Shown here piece after piece: positions 1 to 64,000 of a stretch of 64,000 nucleotides of DNA. A model generated the notes under the pieces. It was given only the letters and a program-made list of their open reading frames with translations, was not told the DNA's origin and searched no databases. The DNA comes from Acidobacteriota bacterium. GTDB lineage: Bacteria > Acidobacteriota > Vicinamibacteria > Vicinamibacterales > CAVVIG01. The DNA is taken from assembly GCA_003222395.1 (NCBI GenBank), contig QHWB01000050.1, forward strand, positions 1 to 64,000, written 5' to 3'. Position numbers and translations under genes: made by a program. The first letter of the stretch is position 1. Each line of letters starts with the position of its first letter.

Positions 1-498
1 CTGCCGATCGAACGCCAGTTCAGACCCGAACGACAACGGGCGCCAGGAAATCGACCCGCAGAGGTTCGTATCGAGTATTCGCCGGTTCGCCCTGTTTCAG
101 CTGCCAGCCTGACGTTCGTCTCAGAAGATCGGTTGGCTGAATTCCGTACGATGCAGGCTCGATCCTTCGATTTGCAGAGATTGATTCGGCTGTGCGAAGA
201 GGCAAATGTCGCGTACAGTGAGGGCTGCTATCACGCCACTGCCATGTTAGTGCGCGGGTTGCTTGACCATGTGCCACCGCTGTTCGGCAAACGGACGTTT
301 ACTGAGGTGGCGAACAATCACGGATCAAGATCCTTCAAAGAGAGCATGCAGCATCTTGAGAACGGCGCGAGAAAGGTTGCGGACGCCCATTTACATACCG
401 CAATTCGCAATCGCGAAACATTGCCGACTGCTCAGCAGGTTGCCTTCGGGCCAGAGGTCGACGTCTTGCTGGCAGAAATCATTCGAATCTTGGGCTAA
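1..498 (+). CDS. Conserved hypothetical protein, 5' end outside window
   Basis: The frame is open from base 1 to the stop at 496-498, so the gene probably begins to the left. The last ~110 residues form a helical domain (FDLQRLIRLCEEAN, LVRGLLDHVPPLF, FKESMQHLENGARKVAD). From memory this resembles a C-terminal domain common in uncharacterised proteins of soil bacteria and plasmids, but I cannot name a function. An internal TTG at 133 and an ATG at 151 are weaker alternative starts. It ends eight bases before the first attC, as expected for the gene of a cassette. Confidence 0.6.
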   Translation: MPIERQFRPERQRAPGNRPAEVRIEYSPVRPVSAASLTFVSEDRLAEFRTMQARSFDLQRLIRLCEEANVAYSEGCYHATAMLVRGLLDHVPPLFGKRTFTEVANNHGSRSFKESMQHLENGARKVADAHLHTAIRNRETLPTAQQVAFGPEVDVLLAEIIRILG

Positions 499-505
499 AT
501 GCGCG

Positions 506-574
506 GTCTAACTTGCGCTGGAGCCGTCGGCGCCGGCGGACGATGCGCGCCGCGGCTCAGCGCAGACGTTAGCC
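506..574 (+). other. attC site 1
   Basis: Left core GTCTAAC (506-512), right core GTTAGCC (568-574). The inner arms GGAGCCGTCGGCGC and GCGCCGCGGCTC pair, with one extra T in the left arm, so this is the standard orientation for the array. Confidence 0.88.
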
Positions 575-585
575 AGACACACAAC

Positions 586-1602
586 ATGAACAGAGGCCTT
601 CGCTGCCGACACGCATTCGAATTCGTGTGTGTGCATGCGAATGGCGACGTTGTGTGTAGCATTATTGATGGCCGCGGGGACTTCGTGATTGGAAGTGCCC
701 ATCAGCAGTCTCTCAGCGATATCTTTGCCGGCGCGCGCGCGCAGGAGTTGCGGCGTCTCGTGCTCTCGACTGCCGACTCCTATTGCCCCGCCATCAGCAA
801 GAAATGTCCGCTCAAGAGCATACCGTTCGAACCGGGTGAGGACCCGCCGGTGCGTATACGGTTCCTTGCAATCGAGCCGACGACCGCGTGTGACCTACGC
901 TGCCTAACCTGTCCAGTGAGGGATTTTACAGGCGACGTAACTTGGCGCGATGCGTACCGCGACGGTGGAGTGTCCTTTCTGCTGTGGGACGGCCTCAGGC
1001 GCTCGAAGCAACATGCGGCGGATGGGGTCCGTCGCGCGATCCCGCTCCTCAATGGCAGAACGCCCGCCCAGCTCGGACGCCGCGGCGCGTCGCTACTACG
1101 TGGTCGTATCGCGAAATCGAGAACGGGAACCCTCCCGATTGACGTGCTGAAACGGGTGGTGACCGAGGCCGGCCCAGGAGTCGAACGGGTAGATTTGGAT
1201 GGAATGCAAGTCCGTGAACAGGTTGAATCGACCATCGTTCGAGAGCGGCTACTCGATTGGGTGATCTTTTCCATTGATGGCTGCGACGCAGATAGTTACC
1301 GCCGATACCGGATTCGCGGAAGTTTCGAGGTGGCGTTCGCTAATCTCGTTCGTTTCCATCGCAAAGCCATGGGAACCGGAATTCGCGTGATCTGGCAGTA
1401 CGTCGTGTTTCGCTGGAACGACCGAGACGACCAGTTCAGGCGCGCGATTGCCCTGGCCGAGGAGCTTGGCATTCAGATCTGCTTCGACTTTGCTCACACA
1501 TGGGGTCGGTCGCGTCGCAGCCCAGACGATTTGCGGTATCTGACGCCTTACCTCAAGCCTTTTACGGCGCTCCCTGGAGAGCTTCGGCAGGACGGATGGT
1601 GA
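586..1602 (+). CDS. Radical SAM protein with N-terminal SPASM-like cysteines
   Basis: A 338-residue protein with the radical SAM cluster motif CDLRCLTC (Cys102, Cys106, Cys109; CX3CX2C), expected to bind a 4Fe-4S cluster and cleave S-adenosylmethionine. Upstream Cys7, 15, 24, 67 and 74 resemble a SPASM/twitch-type accessory cluster placed at the N-terminus. The ATG at 586 lies 11 bases after attC 1, the usual place for a cassette gene. After VERVDLD (about residue 208) the protein jumps to a segment leading to WVIFSIDG. The NYGEP-type strand and helix normally found between them seem missing, so there may be an in-frame internal deletion of some 30-40 residues. Substrate unknown, and activity is doubtful if the deletion is real. 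Confidence 0.75.
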   Translation: MNRGLRCRHAFEFVCVHANGDVVCSIIDGRGDFVIGSAHQQSLSDIFAGARAQELRRLVLSTADSYCPAISKKCPLKSIPFEPGEDPPVRIRFLAIEPTTACDLRCLTCPVRDFTGDVTWRDAYRDGGVSFLLWDGLRRSKQHAADGVRRAIPLLNGRTPAQLGRRGASLLRGRIAKSRTGTLPIDVLKRVVTEAGPGVERVDLDGMQVREQVESTIVRERLLDWVIFSIDGCDADSYRRYRIRGSFEVAFANLVRFHRKAMGTGIRVIWQYVVFRWNDRDDQFRRAIALAEELGIQICFDFAHTWGRSRRSPDDLRYLTPYLKPFTALPGELRQDGW

Positions 1603-1998
1603 TGTATGTGCGAACGAGAAGCGACTAAAGCCATCCACCGAGGTCATCCAACGATGATGTCTACCCGATGCCACCAAGTACGCCATGGGCGCCCTCAAGC
1701 ATTCACTGCACAGTTGCTTCTTCTGCTATCAGCAGCGAACGACTACGTTGGAGGAGGAAGTCGCCTTCTTCAACCGGCGCCTGGGAGCGAGTCGGACCCT
1801 GGTGGATCTGCTGTCGCTGCGCCGACAGTACCGTCGGTCGTTCGCGTTTGTGATCCGATGCCTGCCTACCCTCGCGCGGCTCCACTTGCGGACCGCCCGG
1901 GATAACTGGTTCCCGCGCGCCGCATGACGCGGTGCTATCGTGCTCGGTTGCACAGAGCGAAGGTAGTCGGGCGGTATGATTCCGTGGACACTTATGCC
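1603..1998 (+). other. Cassette tail without a confident gene
   Basis: About 400 bases between the radical SAM stop and attC 2. An ATG frame at 1685-1927 (80 residues) contains a plausible segment (TLEEEVAFFNRRLGASR), but it has no visible ribosome site and competes with overlapping frames. I do not call it a gene. Confidence 0.3.
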
Positions 1999-2081
1999 GC
2001 CCAACCACGCGCTGGAGCCGTCGCGGCCGCCATCAGTGCTATCCTGTCGCCGAGCCGCGCGGCTCAGCGCGAGCGTTGGGC
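1999..2081 (+). other. attC site 2
   Basis: Left core GCCCAAC (1999-2005) and right core GTTGGGC (2075-2081) are perfect complements. Inner arms GGAGCCGTCGCGGC and GCCGCGCGGCTC pair, and the extended loop holds about 20 bases. Confidence 0.85.
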
Positions 2082-2119
2082 AGACCAACAGCGTCGAAGA
2101 GGTCAACTCCAGCTGGAAC

Positions 2120-2722
2120 ATGACCGACCTACGCATAGTTTCGGCGCAAGAGAGTGATCTCGGACAATACATCGATCTGCTTGAGGAAATCGCCGCCTGG
2201 CTCGAAGCTCGCGGAATCAAGCAGTGGCGCCCTGGGAGTTTTCGTCTTTCTGCGAACTACTACGCGGAATCGATAAGCCAGGGCGAAGTACAACTGGCCT
2301 TCGTCGGCGGCGAGTTAATCGGCACCCTTCGACTCTTGTTGCGAGATCCAATCGTCTGGCCGGAGGTCATCGAAAATGATGCTGTGTACGTGTACCACCT
2401 CGCGGTCAGACGCACATGGGGCGACCAAGGCTTGAGTGCTCAGATGTTGGAATGGGCGGCCAATCGGGCCACGTCTCTTGGCAAACGCTACGTGCGCCTC
2501 GATTGCATGGCGGACAATCAATTCTTGGTTGAATACTACGTCAGGGCTGGGTTCGACGAGCGTGGTGAAATCGACGCGCCGTTTCCCGCTCCGGTCGGAA
2601 CTTTGCGCCTCAGGCGCTACGAGAAACGACTTCGGATTCAGCCGACGGCTGCCCAACAGGCGCTTGCAGCCGTCGGCGCTCGGCGCGATCATGAAGCGCC
2701 GCGGCTGAAGCGCGGACGTTAG
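2120..2722 (+). CDS. GNAT family N-acetyltransferase
   Basis: A 200-residue GNAT acetyltransferase, expected to move acetyl from acetyl-CoA to an amine. The fold is seen in VYHLAVRRTWGDQGLSAQML (core beta4 strand and acetyl-CoA loop, in a variant with RTWGDQG) and in RLDCMADNQFLVEYYVRAGF (beta5 and the C-terminal helix). The ATG at 2120 gives MTDLRIVSAQESD, a typical GNAT opening. The frame then runs right through attC 3: its last ~24 residues are attC-encoded and the stop TAG lies inside the right core GTTAGGC. Substrate unknown; a resistance role is possible but unsupported. Confidence 0.8.
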   Translation: MTDLRIVSAQESDLGQYIDLLEEIAAWLEARGIKQWRPGSFRLSANYYAESISQGEVQLAFVGGELIGTLRLLLRDPIVWPEVIENDAVYVYHLAVRRTWGDQGLSAQMLEWAANRATSLGKRYVRLDCMADNQFLVEYYVRAGFDERGEIDAPFPAPVGTLRLRRYEKRLRIQPTAAQQALAAVGARRDHEAPRLKRGR

Positions 2723-2724
2723 GC
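2651..2724 (+). other. attC site 3, overlapping the acetyltransferase 3' end
   Basis: GCCCAAC (2651-2657) to GTTAGGC (2718-2724), with inner arms GCAGCCGTCGGCGC and GCGCCGCGGCTG. The upstream acetyltransferase frame reads through it and stops at TAG within the right core. Confidence 0.88.
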
Positions 2725-2739
2725 GGACAATTTAGAACG

Positions 2740-3219
2740 ATGTCGATACCATTTGGCGCGATGCCAGCAGATCGGCAGCTCGCAACGCTGGGATGTGGCG
2801 TCGCTGCAATCATTCTCGGTGCAACCACGCCGCGAGTCGCGGCGCTCGTGAACGGTCGAACATTGTTCGTCAGCGTGTCGCCGATGCCGTGGTGGTTTTC
2901 GGCTCTGTTCGCCGCGTTGGCGCTTGCGGTGGCTGTCCGCGTCACGGGATGGGTGCTGCGCATTGCTCTCGTCGCGTTTGCGGTCAATCGCGTGTTGTCG
3001 ATCGCCTCTGTTGCGCACGCCTTGTCGATCGGTCCCGTCACTGTTACAGCGTTGAATGAGCTATTCGGGTGTTCGTTGATGGTCGCCGCATGGCCGCACG
3101 CCGGCCGCCGCGCAAGAATCGCAGCGGTAGTTCTGTTCGCATGCTTCGCGGCGCTGGCCATTTGGCTCGGTAGCGGTCGCTCGAGCGTGATCGCATCGGT
3201 GTACGCCGCAGCCGCCTAA
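2740..3219 (+). CDS. Small integral membrane protein (cassette)
   Basis: A 159-residue hydrophobic protein beginning 16 bases after attC 3. About four membrane segments are visible, around LATLGCGVAAIILGA, WWFSALFAALALAVAV, VLRIALVAFAVNRVLSIASV and IAAVVLFACFAALAIWL. No motif gives a function. Its stop codon TAA is part of the left core GCCTAAC of attC 4. Confidence 0.6.
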   Translation: MSIPFGAMPADRQLATLGCGVAAIILGATTPRVAALVNGRTLFVSVSPMPWWFSALFAALALAVAVRVTGWVLRIALVAFAVNRVLSIASVAHALSIGPVTVTALNELFGCSLMVAAWPHAGRRARIAAVVLFACFAALAIWLGSGRSSVIASVYAAAA

Positions 3220-3310
3220 CCACCGCTGCAGCCGACGAGCGGCACTGCAGCGTTGAATCAGATTCGGAAAATCGGAGTGCCGCTCGCGGCTGAGCGGCAG
3301 GACGTTAGGC
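3214..3310 (+). other. attC site 4
   Basis: GCCTAAC (3214-3220) to GTTAGGC (3304-3310). Inner arms CAGCCGACGAGCGGCAC and GTGCCGCTCGCGGCTG pair with one extra A on the left. The loop is longer than in its neighbours. Confidence 0.87.
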
Positions 3311-3368
3311 CTCAAGCCCAATTGCGACGACATTTCGGAAAATCTTGGGGCGGGCATAGAATTTCGGA

Positions 3369-3662
3369 GTGACGGTTCGGTTCTACATCGATCCAGCGAC
3401 GGATCAACCCCATATCTACGGCCACTCGGTCGTGGAGGAAGAGGTGGAGGATGTCCTGGCGCGACCGATGGAGGATCGCGCCGGTCGCGACGGCGCACGC
3501 ATCGCCCTCGGTCAAACCGAGGCGGGTCGGTACTTGCGAGTGATCTACGTGTCGGACCCAACGCCGGGCTCCGTGTTCGTCATTACGGCGTACGAACTCG
3601 GCGAGAAGGCTCGGAAAGCCTTGCGGCGGCGCCAGAAGTCTGCGAAACGGAAGAAGCCATGA
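3369..3662 (+). CDS. DUF4258-like toxin of a putative toxin-antitoxin pair
   Basis: A 97-residue protein with a GTG start 59 bases after attC 4. The layout RFYIDPATDQPHIYGHSV, then EEEVEDVLARP, then RYLRVIYV and VFVITAYEL, fits DUF4258/BrnT-like small ribonuclease toxins of the RelE superfamily. The tail is rich in Lys and Arg. It overlaps the next gene by four bases (ATGA), as in a translationally coupled operon. Toxin activity is inferred from fold and context; no catalytic residue was verified. Confidence 0.65.
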   Translation: MTVRFYIDPATDQPHIYGHSVVEEEVEDVLARPMEDRAGRDGARIALGQTEAGRYLRVIYVSDPTPGSVFVITAYELGEKARKALRRRQKSAKRKKP

Positions 3663-3862
3663 AGAAACGCAATCGATTTCCGCCAGGTTGGAACGATGCA
3701 CGAGTGCAACGGGTACTCGATCACTACGAAACGCAGTCCGACGTCGAAGCTGTGGCTGATGACGAGGCGGCGTACCGATCAACAACGACGACGGTGATGA
3801 AGATACCGGTCAAGCTCGTGCCAGCCGTCAGAGCCCTACTGGCGAAACGCCGGGCCAGCTGA
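3659..3862 (+). CDS. Putative antitoxin partner
   Basis: A 67-residue protein overlapping the preceding gene by ATGA. It has a central acidic stretch (DVEAVADDEAAY) and a C-terminal VMKIPVKLVPAVRALLAKR helix. Small acidic proteins in this position usually neutralise a DUF4258/BrnT-type toxin. No DNA-binding motif is evident. Antitoxin role is inferred from gene order. Confidence 0.6.
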   Translation: MKKRNRFPPGWNDARVQRVLDHYETQSDVEAVADDEAAYRSTTTTVMKIPVKLVPAVRALLAKRRAS

Positions 3863-3872
3863 TCGATGTGAG

Positions 3873-3985
3873 GCCTAACATGGCATGCAGCCGACGGCGC
3901 GATGGACGCCTGCGCGCCGCGGCTGATGCCTGACGTTCTGCGGACATTCTTGATAGAGCGTGAAGGTCAGCGCGGGACGTTAGGC
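3873..3985 (+). other. attC site 5 (composite)
   Basis: Left core GCCTAAC (3873-3879). The usual palindrome (GCAGCCGACGGCGCG / CGCGCCGCGGCTG) is followed by a degenerate right core GTTCTGC near 3933, then about 45 extra bases and an intact GTTAGGC (3979-3985). This looks like one attC joined to the right end of another. Confidence 0.78.
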
Positions 3986-3997
3986 CTCACAACGGCG

Positions 3998-4438
3998 ATG
4001 CACTTCTTTCATCGAGAATTGAAATACGACATGGACGACGAGTGGTGGGCTCAGGCCGGCATGATCGGTTTTCTCCCGGTCCGATGTTCATTCCGCGTCG
4101 ACCCATCGGAATGTGCGGGTCTTACGGTAGTCGACGTCCCGATCGATGATGTGGAGCCTCTAAACAGATCGCTGAGTCATGGCATCTTCAACGACGACGG
4201 TCCTAAACGGACGGCGAGGGACCGTGTCGTGAGGATCCTCCAAGGCTTTCGTAATGACGCACCAATGCCGCCGATCGAACTTCTCAGAGCGCCGGTAGAC
4301 AGTCAGTATCGCTTCACGCTCTATCATGGCGCCCATCGCTTTTACTGCGCTGTCGCTGCCGGCTTTTCGCATGTGCCAGCGGTCGACGTCACGAGTCGAC
4401 CTGCCGTGCATCTTGATCTCGACACCGATGACGCGTGA
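3998..4438 (+). CDS. ParB-like-domain hypothetical cassette protein
   Basis: A 146-residue soluble protein whose ATG lies 12 bases after attC 5. The order VPIDDVEPLNRS, RVVRILQGFRNDAPMPPIEL, YRFTLYHGAHRFYCAVAAGF, HVPAV recalls ParB/Srx-fold proteins that choose a parameter list and then a G-x-HR-x-x-A motif (here GAHRFYCAVAAG). The same layout recurs in hypothetical cassette proteins. Function unknown; nuclease activity is not shown. Confidence 0.6.
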   Translation: MHFFHRELKYDMDDEWWAQAGMIGFLPVRCSFRVDPSECAGLTVVDVPIDDVEPLNRSLSHGIFNDDGPKRTARDRVVRILQGFRNDAPMPPIELLRAPVDSQYRFTLYHGAHRFYCAVAAGFSHVPAVDVTSRPAVHLDLDTDDA

Positions 4439-4439
4439 G

Positions 4440-4533
4440 GCCTAACATGCGCTGCACCCGACGAGCCGCTCGCGATATCTTCGGTCGTCGTGACGTCTTC
4501 TGCGCGGCTCGCGGGTGAGCGCAGGCGTTAGCG
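4440..4533 (+). other. attC site 6
   Basis: GCCTAAC (4440-4446) to GTTAGCG (4527-4533). Inner arms GCACCCGACGAGCCGC and GCGGCTCGCGGGTG pair with one extra A on the left. The core sequence differs from the others but the geometry is the same. Confidence 0.82.
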
Positions 4534-4572
4534 AGTCAGTAAGCCTGCTGGAAAGTCGAGGAGATTTTTCCC

Positions 4573-5079
4573 ATGGAGCCGATTCAGCGCATCAAACGTT
4601 TAGAACGTCGAGTGTCAGTACTCACAGCTTGTCTTATCTTCACGGCTGCCGCCTTCGCGATTGTCGGCCTCCGTGCCCAGCCCGCGGTCACCGAAAGCTT
4701 GCGCGTCCGCCAGATTACAGTCGTCGATGCAAAAGGGACTGAGCGTCTCTGGATCGGCGCGCCGGTTCCGGATCCCATCTTTCAGGGCAAGCGAGTGAGC
4801 CGTTCAGGGCCGGTGTCTGGTGTGGTGCTGCTCGATGCGAACGGCAACGAACGAAGTGGGTACGTGACGTCCGATCGAACGGGCGAAGTGTTTGTGAGTC
4901 TCGATAGCGAGAAGACCCAGGAGGCACTCTTTCTCGTCAATGCAGGTGGAGGTGGACACGTCTCGATCTACGACGCGAATCGCAATCAAGCTCGAATCGG
5001 CGTATTGAACGGTCGACCGACTTTGGTCCTCGAAGAGAGAGGCCGTGTCGCGTTCGAACAACCCCAAACGACGAAATAA
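4573..5079 (+). CDS. Signal-anchored beta-rich hypothetical protein
   Basis: A 168-residue protein. A charged N-terminus (MEPIQRIKRLERRVS) is followed by one membrane segment (VLTACLIFTAAAFAIVGL), so it is probably anchored with the rest outside the cytoplasm. The remainder holds repeated short beta units with D-x-K/N-G-x-E-R turns (VVDAKGTERLWIGAP, LLDANGNERSGYVT, IYDANRNQARIGV). No catalytic motif is seen. It occupies the cassette between attC 6 and attC 7. Confidence 0.62.
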   Translation: MEPIQRIKRLERRVSVLTACLIFTAAAFAIVGLRAQPAVTESLRVRQITVVDAKGTERLWIGAPVPDPIFQGKRVSRSGPVSGVVLLDANGNERSGYVTSDRTGEVFVSLDSEKTQEALFLVNAGGGGHVSIYDANRNQARIGVLNGRPTLVLEERGRVAFEQPQTTK

Positions 5080-5095
5080 TGTCACTTCGTCAGCT

Positions 5096-5185
5096 CGCTA
5101 ACCGCGATTGGAGCCGGCGACGACGAGCGCCGTAGTGCGGTTCTGGCGATCGAAGTCGCCGCGGCTCAATCGCATTCCGTTAGAC
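5096..5185 (+). other. attC site 7
   Basis: CGCTAAC (5096-5102) to GTTAGAC (5179-5185). The inner arms GGAGCCGGCGAC and GTCGCCGCGGCTC are less regular than in other sites. Confidence 0.8.
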
Positions 5186-5203
5186 GGACGGAACAAACAT
5201 CTA

Positions 5204-5906
5204 ATGAAGACGGAGAGCGTTCGGGAGCATTTCCGAATCCAAGTGCCTGATTACCAGGGTCTCATGCGCCGGTTGATTCCTTTCTACGACAACCAGCGGG
5301 ACGTCATGCTTGCGTTAATTCCGTTCGACCGAGGGGTGTCGCTGCGAGTCCTTGATTTGGGCTGTGGGCCTGGCTTGATGGCCGCCCGGATTCTTGCTGA
5401 ATTCCCGCACGCGCAACTGACGCTGTTCGACCTCACCGCGGAGATGATCGAGGCGTGTCAGTCTCGGCTCGAGGGCACCGATCGCATCGTGTACCAGGTC
5501 GGCGATTTTCGAACCGCTGATTTCGGGACGGGGTACGATCTCATCATCGCCTCGTTGTCTCTGCATCATTTGATGCCGTCGGAAGGGCCAGCCTTTGCCA
5601 AGCGTGCGTTTCAAAGCCTGGGACCAGGCGGACATCTGATCACCGCGGGGGTGATCGTGGACGAGTCGCTGGAGGTTCGTGAAAGGCTGTGAAAGGCAGT
5701 ACGAGCTGTGGCGGCGCTTCATGATAGCGCAGGGCGAAGACGGGAATGCTTGGTATCAGAAGCATCTGGCCAAGGATCATCCCGTCGAGATTTCCACGTG
5801 GGTTGGTACGCTAATGAGCCGCGCGCCGCGGCGACGCGATCACACCGACCGACTGGCGCGACGGCTCCAAGCGGTGGTTAGACGGCGATCCGGTGCCCGC
5901 CAATGA
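5204..5906 (+). pseudogene. Class I SAM methyltransferase, frameshifted and attC-truncated
   Basis: Begins at ATG 5204 with the SAM-binding motif VLDLGCGPG (residues 49-57), an acidic strand end (LTLFDLTAEM) and LIIASLSLHHL, as in class I methyltransferases. The frame stops at 5692. Coding resumes in another frame (QYELWRRFMIAQGEDGNAWY). The cause is visible: a 10-base direct duplication, gtgaaaggct/gtgaaaggca at 5679-5698. Removing one copy restores RERQYELWRRF. The end is also abnormal: after STWVGTLM the frame runs into the attC-like site and stops at 5906, losing the usual last segment. Substrate unknown; probably inactive. Confidence 0.75.
5809..5883 (-). other. attC-like site 8, inverted
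   Basis: CGCTAAT (5809-5815) to GTTAGAC (5877-5883) on the + strand. Here the arm order is reversed: GAGCCGCGCGCC lies left and GGCGCGACGGCTCC right, so the extra base is on the right arm, opposite to the other standard sites. On the - strand it reads like a normal attC. Confidence 0.65.
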
Positions 5907-5978
5907 TCGCGAAGTTCAGATACCGCCAAAAGCACCCCACCGATGCAAAGCCCGCTTCTGAAAGCGGAGACGTTAGAC
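5884..5978 (+). other. Short intervening fragment ending in an attC right core
   Basis: About 95 bases with no gene, ending in GTTAGAC (5972-5978), the same seven bases that end the previous site. A small hairpin CCGCTTCTGAAAGCGG precedes it. It looks like a cassette remnant that kept only the right end of an attC. Confidence 0.45.
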
Positions 5979-6052
5979 GGTGCAGAAGTTTCCGGGCGAG
6001 TGGTTTCTCGGTTGGCAAAACTGGTGGACGGCCAAGGAGGGAGAGGGTTCAC

Positions 6053-6748
6053 GTGCTCCGCTTGCCTTGTCTTTTACTCAGCGTCGTCATGTTCTCGTCG
6101 CGCCTCGGCGTACAAATCCATGCTCAAGCAGCTCCCGATACGGGTCTCTATGCAGTGTCATATGTCGAAGTCATGCCATCGGGCAGGGCGGCGACAATCG
6201 CAGCGCTTAGGCAGTATCGCGATACGAGCCGCCACGAGGACGGCTACGTTCGCGTCGAGCTGCTCGAGCAGGTTGGCCGGCTCGGTCATTTCGCGATTAT
6301 TGAAACGTGGAAGGATCAGAAGGTCTTCGAGGCCCATGGAATGGCCGCGCATGTGAAGCAGCTTCGGGGCGCGCTCCAGTCGATTCGTGTGAGCGACTAC
6401 GACCAGCGCTTGTACAAAACTCTCACCGTCGCTTCAGCGACTGCCGCAGGAAACAGCCAAGCAGTCCATGTCGTTGCGCATGTCGACACGGTTGGCGGCG
6501 CCCAGGCCGACGCGCCGGGGCTACTCAAACGATTGGCTGCGGCCAGCCGCAAGGAACGAGGCTGTTTGCGGTTCGACGTTCTGCAGCACGCGATGCGCGC
6601 GAATCACTTCACAATCATCGAGATGTGGGAGAATCAGAACGCGCTCGATGCGCACGCTGCCGCCCCGCACACGAAACAGTACCGCGACGAGTTGCAGCCG
6701 ATGTCCGGTAGCCCTCTCGATGAACGCTTATACGAAGCCGTTGAATAG
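6053..6748 (+). CDS. Secreted protein with two antibiotic-biosynthesis-monooxygenase (ABM) domains
   Basis: A 231-residue protein. The GTG at 6053 is chosen because AAGGAGGGAG lies just upstream and the N-terminus becomes a signal peptide (VLRLPCLLLSVVMFSS ... IHAQA). Two ferredoxin-like ABM repeats follow, near residues 30-105 and 140-215, each with the pattern ...G(Y/C)xRxxxLxQ...HFxIIExWxxQxxxxxHxxxxHxKQxRxxL. ABM proteins often act as small quinol oxygenases or heme-degrading enzymes, but the substrate cannot be read from sequence. It fills the cassette before attC 9. Confidence 0.75.
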   Translation: MLRLPCLLLSVVMFSSRLGVQIHAQAAPDTGLYAVSYVEVMPSGRAATIAALRQYRDTSRHEDGYVRVELLEQVGRLGHFAIIETWKDQKVFEAHGMAAHVKQLRGALQSIRVSDYDQRLYKTLTVASATAAGNSQAVHVVAHVDTVGGAQADAPGLLKRLAAASRKERGCLRFDVLQHAMRANHFTIIEMWENQNALDAHAAAPHTKQYRDELQPMSGSPLDERLYEAVE

Positions 6749-6785
6749 CCCATCGCCCGGTTCCTCATGGGATGATCTCAGGGCC

Positions 6786-6858
6786 GTCTAACTTCGGTTT
6801 GCAGCCGTCGGCGGTGGATTCGATCATGAGTCGCCGCGGCTGAAACCGAGCGTTAGGC
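6786..6858 (+). other. attC site 9
   Basis: GTCTAAC (6786-6792) to GTTAGGC (6852-6858). Inner arms GCAGCCGTCGGCG and CGCCGCGGCTG are in the standard orientation. Confidence 0.88.
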
Positions 6859-6896
6859 GTCTTCCCTTCGTCAGGAGTCTGGAATCGAATTTCTAG

Positions 6897-7299
6897 TTGA
6901 ACTCCTGGTGCAGCTCGTTCTTGAGGTTGTCGGCCAGGTGTTTTGTTCGAACTCGTTGCGGCGTATGGCTGGGAGTCGCTGAAGGACTCCGTGCGCCTGG
7001 AGCGCGAATCGACGGCAGTCTTAGCGGGGACGGGTCATCTTCTGCTGCGCGTGTGTGTTGGTATCCTCAGTCTGCTAATCGTCCCCCGGCGACTGGCGCC
7101 GCACTCACCGTTACCGGGGCTGAGTCTCGTGTTGAGCCCGATCGGCACCGGAATCACCACGCACTGGATCGGCGAGTTCTGGCATGAGCGTGGTCGGGAC
7201 CGGCCAGTCCTGTTTACATTTCGAGCGGGCGCGATTTTCGCGTTCGGAATGGCGCTGGTGCGTTTCGTCTACGGCGAACTGGAATGGCGTCCCTTCTAG
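6897..7299 (+). pseudogene. Small membrane protein, probable N-terminal frameshift
   Basis: The clear part is in the frame ending at 7299: FELVAAYGWESLKDSVRLE, then LLLRVCVGILSLLIVP, a G-rich loop (LSPIGTGITTHWIGEF) and FRAGAIFAFGMALVRFV, suggesting two or three membrane segments. Just upstream, another frame reads LVQLVLEVVGQV, which would join smoothly if one T of the run near 6940 were removed. A one-base insertion is therefore likely. No function is recognisable. No attC follows directly; decayed IS sequence begins instead. Confidence 0.5.
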
Positions 7300-7577
7300 C
7301 CAGCAAGACGCGTAACTGCCGTATATGGACTCCTCCCGGATGTCAGCAAGGAAGTAAACGATCGTCGCATTTGATCGAAATCGGATGCAGTCGTATATCC
7401 GAACTGTGATGAAGCGTCGTACGCTTCTGGCCATCATGGGCATCCGCGCACCGAGGGCCAATCGCTGAACAGCGACCTTCGCGGCCAAGGCTGTTATCGG
7501 CCTGGGTTAGTGCCGGTCCGACCGGTCACGCCATGATCATGTATCCTCGCCGAGCATCTCGCTGGTATGTCGTGCCA
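7300..7577. other. Nothing recognisable
   Basis: No convincing gene, RNA or attC between the last cassette ORF and the IS110 remnant. The attC expected at the end of the last cassette is absent here. Confidence 0.5.
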
Positions 7578-8240
7578 TCAGGCGGCCACGCGTGGCTCGA
7601 CTCGAAAGTCAACATCGTGGTGCCAAACTGCCCAAATCATTCGTGCGAGCTTGTTCGCGACGGCAATGGCTGCTTTGTTGTGTCCGCGTCGGGCCGCAAC
7701 ACTGGTGGCCCAGCGCTGAAAAGCCGTGACGCGTTGTGGTGTACGCGCGACTGTTCGTTGCGCGGTCAGTAGCACGGCGCGTGCTCCATGCGTGAGCAAG
7801 CATCGCAAATAGACGTCGCCCCGTTTGCTGATGCCTCCCAAGTACCGACGCCCGCCGGTCGACGACTCACGCGGCGTGAGGCTGAGCCACTGGCAAACTG
7901 CCGGCCGCGCCGAAACGCGTGAATGTGCCCGACGCTCGCGACGAGCGCCGTCGACGTCAGCACGCCGACCCCGGGGACCTGTTGCAGGCGCCGCGCGACG
8001 GGATGCTCGCGTGCAATTGTGGCGAGCTCGTGATCGATCGCGGCGATGCGCGCGTCGAGCGCACGGACTTCGTCGAGCAGCAGCCGGACGGCATGGCGCA
8101 CGACCCCGGGCAGATCCACCGCCGCATCGTCGAGCAACGCCGGAATGCGCTGCAACGCGGTGCCCGCCCCGGCACCAAGCGGCAGACCAAACTCGCGCAG
8201 GACGCCACGCATCACGTTGATCCGAGCCGTCCGCGTCGCC
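7578..8240 (-). pseudogene. IS110-family transposase remnant
   Basis: Reading right to left: RTARINVMRGVLREFG, a helical linker, then RLQQVPGVGVLTSTALVASVG (transposase_20-like helix-hairpin-helix) in one frame. After a frameshift near 7880 it continues as GGISKRGDVYLRCLLTHGAR and HNKAAIAVANKLARMIWAVW, the conserved C-terminus of IS110/IS1111 transposases. The N-terminal DEDD catalytic domain is missing, because the gene is joined at about 8240 to a recombinase fragment. Not functional. Confidence 0.82.
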
Positions 8241-8532
8241 TGTGCTCGCGGGCCGGGCGCACGAACCGGAGCGTCGTCCACTCCCGGCGAAGCGTCTGCT
8301 CGAAGAAGAACCGAATCCCGCACAACGCGATCGTCGCCGTCGCGCGCGCGACCTTCTTCTCGTTGGCCAGGTACAGAAAGTACCGGCGCAGATCCTCCTC
8401 GGTCAGTTGGTCGGGGCTCCGATGATAGTGCTCCGCCAGTTGCCGGACGCCGCGCGCGTAGCACTCCTGCGTTCTTGCGGAGAACCCCCGGAGTTGCATA
8501 TCCTCGAGCATCCGTTGACGTAAGGGCGTCAT
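8241..8532 (-). pseudogene. Tyrosine recombinase N-terminal fragment
   Basis: Starts at ATG 8532 (minus) behind AAGGAG. MTPLRQRMLEDMQLRGFSAR, then TQECYARGVRQLAEHY and RSPDQLTEEDLRRYFLYL form the SAM-like core-binding domain of a tyrosine recombinase. The wording matches XerC/D-like recombinases that accompany IS91-type elements more than integron IntI. After about 90 residues it fuses into the IS110 remnant, so the catalytic R-H-R-Y domain is absent. Confidence 0.75.
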
Positions 8533-8669
8533 GCGGCCTCTCCTTCTGGGAGCGGGAGGTAAAGGGACCGCTCCCGGGAGGAGATCTTCAGGCCACCGTC
8601 CCGACAATGTGGGAGACACTCAACGGTCAGTAGCGACGTTCTGATCTATCCGCCGCAGGCGGATTTAGT

Positions 8670-8722
8670 CCAACCTGGCGCTGCAGCCGACGGCGGCACG
8701 ACGCGGTCGCCGCCGCGGCTGG
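8670..8722 (+). other. Partial attC, right end lost
   Basis: GTCCAAC (8670-8676) and both inner arms (GCAGCCGACGGCGGC / GCCGCCGCGGCTG) are present, but no GTTRRRY core follows; unrelated sequence begins after about 8722. A remnant of the array beside the IS cluster. Confidence 0.65.
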
Positions 8723-8780
8723 CCTGCCGCGCGGCGTCGAAGGCCGCTCGGCCGCGGCTAATGACACGCGATCGGTCTTC

Positions 8781-9176
8781 TTGGCGGCGGCGCGTCGGCT
8801 GGTGCCGCGCTCGATCTGGACGCCGTTCTTCGTGAAACCGGCCACACTGCTCGAGTGGCATCGTCGGCTGGTCGCCAGGCGCTGGACATCTCGTCGCCGA
8901 GTTGGCCGACGGCAGATCGATCGCGAGGTTCGGGCGCTCATTGTGCGGCTCGCCCGCGAGAACCCGCGCTGGGGCTATCAGCGCATTGTGGGCGAACTGA
9001 AAGGCCTGGGTGTGATCGTGTCGGCGTACAACCGACATCGGGCACACCTAAGCATAACCTCACGCCTGCCGGCCGGTCGCTCAGCGATTAAGTCGCACCC
9101 GGACTTGGAAAAGCTGACAGTGGTTCGACGGGATCGTCTCGGCGGCTTGTTGCACGAATATCGGCGTGCCGCGTGA
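8781..9176 (+). pseudogene. DDE (rve-type) transposase with in-frame loss of the catalytic core
   Basis: The 131-residue open frame begins like integrase-core transposases (RSIWTPFFVKPATLLEWHRR, then RALIVRLARENPRWGYQRIV). It jumps after KGLGVIVSA to YNRHRAHLSI and ends TVVRRDRLGGLLHEYRRAA, which is the family's C-terminus. About 200 residues including the DDE triad are gone, yet the frame is intact. Family length is roughly 320-340 residues. It cannot catalyse transposition alone. Confidence 0.75.
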
Positions 9177-9589
9177 GCTGCAACGAATTTACGCACCGTA
9201 GGTTCGCCAATATTCCGATCGCTGTGCAAATCACGTCGCAACACCTCGCGGACTGAACGAAGTGTCGGCCTTGCGACGACGTTGATGACTCGATTGTTCT
9301 TCGAGTGGAGACTCAGAATTGCAAATGGCCAAGCACGGTCGGGCAAATTGATCTCACACTGCCGTCGGTCGCGAAGGCACTGTCGCCCAGTACGAAAAAA
9401 CGCCAGCGCGGACGCCGCGCGGCTGGTTGCAACGGTAGGTGCCGCGGCGGGTCACGGCCGCTGCTCTGGCGCGCTCCTGCCGTCCTGAAGGTGATTTTGG
9501 CCGAGACGGCGCCGACGGACGAGGGCTGGAGCGGACGCCCCCAATCGACGCTCGGCCGGTGAATGGAGGCGCGCGACGCATCGATCGAC
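9177..9589. other. No confident gene between IS remnants
   Basis: About 400 bases with several overlapping short frames, none resembling a known protein. Probably decayed mobile-element sequence. Confidence 0.4.
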
Positions 9590-10154
9590 GGAGCTGGGCG
9601 AAACGACAGGTCAGAGCGGTCGACGACGAAGTCGTCATCGTGCGCATCCGCGAACATCACCGGCGAGATAAGTGTCTGGCCACCGAACTGGTTCGCGAAG
9701 AATGTCCGCCAAGTTTGTGACCGGGTCGTCGGGCAGCGGCGCAGATAGCGCGAGACGGTGCGTTCCGAAATGGTGATTCCGAGCTTCAGTAATTCGCCGT
9801 GGATCCGCGGAGCGCCCCAGAGACAATTCTCAGCGGCCATACGCCGAATCAGATCGCGACAGGTTGAATCGATGCGTGGTCTTCAGGGACGTCGCGAGCG
9901 GCCCGCCAGCTTCGACGTACGCCTCCGCGATGCCAACGATCGACAGTGGCTGGTTGGATAAGCGGCAGCGCTTCCCGCCACCGGGGCCAGAACCAGCGCA
10001 AAAACAGCCAAAACATCCGGTCAGCTGGGCGAAAGCGCTTATTCGAACGAGCGAGGACGCCGAGTTGGCGGCGCAGGGCAAGAGTCTCGAGCAGGAGGTC
10101 TCGACGCGTCGCCCGAGCCGATCGGACCGTTGCACCCGTCCTGATGACGGCTCG
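9590..10154 (-). pseudogene. Integrase-core transposase remnant
   Basis: On the minus strand one frame reads RRDLLLETLALRRQLGVLAR, FRPADRMFWLFLRWFWPRWR, LIQPATVDRWHR. After a frameshift near 9850 another frame reads MAAENCLWGAPRIHGELLKL, ISERTVSRYL, then SPVMFADAHDDD. This is the helix-turn-helix N-terminus and linker of an IS481/IS3-like rve transposase. The catalytic core is unrecognisable. A second, independent decayed copy of the family seen at 8781-9176. Confidence 0.7.
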
Positions 10155-10399
10155 CATCGCCTCGTAGAGTGGCGACCGGTGACGCCAACGTGAATGGATT
10201 TTTGGCCGGACGCAATATTGGCGAGGCACAACCCAGCACCCGGCAGTGCGCGCTTTAGGCTGTCGTACTCTGGCGATTGCAGGACGCGACTGCTCAGGAG
10301 CGTTCGCTGATGAGCGCTCTCGCAACCGCGCGTTTGGCTGAGCAGCGTGGCGGGCGGCGCTGGTTTTGCGTCGGCTTAGCGTTTGGCGTCGGCTTAGCC

Positions 10400-12142
10400 A
10401 TGTTGCGGGTACTCGAACCGGCCGCCCAAGCTCAACTCTCGCAGGCGCGCGAGCTGTTGGCGAGACTGCGCGACACGCTCGCGGAATTCGGCGCCGCGGC
10501 GGAGGATCGCGCCGCCTTGGCTGCGTCGATCCGCCAGCTCGACGAGCTGTTTCTCATCGTCTGCGTTGGCGAATTCAACGCCGGAAAGAGCGCGTTCATC
10601 AATGGCTTGCTCGGGCGATCCGTCGTGGAGGAGGGCGTCACGCCGACCACAGCGCAGATCCAGCTGCTGAAATATGGCAACGTCGTGCAATCGGAAACCG
10701 ATGCCAATGGTCTGCGCATCCTGACCGCGCCGGTGGAGCTGCTTCGCGACGTCCACATCGTCGACACGCCTGGCACCAACGCGATCATCCGCGAGCATGA
10801 ACGCCTTACCACCGACTTTGTTCCGCGATCCGATCTCGTGCTGTTCGTGACGTCCGCCGACCGCCCGTTTACCGAGACCGAACGAATATTCCTGACGGCG
10901 ATTCGCGACTGGGGCAAGAAGATCGTCATCGTCCTGAACAAGATCGATATCTTCAGCAATGCTGCGCAGCTTCAAGAGGTCGTCGACTTCGTCCAGAAGG
11001 CAGCGCGCAATCTGCTCGGCGTCGACGCCGACGTGTTGCCCGTGAGCGCGCGGCTGGCGCTTCGCGCCAAACACGGAGAACCGTCAGTGTGGGCAGCCAG
11101 CGGATTCGAAGCGCTGGAACGGTACTTACAGAACACGCTTGATGCGCGGAACCGGTTTCGATTGAAGCTGGCCAATCCTCTCGGCGTCGGGCTGGCACTC
11201 GGAAACCGATTTGCGACGATCGCCGGGGAGCGTCTGACGGTCCTCCACGACGACCTCGAGCTGCTCGGCGACATCGAGCGGCAGCTGTCCATATACCGCG
11301 ACGACATGAAACGCGGGTTCGAGCTGCGGATCACCGCGGTCGAGAAGGTTCTTGCCGACATGGAAGGACGCGGCGACCGTTTTTTCGAAGAGACGCTTCG
11401 ACTCGGGCGCTTCACCGACCTGCTGAACCGCTCGCGCATTCAGAAGGAATTCGAAGACAAGGTCGTCGCCGATGCCTCGGCTCAGATCGAGCGGCGCGTC
11501 GCGGAACTGATCGACTGGCTTGTCGACCGGGACTTTCGACAGTGGGAGGCGGTCACGCGAAAACTCTCCGAGCGGCATCGCGAGCATGCGTCGCGCGTAC
11601 TCGGTGCTCCTGAAGTGGGCAGCTTTCACCACGACCGTTCCCGCCTGATGGACTCGGTTGGCCGCGAAGCGCAGCGCGTGGTGGATACCTACGACAAACG
11701 TCTGGAAGGCGAGACGATTGCGGACCAGGCGCAAATTGCCGTCGCGGCGGCCGCGGCGGCCGGCGGTGCCGCGGTCGGCCTCGGCACGATCGTGACCATC
11801 GCAGCGTCAACCGCAGCGGCGGACATCACCGGGATCCTGCTCGCCAGCGTCGTGCTGGGCGTTGGATTCCTGATCATCCCCGCCCGACGCCGGCGGGCGA
11901 AGGCGACGCTGCAGGAGAAGATTGTCGCACTCCGGATTCAGCTCTCTACAGCACTCCGAACCGAATTCGAGCGAGCGCAGGAACAGAGCGCGCATCGACT
12001 CAGCGACGCGATTGCGCCCTACGGGCGCTTCGTACGCGCCGAAGAGCAACGCTGGAGGGATGCTCAGCGTACTCTGGCCACTCTTCGGGACCAGATGACG
12101 GGTACGCTTGCCCAGCTCGCACAGCCCGCGGACGCAGCGTGA
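10400..12142 (+). CDS. Dynamin-family GTPase, membrane-anchored
   Basis: A 580-residue GTPase with P-loop GEFNAGKS (residues 57-64), switch threonines in EEGVTPTT, G3 motif DTPGT and G4 motif NKID, as in bacterial dynamin-like proteins. These use GTP to remodel membranes. A long helical region (about 280-460) is followed by two hydrophobic segments (IAVAAAAAAGGAAVGLGTIV and ITGILLASVVLGVGFLIIP) that likely insert in the inner membrane, then a coiled tail. The ATG at 10400 is preferred; an upstream start at 10277 would add residues from a tandem GCGTCGGCTTAGC repeat. It stands alone, without the partner dynamin of many bacterial pairs. Confidence 0.85.
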   Translation: MLRVLEPAAQAQLSQARELLARLRDTLAEFGAAAEDRAALAASIRQLDELFLIVCVGEFNAGKSAFINGLLGRSVVEEGVTPTTAQIQLLKYGNVVQSETDANGLRILTAPVELLRDVHIVDTPGTNAIIREHERLTTDFVPRSDLVLFVTSADRPFTETERIFLTAIRDWGKKIVIVLNKIDIFSNAAQLQEVVDFVQKAARNLLGVDADVLPVSARLALRAKHGEPSVWAASGFEALERYLQNTLDARNRFRLKLANPLGVGLALGNRFATIAGERLTVLHDDLELLGDIERQLSIYRDDMKRGFELRITAVEKVLADMEGRGDRFFEETLRLGRFTDLLNRSRIQKEFEDKVVADASAQIERRVAELIDWLVDRDFRQWEAVTRKLSERHREHASRVLGAPEVGSFHHDRSRLMDSVGREAQRVVDTYDKRLEGETIADQAQIAVAAAAAAGGAAVGLGTIVTIAASTAAADITGILLASVVLGVGFLIIPARRRRAKATLQEKIVALRIQLSTALRTEFERAQEQSAHRLSDAIAPYGRFVRAEEQRWRDAQRTLATLRDQMTGTLAQLAQPADAA

Positions 12143-12236
12143 ACCCACGCGGGTCAGAACGGCGGGCACAGCCGTTTCCCGTCGTAACTCGTCGAGGTGC
12201 CGAACCACGTCTCCCTGTTGGTAATATGCCGGGTCC

Positions 12237-12422
12237 ATGACCTGGCTCGTGTGGCTCGCCCTCGCGGTCATCATTGCCGCCGTCGCTGCCGTCACCGGCA
12301 TGCAGCCCACCGGGGCACGCCCCGTCGCCTCGACGCGCTTGATGGGAATCGCACGCCTGGTGCTTGTGGCCCTCATCATCATCTTCGTCTACTTCGCATG
12401 GCGCGCGCGCACCGGCGGCTGA
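12237..12422 (+). CDS. Small two-segment membrane protein
   Basis: A 61-residue protein with two hydrophobic segments (LVWLALAVIIAAVAAVTGM and LMGIARLVLVALIIIFVYFA) joined by a short polar loop, ending in RARTGG. The composition is typical of a real small membrane protein, and the gene lies 94 bases after the dynamin gene. Function unknown. Confidence 0.55.
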   Translation: MTWLVWLALAVIIAAVAAVTGMQPTGARPVASTRLMGIARLVLVALIIIFVYFAWRARTGG

Positions 12423-12566
12423 ATGGCCCGGGCGCACACCCAGGTCGTCTCTACTTCGTAGATGTAGAGTGGCCGATCTGTCGTCCTTAGGCATTAAAAA
12501 TACGCGACCGGACCAGTCGCGCTGGGCTCGAGGAACGCGATCGCTGTCGTTGGGCAAAGCTGGCAG

Positions 12567-12893
12567 ATGAATACAACGCCGACGATCCGGACAGCTGTCG
12601 CTTTGGTCATCGTGATCGCGGGCGTTGCCGTCATTGGTTTCATCCCGTACAGCCGGTGGAAAGGGACACGCGATCGTGGCGATTTTGAGCGGGCACGCAC
12701 GCCGTTGGTACGGGTTTCAGTCGGCGAACTGCCGCCAGATCGTGAAAGAACGATGACCGTGATCTTGCCAAAGGACCGGCAATGGCAACGGATCGTCAAC
12801 CGACTCGGAAAGCTGACCTCGTGCTGGTCGTTGCAACCGATCCAGCGGCGGTCCACCCGCAAGCCTATTCGGCAACCGAAGCGCGTCTGGTAG
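12567..12893 (+). CDS. Hypothetical protein with N-terminal membrane anchor, possibly broken
   Basis: A 108-residue frame with a good N-terminal membrane segment (TAVALVIVIAGVAVIGFIPY) and a charged exterior part (RWKGTRDRGDFERARTP). After about residue 80 the sequence becomes Arg/Gln/Lys-rich and a neighbouring frame (LVLVVATDPAAVHPQAY) looks more protein-like, so a frameshift near 12800 is possible. No family recognised. Confidence 0.35.
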   Translation: MNTTPTIRTAVALVIVIAGVAVIGFIPYSRWKGTRDRGDFERARTPLVRVSVGELPPDRERTMTVILPKDRQWQRIVNRLGKLTSCWSLQPIQRRSTRKPIRQPKRVW

Positions 12894-13231
12894 CGCATGG
12901 CACACGAAGCGGACGGCCGTTGGAAATCATGCGACAACGGAGCTCCCGTTTGTCTACTCGCCGACGGCCTCGCAAACCGGTACAGGTTTTCTGCGTCCGC
13001 TGACGACATCGTGCAGCTAGGAGTACGTCCGAGTAATCGCCGTGTTAGTCACATCAACTCATGTCCCCGGCCGTTCAAACCTCGTGCTGCGCGCCGACAA
13101 AGTCCGTCGCCGCGCTTGGCGATGTCCGCGACACCTTACCTCCGCGAACGCGTCGACCGCAGACACTAATCGAACCGCGGCCATTGAGAAGGTTCGTACG
13201 CGACGGCCCACATTGACGCTACCGGTCCGCC
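12894..13231. other. Nothing supported
   Basis: Short competing frames only. Possibly the remains of the gene starting at 12567. Confidence 0.4.
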
Positions 13232-14143
13232 ATGCTTATTAGGCCACCTGCGGATATTCCCTCGTCCGAGATCACACCGAAGGGCCTCTACATGCGGCGC
13301 CGGGAATTTCTGGGCGCGCTCGTCGCGATCGGGGACTCGACGACAAGCTGACGACCACGGACAAGCTCGTTACCGCCACCGACAGGCTCACGCCGCGGCA
13401 GGCCGTCCCGTCGTACTGCAACTTCTACGAATTCGGATCGGCCAAGAGCGACGCCGTTCAAAACGCCGCTGCATTCAAGCCGAAGCCATGGTCCGTGGCC
13501 GTCGAAGGACTGTGTGGCAAGCCCGGCACGTACACATTAGAAGATGTCCTGAAGCCGCACGCCCTCGAGGAGCGCGTCTACCGAATGCGGTGCGTCGAAG
13601 GCTGGTCGATGGTCATCCCGTGGGACGGCTTTCCGCTCGGCGATTTCCTCAAGCGATTTCAGCCGGCGGCAAACGCCAAGTACGTCGAGTTCACCAGCAT
13701 TTACCGCCCGCAGGAGATGGCGGGCCAGCGCCGCCGCTTCCCAGCGCTTCTTCCGTGGCCCTACCGAGAAGGACTACGGATGGACGAGGCCATGCACCCA
13801 CTCGCCATTCTGGCGGTCGGCCTGTACGGCGAGACGCTGCTCAACCAGAATGGCGCGCCGCTTCGGCCCGGTCGTGCCGTGGAAGTACGGCTTCAAAGGC
13901 ATCAAGTCGATCGTGAAAATCCGGTTCGTGGAGAAGCAGCCGCTAAACTCATTGCAGGAAGCTAACGCGAACTAGTACGGCTTCTACGCGAACGTGAATC
14001 CGGAGGTCCCGACGCCGTCCTACAGCCAAGCGACCGAGCGCCGCCTCGGCGAATTCTTCATGCGGCGTACGTTGATGTTCAACGGCTACGCCGATCAGGT
14101 CTCATTGCTGTATGTCAGCATGAACCTGCGCAAGTTCTACTGA
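13232..14143 (+). pseudogene. msrP: Decayed msrP (YedY-like molybdopterin sulfoxide reductase)
   Basis: Starts [20 protein letters not shown] then [12 protein letters not shown], the typical MsrP N-terminus leading into a Tat signal, but hits a stop near 13349. Homology resumes as NFYEFG, then [37 protein letters not shown] (with the molybdenum-binding Cys), [13 protein letters not shown] and [17 protein letters not shown]. Another frameshift after NQNGAPLR leads to the frame [18 protein letters not shown], then an in-frame [13 protein letters not shown], and the normal end [17 protein letters not shown]. At least two frameshifts and a nonsense codon: a pseudogene. The family repairs oxidised periplasmic methionine with heme partner MsrQ, which is absent here. 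Confidence 0.85.
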
Positions 14144-14734
14144 TCACAACTTGAGCTGCACACCACGCTTCGGGGCGCGCGTGCCAAGCAGCAACGAGAA
14201 CGCACTGCCGCCAACGTCGGTCGAACGACGTCTAGGTACAACGCGTGTAACACCCTACTGCGAGATTGGTCCCCTGTAACACCAGCATTTATCGATGGTG
14301 ACGTGCGGCCTATGAAGCCGGTGTCCAGTAACCACCAGGCGACTGATCGCTACCTAAGTCGGCGCAGGCGATTTCGACGTGCGTGTACACCACGTCTGGA
14401 GTCGACGCCATGTGCGGTGTTCATCGCCGTTTTGTCGCTATGCGAACAGCATCAGACGATAGATGCGGCCGATCCCGCCCGAGAGGCGCCGCTGAGCGGG
14501 CGAGTGCATCACGGCTTCGCTCGGCGAGTCGGACCTTGCGTCCAAGCAGTTGCTTCGCCTGAGTGCGTGGATCCGAGTCACGCAGTCGCAGGTCTTCTTC
14601 ACAAACCAGGGCTGGATCAGACGGCGGTGATGCAATAATCTCCCATTTCGCTGGATCCAAGTGTCCGTCAGGACGCTGACGTGTGAAGCCGGCTAACAGC
14701 GCCTGAGGGCGACAACATGTTCAGGAGGAAGACA
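14144..14734. other. About 590 bases without a supported gene
   Basis: Contains two nearby copies of TGTAACACC (14245-14285), as sometimes seen at insertion-sequence ends, but no transposase. Nothing else recognised. Confidence 0.4.
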
Positions 14735-15394
14735 ATGAAAAACACTGCACTGAAAGTCTTGCTCACGGCGGCGGTTCTGATTCCTGTGGCGGTCTACGCC
14801 CAGCCCAGGCCGGGAAACCCGACGACCGCTACCGTCATCACCAAGGCTGAGATCGACAAGATCAGCGCCACGGAACAATCTCAGCGGACCCGTGATGAGA
14901 ATGCCAAGGTTGTCGATATCGGCGACGGCTGGAGCATGGAGTTGGGCATCATTCACCGCGCCTCCACTCGGAACCCGCCGCCCGCGCCTGCCGCCGGAGC
15001 GGGGAATGCGCAGGCAGCGGCCCAAACCATCCCGTGTGGAGAACGAATGGCAAATCCGCCGGCGGATGCAATTCCGGGCGCCATTACGCATGATAATCAG
15101 ACCGAAGGCTATTACATCGTCTCCGGCGGCGGCACGGCGTTCATTGATGGCCATGTCGTCAATGGCCGGCACAGCACGGCCAACCCCGACGGCGGACCGA
15201 ACGGCCCGGGCTGCGGCGGCTTGGCGGTTGGCTCACGCAAAATCGAGTTGAAAGTCGGAGACGTGCTGATCGTTCCGCCGGGCGTAATACATGGCTGGGC
15301 CGATATTCCCGATCATGTGGACTATCTCAGCTTCCGTCCGTCGCATGGCGTGATGAAGAACGGCTGGGTGAACCCCACGATCGCCTCGAAGTAA
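14735..15394 (+). CDS. Secreted cupin-domain protein
   Basis: A 219-residue protein. ATG 14735 is preferred over 14717 because AGGAGG sits seven bases before it. The signal peptide (KNTALKVLLTAAVLIPVAVYA) ends near residue 22. The C-terminal half is a cupin barrel: ITHDNQTEGYYIVSGGGTAFIDG is motif-1-like with few metal ligands, and GDVLIVPPGVIHGWADIPDHVDYLSF is motif 2 with its His. Binding or enzymatic role unknown. It lies just before attC 10, so it may be the gene of that cassette. Confidence 0.72.
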   Translation: MKNTALKVLLTAAVLIPVAVYAQPRPGNPTTATVITKAEIDKISATEQSQRTRDENAKVVDIGDGWSMELGIIHRASTRNPPPAPAAGAGNAQAAAQTIPCGERMANPPADAIPGAITHDNQTEGYYIVSGGGTAFIDGHVVNGRHSTANPDGGPNGPGCGGLAVGSRKIELKVGDVLIVPPGVIHGWADIPDHVDYLSFRPSHGVMKNGWVNPTIASK

Positions 15395-15481
15395 CGCTTT
15401 CAACGTTCTGTCTCAGAGCGGACCGCAATGCGCCGGCGGCGGTCAGGCCTGGCAAAGAGGATCGCGCGGCATCCCCGCGGC

Positions 15482-15544
15482 GCATAACAGGCGGCTGGAG
15501 CGGACGGCTGTAAAACGCGGCCGCTCAGCGGCAGACCGTTAGAC
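15482..15544 (+). other. attC-like site 10
   Basis: GCATAAC (15482-15488, one mismatch to consensus) to GTTAGAC (15538-15544). Inner arms GGCTGGAGCGGACGGC and GCGGCCGCTCAGC pair imperfectly. Confidence 0.65.
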
Positions 15545-15579
15545 CGCTGAATCAGCAGCTCATTGTTTCGGAACCTGGA

Positions 15580-16206
15580 ATGCCGATATCTTCTCCGAAA
15601 GCATCTCAACGTCAGCCAAGTTGGACGGATGTCAAGACGAGGCTTGAGGCTCTCGATCGACGTGGCCTTGTTGACCTCGTTCACGACCTGTATGAGGCGA
15701 ACACCGCGAATCGGCGCTTCTTGCAGGCTCGCCTCCTACCATCGCCGAACGCCGTGGAGAAATATCGCAAGCTCGTTACGGAGGCGGTCTTTCCGGATCC
15801 GTTCAGTCAACGGCGCGTGTCTCTTCGCGACGGCACGGCGGCGATCACCGAGTATCGTCGGTCGACCGGCGATGTGTCAGGCACCGTGGACCTAATGCTC
15901 ACCTTCATCGAGGCTGGCACGGAACAGGCGGCGGATCTCGGCTACGGGGACGAGAACTACTTTGCCGCGCTGGAGAACAAGCTCGATGCCGTCGCAAAAG
16001 CATGGCCGGCTCTTTCAGGCGAGGAACGAACGCGGGTGTCGGCCCGGCTCAATTGGGTGCGGAAGCGTGCCCAAGCCATCGGATGGGGGTACGGCGATTA
16101 CGTCGATGATGTCGTGGAGCGTTTACAGATTTCGCGAACCGAGAAACGAGTCCTCGAAGAATCGGGCAGCGGTTTAACAGCGCGCTGGAGCCGGCGGCGC
16201 TCGTGA
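15580..16206 (+). CDS. Conserved hypothetical protein (cassette)
   Basis: A 208-residue soluble helical protein starting 36 bases after attC 10. Notable stretches are LEALDRRGLVDLVHDLYEAN, KYRKLVTEAVFPDPFS, AITEYRRSTGD and LTFIEAGTEQAADLGYGDE. It resembles an uncharacterised family in soil bacteria, possibly DUF6155-like, though I cannot verify this. The last ~11 residues (LTARWSRRRS) are encoded inside attC 11, so the native stop may have been lost on cassette formation. Confidence 0.62.
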   Translation: MPISSPKASQRQPSWTDVKTRLEALDRRGLVDLVHDLYEANTANRRFLQARLLPSPNAVEKYRKLVTEAVFPDPFSQRRVSLRDGTAAITEYRRSTGDVSGTVDLMLTFIEAGTEQAADLGYGDENYFAALENKLDAVAKAWPALSGEERTRVSARLNWVRKRAQAIGWGYGDYVDDVVERLQISRTEKRVLEESGSGLTARWSRRRS

Positions 16207-16243
16207 AATCGAGAGCGCCGCGGCTCAGCGCGTGTCGTTAGGC
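16172..16243 (+). other. attC site 11
   Basis: GTTTAAC (16172-16178) to GTTAGGC (16237-16243). Inner arms GGAGCCGGCGGCGCTC and GAGCGCCGCGGCTC, standard orientation. The upstream ORF ends inside it. Confidence 0.87.
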
Positions 16244-16272
16244 AGTCAGTACATCTCGTTCGGGAGCAGACA

Positions 16273-17136
16273 CTGAAAAATAAAGGCTGTCTCTTATTGT
16301 TCCTGTTGCTCGGGACGCTGTGGGTCAACGCTGATGAACGGACCTTTCGTCAGCGCGGGCCAAATCAGCCGCTCTATGTGGTGACCCATAATCACTATGC
16401 ACAGGGATTTACGCCCGCTGGTCCGACGGCTCGATTCGGTGACCTGATCATGATCGAAATTCTCAACCTGAAGGCTGTATCGTCAGACCAGACCAGCTCT
16501 TACGAAGTTGGACGGCGTTACGCTCTCTTTGTGGGTGGTGAGCGGCGAGGCGACGTCAAGATCGAGAGGGTTACGCCATTGCAGTGCAATTCCTCAGCCG
16601 CCGTGGTTTCAACCGACCCCTCCGTTCATCTTTCGACCGAGGCCATGGCGCTGGCGACGAACGCGAAAATGATTCGACCTCATCAGAACGCGCAGCATCA
16701 AGCTAATGCGATAGAACGTAGCCAAGCGATGCGATTGGCGATGGAAGGCTTTCGGAAGCATGGCGTGCCCGACGAAGCGAAAGATATTCAGATCGAGCAT
16801 CTTGTTGTGACCAAGGTCGATCACCGCGGTCAAAGAGTCTTGATTGGTTCTTTATCGGTCAAGGCGAAGGGCGCTCGACACGACATGTTTCTAATCGGAG
16901 GGATAACGGGTTCAAAGTCATCGATTGAATTGGCGCGCTATCACAAGACCACAGATCTCGAGGATGGAAAGGATTCCGAGCGTGTCCGGTTTGTGGATCA
17001 ATTGGATCTGGATCACGACGGGACAGATGAAGTCGTGATCGAAGTGACCGGCTACGAGAACGAACAGTTTGAGATTTATACGCGTCAGGACGGCGCGTGG
17101 CGCCAGGCGTGGGTAGGAGGGCAAGGCGGATGTTGA
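16273..17136 (+). CDS. Secreted hypothetical protein with FG-GAP-like C-terminus, probable CTG start
   Basis: A 287-residue protein if it begins at CTG 16273, which has GGGAG six bases upstream and gives a signal peptide (KNKGCLLLFLLLGTLWVNA). The next start, TTG 16297, would remove the charged n-region. No ATG start is available upstream. The mature part has no known catalytic motif. The end has DLDHDGTDEVVIEVTGYEN, a calcium-type loop as in FG-GAP/VCBS repeats. It is the cassette between attC 11 and attC 12. Function unknown. Confidence 0.6.
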   Translation: MKNKGCLLLFLLLGTLWVNADERTFRQRGPNQPLYVVTHNHYAQGFTPAGPTARFGDLIMIEILNLKAVSSDQTSSYEVGRRYALFVGGERRGDVKIERVTPLQCNSSAAVVSTDPSVHLSTEAMALATNAKMIRPHQNAQHQANAIERSQAMRLAMEGFRKHGVPDEAKDIQIEHLVVTKVDHRGQRVLIGSLSVKAKGARHDMFLIGGITGSKSSIELARYHKTTDLEDGKDSERVRFVDQLDLDHDGTDEVVIEVTGYENEQFEIYTRQDGAWRQAWVGGQGGC

Positions 17137-17343
17137 GCAACCTCAAAGATAACAGCTGAGAAAGAGTTCGATGCCTCAGGCGACACCGCCCAGGCCTGGC
17201 GCGTGACGATGCCGAACTCAAGGCCGCTGGAACGCGGGCCATCCGCTCATTCGGATCGTGGCGGCCTATCTGCTTGGCAAGCAGCAAGCGTTTCGACGGT
17301 AGCCGTTCGCAGACGCAAATAGGATTCTTTAATTGAAGTCGCT

Positions 17344-17409
17344 GTCTAACTCCGCATGCAGCCGACGGCGCAGAATCGAGAGCGCCGCGGCTGATGCTGC
17401 GCGTTAGAC
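17344..17409 (+). other. attC site 12
   Basis: GTCTAAC (17344-17350) to GTTAGAC (17403-17409). Inner arms GCAGCCGACGGCGC and GCGCCGCGGCTG. Nearly the same body as sites 3 and 9. No further attC was found to the right. Confidence 0.88.
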
Positions 17410-17473
17410 GGCGACGCACACCTGTGAAATTTGCACCTGTTTTTGGACATCCAAATAACGACAGGAGGCTCCC

Positions 17474-18481
17474 GTGAAATCACTCAACACGTGGATCACA
17501 CTGGCCATGGCTTTTGCCGCGGCGCCAGCCTTGGCCCAGACCCTGGCCCCTGCTGCGCCGGCATCGGCGCCCGCCCGTGGGCCCCAGACGAATTGGTGGT
17601 CTCAGGCTGGCGGCGAAAACGGCCCGGAACGCATTGTCTGGGCGGCCCAGAAGACGCCGGAAACGCCCTACACCGGAGTCAATAAGCCGATCTGGCATAT
17701 CGCCGACATTCTCAAGTCGCATCAGGGACAGGCGCGCTGGGAAGAGAAAGTGGTTCTGACGCGCGACTTCGACGGTCGTTACGTCCAGATGGCCCCAGGC
17801 GACAAGGCCAAGTGCATGTTCTACGCCGACGACCGCGTCTTCGGCTGGGTCTATAGCGGCGCTGTGAAGATGACGATCGACGGCCAGGAGCCCAAGGTCT
17901 TGTCGAGGGGCTGGGCGTTCAACGTGGCACCACGCCTGTCCTACTGCATGGAGACTGCCGGCACCGAGCCGGTTGTGTATTACCGCAACACGCCCGCAGG
18001 GCAGGCGCCATCCTATCCGGAAAGCGAAACGCCGACGCCCACTCCCGGCTACAAATATATAAAGACTAAGATTACCTCGACCGGCGGCTACGACTCATTC
18101 AACGTGCCGTTCTTCAATGTTACGGAGTATGGCGATTCGAAGCGCACGGGTGAGCGCTTCCTGTATGACGGCCATACCTCCTCCAACTTGAACATCGGAA
18201 TGAACCTCACGGAGCTGCCGCCCGCCACCAACTGGGGCCACTGGCACGCCAACATGGTGGAACTCTGGGTCAATGTTTACGGCAATGTCTGTGCGCTGAT
18301 CTCCGGCGTCGGAGTGGTCCATGGCGAACTGGGCGACGTGATCAATGCCAATGAAGAACGTTGGCACCGTGCCACCAGCTGCCCCAACACCGGCAAAAGC
18401 ATACGCATGGCGATGACACCGCGGAGCAAGGAAGGCCAGGTCCATTATTACCAGGTCGACCAGCGGCCCGGTGGGCAGTAG
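17474..18481 (+). CDS. Secreted cupin-like protein
   Basis: A 335-residue protein with GTG start preceded by AGGAGG. The signal peptide (KSLNTWITLAMAFAAAPALA) ends at AQ near residue 22. The first half has an RmlC-like barrel region (GWVYSGAVKMTIDGQEP, then RGWAFNVAPRLSYCMET). The second half has WGHWHANMVELWVNVYGNVC and GVVHGELGDVINANEERWHR, where the spaced histidines could bind metal. It may be a bicupin. It shares a Gly/Pro-rich, secreted character with the cupin at 14735. Substrate unknown. Confidence 0.68.
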   Translation: MKSLNTWITLAMAFAAAPALAQTLAPAAPASAPARGPQTNWWSQAGGENGPERIVWAAQKTPETPYTGVNKPIWHIADILKSHQGQARWEEKVVLTRDFDGRYVQMAPGDKAKCMFYADDRVFGWVYSGAVKMTIDGQEPKVLSRGWAFNVAPRLSYCMETAGTEPVVYYRNTPAGQAPSYPESETPTPTPGYKYIKTKITSTGGYDSFNVPFFNVTEYGDSKRTGERFLYDGHTSSNLNIGMNLTELPPATNWGHWHANMVELWVNVYGNVCALISGVGVVHGELGDVINANEERWHRATSCPNTGKSIRMAMTPRSKEGQVHYYQVDQRPGGQ

Positions 18482-18728
18482 GTCGGCCAGAACGAAGCAA
18501 CCGCAATCCCGAACTCCGGGCGCTTGTACGATCTCGGCTTCATGCTTGGCATTACTGCCGCCTTTGGCGGTGGGGCCAAAGCTTGTAGATTCGAACGTCA
18601 AGGAAGAGGGCAGCAATCATGTTGAACACGATGGTCAGCCCGTGAAACAGACCAACAAGGAAGCCGGCTCTGGAGACTGTAGCGCCCCCTGGACATCTGT
18701 TTCCGATCACCTGGCCGAGAGAGAAAAC

Positions 18729-19127
18729 ATGAAGAACGTTGCGAACTCCCGATTCACCATCAAGAGCTGGGACGAGAAGCCTTATAGTGAGGGCCAGGAC
18801 CTACCAAAGCTGACTCGGGCCGCCGTCACAAAGACGTTCACTGGCGATATTGCGGGCGAAGGGCATGTCGAATACTTGATGATGTACCGCAGCGACGGCT
18901 CGGCCACGTTCGTCGGCCTCGAGCGGGTCGTCGGGCACGTTGCAGGGAAAGCCGGCAGCTTTGTGCTCCAACGCGCTGGAATATTCGAGAACGGCGCGGC
19001 GAAGGAGTCCTACTTCGTCATTCCTGGCTCCGGCACAGGAGAGCTTCGGGGCCTGCGCGGCGAGGGCACGTCGGCTGTTGGACACGGGACTGAGCATCCT
19101 CTAACGCTGAACTATGAGTTGGGCTAG
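18729..19127 (+). CDS. DUF3224-family protein
   Basis: A 132-residue protein with the family layout FTIKSWDEKPY, TKTFTGDIAGEGHVEYLMMY, FVGLERVVGHVAGKAGSFVLQ, SYFVIPGSGTGELRGLRGEG and a C-terminal HPLTLNYEL strand: a lipocalin-like beta barrel common in stress-associated soil proteins. The ATG at 18729 matches the usual family start (N...SRFTIKSWDE). Biochemical role unknown. It lies about 250 bases after the cupin-like gene. Confidence 0.82.
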   Translation: MKNVANSRFTIKSWDEKPYSEGQDLPKLTRAAVTKTFTGDIAGEGHVEYLMMYRSDGSATFVGLERVVGHVAGKAGSFVLQRAGIFENGAAKESYFVIPGSGTGELRGLRGEGTSAVGHGTEHPLTLNYELG

Positions 19128-19258
19128 ATGCGAAACTCTGACGCGCAGTTCGTCGGATACTCGCTGATCGTCCCAGCGGCTGTTCTTGGACTGTTCAGAA
19201 TTCCGCCAGGTATAGGTGTTCAACGTCTCCGACGGATGTTCGTGTCTTGCGCTTCGAT

Positions 19259-19592
19259 CAAATCGGCAAGTAGACGAATCGATCCGTCCATTCCTCCGCT
19301 TCTGTCGCTGTCCAAATGAGAATCAGGTCGTCGGCGACTTCCCCAAGCGGAAGATGTTGCGGGACGACGATCACGCCAGGGCTGTGCTGTGAGCGCACGA
19401 ACTCACGGAAATGTCGAGGCATGGTCGCCTGGTCGTGCGTGACCAGGACCCGGCCATCATCTGCTGTGGCGGCGAGAACTTCCCGATCCGTTCAGGCCGG
19501 CCGGACCTGCTGTCGTCGCGGTTCTGAAGTCGATAGCAGGCACGCGCCTCACTACGCGGACACGATGATCTGGTTCAGATCCGCGTCAGCCT
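19259..19592 (-). pseudogene. DUF5615-family PIN-like protein, frameshifted
   Basis: Read on the minus strand: IRFQADADLNQIIVSA, then a stop. In the next frame VRRVPAIDFRTATTAGPAGL, and after another shift DREVLAATADDGRVLVTHDQ, TMPRHFREFVRSQHSPGVIV and LIWTATEAEEWTDRFVYLP. This is the full DUF5615 family order (PIN-like, often paired with DUF433 as a toxin-antitoxin module) broken by two indels. No DUF433 partner was recognised next to it. Confidence 0.75.
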
Positions 19593-19784
19593 GAAAGCGG
19601 ATCGGCCTTGAGGGGCTGGCGGTCGCAAGAGCGTGAGGTCGGGGCCCGCCCCCACGCGCAGACGCGCTCGCGGCGTAAACCGCTCGCGCCTATTTGGAAC
19701 AGAACGTCGCACAGGCCACGCCGAAGGGTCGAACGGTTTCAGACGGTCGTTGTCAGTCGGAGGGTGTTTCGGGGCAGCAGCCGA

Positions 19785-20081
19785 TCAATAGGCCGCGCGG
19801 AACAACCGTGAACGTTTCACTATCGGTGCGAAAAAACTACCTACCGTCGTCCGACCCGCGGGGTGGGCGGCCCGCAGATTCTCAGGTTCTTGGGCCTGCC
19901 ACATGTTCGACACGCGAACTGCGTCGTCGGGCGATTTCACCGATTTCGTTCGCAAAACCGTGTCGCCTTCAATAAGACATAACCGATACGGCTGCGGCGT
20001 CCCGGTCGCGACCACGAACACACATTTCAGATCGCCGCGCTGCCACATGGTGATGAACGCCATAGGCGCTGGATCGAGCAA
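19785..20081 (-). CDS. Small hypothetical protein
   Basis: A 98-residue frame, with coherent composition in MWQRGDLKCVFVVATGTPQP and VLRTKSVKSPDDAVRVSNMW. It lies downstream of the LVIVD gene on the same strand, separated by 48 bases. Real start may be ATG 20063. No family recognised; the C-terminal ~30 residues look less protein-like. Confidence 0.45.
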   Translation of the reverse strand: MLDPAPMAFITMWQRGDLKCVFVVATGTPQPYRLCLIEGDTVLRTKSVKSPDDAVRVSNMWQAQEPENLRAAHPAGRTTVGSFFAPIVKRSRLFRAAY

Positions 20082-20129
20082 CGCTCGTGCCGTCGGGCCC
20101 GCAGATCGAAAGAAGGATCGTCCTTTGGA

Positions 20130-21635
20130 TCAGAACCTCGCGACACTTCGGGCCGCGCCGGTGAGCTCGAGAATGTGCATGCCCGTGTTCGCCCGATCGA
20201 CGATATAGATATAGCCGCGGTCGTCGACCTCGACGTTGTTCGTCTGGATCGCGACCTTGCACTTTTCGTCCGCTCCAGTGCCCACGCACCGCTTGTCGGT
20301 CTTGCTGGTAATGGCTGGGACATAGAACGCGATCTCTTTGGGGTTGAACGGATCGCGGATATCGACGGCGCGTACGCCTGCGTTGAAATGCGCGAGGAAC
20401 AGCACCCGCTTGTAGTAGATCGGCGTGAAGTTCTCGTTCGAGGAATGCGTGCCGAAGCGGCCGCCGCGGCTGCAGTAGTCGCGGCTCGACTCCGGCACGG
20501 TGAACGACGAGGCGCCGAAGGGCCGCGTCTCGACCGTCGCATCCAGCATGCGCAGCATCTGCCGGTTCTCGAAGCACTCGTTGGCCGTCGTCTCGCCGAC
20601 AACCGCGATGAAGTCACGGCGCGCCTGCGTCTGGTTTGCCGGGACCGACACCTCGTGATCGTGGCCGCCGTCAGCCGCGGAAGGAGCAGCACGGCGGCCG
20701 GTCGGTGCTTTCTGCATACCGAACTCCGCGACGTCCATCCCGAGGAGCGGGAACGCGGTATGCGCGCCCACGTCGGGCGGAAGATCGACCCTGGTGATCT
20801 GCGGATAGACGAGATTTTCGTCGGTCGGCTCCTTGGGTCCGTTCAAGAGCTTCTCGCGATCGACGATCTGCACGATGCCCCTCACGCCGGTGCCATAGCC
20901 GAAATACACGCGGTTGGCTTTCGGCCCGAGCGAAATCGGGCCGTGAAGCTCGGTCGGCACCGGGCCGGTCGACCCGGGTTGCTGTCCCGGAAGACCGAAG
21001 TCGCGGATGAACACCGGATGCGCCGGATCGCTCAGATCGTAGATCTTCGTCATTCGGGTCGTGCGCCAGGCCGGATCGCCCGAGATGAGATACGCGATGC
21101 CAGTGTCGCACTCCCACCAATTCTTATGTGTCTGCCGGAGGCCGCTCACCACGACGGTCACGCGCTCGGGTCTCGTCGGCTCGGTGACGTCCCATACTTC
21201 GTGCCCGCTGTTGCCGAACGTGCGCAGGAGGTACACCTTGCTCCTGTCGGCGCGCGGGAGCTCGCGGCCATCGCACACGCGTACCATCTGGGCGCCGCCG
21301 GCCTCACCCTGTCCCGGCTCTCCCGGAACGTGCACCAGATACTTCGGCCGCTTCGGATCGGTGACATCGAGAATCGAAGTGCCGTTGCTCTCTTGTTTTC
21401 CCGTCAGGGGATTGAGCTGACTGCCTCCATGGTGGCCGATGTAGGCGATCCAGCGATCTCCTTGTTTGTGGATGACCGGCTGGTACGCGCTTCGCGCCTG
21501 CAGATCGTTGAAGCCGACCAGTTGCATGTCGTGCATTTCGGCCCGCTGCTGCGCCGCCACACCGTGATCTCGAATGATGCCGAGCGCGCCGAGAGCGATC
21601 GCGACCATCGCGGCCGTCAGATGCGAGCGTCTCAT
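20130..21635 (-). CDS. LVIVD-repeat secreted beta-propeller protein
   Basis: A 501-residue exported protein. ATG 21635 gives a signal peptide (RRSHLTAAMVAIALGALGII). A longer frame upstream adds an unlikely Arg-rich extension. Repeats of the form SILDVTDPKRPKYLVHV, EVWDVTEPTRPERVTVV, KIYDLSDPAHPVFIRDFG and RAVDIRDPFNPKEIAFY are LVIVD repeats, which fold as propeller blades. Several cysteines (CDG, NWWECD, NECF, SRDYCS, KRCVG, DEKC) fit extracytoplasmic disulfides. A near-C-terminal GYIYIVDRANTGMHILEL is the last blade. Probably a periplasmic or surface binding protein; ligand unknown. Confidence 0.82.
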   Translation of the reverse strand: MRRSHLTAAMVAIALGALGIIRDHGVAAQQRAEMHDMQLVGFNDLQARSAYQPVIHKQGDRWIAYIGHHGGSQLNPLTGKQESNGTSILDVTDPKRPKYLVHVPGEPGQGEAGGAQMVRVCDGRELPRADRSKVYLLRTFGNSGHEVWDVTEPTRPERVTVVVSGLRQTHKNWWECDTGIAYLISGDPAWRTTRMTKIYDLSDPAHPVFIRDFGLPGQQPGSTGPVPTELHGPISLGPKANRVYFGYGTGVRGIVQIVDREKLLNGPKEPTDENLVYPQITRVDLPPDVGAHTAFPLLGMDVAEFGMQKAPTGRRAAPSAADGGHDHEVSVPANQTQARRDFIAVVGETTANECFENRQMLRMLDATVETRPFGASSFTVPESSRDYCSRGGRFGTHSSNENFTPIYYKRVLFLAHFNAGVRAVDIRDPFNPKEIAFYVPAITSKTDKRCVGTGADEKCKVAIQTNNVEVDDRGYIYIVDRANTGMHILELTGAARSVARF

Positions 21636-21801
21636 GTGAGTGCCCCTTCTCCAACGCCGGCAATGCGAGCCGGCGACCGTCCGAGACGATACGTCCAGCA
21701 TCCTCCTCGCGGCAATGAAAGAATGAACGTCCTTTTGAAGCCGTTTACGCACCATTGATGCCAGTTCCTGCAATACCTATCGGTGCGCGGCCATTCGGCC
21801 G

Positions 21802-22233
21802 ATGAATGGAGCGATGGCTCGAACCACGCTCGAAACCGCGCAAGTCAACGGCCGGCGATCCCGGCCATCGGTGCTGCTGATCGAAGACAACCTCACTCAG
21901 CTCGATCTCTATTCCCTCGTGCTGCAGGAAGAACTCAACGTCACGACGGCGACGCGCGCCGAGAAAGGCTTCGCGATCGCCACGATCGAACGGCCCGACG
22001 CGATCGTCATCGACGTGCTCCTGCCCGACGGCGATGGCCTGGACCTTTGCGATCGCCTGCGGCAGCATCAGGGGACCACGTCGACGCCGCTCGTCGTGCT
22101 GACCGGCGATGACCAGGCGTACGAGCGCGCGATGCGGGTACGATCCGTCGATGCAATCCTGAAAAAGCCTTGTCCGGCCGATCGATTACTCACGACGTTG
22201 CACCGCGCCATCGCGGCGCGATGCGTGCGATAG
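21802..22233 (+). CDS. Stand-alone response regulator receiver protein
   Basis: A 143-residue CheY-like receiver domain with acidic pair Glu28-Asp29, phospho-acceptor Asp71 (AIVIDVLLPDGDG), Thr101 and Lys122 (KKP). No output domain follows. The start may be 21802 or ATG 21814. It is divergent from the LVIVD gene. No histidine kinase is nearby, so its partner is unknown. Confidence 0.9.
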   Translation: MNGAMARTTLETAQVNGRRSRPSVLLIEDNLTQLDLYSLVLQEELNVTTATRAEKGFAIATIERPDAIVIDVLLPDGDGLDLCDRLRQHQGTTSTPLVVLTGDDQAYERAMRVRSVDAILKKPCPADRLLTTLHRAIAARCVR

Positions 22234-22238
22234 GCTCC

Positions 22239-22451
22239 ATGTTCCGGTGGTTCGAACGTCGAGGGGAATTTCTTCGCTACGAAGCGCGGGAAGCGCGCGA
22301 AGGCGGCTTCGAGCTGTGTGTCGTCACCCCGGACGGCACCGAAAGCGTTGAACGCTTCCTTGATTCGAGCGATCTCGCGAAGCGACAAGCCGAGTTCGAG
22401 CGACAAATCACCGCCGACGGCTGGACGGGACCTCACGGCTGGAACCTCTAA
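22239..22451 (+). CDS. Small conserved hypothetical protein
   Basis: A 70-residue protein, MFRWFERRGEFLRYEAREAR then GGFELCVVTPDGTESVERF and GWTGPHGWNL. It follows the response regulator by six bases, probably in one operon. The strand-rich middle and the C-terminal GWTGPHGW are distinctive, but no function is known to me. Confidence 0.62.
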   Translation: MFRWFERRGEFLRYEAREAREGGFELCVVTPDGTESVERFLDSSDLAKRQAEFERQITADGWTGPHGWNL

Positions 22452-22681
22452 CACGCCGGTCTTTCATCAATAGACAACGGTTTCAGCCGCTTCAGTTTCG
22501 CGAAAAAGCTGACGAAACCACCATTACCGCGCACACAACACTCGCTCGTGTGACAGAATGGGACCCTCTCTGAAATAGAGCTGCACCACCGTTCGCGCAC
22601 TCCAGCCGACGTGCGCGCGGGCTGGTGTCCGTAAATTGTCGTTCGTAGAACCGAGATGCCTGGGTCGGAGGACATCCCGTC

Positions 22682-23968
22682 ATGCGGAAGTTCGCCGTCG
22701 CGCTCGCGCTCACCGCGTCCGCCTGCAGTTATCAATCGCCGACGCAGCCCGCGGCCTCGGCCGCGGCGACCGCCGCGAACGAACCGTTCTCGCTGACGCT
22801 CGGATCGAGCGTTGGCAGCGGTACGACGGCCGACCATGCGACGATTACCGCGAAGGTCCAGGGTCCAACCGGTCAGCCGCTTGGCGGCGTCGTGGTGACG
22901 TTCTCCACAACCGTCGGCGCGCTCAATCCCGAACAGGCCGCGACCGACAGCAACGGAATCGGCTCGACGACACTCGTGGCGTCGACAGCGGCCACCGTGA
23001 CGGCGAAGGCGGGAGCGCTGTCGGCCCGTACCGGCGTCGGCACACAGCCTGCCGCGCAGCCGCCCCCGACTCCAACACCCACGCCGGCGCCGGGACCGAA
23101 TCCAGGCGCGACACCGACGGGACCACTCACGGTCACGCTGACCGCGGCCGATGTGATCGTTGGATCGACGACGATCCTGAATGCGAGCATCAAGGACGGC
23201 GTGCCGCCGTTTCAGGTGACGTGGACGTTCGGCGATGGCGCCAGCTTCACCGGATCGAGCTCGAGCAGCGCGCATCTCTACGCGGCCGCCGGAACATATC
23301 CTGCGAGCGTCAGCGTGACCGACGCTGCCGGACGCAGGGCCGATGCGAATGCGACGATTAATGTGTTGGCCGCGGCCCCAGCTCCGGCGCCGGCACCGCA
23401 GGTTCCAGCCTACACCATCACGTTGACAGCCATACCCTCGACAGTGGTCGTCAATACGACGGGCGTCACGCTCTCGGCGAACGTCAACCAGCAGTTCGGC
23501 GCGCCGCCGGCGACGAGCTTTACCTGGGACTGCGGGAATGGCGCGACGTTCACGACGGCGACGGCGACGCAGGCCTGTCCGGGCCCTTATCCCACGATCG
23601 GCAGCGCGACGGCGAAGGTGACGGCGACCGGCGGCAGCGTGACGGGTTCAGGAACGACGACAGTGACCGTGACGCTGCCGCCAGTACCTGACATCACCGT
23701 CAACTGCACACTGCAAGCGGCGCCTCCAGCCAACACCATCAGCTGCAATATATCTGCGACGTTGAGCGGTAAGGCTGTGGTCGATACGGACATCACTAGC
23801 GTCGACTGGCACTGGGGCGATTCGACGCCTACCACAACGACACATACCAATGTCGCGCCACCACATACGTATAGTGCAGCCGGAATATTCTTGGTGGTCG
23901 CGAACAATGTTGTGGTAACTGGTACGACAGCGAAGGGAAGTAATTCAACATCTATTAGTGTTCATTGA
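22682..23968 (+). CDS. Lipoprotein-like surface protein with Big-1 and PKD-type domains
   Basis: A 428-residue protein behind GGAGG with a signal peptide ending near ALTASAC (possible lipobox, Cys15). An invasin-like Big-1 domain follows (about 35-120: ATITAKVQGPTGQPLGGVVV, then TDSNGIGSTTLVAST). Then come a PT-rich linker (about 127-145), a PKD domain (VTWTFGDGASFTGSSS), an AP-rich linker, and two further Ig/PKD-like repeats (FTWDCGNGATF; VDWHWGDSTP). Thr/Ser/Ala-rich and free of catalytic motifs. Likely surface-exposed adhesion or structural protein. A strong terminator follows directly. Confidence 0.82.
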   Translation: MRKFAVALALTASACSYQSPTQPAASAAATAANEPFSLTLGSSVGSGTTADHATITAKVQGPTGQPLGGVVVTFSTTVGALNPEQAATDSNGIGSTTLVASTAATVTAKAGALSARTGVGTQPAAQPPPTPTPTPAPGPNPGATPTGPLTVTLTAADVIVGSTTILNASIKDGVPPFQVTWTFGDGASFTGSSSSSAHLYAAAGTYPASVSVTDAAGRRADANATINVLAAAPAPAPAPQVPAYTITLTAIPSTVVVNTTGVTLSANVNQQFGAPPATSFTWDCGNGATFTTATATQACPGPYPTIGSATAKVTATGGSVTGSGTTTVTVTLPPVPDITVNCTLQAAPPANTISCNISATLSGKAVVDTDITSVDWHWGDSTPTTTTHTNVAPPHTYSAAGIFLVVANNVVVTGTTAKGSNSTSISVH

Positions 23969-23996
23969 GCCCAATCAGAAGCGATCCTGATTGGGC
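23969..23996 (+). terminator. Intrinsic terminator-like hairpin
   Basis: GCCCAATCAG and CTGATTGGGC form a perfect 10-bp stem with an eight-base loop immediately after the PKD-protein stop, followed by CATTTGTTCTTG. The T-tract is weak, but placement supports a terminator. Confidence 0.75.
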
Positions 23997-24241
23997 CATT
24001 TGTTCTTGTACGTAGTCGTCTGACGTCTATCGCGCGCTCGACCAGAACAACAGCCGGTTCGCCGTTCCCGACGGAATTCCGCTCAGATGATTCAGCGTCG
24101 CGTTGTTGACGATCCTCCTCGCGAACGGGGACGTTCGCAGGGAGTGAATCCTACGCGGCTCGTGGAAGCACGCAACTGGACGGTTCGAAGATTCGTGGAA
24201 ATCGGATGACGGAATGGGCGAGCGCGACCTCTATCGACCGA
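23997..24241. other. Intergenic, nothing supported
   Basis: About 245 bases between converging genes. No gene, RNA or repeat recognised. Confidence 0.4.
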
Positions 24242-25579
24242 TCACGGCACGGCGACGGTTCCGCCATCGAGGTACCCGTCAGCGCCCGCCGCGATCGCCA
24301 GGTCACCGAGACGGCGCGCTTCGCTCTCCGGCCAGTCTCTCCAGAAATCGGCGAACGCCGCGTACTCGCCCGCGATTACCTTGATCGGCTGCCCCGGTCC
24401 CCACGCGCTCGACGTCGGCCACCCCGCGTAGCCGTTGACGAACCGATCTTTCAGAGAGCCGCGCACCCGCACGTTGAATTGATCGGTGAAGTTCCTGACG
24501 AACTCGGGTGTCGCGATCGGCGACGGGCCTTGCGTGTATCCGGCGTTCTGCACGAGCCAGAAATGCAGGTCGCCAGTGACGTTGGCCCACGCCTGCGCGT
24601 TGTTGATGCCGCGCTTGTCGTCGTCTCCGCCCGCGGGCGCGTCCTGATCCGGATCCATGTGGATGCCGATCGCTGAGTTGGGGAACACGTCGCGTCCCCA
24701 TCTGAAGAAGGCGCCCCAATCGGCGTTCGTCAGTCGAAAGCGGCCCGGCTCCCAGCCGGCGGGAATCACGAGGCCGAGGAGCTCCTGCGCGCGAGGCTGC
24801 CGATAGAGCGGCTCGAGCTCGCGCTGAACTTCGTCGAGCGTCCAGTTGTCGGGCTTCACGAAATGGATCCACTGGAGGCCGCGCGTGGAGCCTCGTTCGA
24901 GCACGTCGAGATAGCGGTTGAACGCATCCGCCTGTGTGAAGTCGCTCGGCGGATAGATGCCGTGGTTTCCGCCCGGATCCACGATGGGGCCGCTGACGGC
25001 GTGCGTATAGCCGCGATCGAGGTACGCGCCGAAGGCGGCGTCCTGCTCCGACTGCGGCAGAAACGGCATCGCCACCATCGCGAGGATGTTGGACGGCTGC
25101 CCGGGTCGGGGCCCGAGCGACATCGGGAAGCGCGCCGTGAACATCGATCCGCGGATGCGCGCGCGCTCGATCAGCGAGGCGAGCGTGTTCAGGCGACGAA
25201 ACGTGAATCCTTGCGCGACGCCGGTCGCGTCGACGACCGGCTGCGCAAGGTCCGTCCTCACCCGCAGGAAATGCACGCCGTCGAAGCAGAGGTACTGCAC
25301 GCGGCCGTCGGTCGACATGAAACGGCGGAAGCGTTCCCACGGTCCGGCTGCGGACCGGTTCGTGCTGACCGGCCCGCCTCCGCCGTTCTCGGCACAAACG
25401 TACATGCCGTTGGCGCACTGAAGCGACACGGTGCCATCGCCGTGCTCCTCCTCCGTGAACGTTTCCCACTCGCGCGCCTCAACGCGATTCGCGATCAACG
25501 CGTCGCGCCGTTCGAAGCCGTTGAGGCCTCCGCCCTGTTCGGCGCACACGAATAGCCCGTTTTCCGCCTTGATGTGCAT
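24242..25579 (-). CDS. Fascin-like beta-trefoil protein with a C-terminal putative TIM-barrel domain
   Basis: A 445-residue protein. The N-terminal ~135 residues hold fascin/actin-crosslinking-type repeats: NGLFVCAEQGGGLNGFERRD, VSLQCANGMYVCAENGGGGP, then VQYLCFDGVHFLRV, with the W-E-x-F motif twice (REWETFTEE, GPWERFRRF). The C-terminal ~300 residues (ILAMVAMPFLPQSEQDAAFG ... ADGYLDGGTVAVP) look like an alpha/beta barrel with acidic and aromatic clusters (GIHMDPDQDAP, LQWIHFVKPDNW), perhaps a carbohydrate-active fold. The ATG at 25579 has GGAGGAA very close upstream; no signal peptide is visible. Same strand as, and downstream of, the PQQ dehydrogenase. Confidence 0.68.
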   Translation of the reverse strand: MHIKAENGLFVCAEQGGGLNGFERRDALIANRVEAREWETFTEEEHGDGTVSLQCANGMYVCAENGGGGPVSTNRSAAGPWERFRRFMSTDGRVQYLCFDGVHFLRVRTDLAQPVVDATGVAQGFTFRRLNTLASLIERARIRGSMFTARFPMSLGPRPGQPSNILAMVAMPFLPQSEQDAAFGAYLDRGYTHAVSGPIVDPGGNHGIYPPSDFTQADAFNRYLDVLERGSTRGLQWIHFVKPDNWTLDEVQRELEPLYRQPRAQELLGLVIPAGWEPGRFRLTNADWGAFFRWGRDVFPNSAIGIHMDPDQDAPAGGDDDKRGINNAQAWANVTGDLHFWLVQNAGYTQGPSPIATPEFVRNFTDQFNVRVRGSLKDRFVNGYAGWPTSSAWGPGQPIKVIAGEYAAFADFWRDWPESEARRLGDLAIAAGADGYLDGGTVAVP

Positions 25580-25665
25580 GTTCCTCCACGAAGAGTGGCA
25601 CGCGGGATGGCGACCGCGTTGACCGGGACATGCCGGTTCGGTGCCAGACCGAACCGGCTGCGAAA

Positions 25666-28041
25666 TCATTTTCTTTCCGGCAGGGCGAATGCCGTCAGCA
25701 TGCTGCCCGACGGCACCAGCAGGTATTGACGGCCGTCGAGCATGTAGGTCGTGCCCGACGTCGATCGCATCGAGAATCCCAGCTGGTAGTGCCAGAGATT
25801 CTTTCCCGAGCGCGAGTCGAACGCCATGATGTTGCCGTCGCCGTCGCCCGCGAACACCAGGCCCGATTCGGTCGTCAGCACGCCGGAGGACGACACCGAC
25901 GTGTAGCGGAATTCCCATTTCAGCTGGCCGGTGGCCGGATCGATCGCGCGCAGCGCGCCGAAATTCTTCTGATCTCGCGGACGCACGGTGCCGCCCGATT
26001 CGTACTGCTCTCCGGGTTTGAACTTCTGATCGAACGCGAAGTAGGTCGCGCACGTCTCGCGCGCCGTCACGAAGAACAACCGCGTCGTCGGATCGAAGGA
26101 CGGCGACATGAAGTTCGTTCCGCCGCCGAGATCGGGACACGTCTTCGTTCCCTCTTCGTCCGGCAGGTTGCCCGGCAACAGCACCGGCCGCCCATCGGAG
26201 CCGATTTCCTTCGCCCACGTCGTCTCGACGAACGGTTTGGCGACGATGATTTTGCCCGTCACGCGATCGATCGTGTAGAAGAAGCCGTTGCGGTTCGCGA
26301 ACATGACGACCTTCCGCGGCTGACCGTTGATCGTCAGCTCGCCGAGCACCGGCACCTGCGTCGAGTCCCAGTCGTGCACGTCATGCGGCGTGAACTGATA
26401 GTGCCAGCGGATTCTTCCGGTGTCGGCATCGAGCGCGACGAGCGACGCCGTGTACAGGTTGTCGCCTTCGCGCGCGTTGCTGTAGTAATCCGGACCGGGA
26501 TTGCCGGTGCCGAAGAAGATCAGGTTCTGCTGCGGATCGTACGTGCCGGTTACCCAGATCGATCCGCCGCCGCGCATGTACGCTTCGCCCTTCGGCCACG
26601 TGTTTCCGCCCGGTTCGTCCGGTCCGGCGACCGTGTAGAAGCGCCACGCGCGCGCGCCGGTCTTCGCGTCGTACGCGTCGATGAAGCCGCGGATGCCGAA
26701 CTCCGCGCCGGCGATGCCGACGATGACCTTGTCCTTGATGACGAGCGGCGCGACCGTCGCCGAGTAGCCGACCTTGTAGTCGGCGAGCGGCACGTCGAAC
26801 AGCACCCCGCCGCTCTTCATGTCGAGCGCGACGAGATGCGCGTCGATGGTCGCCATGTACAGCCGATCGCCGAGCACGCCGAAGCCGCGATTCACCGCGC
26901 CGCAGCAGTTGTGCAGATCCTCGGGCAGCTCGCGGCGATATCGCCAGATCTGCCGGCCCGTGCGCGCGTCGATGGCCCACGCGTTGTTGTTGAAGCCGGT
27001 GACGTAGAGCACGCCGTCGATCACGATCGGCGTCGTCTGGAAGCTGCCGAGCGTGCCCGTCTGAAACGTCCACTGCGCGGAGAGCTGATGCACGTTGTCG
27101 GGCGCGATCTGCGTGAGCGGACTGTGGCGCTGGCCGTTGTAGTCGCCGGAATACGTGAGCCACCGCGTGGGATCCTTCAACCCGTCGAGCAGGTCCTGCG
27201 GCGTAACGGGCGCCGACGGCGGGGTGGTATCGCGCACCGCCGTCAAATCGGTGCCGCGCAGCGAGCTGAGGTATCCGACGAGATCGGTGAGGTCGGCGTC
27301 GTTCAGCCGGCTGGGGGCGAACGCCGGCATCAGCGACTCTTTCTCGTAGACGACCTGCTGCAGATTCGATTTCAGAAAGCCCTGGATGCGCTCGCGCGTG
27401 TCCATCACCTGAACCGAAAACACATCTTCGTTCTTCTTGGCGCCCCGGATTCGCTGTCCGTCTTTGGTCACCAGGGTCACGGTTTCGAACGTCGGCGCGA
27501 TCCATTCCGACGGTGTCCGGATTTCACGTATGAGCGCCGACCGGGATCGCGACGCGCCGATCCGCGTCAGCTCGGGCCCGAGCCTTCCGCCGCGGCCGGC
27601 GACGCGATGACAGCTCGCGCACTGCGATGCGAAGAGGCGCGCACCGTTGTCGACGTTGCCGACCGGGCGCTCCGCCGCCGTCGCGCTGCCCATCTTGCGG
27701 AGATACGCGATGATCATCAGAAGCTCGTTGTCGGGGTCCTTGCTGGAGGGCATCTCGGTCCCGGGGACGCCGTTCCGGATCGTCTGGAAGATCCGCTCGT
27801 CGGTGGCCCCGCCCGCGAGGAGGCCGATGAGATCGGGTCCGCGATAACCGGTGGCGTCGAGGCCGTGGCAGTCGGCGCAGCGCACGCGGTACAGCGTCAT
27901 CCCGCCGCGGATCGATTCCGGATTCCCGAGATGCGGATTGTTCGCCGCGGGATTCTGTGCCGGCGGCGCCTGCGCCGCCCGCAGAACGGCGGCCGCCAGG
28001 AACACGGGCGCGAGCCACAGCACCGAAGCCGTTCGCATCAT
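25666..28041 (-). CDS. PQQ-dependent dehydrogenase with two N-terminal cytochrome c domains
   Basis: A 791-residue periplasmic quinoprotein. ATG 28041 sits five bases after AGGAGG; a signal peptide (RTASVLWLAPVFLAAAVLRA) follows. Two heme c motifs are seen, CADCH (55-59) and CASCH (141-145). The rest is a PQQ beta-propeller with W-motif blades (YSGDYNGQRHSPLTQI, AIDARTGRQIWRYRRE, ALDADTGRIRWHYQ, DPATGQLKWEFRY) and a vicinal Cys pair (HNCCGAVNRG), as in quinoprotein alcohol dehydrogenases. Placing the cytochromes before the propeller reverses the common order of type II alcohol dehydrogenases. It likely oxidises an alcohol or sugar and passes electrons through its own hemes. Substrate unknown. 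Confidence 0.88.
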   Translation of the reverse strand: MMRTASVLWLAPVFLAAAVLRAAQAPPAQNPAANNPHLGNPESIRGGMTLYRVRCADCHGLDATGYRGPDLIGLLAGGATDERIFQTIRNGVPGTEMPSSKDPDNELLMIIAYLRKMGSATAAERPVGNVDNGARLFASQCASCHRVAGRGGRLGPELTRIGASRSRSALIREIRTPSEWIAPTFETVTLVTKDGQRIRGAKKNEDVFSVQVMDTRERIQGFLKSNLQQVVYEKESLMPAFAPSRLNDADLTDLVGYLSSLRGTDLTAVRDTTPPSAPVTPQDLLDGLKDPTRWLTYSGDYNGQRHSPLTQIAPDNVHQLSAQWTFQTGTLGSFQTTPIVIDGVLYVTGFNNNAWAIDARTGRQIWRYRRELPEDLHNCCGAVNRGFGVLGDRLYMATIDAHLVALDMKSGGVLFDVPLADYKVGYSATVAPLVIKDKVIVGIAGAEFGIRGFIDAYDAKTGARAWRFYTVAGPDEPGGNTWPKGEAYMRGGGSIWVTGTYDPQQNLIFFGTGNPGPDYYSNAREGDNLYTASLVALDADTGRIRWHYQFTPHDVHDWDSTQVPVLGELTINGQPRKVVMFANRNGFFYTIDRVTGKIIVAKPFVETTWAKEIGSDGRPVLLPGNLPDEEGTKTCPDLGGGTNFMSPSFDPTTRLFFVTARETCATYFAFDQKFKPGEQYESGGTVRPRDQKNFGALRAIDPATGQLKWEFRYTSVSSSGVLTTESGLVFAGDGDGNIMAFDSRSGKNLWHYQLGFSMRSTSGTTYMLDGRQYLLVPSGSMLTAFALPERK

Positions 28042-28175
28042 CGGAACCTCCTCGTTCAAATCGAGACCGGCCGATTATAAAAGACGAGTCGCAGCACGCG
28101 TGTCGAATCTCTTTTGTGGCGCCCAACGTCTTAGCGGTGTACTGTTCGGTCACCTTCATTCCAAGGAGTCACACT

Positions 28176-28739
28176 ATGTTCCGTTTCCTGTGCCTGACAG
28201 TGGCGCTGTCCGCCGTCCTGGTCAGCGCTGCGGCACCCGCTCGCGCTCAAGACGTCATGACCAAGGAGTCGGTCGCCTCGCTGAAAGCATCGTTCGTCGC
28301 CGACCTCGACACGCTTCATCAGAAGTTCCTCGGCCTCGCGCAGGCCTTTCCGCAGGACAAGTACACATGGCGGCCGATGGACGGTGTCCGGTCGGTGAGC
28401 GAAGTGCTGATGCTGGCCGCGATGGAGGGCTACTCGTTCATTCCGATGGGGTTCGGCGCGAAGGCGGCCGACCTCGGCAGCCGCGAGGAAGCGGCCAAGC
28501 TGCGCACGCTGTCTGACAAGACGCAAGTGATCGAGCACCTCGACAAGGGCTTCGCGTACGCGAAGCAGCAGCTCGAATCGATCGACGCGGCAACACTGAC
28601 GGCGAAGCGCAAGGTGATGGGACAGGATCGATCGACGGCAGACGTCGTGCTGTTCATCGGCGGCGATCTGCACGAGCATCTCGGCCAGCTGATCGCGTAC
28701 GCGCGCACGAACCACATCGTTCCACCGTGGAGCAAGTGA
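28176..28739 (+). CDS. Exported DinB-family protein
   Basis: A 187-residue protein with AAGGAG before the ATG and a signal peptide (MFRFLCLTVALSAVLVSAAA ... ARA). The mature part is a DinB four-helix bundle: VADLDTLHQKFLGLAQAF, YTWRPMDGVRSVSEVLML, STADVVLFIGGDLHEHLGQL, with His residues suited to metal binding. DinB-like proteins are thiol-dependent metalloenzymes or orphan stress proteins; substrate unknown. Divergent from the PQQ dehydrogenase. Confidence 0.85.
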   Translation: MFRFLCLTVALSAVLVSAAAPARAQDVMTKESVASLKASFVADLDTLHQKFLGLAQAFPQDKYTWRPMDGVRSVSEVLMLAAMEGYSFIPMGFGAKAADLGSREEAAKLRTLSDKTQVIEHLDKGFAYAKQQLESIDAATLTAKRKVMGQDRSTADVVLFIGGDLHEHLGQLIAYARTNHIVPPWSK

Positions 28740-29037
28740 GGCCCGCGCCGACAGAACCGAGATCAGGTGTGCTGGATCGGAACATTCATGTCCGGTCCGC
28801 GAGGTTGTCATTGGGCCTAAGACATAGAGAACGCATACGATAAGCGCGTCCTTGGGCTGGCGCGCCGTTTGGACTGCATGCGACTTTATGGACCAATACG
28901 GTCGGGCAGCGCAGACGGCGCCTGCTCTTCATAACTCGAAGCCCGGCAATCACCGAAGCGAATTCGTCCGGCGATCGAACGGCGGCAACATTGTGATGAT
29001 GCGATGCAACACGCGTGGCGAACGCTCTGAAGTCGGC

Positions 29038-29418
29038 ATGAAAGACTCTGCGGCAGACGAAGTCGCGGCTGAAGTCGACGCGATGGGACAGGTGGCTCGT
29101 GCGCTGGCGGCGCTGCCCGACGCACAATCGCGAGCGCGCGTGCTGCGATGGGCCATGGATCGGTACCAGGTCGAGGCGACGCCGATTGCGGCCCCGGCTG
29201 TCCATCCGCCGACACCGCGGACCGGTTTGGATCCGACGCTCGAGGTCCAGTCGCTCGACGACTTGTTTCCTGCCGGGCGCCGCGCCGAAACTGACGAAGA
29301 GGATCTGTCGATCGGTGCGCCGGCGAGGCCGGCGCAGGGATCGGGCATCGAATCGATGATTCGCGGCTTCGCGGCAGACTTCGGGCGCTTCGCGGTCGAG
29401 TGGCAGGGGACGACGTAG
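29038..29418 (+). CDS. Hypothetical protein
   Basis: A 126-residue protein. A helical N-terminal part (EVAAEVDAMGQVARALAAL, then DAQSRARVLRWAMDRY) is followed by a Pro-rich linker and an amphipathic C-terminus (GIESMIRGFAADFGRFAVEW). The start is uncertain (ATG 29000 also possible). It overlaps the next gene by 19 bases, so the two are probably co-translated. No family identified. Confidence 0.5.
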   Translation: MKDSAADEVAAEVDAMGQVARALAALPDAQSRARVLRWAMDRYQVEATPIAAPAVHPPTPRTGLDPTLEVQSLDDLFPAGRRAETDEEDLSIGAPARPAQGSGIESMIRGFAADFGRFAVEWQGTT

Positions 29419-30731
29419 TCGTCGTCGGCGCCGGCGCCGCCGGCCTCGCGACCGCCATCTTCCTCAGGCGAGCGAACCCGTCCCGTTCCGTCATCGTCCT
29501 CGACGGCGCGAAGAAACCCGGCGCAAAAATCGTGATCAGCGGCGGATCGCGCTGCAACGTGACCAACATCAACGTCACCGAACGCGATTTCTGGGGCGGC
29601 CGATCGACGATCGTCCGGCGCATCCTCCGCGCGTTTCCCGTCGACGAGACGATCGCCTTCTTCCGCGAAATCGGCGTCCCGCTTCACGAGGAGGGCGACG
29701 GCAAGCTGTTCCCCGACTCGAATCGATCGCGCGACGTGCTCGACGCGCTGCTCCGCGAGTTGTCGCGCGTCGGCGGCGAGCTTCGCCCGAATCGGCGCGT
29801 CGTCGACGTTGTCGCCGACGACGAGGAGTTTGCCGTCGCGACGACGAGCGGCGACCTGCGCGCCGGGGCGGTCGTTCTCGCCACCGGCGGCAAGTCGCTG
29901 CCCAAGACCGGCAGCGACGGCGGCGGGCTCGAGATCGCGCGTCGCCTCGGCCACACGATCGTCCCGACGACGCCGGCGCTCGCGCCACTGCTGCTCGCAG
30001 ACGACGATGCGATGCACCGCGAGCTGACCGGCGTGGCGCACGACGTCGAGCTCGCGATCCGGGTCGACGGCACGATCGCGATTCGACTCGCCGGCGCGAT
30101 GCTGTGGACGCATTTCGGCGTCAGCGGACCCGTGGCGCTGAACGCGTCGCGCCATTGGCTGCGCGCCGCAATGGACGGCCACGCCGCCACCGTTACTGTC
30201 AGCTTCCATCCGGGACGTGATTTCGCCGACGTGGACGGCGAGTGGACGCGCCTCGCGAGCGATCATCCTCGCATGACGGTGCACACTGCGCTCGCCCGCT
30301 TCGTGCCGGCGTCGGTCGCGTCGGCGCTGCTAAGGACGCTGCGACGTTCTGTTCTCGATACGCGCGAGGGCCACGGACCGAGCGCCTCAGCGCGCGGGGG
30401 TGGGGCCCCGCGCGAAACAGAAATGGACAAAAGCACGCCGCTCGCGCATTTCGCGCGCGACGATCGGCGGCGCCTCGTCCGCGCCCTCGTCGAGTGGCCG
30501 CTGCCGATCACCGGAACGCGCGGCTACGGCTTCGCCGAGGCGACTGCCGGAGGTATTGACCTGACGGAAATTGATCCGGCGACGATGGAGTCGCGCGTGC
30601 GCCCCGGCCTCTACCTCGTCGGCGAGATGCTGGACGTCGACGGGCGAATCGGAGGTTTCAACTTTCAGTGGGCGTGGTGCACGGGTCGTGTGGCCGGGAA
30701 AGCGCTGGCGAGTGGGGCTGCTCGCACGTGA
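29400..30731 (+). CDS. BaiN/HI0933-family flavoprotein
   Basis: A 443-residue NAD(P)/FAD-dependent oxidoreductase with a GTG start. It has the N-terminal Rossmann motif VVVGAGAAGLATA, the family signature KIVISGGSRCNVTNIN, VLATGGKSLPKTGSDGGGLE, and the C-terminal FAD-binding segment GFAEATAGGIDLTEIDPATM and GFNFQWAWCTGRVAGKAL. HI0933-like proteins include BaiN, a bile-acid oxidoreductase, and RdsA-type reductases; the true substrate here is unknown. Length fits the family (about 400-450). Confidence 0.88.
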   Translation: MAGDDVVVVGAGAAGLATAIFLRRANPSRSVIVLDGAKKPGAKIVISGGSRCNVTNINVTERDFWGGRSTIVRRILRAFPVDETIAFFREIGVPLHEEGDGKLFPDSNRSRDVLDALLRELSRVGGELRPNRRVVDVVADDEEFAVATTSGDLRAGAVVLATGGKSLPKTGSDGGGLEIARRLGHTIVPTTPALAPLLLADDDAMHRELTGVAHDVELAIRVDGTIAIRLAGAMLWTHFGVSGPVALNASRHWLRAAMDGHAATVTVSFHPGRDFADVDGEWTRLASDHPRMTVHTALARFVPASVASALLRTLRRSVLDTREGHGPSASARGGGAPRETEMDKSTPLAHFARDDRRRLVRALVEWPLPITGTRGYGFAEATAGGIDLTEIDPATMESRVRPGLYLVGEMLDVDGRIGGFNFQWAWCTGRVAGKALASGAART

Positions 30732-30764
30732 AAGCTTGATCGCCGGCGCGTGTCGATCGTCGAG

Positions 30765-30980
30765 CTAGCGGTTGCTCCCCTGCTGGCCGCCGCCTTGGCC
30801 TCCCTGTCCGCCTTTGTCGCCCTTTCCGCTTTGACCACCCTGGCCGGGCTGTTTCCAGTTCTGCTTCTGATCGCCCTTGTCGGTTCCAGTTCCACGTTCT
30901 GGATTCTGTGGATTCTGCCCCCCTTGCTTCTGGCCGCCTTGCTGTCCGCCCTGGCCGGGATTCTGATTCTGATTGTCCAT
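30765..30980 (-). CDS. Gly/Gln-rich low-complexity small protein
   Basis: A 71-residue protein made almost only of Gly, Gln, Asn, Lys, Asp and Pro (MDNQNQNPGQGGQQGGQKQG ...). GAGGAG lies five bases before the ATG. It must be intrinsically disordered and very hydrophilic, recalling KGG-type or hydrophilin stress proteins without a clear motif. Divergent from and abutting the BlaI-like gene, so the two may share a control region. Confidence 0.6.
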   Translation of the reverse strand: MDNQNQNPGQGGQQGGQKQGGQNPQNPERGTGTDKGDQKQNWKQPGQGGQSGKGDKGGQGGQGGGQQGSNR

Positions 30981-31017
30981 ACTGTCTCCTCACGCGATGC
31001 AGCCCGTCGGATGCCCG

Positions 31018-31515
31018 ATGCAAGGTCAGCACCGTTTGACAGTGAGCGGCCGACCGCCTACGCTCAGCGACGTGCGGCGCTTGCTGTTGTGGGGCTTCAA
31101 GTCGTCTCACGAGCTGTTGGAGAACGGCCTCGGCACGCTCGAGCGTGAAGTGATGACGCTCGCATGGCAGCAGCGCGAGATCAGCGTTCGCGAAGCATGC
31201 GATCTGATGAGCACACGTGTCGCGTACACGACCGTAATGACGACGATGGACCGGCTCTACAAGAAGGGATTTCTGGCGCGTCGCAAAGTCGGCCGCGCGT
31301 TCGTCTATCAGGCCGCGGCGTCGCGCCACGAGATTGAACATGCAGTCGCGGCCGAGCTGGTCGATAGCCTTCTTCAGCGAAATGCGGGCGAGCCGCTGCC
31401 CGTCCTGTCGTCGCTCGTCGATGCCGTCTCGGATCGCGATCGCAATCTGCTCGACGATCTGGAGCGTCTCGTTCGCGAAAAACGAAAGACGCTGGAACGC
31501 AAGAAGAACCGATGA
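31018..31515 (+). CDS. BlaI/MecI/CopY-family transcriptional regulator
   Basis: A 165-residue winged-helix repressor. LGTLEREVMTLAWQQREISV, AYTTVMTTMDRLYKKGFLAR and AFVYQAAASRHE are the recognition helix and wing of the family; the C-terminal helix gives dimerisation. The start is uncertain (ATG 31018 used; upstream 30973 possible). Its stop overlaps the next start by ATGA, giving the classical repressor/sensor-protease pair. Known relatives are cleaved when the partner senses a signal. Confidence 0.88.
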   Translation: MQGQHRLTVSGRPPTLSDVRRLLLWGFKSSHELLENGLGTLEREVMTLAWQQREISVREACDLMSTRVAYTTVMTTMDRLYKKGFLARRKVGRAFVYQAAASRHEIEHAVAAELVDSLLQRNAGEPLPVLSSLVDAVSDRDRNLLDDLERLVREKRKTLERKKNR

Positions 31516-32492
31516 CGGTTCCCGCCTACGTCGCGCACGGCGTCACGCTCGCGTTCGCGTGGTTCCTGCTCGTGAACGTGCTCGTCAGCAGTCTTGTCGC
31601 GTTCGCCGGCACAAAGTGCGCAAACGTTCAGCCGACCGGCGCCGCTCGATTCTGGTTCGCCATGCGCGTCTCGCCGGCCGTCGTCTCTGCGATCTTCGTC
31701 GCGGCGCTGTTCCTGCCGTCGTACTGGAAATACGAGCCGCGCGATGCGGTCGAAGGCTTCGACGTGACGCTCGCGGCGCTCGCCTTCGCCGCGGTGGTGA
31801 TGCTGGCCTGCGCGTGCGCGCGCGGAGCGTGCGCCTGGTGGCAGGCGTCGCGGCGCGTGCGCGTATGGATGCGCGGTGCGCGGTCGCTCGCATCGGACGG
31901 GAGTCGGGCTTCGCCGATTCCGGCGTTCGAAATCGACGGGCCGATGCCGATGATGGCGCTCGCAGGCATCGTGCGGCCGCGGCTGTTCGTCGCGCGCGCG
32001 CTGGTCGGCACGCTGACCGAGGATGAACTGGCGGCGACGGTCGCCCACGAAACCGGCCACTGGCGCGCGTGGGACAACCTGAAACGGCTCGCGATGCGAT
32101 CGGCGCCCGACGTCCTGTTCCTCATGCCGGCGGCCCGCCGCATCGAGCGCCGATGGGCGTCGGCGGCCGAGCACTCGGCCGATCGCATCGGCGACGGCGC
32201 GAACCCGACGGCGCGCTGCGCGCTCGCGTCGGCGCTGGTGAAAGTGGCGCGGCTGATGCCCGACGAAGGCCCGATGCGCGAGCCGATCAGCACGCTCGTC
32301 GGCGGCGGTGAAATCGCGTCGCGCGTCGAGCGGCTGCTCGACGATCACGCGCCGGCGCGGGAACGCCGTCGCCGGCCGATCGGTCGCGTGGCGCTCACGG
32401 TCATCGGCGCCAACCTGGCCGTCGTCGCGTACGGTCCGCTCCTGCACGCCGTCCACGACGCGACGGAAATGCTCGTTCGATCGCTGCCTTGA
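31512..32492 (+). CDS. M56-family (BlaR1-like) membrane zinc metallopeptidase
   Basis: A 326-residue membrane protein. N-terminal membrane segments (VAHGVTLAFAWFLLVNVLVS; SPAVVSAIFVAALFLPSY; VTLAALAFAAVVMLACAC) are followed by the gluzincin motif HETGH (residues 179-183) with a downstream AAEHSADRIGD that supplies the third zinc ligand. A last membrane segment lies at GRVALTVIGANLAVVAYGPL. No penicillin-binding sensor domain is present, so it differs from BlaR1 and resembles the short M56 partners of BlaI. It likely cleaves the repressor encoded just upstream. Confidence 0.85.
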   Translation: MTVPAYVAHGVTLAFAWFLLVNVLVSSLVAFAGTKCANVQPTGAARFWFAMRVSPAVVSAIFVAALFLPSYWKYEPRDAVEGFDVTLAALAFAAVVMLACACARGACAWWQASRRVRVWMRGARSLASDGSRASPIPAFEIDGPMPMMALAGIVRPRLFVARALVGTLTEDELAATVAHETGHWRAWDNLKRLAMRSAPDVLFLMPAARRIERRWASAAEHSADRIGDGANPTARCALASALVKVARLMPDEGPMREPISTLVGGGEIASRVERLLDDHAPARERRRRPIGRVALTVIGANLAVVAYGPLLHAVHDATEMLVRSLP

Positions 32493-32500
32493 CGAACGTT

Positions 32501-32602
32501 GGCTCGCCTGAAAGGCTCGCCCTACACGCACCCGTGGTAGCGCCGCAGCCACCCGTGGTAGCGCCGCAGCCACACCTGTAGCGCGAGGCTTTCAGCCGAG
32601 CG
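32501..32602. repeat. REP-like palindromic element with an inner tandem repeat
   Basis: Outer arms GGCTCGCCTGAAAGGCTCGC and GCGAGGCTTTCAGCCGAGCG are inverted. Between them a 21-base unit starting CACCCGTGGTAGCGCCGCAG is repeated twice exactly (32529-32549, 32550-32570). The same arms recur at 40884-41017 and 47855-47915. Confidence 0.82.
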
Positions 32603-32617
32603 AAGGCGACATGTCAC

Positions 32618-35080
32618 ATGGGAAATCTTCATCCGATCGAGGCGCTCTCGCAGGACGTGCGCTACGCGCTGCGCGCGCTGCGGAAGGCGCCCGGCTTCAC
32701 CTTCGTCGCCGTCTTCGCGCTCGCCCTCGGCATAGGCGGCAACACCGCCATCTTCAGCGTGATCGACGGCGTGCGACAGCAGGCGCTTCCCTATCCGCAC
32801 GCCGATCGCCTCGTCGAACTGTGGGGCAACGTGCTGCGGTCGAAGGTCGAGCGGCGCGGCGCCTCGTATCCGGATTTTCTCGACTGGCGCGCGCAGTCGA
32901 CCTCATTCGACGCGATGGCGGCGTTCACCGACGCGAGCGCGATTCTCTCGTCGGGCGACGAGCCCGAACGCATCGCCATCGAATATGTGTCTGCGCCGTA
33001 CTTCTCGCTGCTCGGCGTCGACGCGCAGCGTGGGCGGACGTTTCGGTCCGATGAAGACGCCGTCCCGCAGAAGGTTGCCGTCGCCGTGCTGAGCGACGGT
33101 TTGTGGCAGCGGCGGTTCGGCGGCGATCCGGAGATCGTCGGACGCCAGCTTCGCTTCGGCGCGCGGTCGTTCACGGTCGTGGGCGTCATGCCGCCGCGAT
33201 TCAAGGGGCTGACCGATCAGGCCGAAGCCTGGATGCCGTTCGTGATGAGCGGCAGCCCGGACGATCTCGCCGAGCGCGGCACGCGCGGCTTCGTCGTGCT
33301 CGCGCGGCTGAAAGCCGGCGTCGCGCTTGCGCGCGCGCAAACCGAGCTCGATGCGATCTCGCGCCGCCTGGAGCAGACCTACCCGGCCACGAATTCGAAG
33401 CGCGCGGTCGACGTGAGCCCGCTCCATGTGGAGCTGTTCGGCTTGCTGCGCCCCGCGCTCCTCACCCTGATGACGGCGGTCGCCTTCGTGCTCCTCATCG
33501 CGTGCGCCAACGTGTCGAACCTCCTCATCGCGCGATCGGAAGCGCGGCAGCGTGAAATCGCCGTTCGAACGGCGCTCGGCGCCGGGTGGCCGCGGCTGCT
33601 GCGTCAGCTCGTCACCGAAGGATGCGTGCTCACGTCTGCGGGTGCGATTGCCGGTCTGCTGATCGCGAGGCCCGCCGTCCGCGTGCTCGTGGCGACGAGC
33701 CCGGTGACGTTCCCGAGCTTCGTCGAGCCGCGCGTGAACGTGCGCGTCGCGCTGTTTACGATCGCCGTCTCGCTCGCCTGCGGCGTCCTGCTCGGCCTTG
33801 CGCCGGCCGTTCACGCGCGCGTGTCGCGCCTGGCCGACGCGTTGAAGGAGTCGTCGCGCGGCAGCGGCGGCCAGCGATCCGAGCGGCTGCGAAGCGCGCT
33901 CGTCGTCGCCGAGGTGTCGCTCGCGGTCGTGTTGCTCGTCGGCGCCGGGCTGATGATCCGCAGTGTTCAGAAGCTCGCCGCGCTGAACCCCGGATTCGAT
34001 CCCGATTCGGTGCTGACGCTGCGCATCAGCGTCCCGCTCGGCAACACGCCGAACGCGTCGCCGGCCGGATCGCCGTCGGGTCCGGCGGTGTCGGCGCGAA
34101 CGGTGCTCGAGCGCGTGCGAGCCGTGCCGGGCGTCGCCGCGGCGAGCCTCACCAGCGACATCCCGCTCTCCGGGGACGGGGCGGCGAGCTTCTACGCCGC
34201 CGAAGGACAGCCGCCGATGACCGCGCAGAACGTGCCGCGCGCGTACGTGCACCGCATTTCTCCCGACTTCTTTTCGACGCTTCGCATTCCGATCAAGGCG
34301 GGACGGACGTTTCTCGATTCCGAGCTCTCGGGCCAGGCAAACGTCGTCGTCGTCAGCGAACACGTCGCAGGCCGATTCTGGCCAGGTCAGGATCCGATCG
34401 GCAAGCGGATCAAGATCGGCGCGTTGACGTCGACCGCACCATGGCTGAACATCGTCGGCGTCGTCGGCGAAACGAAGTACCGCGCGCTGCCGGAGAACCC
34501 CACGGCCGATCCCGATTTGTACTTTCCGCAACTCGACCGGGCGCGCCAGCAGGCGTTCGTCATCCGCACGACGGTCCCGCCTTCGTCGATCGTCGCGGCA
34601 ATACGCGCGGCGATTCGATCGGTCGATCCGACCATTCCCGTGTTCGGCGTGACCCCGATGACCGACTACATCGGCCGGCTGACGGCGCCGGCGCGCTTCA
34701 CGATGTGGCTGATGGGCGTGTTCGCCGCCTCGGCGCTGATGCTGGCGGTGGTCGGCATCTACGGTGTCATGTCGTATCTGGTCACGCAGCGGACGCGCGA
34801 GATCGGCATCCGCCTCGCGCTCGGCGCCGGCGGCCGCGACATCCTGCGGCTCGTCGTCGGCAACGGCGCGCGGTTGATCGGCGCCGGCGTCGTCATCGGT
34901 GTCGCAGCGGCAGTCGCGCTTCAGCGGCTCGTGTCGACGCTGCTGTTCGGCGTGACAGCGGCCGACGGCGCGTCCGTGGTCGCGGTGATCGTTCTCGCCA
35001 CCGTCGCGCTGATGGCCTGCTACGTGCCGGCGGTTCGCGCGACGCGCGTGGATCCGCTGCGCGCCCTGCGGTACGAATGA
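32618..35080 (+). CDS. ADOP-type ABC permease (FtsX/MacB-like)
   Basis: An 820-residue permease of the duplicated-orphan-permease type typical of Acidobacteria. QDVRYALRALRKAPGFTFVA is the conserved opening, then a membrane helix and a MacB-like periplasmic core (about 60-240). A first FtsX domain has LIACANVSNLLIARSEARQR and EIAVRTALGAG. A second periplasmic core follows (about 480-650), and a second FtsX domain has MSYLVTQRTREIGIRLALGA. The protein ends in VPAVRATRVDPLRALRYE. No ATPase gene adjoins it. Role probably export or lipoprotein/peptide handling; substrate unknown. Confidence 0.92.
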   Translation: MGNLHPIEALSQDVRYALRALRKAPGFTFVAVFALALGIGGNTAIFSVIDGVRQQALPYPHADRLVELWGNVLRSKVERRGASYPDFLDWRAQSTSFDAMAAFTDASAILSSGDEPERIAIEYVSAPYFSLLGVDAQRGRTFRSDEDAVPQKVAVAVLSDGLWQRRFGGDPEIVGRQLRFGARSFTVVGVMPPRFKGLTDQAEAWMPFVMSGSPDDLAERGTRGFVVLARLKAGVALARAQTELDAISRRLEQTYPATNSKRAVDVSPLHVELFGLLRPALLTLMTAVAFVLLIACANVSNLLIARSEARQREIAVRTALGAGWPRLLRQLVTEGCVLTSAGAIAGLLIARPAVRVLVATSPVTFPSFVEPRVNVRVALFTIAVSLACGVLLGLAPAVHARVSRLADALKESSRGSGGQRSERLRSALVVAEVSLAVVLLVGAGLMIRSVQKLAALNPGFDPDSVLTLRISVPLGNTPNASPAGSPSGPAVSARTVLERVRAVPGVAAASLTSDIPLSGDGAASFYAAEGQPPMTAQNVPRAYVHRISPDFFSTLRIPIKAGRTFLDSELSGQANVVVVSEHVAGRFWPGQDPIGKRIKIGALTSTAPWLNIVGVVGETKYRALPENPTADPDLYFPQLDRARQQAFVIRTTVPPSSIVAAIRAAIRSVDPTIPVFGVTPMTDYIGRLTAPARFTMWLMGVFAASALMLAVVGIYGVMSYLVTQRTREIGIRLALGAGGRDILRLVVGNGARLIGAGVVIGVAAAVALQRLVSTLLFGVTAADGASVVAVIVLATVALMACYVPAVRATRVDPLRALRYE

Positions 35081-35171
35081 TCCGTTACCGAACCGCGCCT
35101 TGACATTTCAGCGGCGGCGCGGCATTCTCGCCGTCCGCCATCACAATCAGTCTCCAACGGAGGAAGAGTTC

Positions 35172-38100
35172 ATGACGGGAATGCTGAACGCCGTAGTCGC
35201 CAGCGTGCTGCTGCTGTCGTCGGCGTCGTATGCTGCGGCACAGGTGGAACGCGCCTCGGTCACCGGGACTGTCAAGGATCAATCCGACGCGGTGGTACCG
35301 GGCGCCACGGTGACGGCCGTGAACGTCGGCACCAACGTCCCCGCGCAGGCAGTCACCGATGCACAGGGTGGTTACGTCATCCCGGCGCTCATCCCCGGCG
35401 AGTACGTCGTCGACGTCGAGCTGCAGGGATTCCGCAAGTCGAGCAAGCGCGTGACGCTCGACACGGGCCAGCGCGCGCGCCTCGACTTCGCGCTCGCCGT
35501 CGGCGCGCTCGAGCAGAGCGTCAGCGTGGAAGCGGCGTCGCCGCTCGTCAACACGGAGCAGGCGACGCTCGGCACCGTCATCAGCCAGCCGGAGGTCGCC
35601 AACCTGCCGCTGTCGCTGCGCAACTGGGACGACCTGCTCGGCCTCGCCGCCGGCGTGCAGGGCGATCGCTACACGGAACAGGCGGGCAGCACGGCGGCGG
35701 GCCGCACGGGCGGCGTCAACGTGCACGGCATCCGTTCGCTGCAGAACAATTTCCTGCTCGACGGCCTCGACAACAACTCGATTTCCGAAAACGTCCAGGA
35801 ACTGACGACGCAGGTGTCGAGGCCGTCGGTGGATGCGATCGGCGAGTTCAAGGTCGTCACGAGCGCGTACTCGGCGGAGTTCGGCAAGTCGCCGGGCGCC
35901 GCCATCAGCGTCACCACGAAGTCGGGTACGAACGCGCTGCACGGAACCGCGTACGAGTTCCTGCGCAACGACAAATTCAACGCGAATGATTTCTTCTCGA
36001 TCCGTCAGGGCGCGGCGAAGCCGGATCACAAGCAGAACGACTTCGGCGGCAACCTCGGCGGCCCGATCGTCAAGAGCAAAGCGTTCTTCTTCGGCGACGT
36101 CGAGGCGACACGGCTCACCCAGGGCGTGATTCGCACGACCACGGTGCCGACCGTCAACGAGCGCAACGGCATCTTCTCGGGCACCGTGCGCGATCCGCAG
36201 ACCGGACTGCCGTTCGCGAACAACACGATTCCGACCGAGCGCATCGATCCGATCGCGCGCCAGATGATGGATCTGTTCCCGCTGCCGAATGCGAGCGGCG
36301 CGAGCAACTTCTTCCGCACCGCGAATACCACCGACAACGCGCAGCGGTATCTCGTGCGCACCGATCTCCACTTCAGCAACAGCGACAACATGTTCGCGCG
36401 CTACTTCCAGTCCGATCGCGATCGGTTCATCCCGGGCAACTTCGGCGGGATTGCCGACGGTACCAGCACGTCGGCGTGGGGCCGCCAGAACATGAAGACG
36501 CGCACCTTCGCGGCCGGATGGAATCACACCGTCACCTCGAGCTCGCTCAACGAGCTGCGCTTCGGCTACAACAAGGCCGATTCGACGGCGAACCACGATC
36601 CGTTCGGCCAGACGGGGATCAATCTCGGCGGCGTGCCGCTCGACCCGCGCGTGGCCGGCGGCCTGCCCGGGATCAACTTCAGCGCCGGCGGCTATCGTCT
36701 CGGGTCGCCCGACTTCCTGCCGAAGTACCAGCTGACCGACGTGTTCCAGTTCACCGACACGTTCACGATGTTCCGCGGCGCCAACCAGTGGAAGTTCGGC
36801 GTCGACCTGATGGCGCCGATGCGCAACACGTTCCTCGACGTTCCCGCGACGCGCGGGTCGGTGACGTTCCGCAACACGTTCACCGGCCAGGTGCTCGGCG
36901 ACTTCCTGCTCGGATACGTGTCGGACGCGCAGCTGTCGAACCTCGCCGAGACGCATCAGCAACTGTCGTCGTACTCGCTCTACGCGCAGGACGACTGGAA
37001 GCCGAACGACAAGGTGACGGTGAACGCCGGCCTGCGCTACGACTTCATGACGCCGCAGCTCGAGCGCGACAATCACATCGCGAACTTCGACGCGACCGGC
37101 GCCGGCAGACTGCTGACCGCGGCGAGCGGATCGATCGAGGACCGGGCGCTCGTCAACCCCGATCGCAACAACATTGCGCCGCGAATCGGCCTCACCTACG
37201 CGCCGACGACGCAGTCGGTGTTCCGCGGCGGGTACGGCATCTTTTACAATTTGTACGATCGCATCGGCAGCGAGGATCAGCTGAGCCTCAACGTGCCGTT
37301 CCTGATCAACAACCTGCTCGGCCCCGCGACGGCGGCGAGCGGTCCGCTGTTCCTGCTGAAGAACGGCTTTCCCGGCAACCCGCTCGATGCGGCGGCCATC
37401 AACATCCGGAACGTGCGCATCCGCGCCATCAACCCCGCCGGCGACAAAACGTACTATCAGCAGTGGAGCGGCGGGATGCAGCGTCAGCTCTCGACCTACA
37501 TGGTCGTGTCGGCCGACTACGTCGGCACGAAGGGCTCGAAGATCTGGACGCTGCGCAACCTGAATCAACCGGATCCGGTGACCAAGGCACTCCCGTACCC
37601 GGCGTTCGGGACGATCGAGTACGCGGACCAGGATGGGTCGTCGCTGTACAACGGCCTCGAGCTGGCGGTCGAGCGGCGCTTCGCGCATCCATTCGGCTTC
37701 CGCATCGCGTACACGCTGTCGAAGGCGACCGACAACGCCGGCGAGCATCTGTTCACCGGCGGATCACCGAGCTTCCTGCAGGACGCTCGGAATCGCGATT
37801 CGTGGGAAGGGCCGGCGGATCAGGATACGCGGCACCGCATCGCCGCCAACTGGATTCTGGATCTGCCCTACAGCTTCAACTTCAGCGGCATCGTCACCGC
37901 GCGCACGGGTCGGCCGTTCACCGTCACGCAGAGCAGTAACTCGGTCGGCAACCTGATGACCGGTCTGCCCAATCGCGTCGGCGACGGCCAAGGCGCGCAG
38001 ACGGTCGATTCGTGGTTCGACAAGACGGCGTTCCAGGCCGTGGCGTCGGGCGTATTCGGCAACTCGGGGCGCAACATCCTGCTCGGACCAGGGCTGTTGA

Positions 38101-38300
38101 ACACGGACATCGCGGTGCAGCGCCGCTTCACCCTTTCGGGTCAGACGGCCGTCGAGCTCCGCTGGGAAGTGTTCAATCTCTTCAACGCGGATGAATTCGG
38201 CCTGCCGGAATCGAACATCAGCAACGCCGCAGTGGCGACGATCACGAGGCTCGCCGGCGATCCGCGCGTGATGCAGTTCGCGCTGCGGCTGGTGTTCTGA
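35172..38300 (+). CDS. TonB-dependent receptor with carboxypeptidase-regulatory domain
   Basis: A 1042-residue outer-membrane receptor. ATG 35172 follows GGAGG and gives a signal peptide (TGMLNAVVASVLLLSSASYA). Next come a CarbopepD_reg-like domain (SVTGTVKDQSDAVVPGATVT, residues about 30-110), a plug (PLSLRNWDDLLGLAAGVQGD ... INVHG), and a large beta barrel with alternating aromatic strands. It ends in a C-terminal Phe (VMQFALRLVF), typical of outer-membrane barrels. No SusD partner is seen. The adjoining sugar ABC genes and mannosidase suggest glycan import, but this is inference. Confidence 0.9.
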   Translation: MTGMLNAVVASVLLLSSASYAAAQVERASVTGTVKDQSDAVVPGATVTAVNVGTNVPAQAVTDAQGGYVIPALIPGEYVVDVELQGFRKSSKRVTLDTGQRARLDFALAVGALEQSVSVEAASPLVNTEQATLGTVISQPEVANLPLSLRNWDDLLGLAAGVQGDRYTEQAGSTAAGRTGGVNVHGIRSLQNNFLLDGLDNNSISENVQELTTQVSRPSVDAIGEFKVVTSAYSAEFGKSPGAAISVTTKSGTNALHGTAYEFLRNDKFNANDFFSIRQGAAKPDHKQNDFGGNLGGPIVKSKAFFFGDVEATRLTQGVIRTTTVPTVNERNGIFSGTVRDPQTGLPFANNTIPTERIDPIARQMMDLFPLPNASGASNFFRTANTTDNAQRYLVRTDLHFSNSDNMFARYFQSDRDRFIPGNFGGIADGTSTSAWGRQNMKTRTFAAGWNHTVTSSSLNELRFGYNKADSTANHDPFGQTGINLGGVPLDPRVAGGLPGINFSAGGYRLGSPDFLPKYQLTDVFQFTDTFTMFRGANQWKFGVDLMAPMRNTFLDVPATRGSVTFRNTFTGQVLGDFLLGYVSDAQLSNLAETHQQLSSYSLYAQDDWKPNDKVTVNAGLRYDFMTPQLERDNHIANFDATGAGRLLTAASGSIEDRALVNPDRNNIAPRIGLTYAPTTQSVFRGGYGIFYNLYDRIGSEDQLSLNVPFLINNLLGPATAASGPLFLLKNGFPGNPLDAAAINIRNVRIRAINPAGDKTYYQQWSGGMQRQLSTYMVVSADYVGTKGSKIWTLRNLNQPDPVTKALPYPAFGTIEYADQDGSSLYNGLELAVERRFAHPFGFRIAYTLSKATDNAGEHLFTGGSPSFLQDARNRDSWEGPADQDTRHRIAANWILDLPYSFNFSGIVTARTGRPFTVTQSSNSVGNLMTGLPNRVGDGQGAQTVDSWFDKTAFQAVASGVFGNSGRNILLGPGLLNTDIAVQRRFTLSGQTAVELRWEVFNLFNADEFGLPESNISNAAVATITRLAGDPRVMQFALRLVF

Positions 38301-38305
38301 TCGTG

Positions 38306-38530
38306 AGCGACACAGAGGGTCTCGAGAACACAGAGGAAATTTAACCGCAGAGGAAAGCAAACGCAGAGTTCACTGAGCACGCAGAATGTGAACGCCGATC
38401 GGGTCGACGGCAGCGGCCTGCGAAGCAGGCCGCTCACACCGCTTCGCGGCGTGCCGTCGAGCCGAGGCGCTCCGTGTCTCTGTGTCTCTGTGGCTAATTG
38501 TGTTCTGTGTCCTCTACCGCATTCTGTGTC
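38306..38530. repeat. Inverted 'cacagag' repeat element, copy A
   Basis: A run of ACACAGAGG/GCAGAGG units on the left mirrors CTCTGTGTCTCTGTGG on the right. The centre holds GTGAACGCCGATCGGGTCGA and a CACCGCTTCGCGG segment. Both centre pieces recur at 54985-55372. The right edge encodes the last residues and stop of the MalK-type gene. Confidence 0.82.
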
Positions 38531-39534
38531 GTGGCCGTCGCGCCTTTGACCCGATCACCCGTCACACGATCGAAATACATCACTCTCTCTCTCACAAATC
38601 GCATCCACACCTTGTCGCCGGCGCGCGCGATCGGTTCCGCGCCGCCGCGCGCGACGACTCGCATGCCGTCGAGTTCGACGGTCGCGATCGTTTCGTTGCC
38701 CATCGGCTCGACGACGACGACGCGCGCTTCGCGCCAGCCGTCGCCGAGCGGCGTCCGCGAGAGCTCGACGTCTTCAGGACGAACGCCGAGATCGATCGAC
38801 GGCGTCTCGGCCACGATATTCATCGCCGGGCTGCCGAGAAACGTCGCGACGAAGCGGTGACTGGGATTGCGATACAGCTCCAGCGGCGGGCCGGTCTGGA
38901 CGATGCGTCCGCGCTGCATGATCGCGACGCGCGAGCCCAGGGTCATCGCCTCGGCCTGATCGTGCGTCACGTACACCATCGTGGTCTTCAATTCCTGCTG
39001 AAGGCTCTTCAGATCCGTTCGCATCTGCCGGCGCAGCTGCGCGTCGAGGTTCGACAGCGGCTCGTCCATCAGATAGACCGCGGGGCTGCGCACGAGCGCC
39101 CGCGCGAGCGCCACGCGCTGCTGCTGTCCGCCTGAAAGCTGGCCCGGCTTCCGCTCGAGCAGATCGTCGAGACCGAGGCGCCGCGCGGCAGCGATGACTC
39201 GCGATTCGATCTCGACGCGGGCGACCGATCGCGTGCGCAGCGGGAAGGCGATGTTGTCGAAGACCGAGAAGTGCGGATAGAGCGCGTAGTTCTGGAAGAC
39301 CATCGCCACGTCGCGCTCGGCCGGGGGCACGTCGTTGACCACGCGATCGCCGATCCGGATCCGGCCGGCGTCGGCGGACTCGAGGCCGGCCAGCAGGCGC
39401 AGGACCGTCGTCTTTCCACATCCTGACGGTCCGACGAGCACGAGGCATTCGCCCGCGTCGATCTCCAGATCGATCGCGTCCGCAGCGACATGGCTGCCGA
39501 ATCGTTTCGTCACCCGTTCGAATCGCACGCGCAT
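38494..39534 (-). CDS. MalK/UgpC-type ABC sugar transporter ATPase
   Basis: A 346-residue ATPase. The start at 39534 gives MRVRFERVTKRFGSHVAADA. Walker A GPSGCGKT, Q-loop FQNYALYPHFSV, signature LSGGQQQR, Walker B VYLMDEP and H-loop VYVTHDQAEAM are intact. The C-terminal third is a TOBE/MalK regulatory domain (GVRPEDVEL, then IATVELDGMRVVARGG). It probably serves the permeases at 43796-46893. Its last ~12 residues (TATTQNAVEDTEHN) lie in the repeat element and are unlikely to be ancestral. Confidence 0.9.
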   Translation of the reverse strand: MRVRFERVTKRFGSHVAADAIDLEIDAGECLVLVGPSGCGKTTVLRLLAGLESADAGRIRIGDRVVNDVPPAERDVAMVFQNYALYPHFSVFDNIAFPLRTRSVARVEIESRVIAAARRLGLDDLLERKPGQLSGGQQQRVALARALVRSPAVYLMDEPLSNLDAQLRRQMRTDLKSLQQELKTTMVYVTHDQAEAMTLGSRVAIMQRGRIVQTGPPLELYRNPSHRFVATFLGSPAMNIVAETPSIDLGVRPEDVELSRTPLGDGWREARVVVVEPMGNETIATVELDGMRVVARGGAEPIARAGDKVWMRFVRERVMYFDRVTGDRVKGATATTQNAVEDTEHN

Positions 39535-39563
39535 CGGTGGCGGGATTGTATACTCCGCGCGTG

Positions 39564-40883
39564 ATGCGAAGGATGGTCGCGGCGGCGGCGGTCGTAGCCG
39601 CACTTGCGGCGCGTCACTCTCCGGGCCGCGCGCGCGGGGCTGAAAGCCCCGCGCCACAAGCCACTTTCGTCGTCGAGAGATCTTCTGAAGCCATTGCAAC
39701 CGTCCGCGCGGCGTGCGAGCAGTGCGACTGGGGCGCGACCGGCCGCGAGGCCGCGGCGCTGCGAGTGTCGGTGGACGGCCGCTACCGCACCCACGTGATG
39801 CTCACGCAAGGCGATCGCGAGGCGGACTATCAAGTCCTGCTCGGGCGATATGGCGGCGGATCGCATCGCGTCACCGTCGACGTCGATCCGTCGCAGTCGT
39901 CGCCGCAGGTCGGAGCGGTGCGCGTGGCGCGGGTGGACGTGACGGTCGTCGGATCGCGCAATCCAGGATTCGAAGCGCTCGCCCACGCGCCGATCCTGCA
40001 CGCGCGCCCGAACACAATCGGCCATTTCACCGATGTGCCGCTGCTGATGTGGTACGAGGCGACGCCAACACCGCACGGCCGTTCGTACCGTTACTCGGTC
40101 GTGTTCTCGAACGAAGACGGCGGCACGGCGACCGATCGCCTGATGGCGACGTGGGGTCGCACGACCGACATCGAGTTCGTCTACGGGATCGAAATCGACG
40201 AAGCCGGCCGGCTCGTTTCGGAAGAGTTCCAAGGTCCGAACCACGTGATGACGCCGTTCCGCGGCCGGCACGAGGCGTCGCATCCGCTCGAGTGGACGGT
40301 CACCGACAACAACATGGTGAGCGATCACGGGACGACGACGATGCGGTACGCGCCGGCGCCGGAGCGGTTCGATCTCACCGATGTGTCGCGCGAAGTGGTG
40401 ATGGACGCGCACCCGTGGACGTATCGCGTCAGCACACAGGAGATGATGCGCGAGGGAAAGATCGCCGTCGACCCGCCGCCGGGATCGGGAACGATTCCCG
40501 ATCCGCACCGGTACGTGTTCGTCGAGGCGTGCAGCGAGCTGGCGGGTGTGCGCCTGTCGTTCGGCGTGCACGCGACGACGGCGCAGGGCGCGCAATGGTT
40601 CGATTCCGATCGCGGCCGCGACGAATTCCGCATCGTCCGCAGCGGCTGTTTCCGCGGCGCGGTGCCGCTGCCGGCCGGCGCGTCGGCGCCCGATGCGATC
40701 CGCTTCCGCGCATGGCCGCAGCCGGATGGAAAAGAGCGCGATCCGGCCGTCCGAGTCACGCGCGTCAACCGCGTGTTCACGCTCGGCGACGATTTCCTGC
40801 CGAAGCCTTCGACGTTTCAGTGGATGGGATCCTTATCGCTAACGCTCGACGGTTCGCCGCGCGAATTGTCGTTCTTGCGCTAA
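39564..40883 (+). CDS. Secreted hypothetical protein
   Basis: A 439-residue exported protein. The N-terminus RRMVAAAAVVAALAARHSPG is a signal peptide. A short REP-like palindrome (GGGCTGAAAGCCCCGCG) encodes RGAESPAPQA just after it. The rest is beta-rich (WYEATPTPHGRSYRYSVVFS, NNMVSDHGTTTMRYAPAPER, RTTDIEFVYGIEIDEAGRLV) with cysteines that may pair (ACEQC, VEACS, SGCF). No catalytic motif is clear. It is divergent from MalK with 29 bases between starts. Function unknown; the locus suggests carbohydrate binding. Confidence 0.65.
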   Translation: MRRMVAAAAVVAALAARHSPGRARGAESPAPQATFVVERSSEAIATVRAACEQCDWGATGREAAALRVSVDGRYRTHVMLTQGDREADYQVLLGRYGGGSHRVTVDVDPSQSSPQVGAVRVARVDVTVVGSRNPGFEALAHAPILHARPNTIGHFTDVPLLMWYEATPTPHGRSYRYSVVFSNEDGGTATDRLMATWGRTTDIEFVYGIEIDEAGRLVSEEFQGPNHVMTPFRGRHEASHPLEWTVTDNNMVSDHGTTTMRYAPAPERFDLTDVSREVVMDAHPWTYRVSTQEMMREGKIAVDPPPGSGTIPDPHRYVFVEACSELAGVRLSFGVHATTAQGAQWFDSDRGRDEFRIVRSGCFRGAVPLPAGASAPDAIRFRAWPQPDGKERDPAVRVTRVNRVFTLGDDFLPKPSTFQWMGSLSLTLDGSPRELSFLR

Positions 40884-41017
40884 CGCTCGCCTGAAAGGCT
40901 CGCGCTACGCGTCAGGCCCGCCCTACACGTCAGGCTCGCGCTACGCGTCAGGCCCGCGCTACGCGTCAGGCTCGCCCTACGCTTCGGTGGCCGTAGCGCG
41001 AGGCTTTCAGCCGAGCG
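40884..41017. repeat. REP-like element with tandem 'gctacgcgtcaggc' units
   Basis: Arms CTCGCCTGAAAGGCTCGCGC and GCGAGGCTTTCAGCCGAGCG enclose about five near-identical ~18-base units of the type GCGCTACGCGTCAGGCYC. The left arm begins at the stop of the upstream hypothetical gene; the right arm contains the stop codon of the mannosidase. Confidence 0.85.
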
Positions 41018-43793
41018 GAACCAACTCGATGGTTCTTATCTGTGACGGCGCCACATCGAGGGTCGCCCCGCCGTCGACAACGGCCACCTCCTCCTGACGC
41101 CGTTCCAGCAGGTCGACAACGAACGCCGACGCCATGCCGTCCGTCAGAGCGACGGTGACGCGCGTCGCGTGAGGTTCCGGGTTGAACAGCCGCAGGATCA
41201 CCGCATCGCGATCGTCGGCCCCGGTCAACGCGCTGAGAACGATCCCAGACGGCTCCGACGTCAGCGCGATGAACGATTGTGATCGTGAACCGGGACCGGC
41301 GTTCGACCCCGCGATCTGAGATCTGACCGGCAGCAGGAACGCGCGGCTCGCCGCGAACAACGCGACCGCGGCAGGCGGAATCGATCGGGGAGCGATGCCG
41401 ATGCGGAATCGATGGACGCCGAGGCACTGCGCGCCGGGCGTGCTGACCGACGGTCCTGCATGGCCCGAGGGTCGCGTCACGAGGTCGTCGCGCGACAGAT
41501 CGCCCACGGCGCGGATGAGCGTCAGCGCGATCGTATTGCGCGATCCCTCATTCGGCTCGGCCACGATCTCGTATTCGGCGAGGCCGCTGCTCATCACCGT
41601 CACACCGCCGCGCGCATCGCCGGCGTCGACGAACGATTGAAACGGCGCGGCGCTGACCGGCAGCTCCATCAGCTTTCCCGGCGGCGGCACGCGTTCGGCC
41701 GGTCGCTCGATGCACGCAAACGCGCTGTCGCTCCGCGCCGACGCGACGCGCGCCGCACCGCTCGGCACGAGGATGCGCAGCCGGTGATCGCGCGCGCGGT
41801 TGACAACGGTTGCGCGAACGGCGACGTGGCGCGACCCGGCGTCGAGCGAGACCTCGAGCGAGACCGACATCGAGACGGTCTCGAGCGATCGTGAGCGCCG
41901 ATCGGCGGATGCGCTCGCCGGCACCTGCAGCTCGTAGCCGATGTGGAACGCCGCCCGCAAAGGACCGGCGACGATGCGAGAAATCTCCGCCGGACCGCTC
42001 GTCGTGATACGGACGTCGTTCGCGGGCGGCGAGTAGTTGTATTCGTCGCCGACGTCGCCGACGTCCTCCAGCGTCGCCGCTCGGCGTATGACCCGACCGG
42101 TCGCCTTCTCCTCCACGTCCAGCGTGCCATCGTCGTTGACCGTGACGCGAAGATGCTCGTTCTCGATGGTGCGATCGGCCGCAGTGACAGCCCTGAAGGG
42201 CTGCGCTGCCGGAGCGCTGGCAGCCCTGAAGGGCTGCGCTACTGGAGAGACATCGGTACCTGCATTTGTAGCGCAGCCCTTCAGAGCTGCATTGTCGAAA
42301 TGGACATCGAAAGTCGCATATCCGAACGATGGAATCTCGTCGGCCCGGAACAATAACCGCGCTCGCCGAGCGTGCAGCTGCCACGGCGTTTCGTAGCGGC
42401 TCATCACGGTCGCGATGACGTCGTGCTCGTCGAGCAGCTGGAACGGCATGGCGGCGCCATTCCCGTCGCTCACCTTCGCGATGTACGCGTCACGGGGCCA
42501 GAAGCGCACGGGACGATCGAGCGCTTCGGGATCGACGCGACGGTGCGGCTCGGCGCTCGCATATGGCAAATCGATCGTCGCTTCAACGACCCCGCTCCGG
42601 GCTTGTGCGTCGGTGTTGAAGACGACGAGCCGCAGGGCGCCCTCTGGCGCCGGCGCCACGAGGTCGCTCAGATGCGTCGCCGCGCGTTCGGCAAGCGCCT
42701 CCGCGACCTGTTCCGCGCGCGCGAAACGGCTCATGTTCTCCTCGTGGACCGCGTCGATGCTGCAGCCGCAGATGCTGTCGTGCGGCTGATTCTGAATCAG
42801 CGTCCGCCATGCATATCGCAGCTCGCCGCGCGGGTACGCGTGTCCCGCGAGCCACGCGAACGTCGAGAGCGGCTCGGCATCGCGCTCCAGTTCGGTTTGA
42901 ATCCGCGCGTTCGCCTGCTTGAGGTATGCGCGCGCCGACAACACGCCCGGCAGCAGGTTCGCGTAGTCCTCGCCGCCGCGCAGCTCGCCTGCGACCGTTT
43001 CCAGCGGCGGCGCATCTTCGCGCGTCACGCGCCGGCGCACGCCGTCCACATATGCGGCGAGCGTCGAATGCCTCGCCCGTATGCCGTCGTTCTGCGACAA
43101 GCGATCGACGAGCTGCAGAATCGCCGGGTGCGGCTCGACGTGATCGACGCCGTTCATCAGCAGCACCTGCCCCGAGACGGTTCGTTCGCGTTCGTAGTCG
43201 ACGGCCCTCATCGCGCGCGCGACCATTTCGTCGCCGTTGAACGCAACCCGGGTCGCATTGCAGTACCCCTCTGGCGGAAGATGCATCAACAGCACGCTCG
43301 AGCCGTCCGGCGCTTCCCACCAGTACTCCGCCCGCCGTCCGCCGAACCCGCGCCACAGAATCGCGTTGTCGAGCCCCAGCTGTCGAAGGATCTGCGGCAT
43401 CTGCGCGACGTGGCCGAACAGATCCGGCAGGTATCCGACGGGCATCGAGCCGCCGTACGACTCCGCGATGCGGTATCCGATCGCCAGATTTCGCACGAGC
43501 GCTTCACCGCTGACGAGGAACTCGTCGGGCATGACGTACCACGGGCCGACGAGCAGCCGGCCCGACGCGATGGCACGCCGCACGCGGCCGGTCTGCTCCG
43601 GCCGCATCTCGAGGTAATCCTCGAGCACGATCGTCTGGCCGTCGAGGTGGTAGTGCGCGAACGCCGAATCGCGTTCGAGCAGATCGAGCACGCGATCGAT
43701 CAGATCGACGAGCCGGAGGCGGAATTGCTCGCGCGTGAGATACCACTCCCGATCCCAGTGCGTGTGCGACACGACGTGGACGTCGACCGTCAT
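41007..43793 (-). CDS. GH38 alpha-mannosidase
   Basis: A 928-residue glycoside hydrolase of family 38, which releases terminal alpha-mannose with a zinc-bound mechanism. SHTHWDREWY (residues 9-18) carries metal ligands. GYLPDLFGHVAQMPQ holds the family's catalytic Asp. WRTLIQNQPHDSICGCSIDA is the middle-domain signature. The C-terminal half is beta-sandwich. An insertion of about 35 residues near 490-530 (ALKGCAT ... AQPFRAA ... AQPFRAV) is encoded by REP units. No signal peptide, so it acts in the cytoplasm on imported oligosaccharide. Its start is two bases after the permease stop, hence the same operon. The stop lies in another REP arm. Confidence 0.9.
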   Translation of the reverse strand: MTVDVHVVSHTHWDREWYLTREQFRLRLVDLIDRVLDLLERDSAFAHYHLDGQTIVLEDYLEMRPEQTGRVRRAIASGRLLVGPWYVMPDEFLVSGEALVRNLAIGYRIAESYGGSMPVGYLPDLFGHVAQMPQILRQLGLDNAILWRGFGGRRAEYWWEAPDGSSVLLMHLPPEGYCNATRVAFNGDEMVARAMRAVDYERERTVSGQVLLMNGVDHVEPHPAILQLVDRLSQNDGIRARHSTLAAYVDGVRRRVTREDAPPLETVAGELRGGEDYANLLPGVLSARAYLKQANARIQTELERDAEPLSTFAWLAGHAYPRGELRYAWRTLIQNQPHDSICGCSIDAVHEENMSRFARAEQVAEALAERAATHLSDLVAPAPEGALRLVVFNTDAQARSGVVEATIDLPYASAEPHRRVDPEALDRPVRFWPRDAYIAKVSDGNGAAMPFQLLDEHDVIATVMSRYETPWQLHARRARLLFRADEIPSFGYATFDVHFDNAALKGCATNAGTDVSPVAQPFRAASAPAAQPFRAVTAADRTIENEHLRVTVNDDGTLDVEEKATGRVIRRAATLEDVGDVGDEYNYSPPANDVRITTSGPAEISRIVAGPLRAAFHIGYELQVPASASADRRSRSLETVSMSVSLEVSLDAGSRHVAVRATVVNRARDHRLRILVPSGAARVASARSDSAFACIERPAERVPPPGKLMELPVSAAPFQSFVDAGDARGGVTVMSSGLAEYEIVAEPNEGSRNTIALTLIRAVGDLSRDDLVTRPSGHAGPSVSTPGAQCLGVHRFRIGIAPRSIPPAAVALFAASRAFLLPVRSQIAGSNAGPGSRSQSFIALTSEPSGIVLSALTGADDRDAVILRLFNPEPHATRVTVALTDGMASAFVVDLLERRQEEVAVVDGGATLDVAPSQIRTIELVPLG
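42188..42290. repeat. Three REP units inside the mannosidase coding sequence
   Basis: CAGCCCTGAAGGGCTGCGCT at 42188 and again at 42221, then the inverted GCGCAGCCCTTCAGAGCTGC ending at 42290. All stay in frame and encode AQPFRA- or LKGCA-type peptides. Confidence 0.9.
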
Positions 43794-43795
43794 CC

Positions 43796-44671
43796 TCAGC
43801 CTTTGACCGCGCCCGCCGTCAGGCCGGCGACGAAGAAGCGCTGAAGCAGGACGAACGCGATCATCACCGGCACGAGGCCGATGAAGCTGGCCGCCGCGAG
43901 CAGCTGCCAGTCGGTTTCGTACGCGCTTTGAAAACTGAACAGGCCGAGCGGCATCGTGAAGCGCTCCTGCGAGTCGAGCAGCACGAGCGCCAGCGAGAAC
44001 TCGGACCAGTACGCGGCCAGATTGAAGATGGCCGCCGCGGCGAGGCCCGGCGACGCGACCGGCAGAGCGATGCTGAAGAGCGTACGCACCCGCGACGCGC
44101 CGTCGACGAGCGCCGCCTCGAACAGGGCACGCGGCACCGCGTCGAAGAAGTTCTTCAGCACCCAGGTGGTGAACGGCACCTGCATCGCCGCGTAGACGAG
44201 CACGAGGCCGGAGCGCGTGTCGACGAGCGACGCCCGCTCGACGAGTCGATAGATCGGCACGAGCAGGACGACCGGCGAGAGCATCTGCACCACGAGCATC
44301 GCCGCGAGGAGGCGCGCGCGATCGCGGAACCGCTCGCGCGACAGGACGTACGCCGCCGGCGTGGCGATCGCCATCGTGGTCGCGGTCGCCACGAGCGCGA
44401 CGACGACGCTGTTCCAGAGATACCAGGGCACCTGCGTCGAGGTGAGCGCGAACCAGTAGTTCGCCGCCGTGGGATGCGATGGAATCCATCGCGGTGGAAA
44501 TTCGTAGACGGCCGCTTTGCTCTTCAGCGACAGCGAGAGAAGCCAGAGCTGCGGGGCGACGAATGCGGCGGCGACGGCGGCCAGCGCGGCCACGAATGGC
44601 CACCGCCGCATGCCGGATCGCCGCCGGGTATAGAACGCAGAGCTCGCAAGAATCGCACGTTCTCGAATCAC
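43796..44671 (-). CDS. MalG-type ABC sugar permease
   Basis: A 291-residue permease with about six membrane segments (VAALAAVAAAFVAPQLWLLS; LWNSVVVALVATATTMAIAT; LLAAMLVVQMLSPVVLLVPI). The EAA loop EAALVDGASRVRTLFSIALP contacts the ATPase. The GTG start overlaps the upstream stop by GTGA. Ends GLTAGAVKG, a common MalG-type C-terminus. Works with the fused protein upstream and probably the MalK-type ATPase. Confidence 0.9.
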   Translation of the reverse strand: MIRERAILASSAFYTRRRSGMRRWPFVAALAAVAAAFVAPQLWLLSLSLKSKAAVYEFPPRWIPSHPTAANYWFALTSTQVPWYLWNSVVVALVATATTMAIATPAAYVLSRERFRDRARLLAAMLVVQMLSPVVLLVPIYRLVERASLVDTRSGLVLVYAAMQVPFTTWVLKNFFDAVPRALFEAALVDGASRVRTLFSIALPVASPGLAAAAIFNLAAYWSEFSLALVLLDSQERFTMPLGLFSFQSAYETDWQLLAAASFIGLVPVMIAFVLLQRFFVAGLTAGAVKG

Positions 44672-46893
44672 ACGCTCTCCCGTCGCCACATCAACCGCAC
44701 CGCCACCCACGCCAGCGACAGATTCACCGCGAGCATCACCACTGCAACCGCGGCCGCCTTGGACGGATCGAGATCGAAGAACGCGAGCCGATACATGAAC
44801 AGCGAGATGACTTCCGTGCTGCGCGCCGGACCGCCGCCGGTGAGCGGCATGATCAGATCGAATGTATTGAACGTCGCGATCGTGATCAGCACCGCGTTCA
44901 GCGCAACGACCGGCGCAATCTCGGGCAGCATCACCCAGCGCAGCCGCTGCCACGCGCTCGCACCCTCGAGATCCGCGGCTTCGTGGCGCTCGCGCGGCAC
45001 GCGCTGCAGGCCGGCGTGCTGCAGAACCATGCTGAACGCGCAGCCGCGCCAGATGTTCGCGGCGACGACCGAGACGAGCGCGAGGCGCGCGGACGAGAGC
45101 AGGGGCAGCGGTCCCGCGCCAACGCGGCTCAGATAGTAATTGATGATGCCCGCGCGGTTCTCGATCAGCAGAATCTTCCACATGACGCCCGCCAGCACGC
45201 CCGGCATCACCCACGCGCTGACGACGGCGACGCGCGCCGCGAGCGTCCCCGCGGCGCGGCGGCGGTGTGCGGCATCGATCAGCCACGCGAACCCGAGGCC
45301 GAGCCCGAGCTGCATCGTGACGGACGCCGCGACGAACACGAGCGTCACGGCGAGCATCGCGCGAAACTGCGGATCGAGCAGCAATGCGGCAATCGTGCGG
45401 CCATCGGCGGCGATACGCACGAGCTCGAGCATCGGGTACAACAGCAGCGTGGCGACGAGCGCGACCGCCGGCATGAGCCAGACGGCGAGCTGTCGATTCT
45501 CGCGCGCCACGCGCCACAACACGAAGAGGGCGAGGATGGCCACTCCGATTGCCGGCGCCCGGGCGACCGCACTCGGTCGGCGCGCGCGCGGAAGATTCGC
45601 GGCAGTCAGACGCGCGTGCTCGGCGCGCGCCGCGTCGAAGGCGCGATCGACCGCCGCGTCCGGCGCCTGCGCGCCCGAGATCACGTCGCCGATCGCAATC
45701 TGCAGCGCCTGCGAGATTGCGGGATACACCGCCACCAGCGGACGCGCCCGGCCGTACCGCAGCATCTCGCCGAAGCGCTGATACCAGCGATCGCGGCTGA
45801 AGAACGGATAGTCGCGGTACACGCTCCGGCGGGCGGGAAGATGACCCGTCGCCATGCTGATGCGTGCGGCATGATCGCGGCGCTCGACGTCGCGGATGAA
45901 CTCGACGGCCGCACGGCGGCGTTCCCGGTCGCGGGTGAACACGACCCACACCCAGCCGCCGGTTCCCGTCGAGGGCGTTGCGCCGTTCGCCTGCGGAATC
46001 GGCGCGATTTCCCAGTTCGCGAAGTCCTCCGCGCGCAATCCCGCGCGCAGATCGTTCAGCTGCCAGTTGCCGCCGAGAAACATCGCCACGTCGCCCGCCG
46101 TCGCGGCGGCGGTCAGCTGCTGATAATCGTTGCTCGCGAGGACCGATGTCGGCGACGCGCCGCTGCGCACCGTCTCGCGGAGGAATTCGAACAGGCGAAG
46201 CATCCGCTCGCGATGCGGCGGCTCGCCGAAAATCGGACGCCCTTCGCCGTCGACGAGCTCTCCGCCCTGGCCCCAGAACATCGCCAGATGATCGAAGACC
46301 GTCGCCTCCCAGCGTCCGGCGTTGTAGAGATACCCGGCGATGTGGCGCTCGCGCGCGACGCGGCTGGCGACGTCAATCAGCTCGTCCCACGTGCGCGGCG
46401 GCGTCGGCACGAGATCCCGGCGATAGAACAGCACGCGGCAGTCGGTCTCGTGCCACAGCCCGAACACGCGCCCGCTCGCGTCCGACAGCGTCGAAATGGT
46501 GAAGGGCAGAAAATCGCGCCGATCCTCCTCGGGCCAGTCATCGTTCAGCGGCTGCAGATAGCCGCCGGCGAGAAACAACGGCATCCAGAAGCTGTCGATC
46601 GATGCGATGTCGGGCAGGCGGCCGGCCTGCGCCGCGAGCTGCAGCTTCGCCTTGTGGAGCTCGAGCGCCGGCATCACCGACAACCGGAGCTGGACGTCCG
46701 GACGGGTCCGCGCCCACTCTTCGAAGATCGCGGTGAACGTGTCGGCGATCGCGGGCCGCGCGGCGAGGTGCGAGTAGTCCTGCTGCGCCCAGACGGTCAG
46801 CGTCGTTGGCGCATCGGGTCGGCCGATGCGGACCGGCGTGACGAGCGATTCGGCGGCGACGGCAATGAGAATCGCGGACGCGAGATCGGGCAT
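44668..46893 (-). CDS. Fusion of sugar-binding protein and MalF-type ABC permease
   Basis: A 741-residue protein. Residues about 30-430 are a family 1 extracellular solute-binding domain (LTVWAQQDYSH, LPDIASIDSFWMPLFLAGGY, NAGRWEATVFDHLAMFWGQG, DVAMFLGGNWQLNDL). After a first membrane helix (AIGVAILALFVLWRV) residues about 470-741 are a MalF-type permease (LAVWLMPAVALVATLLLYPM; EAADLEGASAWQRLRWVMLP as EAA loop). These are normally two genes. Only a weak N-terminal hydrophobic segment is seen, so the topology of the binding domain must be explained; it may be tethered by the helix. Divergent start to the kinase is only nine bases away. Confidence 0.88.
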   Translation of the reverse strand: MPDLASAILIAVAAESLVTPVRIGRPDAPTTLTVWAQQDYSHLAARPAIADTFTAIFEEWARTRPDVQLRLSVMPALELHKAKLQLAAQAGRLPDIASIDSFWMPLFLAGGYLQPLNDDWPEEDRRDFLPFTISTLSDASGRVFGLWHETDCRVLFYRRDLVPTPPRTWDELIDVASRVARERHIAGYLYNAGRWEATVFDHLAMFWGQGGELVDGEGRPIFGEPPHRERMLRLFEFLRETVRSGASPTSVLASNDYQQLTAAATAGDVAMFLGGNWQLNDLRAGLRAEDFANWEIAPIPQANGATPSTGTGGWVWVVFTRDRERRRAAVEFIRDVERRDHAARISMATGHLPARRSVYRDYPFFSRDRWYQRFGEMLRYGRARPLVAVYPAISQALQIAIGDVISGAQAPDAAVDRAFDAARAEHARLTAANLPRARRPSAVARAPAIGVAILALFVLWRVARENRQLAVWLMPAVALVATLLLYPMLELVRIAADGRTIAALLLDPQFRAMLAVTLVFVAASVTMQLGLGLGFAWLIDAAHRRRAAGTLAARVAVVSAWVMPGVLAGVMWKILLIENRAGIINYYLSRVGAGPLPLLSSARLALVSVVAANIWRGCAFSMVLQHAGLQRVPRERHEAADLEGASAWQRLRWVMLPEIAPVVALNAVLITIATFNTFDLIMPLTGGGPARSTEVISLFMYRLAFFDLDPSKAAAVAVVMLAVNLSLAWVAVRLMWRRESV

Positions 46894-46902
46894 ACTCTGT
46901 CG

Positions 46903-47901
46903 ATGCTACCGCCTCCGCCGCCCGACACTCGACCCTTCGACGTCGTCGGCATCGGCGCCACGTCGGTCGATTTCGTCTACCAGCTCCCCGCGTATCCCGC
47001 GCCGACCGCGTCGCTGGCGAAGATGCGCATCAGCCACCACTTCATCTCGTGCGGCGGCCAGGTCGCGACGGCGCTGGCGACGTGCGCGCGGCTGGGACTT
47101 CGCGCGAAGTTCATCGGCGTCACCGGCACCGACGACAACGCCAAGCGCGTGCGCCGCGATCTCGAGGAGCGCGGCATCGATCTCGGAGACGTGGTCATCC
47201 GCGATGTGTCGAATCAGTACGCCGTCATCCTCGTCGACGAGCACAGCGGCGAGCGGATCGTCCTGTGGGATCGCGACGATCGGCTGAAGCTCCGCGAGCG
47301 CGAGCTGCCGCCCGACCTCGCGTCGACGGCTCGCGTGGTCCACGTCGACGACGTCGACGTGAACGCGGCGATCCGGGCGGCGGGGATCGCGCGTGCCGGC
47401 GGCGCGGTCGTGACGAGCGACATCGACCGCCTCGACGATCGGACGATGGAGCTGGTGCAGGCGGTGACGTTTCCGATGTTCGCCGAGCACGTGCCGACCG
47501 CGCTGACCGGGGTCGCCGATCCGGCAGGCGCACTCCGCGCGCTGCGGCGCGTCCATCCCGGACTTCTCGTCGTGACGCTCGGCGTCGGCGGCGCGATGGC
47601 GCTCGAAGGAGACCGGCTGCATCATATGCCGGCGTTTTCGGTCGACGCAGTGGATACGACGGGGGCCGGCGACGTCTTCCGTGGCAGCTTCATCTACGCG
47701 TATCTCAACGGCTGGCCGATCGAGCAGACGCTGCGATTCGCGAATGCCGCCGCCGCCGTGAGCTGCACGAGGCTCGGTGCGATCGCCAGCGTGCCGTCGC
47801 TCGACGAAGCGGAGCGCCTCATCGCCGAGGCGACAGCCGCGCGGCAACGGCACGGTAGCGCGAGCCCTTCAGGCGAGCGTCGCCGCGCCACGCTCGGCTG
47901 A
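46903..47901 (+). CDS. PfkB-family carbohydrate kinase
   Basis: A 332-residue ribokinase-fold kinase with N-terminal VVGIGATSVDFVYQLPAYPA, the glycine-rich SCGGQVATALATCARLGL, and the C-terminal ATP/substrate signature AVDTTGAGDVFRGSFIYAYL with catalytic Asp. Substrate is a sugar or nucleoside, not resolvable here; the mannosidase neighbours suggest a hexose. The last ~15 residues (GSASPSGERRRATLG) and the stop lie in a REP element. It is nine bases from the divergent fusion gene. Confidence 0.85.
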   Translation: MLPPPPPDTRPFDVVGIGATSVDFVYQLPAYPAPTASLAKMRISHHFISCGGQVATALATCARLGLRAKFIGVTGTDDNAKRVRRDLEERGIDLGDVVIRDVSNQYAVILVDEHSGERIVLWDRDDRLKLRERELPPDLASTARVVHVDDVDVNAAIRAAGIARAGGAVVTSDIDRLDDRTMELVQAVTFPMFAEHVPTALTGVADPAGALRALRRVHPGLLVVTLGVGGAMALEGDRLHHMPAFSVDAVDTTGAGDVFRGSFIYAYLNGWPIEQTLRFANAAAAVSCTRLGAIASVPSLDEAERLIAEATAARQRHGSASPSGERRRATLG

Positions 47902-47915
47902 AAGCCTCGCGCTAC
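47855..47915. repeat. REP-like element between convergent genes
   Basis: GCGCGAGCCCTTCAGGCGAG and CTCGGCTGAAAGCCTCGCGC arms. It supplies the kinase stop codon (CTC GGC TGA) and abuts the phosphatase stop at 47912. Confidence 0.85.
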
Positions 47916-49540
47916 TGGTGCGGCACAATCGGCGCGATCGCTTCGCTCAGCACGCGCCCCGACGTCAACGGAAGCGTGACGCCGGCCAGGAACGCGAGCG
48001 TCGGCGCGACGTCGGTCGGCGACACGCGCATCAGATACTCACCCTTCGCGATCCCCGCCCCCATGAACATGACCGGCACGTGCGTGTCGTACTGATAGCC
48101 CGATCCATGCGTCGTCGTGTTCAGCGACTCGATCCAGTACGGCTTGAACAGGATCATGATGTCGCCGCTGCGTCCCTGGAAGAAGCTGAGCGCCGACTGG
48201 CGTCCCGCGGAATCGCCATCGAAATGATTCGCGGCGAGCTCGTCGCGCGTGATCACGCGAAGCACACCGGGCACGGTCTTCAGATCGGCGACGAGCGTCC
48301 GCATCGCGGTCGGATTCGCCTGCAGCCCTTCGTAGACGCCGGGCTCCAGGTACAAGTAGTCGTGGGCGAGCTGACTCACGTGCGTGCCGGCGCCGAGCGT
48401 TTTCGTCATCGACTCTTCGGCGCGCGCGATGAGCTCCTGCACCGAAATGCGGCCCGCATCGATCCCCTGCTGGATCGCACGCTCGGGCGTCGGGGCGACG
48501 CCGTGGTCGGCCGTCAGCGCCACGGTGTAGGCCCCGGGTCCGACGAGACGATCCAGGCCGGCGAACAGATCGCCGAGCGTTCGATCGAGACGGATCAGAA
48601 TGTCCTGAGCTTCGTGGCTGAATGGACCGTAATCGTGCGCCACCTTGTCCAACGTCGAGAAGCCGATGCCGACGAAATGCGGCCCGCCCGTCGTGTAACC
48701 GATCTTTTCCGCGACATGGAGCGCCATCGACGCCAGGTATTCGTCAGCGAACGGACTGCTCTGCCATTGGTCGTAGAACACCTGATCGGGCAGTCCGCTC
48801 GGGCTCTTGAGGATGTGCGGAAATGTCTGCGTCATCTCGCCCTTCGTCCGCTGCAGACCAACCGCCGGACTCTCGTACAGGTATCGGTTCAGCGGCAGCG
48901 CACGATCCCACGTCCTGCCGAAATCCTTCTCGACCGGATGCGCCTTGATGTACTCGGCGACGCTGGCGACGGGGCCCGGCGAGAACGCCGTCGACGTCGC
49001 CCACGCCCCTGCGTCGTCGAACCACGCGACCGCGTCGGGCCTGTGTCCACCGAGCGCAATCGCCGAACGCGGCTTCAGCGAGAATGCAATCACGTGCGGC
49101 GACGGGCTCAGTTGCGCCCGGATTTCGTCGGCGAGCGTCGTCAACTGCATCCGCGCAGCGCTTTCGCCCATCGACGTCAGCGGCTTGCCGTAGCTGACGA
49201 TGGTCGCATGCGAATCCTCGGTGCACGTCACCAGCTTTCGGAGATCGCGATCCCACCAGTTGTTGAGGACGAGGCCATGCTGCGACGGGAGGGCGCCGGT
49301 CGCGATGCTCGCGTGGCCGGGACAGGTGACGGTGTTGAAGTACGGATAGTAGGCCTCGCGAAACCAGGCGCCGTCGGTGACGAGACGGTGCAACCCCTTC
49401 GACCACTGCTGCTGATATCGATCGATGAGATCGGCGCGCAGCTGATCGACGACGACCAGGACGATCGCCTTCGGCGTGCGAGCGTCTGCGTGTAAAACCG
49501 CGGACGCGAGCAGGCAGGCGGCGGCGAGACATCGCTTCAT
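47912..49540 (-). CDS. Exported alkaline phosphatase-superfamily phosphatase (PafA-like)
   Basis: A 542-residue protein with a signal peptide (KRCLAAACLLASAVLHADA). The superfamily metal site is seen in LVVVDQLRADLIDRY, the nucleophile Thr in FNTVTCPGHASIATG, FSTLDKVAHDYGP, TADHGVAPTPE and TGSGYQYDTHVPVMFMG-like HGSGYQYDTHVPVMF. This pattern fits PafA-type phosphate-irrepressible monoesterases and related phosphodiesterases. It is the last gene of the inositol operon, overlapping iolB by ATGA, so it may release phosphate from inositol phosphates before uptake; this is inference. Confidence 0.85.
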   Translation of the reverse strand: MKRCLAAACLLASAVLHADARTPKAIVLVVVDQLRADLIDRYQQQWSKGLHRLVTDGAWFREAYYPYFNTVTCPGHASIATGALPSQHGLVLNNWWDRDLRKLVTCTEDSHATIVSYGKPLTSMGESAARMQLTTLADEIRAQLSPSPHVIAFSLKPRSAIALGGHRPDAVAWFDDAGAWATSTAFSPGPVASVAEYIKAHPVEKDFGRTWDRALPLNRYLYESPAVGLQRTKGEMTQTFPHILKSPSGLPDQVFYDQWQSSPFADEYLASMALHVAEKIGYTTGGPHFVGIGFSTLDKVAHDYGPFSHEAQDILIRLDRTLGDLFAGLDRLVGPGAYTVALTADHGVAPTPERAIQQGIDAGRISVQELIARAEESMTKTLGAGTHVSQLAHDYLYLEPGVYEGLQANPTAMRTLVADLKTVPGVLRVITRDELAANHFDGDSAGRQSALSFFQGRSGDIMILFKPYWIESLNTTTHGSGYQYDTHVPVMFMGAGIAKGEYLMRVSPTDVAPTLAFLAGVTLPLTSGRVLSEAIAPIVPHQ

Positions 49541-50427
49541 GCCGCGTCTCCCCCGGGATGTGGAATCAATGGAAGCCTCGGATCGCGCGCAGGCCAGCTG
49601 TGACGGAACTCGGCGTACTGAGGATCGTCCGACGCCGCCATCGATCGCCGTGTGCCGGCGAGCACGTTCAGGTAGTACGCGTCGTGTCCGTACGCGGTGA
49701 CGAACGGATGGTAGCCTTCGCGAACGATCACGAGGTCGCCGCCGCGGACGAGCATCGTCTGGTCACGCCGGCCGTCCGCGGTGTACACGCGATGGAACCC
49801 GTAGCCCTGCGGATGGCGAAAGCGGAAATAGTAGATCTCTTCGAGATCGGCCTCGGTCGGAGGACGATCGGTATCGTGTTTGTGCGGCGGATAGCTCGAC
49901 CAGTTGCCGGCCGGCGTCAGCACTTCGCAGATCATGAGGCGATCGGCGGGAAACCGCGGCGGCAGAATGTCGATGATCTGGCGCGTTGCGTTGCCGCCGC
50001 CGCGGATCTCGAAGCCGCAGTCGCCCGGACCGACGAGCGCCGCGGCGCGGTCGACGGTTGAAGGCGCGCGGCACTCGGCGATCTCGGTCGGCGCGGTCGC
50101 GGTCAGGATGACCTTCGATCCACGCGGCACGTACAGCGCGTGAGGGTACGCGTCGAACACGCCGGCGCGCGGACCGAGCGTCCCTCGGCCGGCCCCGCCA
50201 TCGCGCGTCGTCCACTCGACGCGACAGGCGCCCGACAAGAGCACGACACACATTTCCTGCCTGGCCGTCTTGGACTTCCACGTGTCGCCTTTGGCGAGCG
50301 TACGAACGGTGAACGAGATGAATTCCCACCGCGCGCGCGCGGGCGTCACCGCGATCGTCGGAGCGGAGCGTCCCGGCGGCACGCGCCGCGAACGCAGGTG
50401 AATCGACTCGTCGCGACGAGTCTTCAT
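49537..50427 (-). CDS. iolB: 5-deoxy-glucuronate isomerase
   Basis: A 296-residue bicupin enzyme that isomerises 5-deoxy-D-glucuronate to 5-dehydro-2-deoxy-D-gluconate in inositol breakdown. Family segments are WEFISFTVRTLAKGDTW, CVVLLSGACRVEW, VFDAYPHALYVPRGS, GNWSSYPPHKHDTDRPPTEA (metal histidines), LEEIYYFRFRHPQGYGFHRV and VIVREGYHPFVTAYGHDAYY. Start overlaps iolG stop by ATGA. Full length. Confidence 0.93.
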   Translation of the reverse strand: MKTRRDESIHLRSRRVPPGRSAPTIAVTPARARWEFISFTVRTLAKGDTWKSKTARQEMCVVLLSGACRVEWTTRDGGAGRGTLGPRAGVFDAYPHALYVPRGSKVILTATAPTEIAECRAPSTVDRAAALVGPGDCGFEIRGGGNATRQIIDILPPRFPADRLMICEVLTPAGNWSSYPPHKHDTDRPPTEADLEEIYYFRFRHPQGYGFHRVYTADGRRDQTMLVRGGDLVIVREGYHPFVTAYGHDAYYLNVLAGTRRSMAASDDPQYAEFRHSWPARDPRLPLIPHPGGDAA

Positions 50428-51452
50428 ACGCGCTCCGCGGCCACGCCGCCGACGTCGACGCGCATGCCGGTATCGCACGCGCGCGTGGCCGCGACGGCAA
50501 CGCGCAGCGCTTCCACGCCATCGTGAATCGTGACCGGCGCCGGACGTTCGCGGAGCACGTTCTGCGCGAAGTTCTGAAGCTGCAGCGTATAGGCGCGCTC
50601 GAACCGCTCCATGAAATACGGCACCGTGTCGTGCGCCACGTTGTTGCGCGTCATGACGAGCAGCGGCGTTTCGCGAATGTACCCCACGCGAATCGTACCC
50701 TCCGTGCCGAGCAGATCCGTGGAAATGTCGTAGCCGTAGCAGCCGTTGCGCGTCAGATCGACGACGCCGAGGCGGCCGTCGGAGAACGTCAGCGTCGCGA
50801 TGACGTTGTCGCGATCGCCGACCGTGCCGAGCTCGGGAAACGCCAGCACGGCGCCCACCGCCTGCACGCTCGCGACGTCGCCCATGAACCACCGGGCGAG
50901 ATCGAAGTCGTGAATCCCCATGTCGATGAAGATGCCGCCGCTGCTTTTCGGATCGGCATAGGTCAGGCTCGGCGGAAACGGATCGCGCGACGTCGACTTG
51001 AAGACGACGACGCGGCCGATTCGTCCTTCGTCGACCTGCCGCTTGGCGGCTGCGTATCCCGGATCGAAGCGCCGCATGAATCCCATCTGGAAGAAGACGC
51101 CGGTGCGCCGCTCGGCGTCCGCCATGTCGCCGGCCTCCGCGAGCGACAGCGCCGGCGGCTTCTCGCAGAAGGTCGGTTTCTGGGCCTCCAGCCCGGCGAT
51201 TACCAGCGAGCGGTGCGTATGCGTCGGGCTGACGATGACCACTGCGTCGACCGCCGCGTCGTGAAGCAGTTCGTCGGGTCGATCGTAGGCGCGCGGTACG
51301 TCGAACTCGGCGGCGATCTCCTTCGCAAGCGCGCCGTTCGTGTCGGCTACGGCAACGAGCCGCGTCTCCGCGAGCCGCGAGCTCAAGTCGCGCGCGTACA
51401 CGCGACCCAGCCGTCCCAGTCCGATCAGCCCTACACTCAGCCGCGTCATCAT
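50424..51452 (-). CDS. iolG: Inositol 2-dehydrogenase (Gfo/Idh/MocA family)
   Basis: A 342-residue NAD-dependent dehydrogenase, the first step of myo-inositol catabolism (to scyllo-inosose). Rossmann motif GLIGLGRLGRVYARD, catalytic Lys in FCEKPPALS, and the GIFIDMGIHDFDLARWFMG segment with the His/Asp of the family. Position between the inositol-type ABC genes and iolB supports the IolG assignment; other Gfo/Idh sugars cannot be excluded from sequence alone. Confidence 0.88.
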   Translation of the reverse strand: MMTRLSVGLIGLGRLGRVYARDLSSRLAETRLVAVADTNGALAKEIAAEFDVPRAYDRPDELLHDAAVDAVVIVSPTHTHRSLVIAGLEAQKPTFCEKPPALSLAEAGDMADAERRTGVFFQMGFMRRFDPGYAAAKRQVDEGRIGRVVVFKSTSRDPFPPSLTYADPKSSGGIFIDMGIHDFDLARWFMGDVASVQAVGAVLAFPELGTVGDRDNVIATLTFSDGRLGVVDLTRNGCYGYDISTDLLGTEGTIRVGYIRETPLLVMTRNNVAHDTVPYFMERFERAYTLQLQNFAQNVLRERPAPVTIHDGVEALRVAVAATRACDTGMRVDVGGVAAERV

Positions 51453-51477
51453 CTAATCCCAGCCCGAGCAACCAGTT

Positions 51478-52464
51478 TCACTTCTTCGTAACGAGCTCTA
51501 TGCGAACACGAACGTCCGGCGGCACGGCCTCTCCTCGAAGCGCATGCACCGCGTTCTCCACGGCGACGCGTCCCATCTCGTCCGGAAACTGCGCCACCGA
51601 CGCTGCCATCGTCCCATCCTCGATCGCTTTCCTGGCGTCGTCCACGGCGTCGAACCCGACGACACGGATTTTGCCGCTCTTGCCGGCGGCGCGAATCGCT
51701 TCAATGGCCCCGAGCGCCATCATATCGTTGCAGGCGAAGACGGTGTCGACGTCGGGGTGCGCCTGCAGCATGTTCTGGAACACATTGAATCCCTGATCGC
51801 GCTCCCAGTTCGCCGTCTGCGAGGCGACGATCTGCACGTCGGGCGTGTCTTTGACGGCGTCGCGGAATCCGCGAAGACGCGAATCTCCCGTCTCGTGACC
51901 CGGAATGCCTTCGAGCACCGCGACCTTCGCGCGCCCGCCGGAGGCGGAGGTGATGAACCGCCCGGCGATGCGGCCGCCCTCGTAATTGTCCGATCCGGTG
52001 AAGCTCGCGATCTTCGCTCCCGCCTCGCTCGAAGCGGCCGGATCGAGGCGCGTGTCGACGATGACCACGGGAATGTTGGCGCGGTTGGCTTTCACGACGG
52101 CCGGCACGACCTCCCTCGATCCGCTCGGCGTCAGACACAGCGCGTTGATGCCGGTCTGCAGCAGGTTCTCGATGATCTGCATCTGCCGCTCGACGTCGAT
52201 CTCGCGATCGGCCGCCTGGACGACGAGATCGACGCCGAGCTTCTTCGCCGCGTCCTCCGCGCCGCGCTGCATGTCGTTGAAGAAGGGGCTGTTCAGCGTC
52301 TTGAGCACGAACGCAACGCGCGGCCTCCCGCTCGTCGTCGTACCGCCGCGGTTGCAGGCAACGAACGACAGCGACGCAACGATCGCCAACGCCGTAGCGC
52401 AGCCCTTCAGGGCTGCCCCGTGACGGACGTCAGGCCTGAAGACCTGCGCTACGAGAATGCTCAC
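51478..52464 (-). CDS. RbsB-family periplasmic sugar (probably inositol) binding lipoprotein
   Basis: A 328-residue periplasmic-binding protein of the ribose/inositol family (FVLKTLNSPFFNDMQRGAED, IDVERQMQIIENLLQTGINA, ASQTANWERDQGFNVFQNML, DTVFACNDMMALGAIEAIRA). A lipobox is seen in SLSFVAC, with Cys about residue 37. The GTG start overlaps rbsC by GTGA. The first ~25 residues (ILVAQVFRPDVRHGAALKGC) are encoded by REP units, and the signal peptide begins inside the repeat. With iolG 25 bases downstream, inositol is the likely ligand. Confidence 0.88.
   Translation of the reverse strand: MSILVAQVFRPDVRHGAALKGCATALAIVASLSFVACNRGGTTTSGRPRVAFVLKTLNSPFFNDMQRGAEDAAKKLGVDLVVQAADREIDVERQMQIIENLLQTGINALCLTPSGSREVVPAVVKANRANIPVVIVDTRLDPAASSEAGAKIASFTGSDNYEGGRIAGRFITSASGGRAKVAVLEGIPGHETGDSRLRGFRDAVKDTPDVQIVASQTANWERDQGFNVFQNMLQAHPDVDTVFACNDMMALGAIEAIRAAGKSGKIRVVGFDAVDDARKAIEDGTMAASVAQFPDEMGRVAVENAVHALRGEAVPPDVRVRIELVTKK
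52394..52452. repeat. REP pair at the start of the binding-protein gene
   Basis: GCGCAGCCCTTCAGGGCTGC (from 52397) and CAGGCCTGAAGACCTGCGCT (from 52431) are inverted REP units. They encode the N-terminus of the downstream binding protein. Confidence 0.88.
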
Positions 52465-53477
52465 CCGCGCTTCTCCTTCAACATCAGATCGACGAGCACC
52501 GCCGCGATGATCACGGCGCCGATGACCAGCTGCTGCAGGAACGACGAGACGCCGAGCAGATTCAGTCCGTTCCTCAGCACGCCCATGATCAGCGCGCCGA
52601 CAATCGTGCCGCCGAGCGATCCTTCACCGCCGGTCAGGCTGGTGCCGCCGATCACCGTTGCGGCAATCGCGTCGAGCTCGTAGTTGATCCCGGCGATCGG
52701 CTGCGCGCTGTTCAGCCGCGCGGTCAGCAGCAGCGCCGCGATCGCGCTCGTCAGGCCCGAAACGCCGTACACGATCGTCTTGTGGAACCGGACCTCCACG
52801 CCAGACAGCCGCGTCGCCTCCTCGTTGCCGCCGATGCCGTACACGTAGCGTCCGAACCGCGTGCGCGACAGCACGAGCGCCGCGGCCGCGTAGATCGCGA
52901 GCGTGAAGACGATCGGCGATGGAACGCCGAGCACGTGCCCCGTCGCCAGCGAGCGAAAGCCGGACGAAAAACCTGAAACCGGCCGTCCGTCGGTGACGAG
53001 CAGCGCTGCGCCTCGCGCGACGCTCATCATGCCGAGCGTCATGATGAACGGCGGCAGCCGGCCGAGCGCGATCCCGAGGCCGTTGGCCAGGCCGGCCGCC
53101 GCGCCGACGCCGAATGACGCCGCAACCGCGAACGGCGCCGGCCATCCGCTTTTCAGCGCCTCCGCCAGGACGACGCCCGACAGCGCGAGCAGCGATCCGA
53201 CCGACAGATCGATGCCGCCGGACACGATCACGTAAGTCATGCCGACCGCGACGATCGCGTTGATGGAGGTCTGCTCCATCACGTTGAGCGCGTTCGCGAC
53301 GGTCAGGAAATGCGGCGTGAGGATCCACAGCAGCAGGCAGAGGCCGACGAGCCCGGCGAGAGTACCGAAGCGCCGGCCGGCGCCGCGAAACCGCAGCCCC
53401 GCCCGCGCCTGAATCCCAGTCTGACCGCGAGCCTGACCCTCAGCCTGACGACGAGCTTGACTCGCTGCGGTCAGCAC
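52461..53477 (-). CDS. RbsC-family ABC permease
   Basis: A 338-residue permease with about nine membrane segments. TLAGLVGLCLLLWILTPHFL, ALNVMEQTSINAIVAVGMTY, VIVSGGIDLSVGSLLALSGV, GLGIALGRLPPFIMTLGMMS and AIAATVIGGTSLTGGEGSLG are hallmark RbsC/ribose-inositol permease segments. The GTG start overlaps the rbsA stop. The first ~25 residues (Ala/Gln/Arg-rich, AEGQARGQTGIQARAG) come from a simple repeat in DNA and may not be native. Confidence 0.9.
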   Translation of the reverse strand: MLTAASQARRQAEGQARGQTGIQARAGLRFRGAGRRFGTLAGLVGLCLLLWILTPHFLTVANALNVMEQTSINAIVAVGMTYVIVSGGIDLSVGSLLALSGVVLAEALKSGWPAPFAVAASFGVGAAAGLANGLGIALGRLPPFIMTLGMMSVARGAALLVTDGRPVSGFSSGFRSLATGHVLGVPSPIVFTLAIYAAAALVLSRTRFGRYVYGIGGNEEATRLSGVEVRFHKTIVYGVSGLTSAIAALLLTARLNSAQPIAGINYELDAIAATVIGGTSLTGGEGSLGGTIVGALIMGVLRNGLNLLGVSSFLQQLVIGAVIIAAVLVDLMLKEKRG

Positions 53478-54982
53478 GCGAGGCCGAGCGCCGCTTGCAG
53501 CACGCGCTCCTCGGATGCAGCGGACGCATCGAACTCCGCCTCGATCCGGCCGCGCCGCATCACGTAAATGCGATCGCTCATGCCGAGCACTTCCGGAAGC
53601 TCCGACGAAATCATCAGGATGCCGGCGCCGGCGTCGGTGAGACGGTTCATGAGCTCGTAGATTTCCACCTTCGCGCCGACGTCGACGCCACGCGTCGGCT
53701 CGTCCATGACGAACAGCTTCGCGTCGGCGGCAAGCGAGCGCGCGAGCACCACCTTCTGCTGCGTGCCGCCGCTCAGCCGCACGACGCGCTCGCCGGCATG
53801 CGGCGTCTTGATGCGCAGCTCGCCCACCCATCGATCCGCTTCGGCGCGCTCGGCGCGCCGCGACACGATGCCGCCGCGCGACCATCGCGCGAGGTTCGGC
53901 AGCCCGATATTCTCACAGACCGACAGCGTCATCACCAATCCATGGCGCTTGCGATCTTCCGGCAGAAAGCCGATGCCGGCGCGGATGGCGCGGCGCGGCG
54001 ACGATGGCGGAACGGGACGCCCGTCCAGCACCACGTTTCCCGCCGACGGCGGATCGGCGCCGATGATGATGCGTGCGAGCTCGGTGCGGCCGGCGCCCAT
54101 CAGTCCGGCGAGGCCGACGATCTCGCCGCGCCGCACGACGAGGCTCACGTCATTGACTACAGGGCCGCCTGATGGTCCGCACAGGTGGTCGATTCGAAGG
54201 AGCTCTTCGCCGATTGCCCCGCGGCGTCTCGGAAAGTGATCCCGCACGTCGCGGTTGGCCATGAGGCGGACGAGATCGCCTGTCGAAACGTCCGACAGCG
54301 TAAACGTGCCGACGTTTCGGCCATCGCGCAGCACGGTGACGCGATCGCCGATTTCGGTCAGCTCGCGCATGCGATGCGAGATGTACACGACGGCGACGCT
54401 GGCCGCGGTGACGCGGCGGATGACGCCGAAGAGCCGATCGATTTCGCGCACGGTCAGCGCAGATGTCGGCTCGTCCATGACGATGACGCGCGCATGGCGG
54501 AACAGCGCCTTGGCGACCTCCACCATCTGCTGCTCGGCGATGCCGAGACGATCGACGCGGCGCTGCGGATCGATGTCGAGCCCGGCGTCGCGAAGGCTCT
54601 GCCGCGCATCGGCTTCGAGGCGCCGGCGATCGATCCAGCCCGCGCGCGACGGCTCGTGGCCGAGCAGGATGTTCTCGGCAACCGTCAGCTGCGGAACGAG
54701 GCTGAGCTCCTGATAAATCGTCGCGATGCCGAGCGCCTGCGCGTCGCGCGGCGATCCGATCGACACCGGCCGGCCGTCGACGGTGATCTCGCCGGCGTCT
54801 CGGCGGTACGCGCCGCTGAGAATCTTCATCAGCGTCGACTTGCCGGCGCCGTTCTCGCCGAGCAGCACGTGCACTTCGCCCGCGCGCAGCGTGAAGTCGA
54901 CGCCGTCGAGCGCGACGACGCCTGGGAATGCTTTCCGGATGCCGCGCATCGACAGGACGGGTGCCGTGGCGGGGTGAGTCAT
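53471..54982 (-). CDS. RbsA-family duplicated ABC ATPase
   Basis: A 503-residue ATPase with two ABC domains. Domain 1 has Walker A GENGAGKS, signature-like LGIAEQQMVEVAKAL, and Walker B VIVMDEPTSAL. Domain 2 has the degenerate Walker A GLMGAGRT, the LSGGTQQKVVLARSL signature and LFVMDEPTRGVDVGA. First gene of the rbsA-rbsC-rbsB-iolG-iolB-phosphatase operon. Its upstream region is a repeat element, so the promoter must lie in or beyond it. Confidence 0.92.
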   Translation of the reverse strand: MTHPATAPVLSMRGIRKAFPGVVALDGVDFTLRAGEVHVLLGENGAGKSTLMKILSGAYRRDAGEITVDGRPVSIGSPRDAQALGIATIYQELSLVPQLTVAENILLGHEPSRAGWIDRRRLEADARQSLRDAGLDIDPQRRVDRLGIAEQQMVEVAKALFRHARVIVMDEPTSALTVREIDRLFGVIRRVTAASVAVVYISHRMRELTEIGDRVTVLRDGRNVGTFTLSDVSTGDLVRLMANRDVRDHFPRRRGAIGEELLRIDHLCGPSGGPVVNDVSLVVRRGEIVGLAGLMGAGRTELARIIIGADPPSAGNVVLDGRPVPPSSPRRAIRAGIGFLPEDRKRHGLVMTLSVCENIGLPNLARWSRGGIVSRRAERAEADRWVGELRIKTPHAGERVVRLSGGTQQKVVLARSLAADAKLFVMDEPTRGVDVGAKVEIYELMNRLTDAGAGILMISSELPEVLGMSDRIYVMRRGRIEAEFDASAASEERVLQAALGLAC

Positions 54983-54984
54983 GA

Positions 54985-55372
54985 CGACACAGAGTTACCC
55001 GAGAGCACAGAGGAAGTTAGCCACCGACACACAGTCGTATAGAGCAAAGCCCACGCAGAGATCGCTGAACACCGGCCTTCGCTCGCTGGCACCCACAAGC
55101 TTCGGCCGGCAAGCGCAGAGTGTGAATGCCGATCGGGTCGACGCGCCGGCCCTGCGTAGCAGACCGCTGGCGGACGAAACAGAATCCGCCGACAAGTCGC
55201 GGACGATCACGCGCGACTCGTCTACGGGATCCGTTTCGCCAGCCTACACCGCTTCGCGGTGCGCCGTCGACCCGAGTCGTCGCTGCGCCTCTGTGTCTCT
55301 GGGGCTGATCGAATCTCCGTGTCTCTCCTGTTCTCCGTGTCGTGTCCTCCGTGTGGTGGGCCGCGAGCGCGC
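54985..55372. repeat. Inverted 'cacagag' repeat element, copy B
   Basis: Left side GACACAGAG/AGCACAGAGG units, centre GTGAATGCCGATCGGGTCGA and CACCGCTTCGCGG, right side CCTCTGTGTCTCTGG and CTCCGTGTCTCTCC. Same core as copy A, with a longer centre. It fills the whole gap between rbsA and the receptor remnant. Confidence 0.82.
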
Positions 55373-55374
55373 GA

Positions 55375-57117
55375 TTAGAAGTTCAGGCGAAACATGAACT
55401 GCATCTGCCGCGCGCTGCCGGTGCCGAAGTCCGGATTCGCCGGCCCGGTGATGCGCCCGAAGCTGGGACCTGATGAGATGTTCACATTCGGGTTCGCGAG
55501 ATTCTGACGGTTGAACAGGTTGAAGATCTCCCACCGCACTTCAACGTTGCGATCCGCGCTCATCGCGAAGCGCCGCGTCAGCGCGAAATCGACCTGCGCC
55601 AGTCCCGGTCCGGTCAACAGGCTGCGCGGCGCGTTGCCCCAGCGGCCGCGAGCCGGCACGGCAAACACCGCCGGATTGATCCAGAGGTCGGGCGATTGTG
55701 CCGACGGCGGGACGAGCGGCACGCCCGGCACCAGGTCGGGACGCTGTTGACTGCCGCTCGTCGAGCTGTTGCCGCTGTTGCCGTCCGGCACGTCGGTACG
55801 CGCGCGCGTCACGAGGATCGTCAGTGGGCGGCCGCTCCGTATCTGGACCAGGCCGGACGCCTGCCACCCTCGCAGCACGCGTCCGGCGAGTCCGTCGACG
55901 GCCTGCGCAAGCGGCAGCTCGTACACCCAATTGGCGATCAGATTGTGCCGTACATCCTGCGCGCTGTCGCCCCAGTCGGCCTGAGGGTCACTCACGTTCT
56001 GCGGCGCATTGGCGTCGCCGCCTCCGATCGAACCGTCGTTCCTCGCCTGCGACAACATGTACTCCAGGCCGACGAGCAGCCCGCGGCTGAATCGACGGCG
56101 CAACAAGACCTGCATCGCGTTGAAGGTGGCTCTTCCGGTGTTCGACTTGATGTCCACCTGACCGAACGAGGGCAGCGGGCGCCGGCCGGTGGCCGGGTCG
56201 ATGACGTTGACGAAGCTCCGCGAGAAGAGATTGTGAGCGCAGCTTCCGATGTAGCCGACCTGCAGGGTGAAATCGCCGCGCAATGCCTGCTGCACATTGG
56301 CGCTGTACTGTTCGACGTACAGATCGTGGCGATGCAGCGCGAGCGCGCGCGGCGAGCGGCCAGATGTCAGCGCCTGTGCAAGGAACGGGTCGATCGGATA
56401 GTTGAGCGTCGCAGCCTGCGTGCGGTCGAGGCCGATGCGATTTCCGGTATGCCGGCGCATCGAAGCGGTCGTTGCGCACGAAATTGTACGCCGTGCCGCG
56501 AAACCGGTTCGTGCGGCCTTCGAGATCAACTGCACGACGCCCCCACCCGCCGATCCCGTTTCCGCCGAATATTGCGACGAGCTGACGCGAAACTCCGCGA
56601 TCGATTCCATGCTGATGATCAGGCGGGCGACGCTTTCCTGCTTCGGGTCTTTCACGCCCGTCGCATCCACGCCATCGAACGTCCAGTTGTTGTCGTCGAC
56701 TAAGCGGCCTACGAAGCGGATGGAGGTGTGCGTGCCGGCGCCCGTGTTAATCGCGCCCGGCGCGAGCATCATCAGGCTCGACCAGTGTCGGCCGTTCAGC
56801 GGCAGCTCTTTGAGCTGCGTCGACTGGACGACGGTGGACAGCTCCGGCGACGTGCGTTCGACGAGAGGCGCCGCGCCGAGCACCGTCACGATCTCCTGCA
56901 CCGGTCCGACTTCCAGCTTGATGTCGAGCGTCCGGCGCTCGCCGACGTCGAGCGTCACGTTTTCGAATCTCGCCGTCTTGAATCCCGAGAGCTCCGCACT
57001 CACGTCGTAGCGCCCCGCCGGCAGGTAGTTGATCACGTAGAGGCCCTGAACCGACGTGATCGCCTCGCGCTCGAGGCCCGTCTCTGCCGACCGGGCCTTC
57101 ACCACGACACCAGGCAT
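55375..57117 (-). pseudogene. TonB-dependent receptor, truncated and internally deleted
   Basis: A 580-residue frame that lacks the signal peptide and starts in a carboxypeptidase-regulatory domain (VVVKARSAETGLEREAITSV). It has a plug start (LNGRHWSSLMMLAPGAINTG, RFVGRLVDDNNWTFDGVDAT). At VVQLISKAARTGFAARRTIS the frame departs from its relatives; another frame nearby has MRNDRFDAPAYR, as expected for the barrel start. It then returns after missing several hundred barrel residues. The C-terminus is intact (FGRITGPANPDFGTGSARQM, then Phe). Intact relative: 57314-60295. Not functional. Confidence 0.75.
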
Positions 57118-57155
57118 GACCCCGCCGCCGGCATCGACTGAAGCGCCGCGCCTGA

Positions 57156-57266
57156 GGGGCGCGCGTACGAGCGCGGTCAGGCGCCCGTCGACGTCGCGCC
57201 GTTTCGCATCGACGGCCTGAACGTGCTGGGCGCCGGCGACGCCTTCGCCGCTGGACTGTTATACGG
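57156..57266 (+). pseudogene. Fragment of an iolC copy
   Basis: About 110 bases matching 61257-61369 of iolC, with about ten substitutions and one 2-base gap. It encodes YERGQAPVDVAPFRI, then LNVLGAGDAFAAGLLYG, including the ATP-binding GAGDAF motif. No start or rest of the gene is present. Confidence 0.88.
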
Positions 57267-57313
57267 AATGAGCTGTCGCCTCCTCTGTCCAAAGCGATCG
57301 CCCGCGCCTGGCA

Positions 57314-60295
57314 TCAGTACTCGACGCGAACCATGAGCTGCATGCGGCGCGGCGTGCCGGTCCCAACCGCTCCAGCGTTCAACACGTTGGTGATGCGACC
57401 GAAGCTCGAGACGGCCGAGATGTTGGCTGCGGGGTTGGCGAAGATTGGTCGGTTGAACAGGTTGAACGCCTCGGCCCGGACCTTCACATTCATCTTTCCG
57501 CCGACTGGAGTGGTCTTTTCGAGCGCGCTGTCGACTTCCCAGAACCCGGGACCGCGAGCGACGTTTCGGCCAAGATTGCCCCATGTTCCTTTCGCCGGTA
57601 CGGCAAAGGCGGCGGGATTGAACCAGTTGGTAATCGGCTGATCCGTCGTGTAGATCGGTACTCCCGGAACCAGATCCGGCCGCTGATTCCTGTTGTTGCC
57701 GTCCAGCATGTCCGCCGCTTTGCGGGTGACGGTAATGTTCACCGGAAGCCCGGTCCTGGCCGACAGAATTCCGCTCACCTGCCACCCGCCGATCAGGTTT
57801 CCCGCGGCGCCTTTCGCATTCCAATGGGTCCGCCCCGGGCCGATCGGAAGCTGGTACACCGAATTCATCACGACATTGTGTCGAACGTCGAAGTTTGCGC
57901 TGCTGCGATCGCATTCACGGCACGACGCATTTTCGACCTGCGCGGTTTCGCCGGTTCCGACCGAGCCGTCGGCGATCGCGTGCGACCAGATGTACTGCGT
58001 CTGCCACAGCCACCCGCTCGTGAACGACCGCTGCAGCGACGCGACGAAACTATGGAAGCTGCTGTTGCTGTCGTTGTACTTGATTTGGAACTGACCGAAC
58101 TGTGGAATCGGTCGTTTGCCGGTGATCGGATCCTTGAGGTTGACCTGACGGCCGCCAAAGAGATTGCGCCCGACGCTGCCGATGTATCCGACCTGACCGG
58201 TGAAGTTATGCGCGACCTGCCGCTGGATCAGAAGGTCCCAGTTCTCGTAGTAGCCATCCTTCCGAGATCGGTCGATCCCCTTGGGGCTGGCACCTCGATC
58301 CTGCAGCAGTCCGAGAAACGGCGTGAGCGGATACGACAGATTGGAAACGTCCGCCGACGACAACGCAAATCGGGCCGCCGTGCTCTCGTGCGGATCGCTG
58401 AAGTCGTCGTTCTGGTTCGGACTGTAGTAGACCCCGAATCCGCTGCGGATGGTCGTTCTCCCGTCGGCTCCGCCGGGTACCCACGCGACGCTCAGACGCG
58501 GCGCGAAGTTATTGCGATCGGGCGAATACATCGGCGTGCCCGCGGGGCAGAATCCGCCGCACGCGAAGTCGACGACCGCGATGTGGCCGCTCGCCTCACT
58601 CATGACGGAGTAGTACTCGTAACGCACGCCCAGGTTCAGCGTGAGATTGGGACGAACCTTGAACTGATCCTGCGCGTATCCCATCCAGAAGCTACGACGC
58701 ATCTGGCCGACGCCCAACAGACCATCCACACCGACCGAGTCGATTCGATTGTTCACGAAATCGTTCGGGCTGTTGAACGCGATGGTGGTCAGGGCGATGC
58801 CGACGCTTGTGTTGTCCAGCAGAATGCGCCTGACGTCCGCGCCCATCTTGACCGTGTGGCGTCCTCTGATGATGCTGAGATTGTCGCTCCAGGAAAACGT
58901 CGTCCCGACCTCCAGGTCGAGTTGGTCCGGACTCAGATCGGTGAAACCGGGCACGCTCTGCACGGCAACCGGAGCGGTCCCGAGCACCGGGTGGCGGAAG
59001 GGGGAACGGTTCATTCCGAATTTCGTTTCGTTGACGGCGTAGTCGGAGAACACGTGCATCGCCTGGACCACGAGATTCGAGGGGCGAATGGACTCGGTGT
59101 CTCGCGAGCCTATCGAATCGAACGGCTTGTCGATGAACGCGTCGTCGATGTTGTAGCGAACGAACAGCGACGTGCGATCGGTGGCGGTGTGGTCGACGCG
59201 GGCAGTCACGCTGTTCTCGCGAACCGAATTGACGCCGGCAGCAGTATAGAGGTCCGTGCTGGCATCGACGGGCGTCTGGCCAATCGGCCAGGCATCGAGA
59301 ATCGGTTTGAGAACCGGAGAGCTCGCGAGTACTTTGGATCGAAATGCCGCGTTCGGCACGAAGCCGACGACGGTCTGCGTCAGGCTCTGTCGGATGCCTT
59401 CGTAATTCACGAAGAAGAACGTGCGATTCCTCGCAATCGGTCCGCCGAGGTTCGCACCGAACTGGTTCATGCGGAACGGAGGGATCTCCGAGGGGTCGAA
59501 CGGCGAGCGCGCATCCAGCGCGTTGTCGCGAAAGAACTCGAAGGTTGCACCGTGAAGAACGTTCGTGCCGGTCTTCGAGACGGCGTTCACCTGCGCGCCG
59601 CCGGACGCGCCGCTTTCGGCCGTGTACACGGCCGACTCCACTCGAAACTCCGCGATCGATTCGAGCGAAATGTTCAGGCGCGCATCAGCCTTCTGACTTT
59701 GCTCCTGGACGCCGGTCGCATCGATGCCGTCGAAGGTGAAGTTGTTGTCGTCGCGTCCCCGTCCGACGAATCGGATGTCGCGTTGGCCGCCGCTGCCGGC
59801 ATTGATGGCGCCCGGGGCGAGCGTCTCGAGCGTGGCCCAGTTGCGGCCGTTGATCGGAATGTCGTCGAGCTGCTGGTGCTCGAGAACCGCTCCCACCCGC
59901 GCGTTGGTGGTTTCGAGCGGCGCAACGGTGGCCTCTACTTGAAGCTCTTCCGAGACGGTTCCTAATTGAAGTTCCGCATCCATGGTACGAGTCTCGCCGA
60001 CGAACAGCTGGATCCCAGTGACTTCGAATGTGCGAAATCCCGCACGGGAGATCGTGACGTCGTACGTTCCGATCGGTAAACCGGTGATGCTGTAAATCCC
60101 CGTCGGCCCCGTGTTCGCGGCTCTCTTGAGACCGGTCTCGCGTGAGACGACTTCGACACGTGCGTCCGCAACGACCGCTCGACTCGAGTCCATAACGGTC
60201 CCATTCAGGTTCGCCCGATCGACTTGCCCGTAGACAACGACGCCGCTAAACAGGGCGAGAATCGTCGCCAGTGCGAGCTCGGTGCGTGTTGCCAT
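57314..60295 (-). CDS. TonB-dependent receptor, inositol locus
   Basis: A 993-residue outer-membrane receptor. ATG 60295 lies near AGGAGG and gives a signal peptide (ATRTELALATILALFSGVVV). The CarbopepD-like domain (NLNGTVMDSSRAVVADARVE) is followed by a plug (INGRNWATLETLAPGAINAG, RDDNNFTFDGIDATGV) and a full barrel. It ends ...RMQLMVRVEY. Located between the inositol ABC operon and iolC, so it probably imports inositol or an inositol conjugate across the outer membrane; this is inferred from context. Confidence 0.88.
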   Translation of the reverse strand: MATRTELALATILALFSGVVVYGQVDRANLNGTVMDSSRAVVADARVEVVSRETGLKRAANTGPTGIYSITGLPIGTYDVTISRAGFRTFEVTGIQLFVGETRTMDAELQLGTVSEELQVEATVAPLETTNARVGAVLEHQQLDDIPINGRNWATLETLAPGAINAGSGGQRDIRFVGRGRDDNNFTFDGIDATGVQEQSQKADARLNISLESIAEFRVESAVYTAESGASGGAQVNAVSKTGTNVLHGATFEFFRDNALDARSPFDPSEIPPFRMNQFGANLGGPIARNRTFFFVNYEGIRQSLTQTVVGFVPNAAFRSKVLASSPVLKPILDAWPIGQTPVDASTDLYTAAGVNSVRENSVTARVDHTATDRTSLFVRYNIDDAFIDKPFDSIGSRDTESIRPSNLVVQAMHVFSDYAVNETKFGMNRSPFRHPVLGTAPVAVQSVPGFTDLSPDQLDLEVGTTFSWSDNLSIIRGRHTVKMGADVRRILLDNTSVGIALTTIAFNSPNDFVNNRIDSVGVDGLLGVGQMRRSFWMGYAQDQFKVRPNLTLNLGVRYEYYSVMSEASGHIAVVDFACGGFCPAGTPMYSPDRNNFAPRLSVAWVPGGADGRTTIRSGFGVYYSPNQNDDFSDPHESTAARFALSSADVSNLSYPLTPFLGLLQDRGASPKGIDRSRKDGYYENWDLLIQRQVAHNFTGQVGYIGSVGRNLFGGRQVNLKDPITGKRPIPQFGQFQIKYNDSNSSFHSFVASLQRSFTSGWLWQTQYIWSHAIADGSVGTGETAQVENASCRECDRSSANFDVRHNVVMNSVYQLPIGPGRTHWNAKGAAGNLIGGWQVSGILSARTGLPVNITVTRKAADMLDGNNRNQRPDLVPGVPIYTTDQPITNWFNPAAFAVPAKGTWGNLGRNVARGPGFWEVDSALEKTTPVGGKMNVKVRAEAFNLFNRPIFANPAANISAVSSFGRITNVLNAGAVGTGTPRRMQLMVRVEY

Positions 60296-60554
60296 GGAGT
60301 AACCTCCTGAAACGTCGACCCTGCGGTCGAACGTCATCCCACGACTCGTTTGCGGCGCGTGAATTGTGCATCGGCGCGATGTGCGACGACATCGGTCCCT
60401 CCAGCGAAGCGGTTCGCTCGGCGAATTCGGGAGGAATGCCGGTTTCGCGGCGTTCTTACGCCATTGCGATGAGGCAAGTCAAACTATCACCGATGTGGCT
60501 TTGCTGAAACATAAGCGTGTTGTTAAACTTTCGTCGCAGCAGCCTGGGCCGCAC
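60296..60554. promoter_or_regulatory. Divergent control region of receptor and iolC
   Basis: About 260 bases between divergent genes, more AT-rich near 60475-60535 (AACTATCACCGATG, GAAACATAAGCGTGTTGTTA). Promoters for both directions are expected here. No operator palindrome could be defined with confidence. Confidence 0.5.
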
Positions 60555-61532
60555 GTGGCGCACCGCTTCGACATCCTCACGATGGGCCGCAGTTCGATCG
60601 ACTTGTACGCGCACCAGATCGGTGTGCCCATCACGTCGGTCACGAGCTTCGATGCGTACGTCGGCGGGTGTCCGACGAACATCGCCGTCGGCGTCCGCCG
60701 CCTCGGTCTGCGATCGGCGCTGCTGACCGCGGTCGGCGACGATCAGGTCGGCGACTTCGTCCTGAGTTTTCTCACTCGCGAGGACGTCGACGTCAGCGCC
60801 ACGCCGCGCAAGCGCGGAAAGCGCACCAGTGCGGTCGTCCTCACGATCCAGCCGCCGGACGCGTTTCCGCTGACGTTCTATCGCGAGGGCTGCGCCGATC
60901 GCGAACTGTCGCCGGAGGACGTCGACCGCGCGCCCCTCGCCGAGTCGGCAATCGTCGTCCTCACCGGGACCGGCCTCAGCCACGAGCCCGCGCGCGCGGC
61001 GACAATGTACGCGGCCCGTCGCGCGCGTGCCGCAGGATCGCGCGTCGTGGTCGATCTCGACTATCGCGCCGATCAGTGGCGCAGCCGCGAGGAGTACGAG
61101 TCGCAGGTCCTGCGGCTCGTCTCGCATGCGCACCTGGCGATCGGCACGGAAGACGAGCTCGCGGCCGCGACCGACGAGCGGGGACGCGCCGCCGCCGGCG
61201 CCGATCGGCTGCTCGCGGGCGGTCCGGACGCGTTCGTCCTGAAGCGCGGCGCCGAAGGGGCGCGCGTGTACGAGCGCGGTCAAGCGCCCGTCGACGTCGC
61301 ACCGTTTCGCATCGAAGTCCTGAACGTGCTAGGCGCCGGCGACGCGTTTGCCGCCGGACTCTTGTACGGGCTGCGCCGCGGCTGGACGCTCGCTCGCGCG
61401 GCGCGCGTCGGCAACGCGACCGGCGCAATCATCGTCACGCGCCACGGCTGCGCCAATTTCATGCCAACGTGGCCCGAGGTCGAGGCGTTCGTCGCCTCGC
61501 ATGGAGGATGGACGTGCGAACCTGCCGCCTGA
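60555..61532 (+). CDS. iolC: 5-dehydro-2-deoxygluconokinase
   Basis: A 325-residue PfkB-family kinase that phosphorylates 5-dehydro-2-deoxygluconate. It starts at GTG 60555 (AHRFDILTMGRSSIDLYAHQ), with an in-frame TTG at 60501 as an alternative. FDAYVGGCPTNIAVGVRRLG and VLNVLGAGDAFAAGLLYGLR are the two family signatures. It overlaps iolD by 25 bases. Family length about 320-330. Confidence 0.9.
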   Translation: MAHRFDILTMGRSSIDLYAHQIGVPITSVTSFDAYVGGCPTNIAVGVRRLGLRSALLTAVGDDQVGDFVLSFLTREDVDVSATPRKRGKRTSAVVLTIQPPDAFPLTFYREGCADRELSPEDVDRAPLAESAIVVLTGTGLSHEPARAATMYAARRARAAGSRVVVDLDYRADQWRSREEYESQVLRLVSHAHLAIGTEDELAAATDERGRAAAGADRLLAGGPDAFVLKRGAEGARVYERGQAPVDVAPFRIEVLNVLGAGDAFAAGLLYGLRRGWTLARAARVGNATGAIIVTRHGCANFMPTWPEVEAFVASHGGWTCEPAA

Positions 61533-63376
61533 CCGTCGGTCAGGCGCTCGTGGAATTCCTGATCGCGCAGCGCAGCGCGCGCGACGGCCGGACGCAACCG
61601 GTGTTCGCCGGCGTGTTCGGCATCTTCGGCCACGGCAACGTCGCCGGGCTCGGCGAAGCGCTCCTCGCCGCGCGCGATCGCCTGCGCTTCGTCGTGCCGC
61701 GCAACGAGCAGGCGATGGTGCATACCGCGGCGGCGTTCGCCAAGATGCGCAACCGGCTGCAGACGCTCGCGTGCACGACGTCGATCGGTCCGGGCGCGAC
61801 GAACATGCTGACCGCCGCCGCCGGCGCGACGATCAATCGCCTGCCGGTGCTGCTGCTGCCGGGCGACATCTTCGCGACGCGCCGCGCCGCGCCGGTCCTG
61901 CAGCAGCTCGAGTCGCCGGCCTCGCTCGATCAGTCGGTGAACGACTGCTTCAGGCCGGTGTCGAAGTTCTGGGATCGCATCAATCGTCCCGAGCAGCTTG
62001 CGGCGTCGCTCGTCGAAGCGATGCGGGTCCTGATGTCGCCGGGCGAGACGGGCGCCGTCACGCTGGCGCTGCCGCAGGACGTGCAGGCCGAGGCCTTCGA
62101 TTTCCCCGAAGAGTTGTTCGCACCGCGAACGTGGATTGTGCCGCGGCTGCGCGCCGACGTCGCGCAGCTCGACGCCGCGGCGGCGAAGCTGAAATCGGCG
62201 GCGCGGCCGCTGATCGTGGCCGGCGGCGGCGTCATCTACAGCGAGGCGACCGGCGCGCTGCGCGATTTCGCCGGGCGGACCGGCATTGCCGTCGCCGAAA
62301 CGCAGGCCGGCAAGGGAGCGCTGCCGTTCGATCATCCGCAGTCGGCGGGTGCCGTCGGCGTCACGGGCACGCTCACCGCGAACCGCCTTGCGCGCGACGC
62401 CGATGTCGTGCTCGTCGTCGGATCGCGCCTCAGCGACTTCACGACCGCATCGAACAGCGCGTTCGCCAATCCCGACGTCGCGTTCATCGCGATCAACGTC
62501 GCGGAGGTCGATGCGCACAAACGCAATGCGCTCGCGATCGTCGGCGACGCGCGCGTCGCGCTCGAAGAGCTCGCGGACCGCATGGCCGGGTATTGCGCCC
62601 CGGACGGGTACGCGCGCTCGCTGCGCGAGTGGAAAGCCGAATGGGAAGCGGAAACCGATCGCCTCTTTCGGGGACAGTCGACGCCGACGCTGACGCAGGC
62701 CGAAGTGATCGGCGTGCTCAACGCCGCGCTCGATCCGCGCGATGTCATCGTCTGCGCCGCCGGGAGCCTTCCCGGCGACCTGCACAAACTGTGGCGCACG
62801 CGCGACGAGAAGGGTTATCACCTCGAGTACGGCTACTCGTGCATGGGATACGAAATCGCGGGCGGCCTCGGCGTGAAGATGGCGGCGCCCGACCGTGAGG
62901 TCGTCGTCCTCGTCGGCGACGGATCGTATCTGATGATGGCGCAGGAGCTGGTCACCGCCGTGCAGGAAGGGATCAAGCTCACGGTCGTTCTCCTCGACAA
63001 CCACGGCTTCTCGAGCATCGGCGGGCTGTCGGAGTCGGTCGGCTGCGGCGGATTCGGCACCGAGTATCGCCGCCGCTCGGCCAGCGGTCAGCTCGACGGC
63101 GATCACCTGTCGGTCGACTTCGCCGCCAACGCGGCGTCGCTCGGCGCGCGGGTGATCGCAGCCGGGGATCGCGCGTCGCTGTCCGGCGCGATCGCCGAGG
63201 CGCGCGCGAGCCGCGAGACGACCGTCGTCGTCGTGCCGGTCGATCGGAACGCGCGCGTCGGCGGCTACGAGTGCTGGTGGGACGTGCCGGTCGCCGAAAC
63301 ATCGACGCTCGAATCGGTCCGCCGCGCGCGGCAGCAGTACGACCGGGCGCGCGCGCGTCAGCGGCATCTTTTGTGA
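61508..63376 (+). CDS. iolD: 3D-(3,5/4)-trihydroxycyclohexane-1,2-dione hydrolase
   Basis: A 622-residue thiamine-diphosphate enzyme that opens the inositol ring intermediate. LTVGQALVEFLIAQRSARDG start, VFGIFGHGNVAGLGEAL with the family FGIFGHGN, SLDQSVNDCFRPVSKFWDRI, TQAGKGALPFDHPQSAGAVG, and the ThDP motif GDGSYLMMAQELVTAVQEGI ... LLDNHGFSSIG. ATG 61508 overlaps iolC, implying translational coupling. Confidence 0.93.
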   Translation: MDVRTCRLTVGQALVEFLIAQRSARDGRTQPVFAGVFGIFGHGNVAGLGEALLAARDRLRFVVPRNEQAMVHTAAAFAKMRNRLQTLACTTSIGPGATNMLTAAAGATINRLPVLLLPGDIFATRRAAPVLQQLESPASLDQSVNDCFRPVSKFWDRINRPEQLAASLVEAMRVLMSPGETGAVTLALPQDVQAEAFDFPEELFAPRTWIVPRLRADVAQLDAAAAKLKSAARPLIVAGGGVIYSEATGALRDFAGRTGIAVAETQAGKGALPFDHPQSAGAVGVTGTLTANRLARDADVVLVVGSRLSDFTTASNSAFANPDVAFIAINVAEVDAHKRNALAIVGDARVALEELADRMAGYCAPDGYARSLREWKAEWEAETDRLFRGQSTPTLTQAEVIGVLNAALDPRDVIVCAAGSLPGDLHKLWRTRDEKGYHLEYGYSCMGYEIAGGLGVKMAAPDREVVVLVGDGSYLMMAQELVTAVQEGIKLTVVLLDNHGFSSIGGLSESVGCGGFGTEYRRRSASGQLDGDHLSVDFAANAASLGARVIAAGDRASLSGAIAEARASRETTVVVVPVDRNARVGGYECWWDVPVAETSTLESVRRARQQYDRARARQRHLL

Positions 63377-63471
63377 AATCGGGTAATTGGATAATTGAGT
63401 AATCTGGTAGTTTCAATTACCCGATTACCCGATCACCCGATTACTCGATTACCCGATTACCCGATCACCCG
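63377..63471. repeat. Tandem 'attacccg' repeat with inverted head
   Basis: GGGTAATTGGATAATTGAGTAAT at the left is opposed by about ten direct units of the type GATTACCCG, GATCACCCG or GATTACTCG up to the next start codon. The whole gap between iolD and the next gene is this array. Confidence 0.9.
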
Positions 63472-64000
63472 ATGATGCGCGTCGCCAACGCGCCCTGCTC
63501 GTGGGGCGTTCTCGAGTTCGAATCGGGCGCCGCGGCGCCGTCACCCACGCAGGTCCTCGACGAGATCGCCGCGACCGGCTATGCGGGTACGGAGCTCGGC
63601 GACTGGGGCTTCTTCGGCACCGATCCCTCCAGCGTTCGCAGCGATCTCGCTCGCCGGCAGCTCGCACTCGTCGGCGCCTTCGTCGCGGTGCCGCTGACCG
63701 GCGCGGTTGGTCACGACGCCGACGTCGACACGGCGGTAAGGACCGCGCGTCTGCTCGCCGCCGCCAGCGACGCGCGGCCGCTGCTCGTGCTCGCGGATGC
63801 GACCGCGGCGGATCCGGCGCGCACGGCCAGGGCGGGCCGCATCGGAGTCACCGATCTGCTGCCGCCGGCCGACTGGGACGCGATCGGCCGCCGCGCGGAA
63901 CGGATCGCGCGCGCCATCGCCGATGCGACGGGGCTGCGGACCGTCTTCCATCATCACTGCGCGACGTACGTCGAAACGCCAGACGAAATCGCCGCCCTGA
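63472..64000 (+). CDS. iolE: Inosose dehydratase-like TIM-barrel protein, 3' end outside window
   Basis: Open from ATG 63472 (or 63475) to the window end, 176 residues seen. MMRVANAPCSWGVLEFESGA, GYAGTELGDWGFFGTD, LARRQLALVGAFVAVPLTGA and ATGLRTVFHHHCATYVETPD match the AP-endonuclease-like barrel of IolE, which dehydrates scyllo-inosose; FHHHCATYVE has the metal ligands expected. The start lies at the end of the tandem repeat, which leaves no normal ribosome site. Confidence 0.88.
   Translation, partial: MMRVANAPCSWGVLEFESGAAAPSPTQVLDEIAATGYAGTELGDWGFFGTDPSSVRSDLARRQLALVGAFVAVPLTGAVGHDADVDTAVRTARLLAAASDARPLLVLADATAADPARTARAGRIGVTDLLPPADWDAIGRRAERIARAIADATGLRTVFHHHCATYVETPDEIAAL

Follow-up and report, generated by a model that had tools for sequence, protein, structure and literature searches.

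The leftmost part (positions 1-17,409) of the window, that is, the whole 64,000-nucleotide stretch of DNA analysed here, very probably belongs to an aging array of integron cassettes on an Acidobacteriota chromosome. Its units consist of a single plus-strand gene, or in one case an overlapping pair, with an attC site behind it. The likely agent would be the integron integrase (IntI) encoded on another contig of the same assembly, C18, or one situated to the left of base 1, either lost or missing from the assembly; the C18 enzyme would act in trans on the window attC sites. The array appears to be decaying rather than in active use, with a broken R' box in the site at 3873, truncated attC sites at 5815 and 8683, and insertion sequence remnants at 7.6-8.6 kb.

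Since Rfam at its gathering thresholds gave no match in the window, dedicated attC models were built. Model R1 was derived from the window's own genome. Model R2 was constructed from 24 attC-like sites in loci fetched around intI of other genomes and contains no window sequence, its source sites having been picked by R1 and one source locus (7 of the 24 sites) belonging to the window's own family. All 11 full attC sites of the window were recovered by R2, with E values from 9e-15 to 4e-8, and all of them lie in the same orientation. Within positions 1-7300, for which the earlier note had proposed nine attC sites and a covariance-type search, both models match eight full sites and a truncated, inverted one, in agreement with that proposal. 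The full sites, on the plus strand, are located at 506-574 (R1 68.9 bits; R2 E 5.4e-13), 1999-2081 (R2 E 9.4e-15), 2651-2724 (7.3e-14), 3214-3310 (4.7e-12), 3873-3941 (8.5e-14; repeat family D7), 4440-4533 (5.1e-13), 5096-5185 (1.2e-8) and 6786-6858 (4.4e-14). The fifth of these has a broken R' box (GTTCTGC), and a second R'-like end can be read from the sequence nearby, at 3972-3989. The inverted, truncated site was placed by R1 at 5815-5869 on the minus strand (24 bits, model positions 15-66 of 81) and by R2 at 5806-5883 minus (16.8 bits, E 0.051).

According to R2, the array continues past 7300 to 17,409 with three further full plus-strand sites: a short and degenerate one at 15482-15544 (R1 29.5 bits; R2 E 3.7e-8), one at 16172-16243 (R2 E 1.3e-13), and the last of the array at 17344-17409 (R2 E 1.7e-13). 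The inner part of an attC, with the R boxes absent, is found at 8683-8721 on the plus strand (R2 E 8.7e-5, model positions 16-50 of 66). Neighbouring sites of an attC cluster are expected to lie no more than 4 kb apart (PMC8352920). With at least two sites in each, 506-6858 and 15482-17409 separately conform to this rule; the gap between them, from 6858 to 15482, amounts to 8.6 kb and exceeds it, so that the sites at 15.5-17.4 kb may count as a second cluster. To the right of 17.4 kb in the window no R2 match was obtained at E <= 0.5, and of two weak R1 matches there, at 39882 (20.8 bits) and 61152 (23.7 bits), R2 reproduced neither.

The attC layout comprises R boxes of the form RYYYAAC/GTTRRRY, pairing of R'' with R' and of L'' with L', and a set of unpaired positions. 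Both pairings and the unpaired positions are seen in the window sites. The core AGCCGNCGGCG/CGCCGCGGCT is present in many of them, and to that extent its earlier description as nearly constant holds; it fails for several sites that carry compensated variants (GGAGCC/GGCTC, GCACCC/GGGTG), which speaks for pairing beyond mere shared ancestry. In an alignment of 11 sites, nine from the window and two from contig C106, the covariation score was 0.431, compared with 0.130 (sd 0.022) in shuffles, none of 500 shuffles scoring as high. In the same alignment, 93.0% of cells formed pairs, in comparison with 76.7% in shuffles and 29.5%-43.1% when the structure was slid.

In all but one of the 11 inter-site intervals the longest ORF is a plus-strand one, the exception being 3311-3941; small plus-strand ORFs punctuated by attC had been noticed earlier. 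On this strand, ORF table and profile searches gave no family for the ORF at 1-498, which is truncated by the contig start, nor did the ORF table and Pfam for 2740-3219, Pfam and NCBIfam for 3998-4438, Pfam for 4573-5079, or profile searches for 15580-16206 and 16297-17136. The ORF at 4573-5079 has a match at E <= 1e-8 in its own genome only, among 27 family genomes. Three other plus-strand cassette ORFs encode a GNAT acetyltransferase (2120-2722; PF00583, 9.1e-11 on 2120-2680), a SAM methyltransferase (5204-5692; PF13649, 4.5e-18), whose reading may, from the ORF table, continue in another frame past about 5690, and an ABM-domain, monooxygenase-like protein (5903-6748; PF03992, 3.3e-26 on 6053-6748). 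A DUF4258-like ORF at 3369-3662 (PF14076, 9.7e-5, 23 bits, below the cut-off of 25) overlaps a 67-residue ORF at 3659-3862, known from the ORF table, both on the plus strand; the former may be a toxin and the latter its possible partner, the pairing being a guess. None of the 10 window ORFs submitted to PADLOC was matched.

The plus-strand ORF at 583-1602 encodes a SPASM-domain, radical-SAM-like protein (PF13186, 27 bits, cut-off 21.5), with radical-SAM NCBIfam models far under their cut-off. Its cassette (577-1651) has a homologue with about 90% DNA identity in G017, a genome from another genus of the same family. The homology spans 520, inside the preceding attC, to 1651, and in G017 an attC follows 8 bases beyond, whereas the one upstream of the cassette there matches weakly (16.7 bits, E 0.012). 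The neighbours differ, as none of three window flanks tested has a match there. The window copy lacks 96 bases present in the G017 copy, a stretch with a GEP-type motif, and has also lost the following attC, both being further signs of decay. Recent transfer was the first reading of this similarity, and a comparison with rpoB did not bear it out: third codon positions differ in 65 of 334 codons of the cassette (19.5%) and in 34 of 194 in part of rpoB (17.5%), and the 90% identity lies between that of the rpoB stretch (543/582 bases) and that of a neighbouring stretch (81%). As the cassette diverges about as much as rpoB, recent horizontal transfer is unsupported. Another cassette is shared by contigs C106 and C47 (90% over 597 bases), and both shared cassettes have cassette-like borders.

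In the window genome, attC clusters occur at four or more places. Of the 32 R1 matches (E <= 1) among the candidates scored genome-wide, 28 exceed 42 bits; these either belong to one of five clusters or stand alone, no more than 7 kb from the end of a contig. In these searches 150 candidates were scored per genome, so the attC counts are lower bounds; a direct scan of loci yielded more. Across the family, at least 21 of 27 genomes have attC sites and 12 of 27 have an intI over the cut-off. R1 sites are present in all 13 genomes with a TIGR02249 match at E <= 1e-50, among them the window's genome as the source of R1, and in at least 8 of the 14 others (Fisher one-sided p = 0.010). The IntI of G018, a genome assigned to the family of the window genome, is identical to that of QHWF01000814.1 (Acidobacteria bacterium isolate gp6 AA50), which bears out the affiliation suggested from the window alone.

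No intI was found on the 171.6-kb contig that starts at window base 1, so its absence, first remarked within the window, extends to the whole contig. The assembly is a draft, 99.26% complete, in which a wrongly binned contig is possible; a search of all of it revealed one intact intI (C18) and one decayed intI (C106), both in the interior of other contigs and each reading toward attC sites that lie downstream of it. The intact gene, C18:133715-134656, scores 441.9 bits, the cut-off being 265. Its product can be aligned with the IntI structure 2a3v (residues 9-321, 4.3e-84) and retains the catalytic Arg, Lys, His-x-x-Arg, His and Tyr stretches; GTTGGGC at C18:134873-134879 is a candidate attI core of this integrase. 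In the C106 gene roughly the initial third of the model is unmatched, and the last part lies in another frame. The genome holds two IntI lineages, by which the attC sites do not sort when compared by eye, and an attempt to assign the window array to one lineage through attC sequence failed in the same comparison. The earlier view of an array built by one resident integrase is therefore not demonstrated. With four or more separate cassette clusters but a single intact, same-direction integrase in the genome, cassettes would be spread and reshuffled in trans between distant chromosomal places, and such multi-place stores could be common in the family; this is a speculative reading on the unlikely side.

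Concerning the missing integrase, we lean towards a true CALIN, the array having lost its integrase or having been seeded off-site by an integrase elsewhere. The window array shares with CALINs at least two attC sites with ORFs and a contig free of intI; unlike them, it is truncated on the left where the contig begins, and the absence of intI covers the contig only. In the same genome, C64-C47 is a true CALIN, with 12 attC sites on two contigs whose ends share a 68-bp overlap, seen in no other contig, and no TIGR02249 match on C64 or C47. The decay of the C106 intI and of the window array itself also favours a true CALIN; against it counts that the sequence begins only at the contig start.

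It is possible, but rather improbable, that the array was cut off from a complete integron whose intact intI lies just left of base 1, unassembled. The contig starts inside a cassette ORF, intI lies near a contig end in several family genomes too, and draft assemblies are described as splitting integrons in this way (PMC9024848); on the other side, the only intI genes of the assembly, one intact and one decayed, lie inside other contigs. An intI and attI beside the array, as in a complete integron, are absent from the window contig, and an intI so placed is present at C18. Elsewhere in the assembly, the first 150 bases of the contig have only matches of up to 33 bases. A join of the C10 end to the start of C53, the window contig, was rejected, with no end overlap and an ORF open at the C10 end on the minus strand.

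The tyrosine recombinase N-terminal fragment at 8212-8619 (minus strand), of the IS91-associated kind according to Pfam, NCBIfam and plasmid matches, is judged to lie outside the array and not to be intI. Its best NCBIfam match is TIGR02249, as expected if it were the array's own decayed intI, though at 46.8 bits against a cut-off of 265. This origin is highly improbable and was rejected: the Pfam match is limited to the N-terminal SAM-like domain, an IS91 family transposase adjoins the matching gene in the one plasmid neighbourhood examined, and tblastn with the C18 IntI gave no window match at 1e-5. Among the 12 listed of 367 matching plasmid records, eight are annotated there as integrase or tyrosine recombinase and four are unannotated. 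Finally, the GC-rich hairpins between genes can hardly be a non-integron repeat resembling attC, such as REP-like elements or terminators, given R boxes and unpaired positions that fit the attC layout, the association with intI across the family, the clustering and shared orientation of the 11 full sites, and cassettes common to other loci as whole units.

The literature already describes CALINs, same-direction intI and integrons of Acidobacteriota, and the window sites share phylum and an attC with common core with the Acidobacteria attC group (Ghaly et al., 2021; PMC8352920). For one family of this phylum, attC sites and integrases are now available as a supported set. In addition, a single genome allows an intact integrase, a decayed integrase and an array free of integrase to be set against one another, so that the origin of CALINs by intI loss, off-site insertion or rearrangement becomes testable. 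The C18 intI and the C106 remnant resemble the inverted IntI sub-clade from soil and freshwater in pointing toward their attC sites, an orientation also seen in the three closest relatives readable (L146, L156 and L059), and both fall among inverted relatives. Unlike in that sub-clade, no intI accompanies the window array, and two such lineages occur in one Acidobacteriota genome. On the IntI tree, the labels inverted and classic each require two changes, compared with about 17 in shuffles.

The attC cassette array of the window is real and was correctly named in the earlier note, as is borne out by a covarying fold and by the matches of two covariance models made in this study, R1 and R2. By reading the region, palindromes of the form RYYYAAC ... 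GTTRRRY were found to flank a G-C rich core. A structure was drawn up from the known attC layout and an alignment of 11 sites, nine from the window and two from C106, another contig of the same genome. Bases pair in 93.0% of its cells, versus only 29.5–43.1% in slid versions, over which it is favoured by having been fitted to the same sequences. Both sides change in 13 of the 26 pairs, and the covariation score was 0.431 against 0.130 (sd 0.022) in shuffles, none of the 500 equalling it.

The earlier note had suggested a search with an attC covariance model, and both models recover sites at the array. R1, built from the 11 aligned sites, matches the plus strand of the window at 11 full sites: ten score 54.8–79.2 bits, and a degenerate one at 15482 scores 29.5 bits. 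It also picks up fragments at 8683 (plus) and 5815 (minus), seven shadows that full sites cast on the reverse strand and, away from the array, weak matches at 39882 and 61152. R2 holds no window sequence, being made from 24 R1 matches in 8 of the 15 intI loci scanned (three of Acidobacteria and one each of Candidatus Rokuibacteriota, Candidatus Krumholzibacteriota, Candidatus Omnitrophota, Actinomycetota and Halothiobacillus); seven of the 24 come from L062, a locus of G018, which belongs to the window's own family, and all were chosen by R1, which makes R2 independent in sequence and not in method. It gave the same 11 full sites (E 9.4e-15 to 3.7e-8) among 16 matches, the others being the partial site at 8683, a weak inverted one at 5806-5883 and three reverse-strand shadows, with no match right of 17.4 kb in the 64-kb window.

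The nine attC sites first counted in 1-7300 are eight full plus-strand sites and a ninth that is inverted and truncated. Three more full sites, at 15482, 16172 and 17344, continue the array on the far side of an 8.6-kb gap. The gap contains genes for a dynamin-like GTPase and a cupin, as well as fragments of two more genes, those of an IS110-type transposase and an IS91-type recombinase. Outside this stretch the intervals span 0.57–1.67 kb, with the first truncated where the contig begins. In 10 of 11 intervals the longest ORF lies on the plus strand, in agreement with the plus-strand ORFs described earlier. Among the cassette ORFs scanned, Pfam families over cut-off were a SPASM domain, a GNAT acetyltransferase, a SAM methyltransferase and an ABM domain; a DUF4258-like ORF fell slightly below cut-off and the remaining ones had no family over it. 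The SPASM ORF is radical-SAM-like, with radical-SAM NCBIfam models matching far below their cut-offs. PADLOC gave no match on ten window ORFs. The GTPase gene (PF00350, 10277-12142) lies between the two array parts and is not obviously a cassette, and cupin-like genes at 14717-15394 and 17474-18481, the second below Pfam cut-off, flank the last part. The transposase and recombinase fragments adjoin on the minus strand (7766-8464 and 8212-8619), and the end of contig C103 is about 91% identical to 7657-8006.

The window starts at the first base of contig C53, of 171,639 bases. The earlier note saw no intI in 64 kb, and across the whole contig the IntI profile TIGR02249 (cut-off 265 bits) gives only two weak matches, 8239-8514 (44.4 bits) and 166386-166490 (23.4 bits). 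In the former only N-terminal SAM-like domains were found; among 12 listed of its 367 plasmid relatives, eight carry the annotation integrase or tyrosine recombinase at this place and four carry none, and an IS91 family transposase adjoins the recombinase in the one plasmid neighbourhood opened. Genome-wide the profile gave 14 matches. The sole full intI is C18:133715-134656 (441.9 bits), whose protein aligns along its length with the IntI structure 2a3v, and a broken one at C106:9772-10369 is split between two frames and leaves roughly the opening third of the model unmatched. The other matches are weaker, of a sort typical for tyrosine recombinases generally; 14 control genomes also gave matches, none over cut-off.

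Added interest comes from this surrounding genome, which has an intact integrase, a decayed integrase and cassette clusters at several separate places. R1 yielded 32 matches at E <= 1 genome-wide, 28 of them over 42 bits, both counts being lower bounds from 150 scored candidates. Those over 42 bits number at least ten on C53, six on C47, four on C106, three on C64 and two on C18, with single ones on C105, C92 and C10, none of these more than 7 kb from a contig end. Of the four lower-scoring matches, one is a reverse-strand shadow, two are the fragments 8683 and 5815, and the last is C106:120446 (20.1 bits). By direct scan C47 has nine sites, one seen by R2 only. C47 and C64 begin with the same 68 bases in reverse complement, a stretch with no other match in the assembly at E <= 0.001, and the two contigs are therefore read as one cluster of 12 sites; TIGR02249 has no match on either. 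Since the C18, C106 and C64-C47 clusters each continue into other sequence on both sides, C53 counts as a fourth location at least. CALINs, attC clusters without intI beside them, and their possible origins are discussed in sections of PMC8618304 and PMC9024848, and a passage of the latter warns that draft assemblies yield false ones.

On C18 and C106 intI lies upstream of the attC sites and on the same strand, with R1 sites at 135323 and 136866 downstream of the C18 gene and at 11304-13110 downstream of the C106 remnant. This is the intI-towards-attC arrangement of Treponema integrons, as described in a part of PMC3607928; an inverted-IntI sub-clade figures in a part of PMC8352920. The 99 labelled IntI rows comprise 22 inverted (two with identical sequences, and L004 and L014, the C106 locus, labelled by hand), 29 classic, one odd and 47 for which no R2 match was entered. 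On a tree of 98 rows, L161 being left out, inverted and classic need two changes each, versus about 17 in shuffles. One inverted clade holds the C18 IntI and the C106 piece in different parts, the latter filling half of the columns. Another lineage of IntI in the family (L152, L153, L154, L160) sits on a long branch (1.26), and its two members with a readable orientation show the classic divergent arrangement.

In a family sample of 27 genomes, own one included, TIGR02249 matches at E <= 1e-50 in 13, 12 over cut-off, and R1 matches at E <= 0.001 in at least 21. All 13 fall among the 21 with attC, leaving eight with attC only and six with neither (Fisher one-sided p = 0.010, a count that takes in the own genome, source of R1). 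G018 and a record titled Acidobacteria gp6 AA50 have identical IntI, which places the family in Acidobacteriota, named among integron-bearing phyla in a section of PMC8618304; an Acidobacteria attC model appears in a section of PMC8352920.

Broken attC sites (3873, 5815, 8683), a possible frame shift near 5690 in the methyltransferase ORF and the insertion-sequence remnants suggest an old, little used array. Two cassette proteins were searched across the family at E <= 1e-8: ORF 4573-5079 matched its own genome only, and the SPASM ORF matched closely in G017, which belongs to a different genus, and more distantly in further genomes. DNA homology to G017 runs from 520, inside an attC, to 1651, with 969 of 1075 aligned bases identical over 577-1651; none of the three flanks compared (1-505, 1652-1998 and 2082-2650) matches the G017 stretch. 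There, a good attC match at 10069 lies 8 bases past the end of homology, and the site before the cassette is weak (E 0.012). The window copy lacks this next attC and 96 bases, which form an in-frame gap in SPASM ORF 583-1602 and, in the G017 relative, include what we take to be a GEP-type motif; the window ORF is probably a damaged gene. Recent transfer of this cassette is not claimed, since its third-position differences from G017 (65/334 codons) compare with those in part of rpoB (34/194); two aligned pieces of DNA around rpoB are 87% and 81% identical. Another cassette occurs on both C106 and C47, its copies being 90% identical over 597 bases and lying in two separate clusters at L014:11912-12497 and, on the C47 locus, L053:4167-4756.
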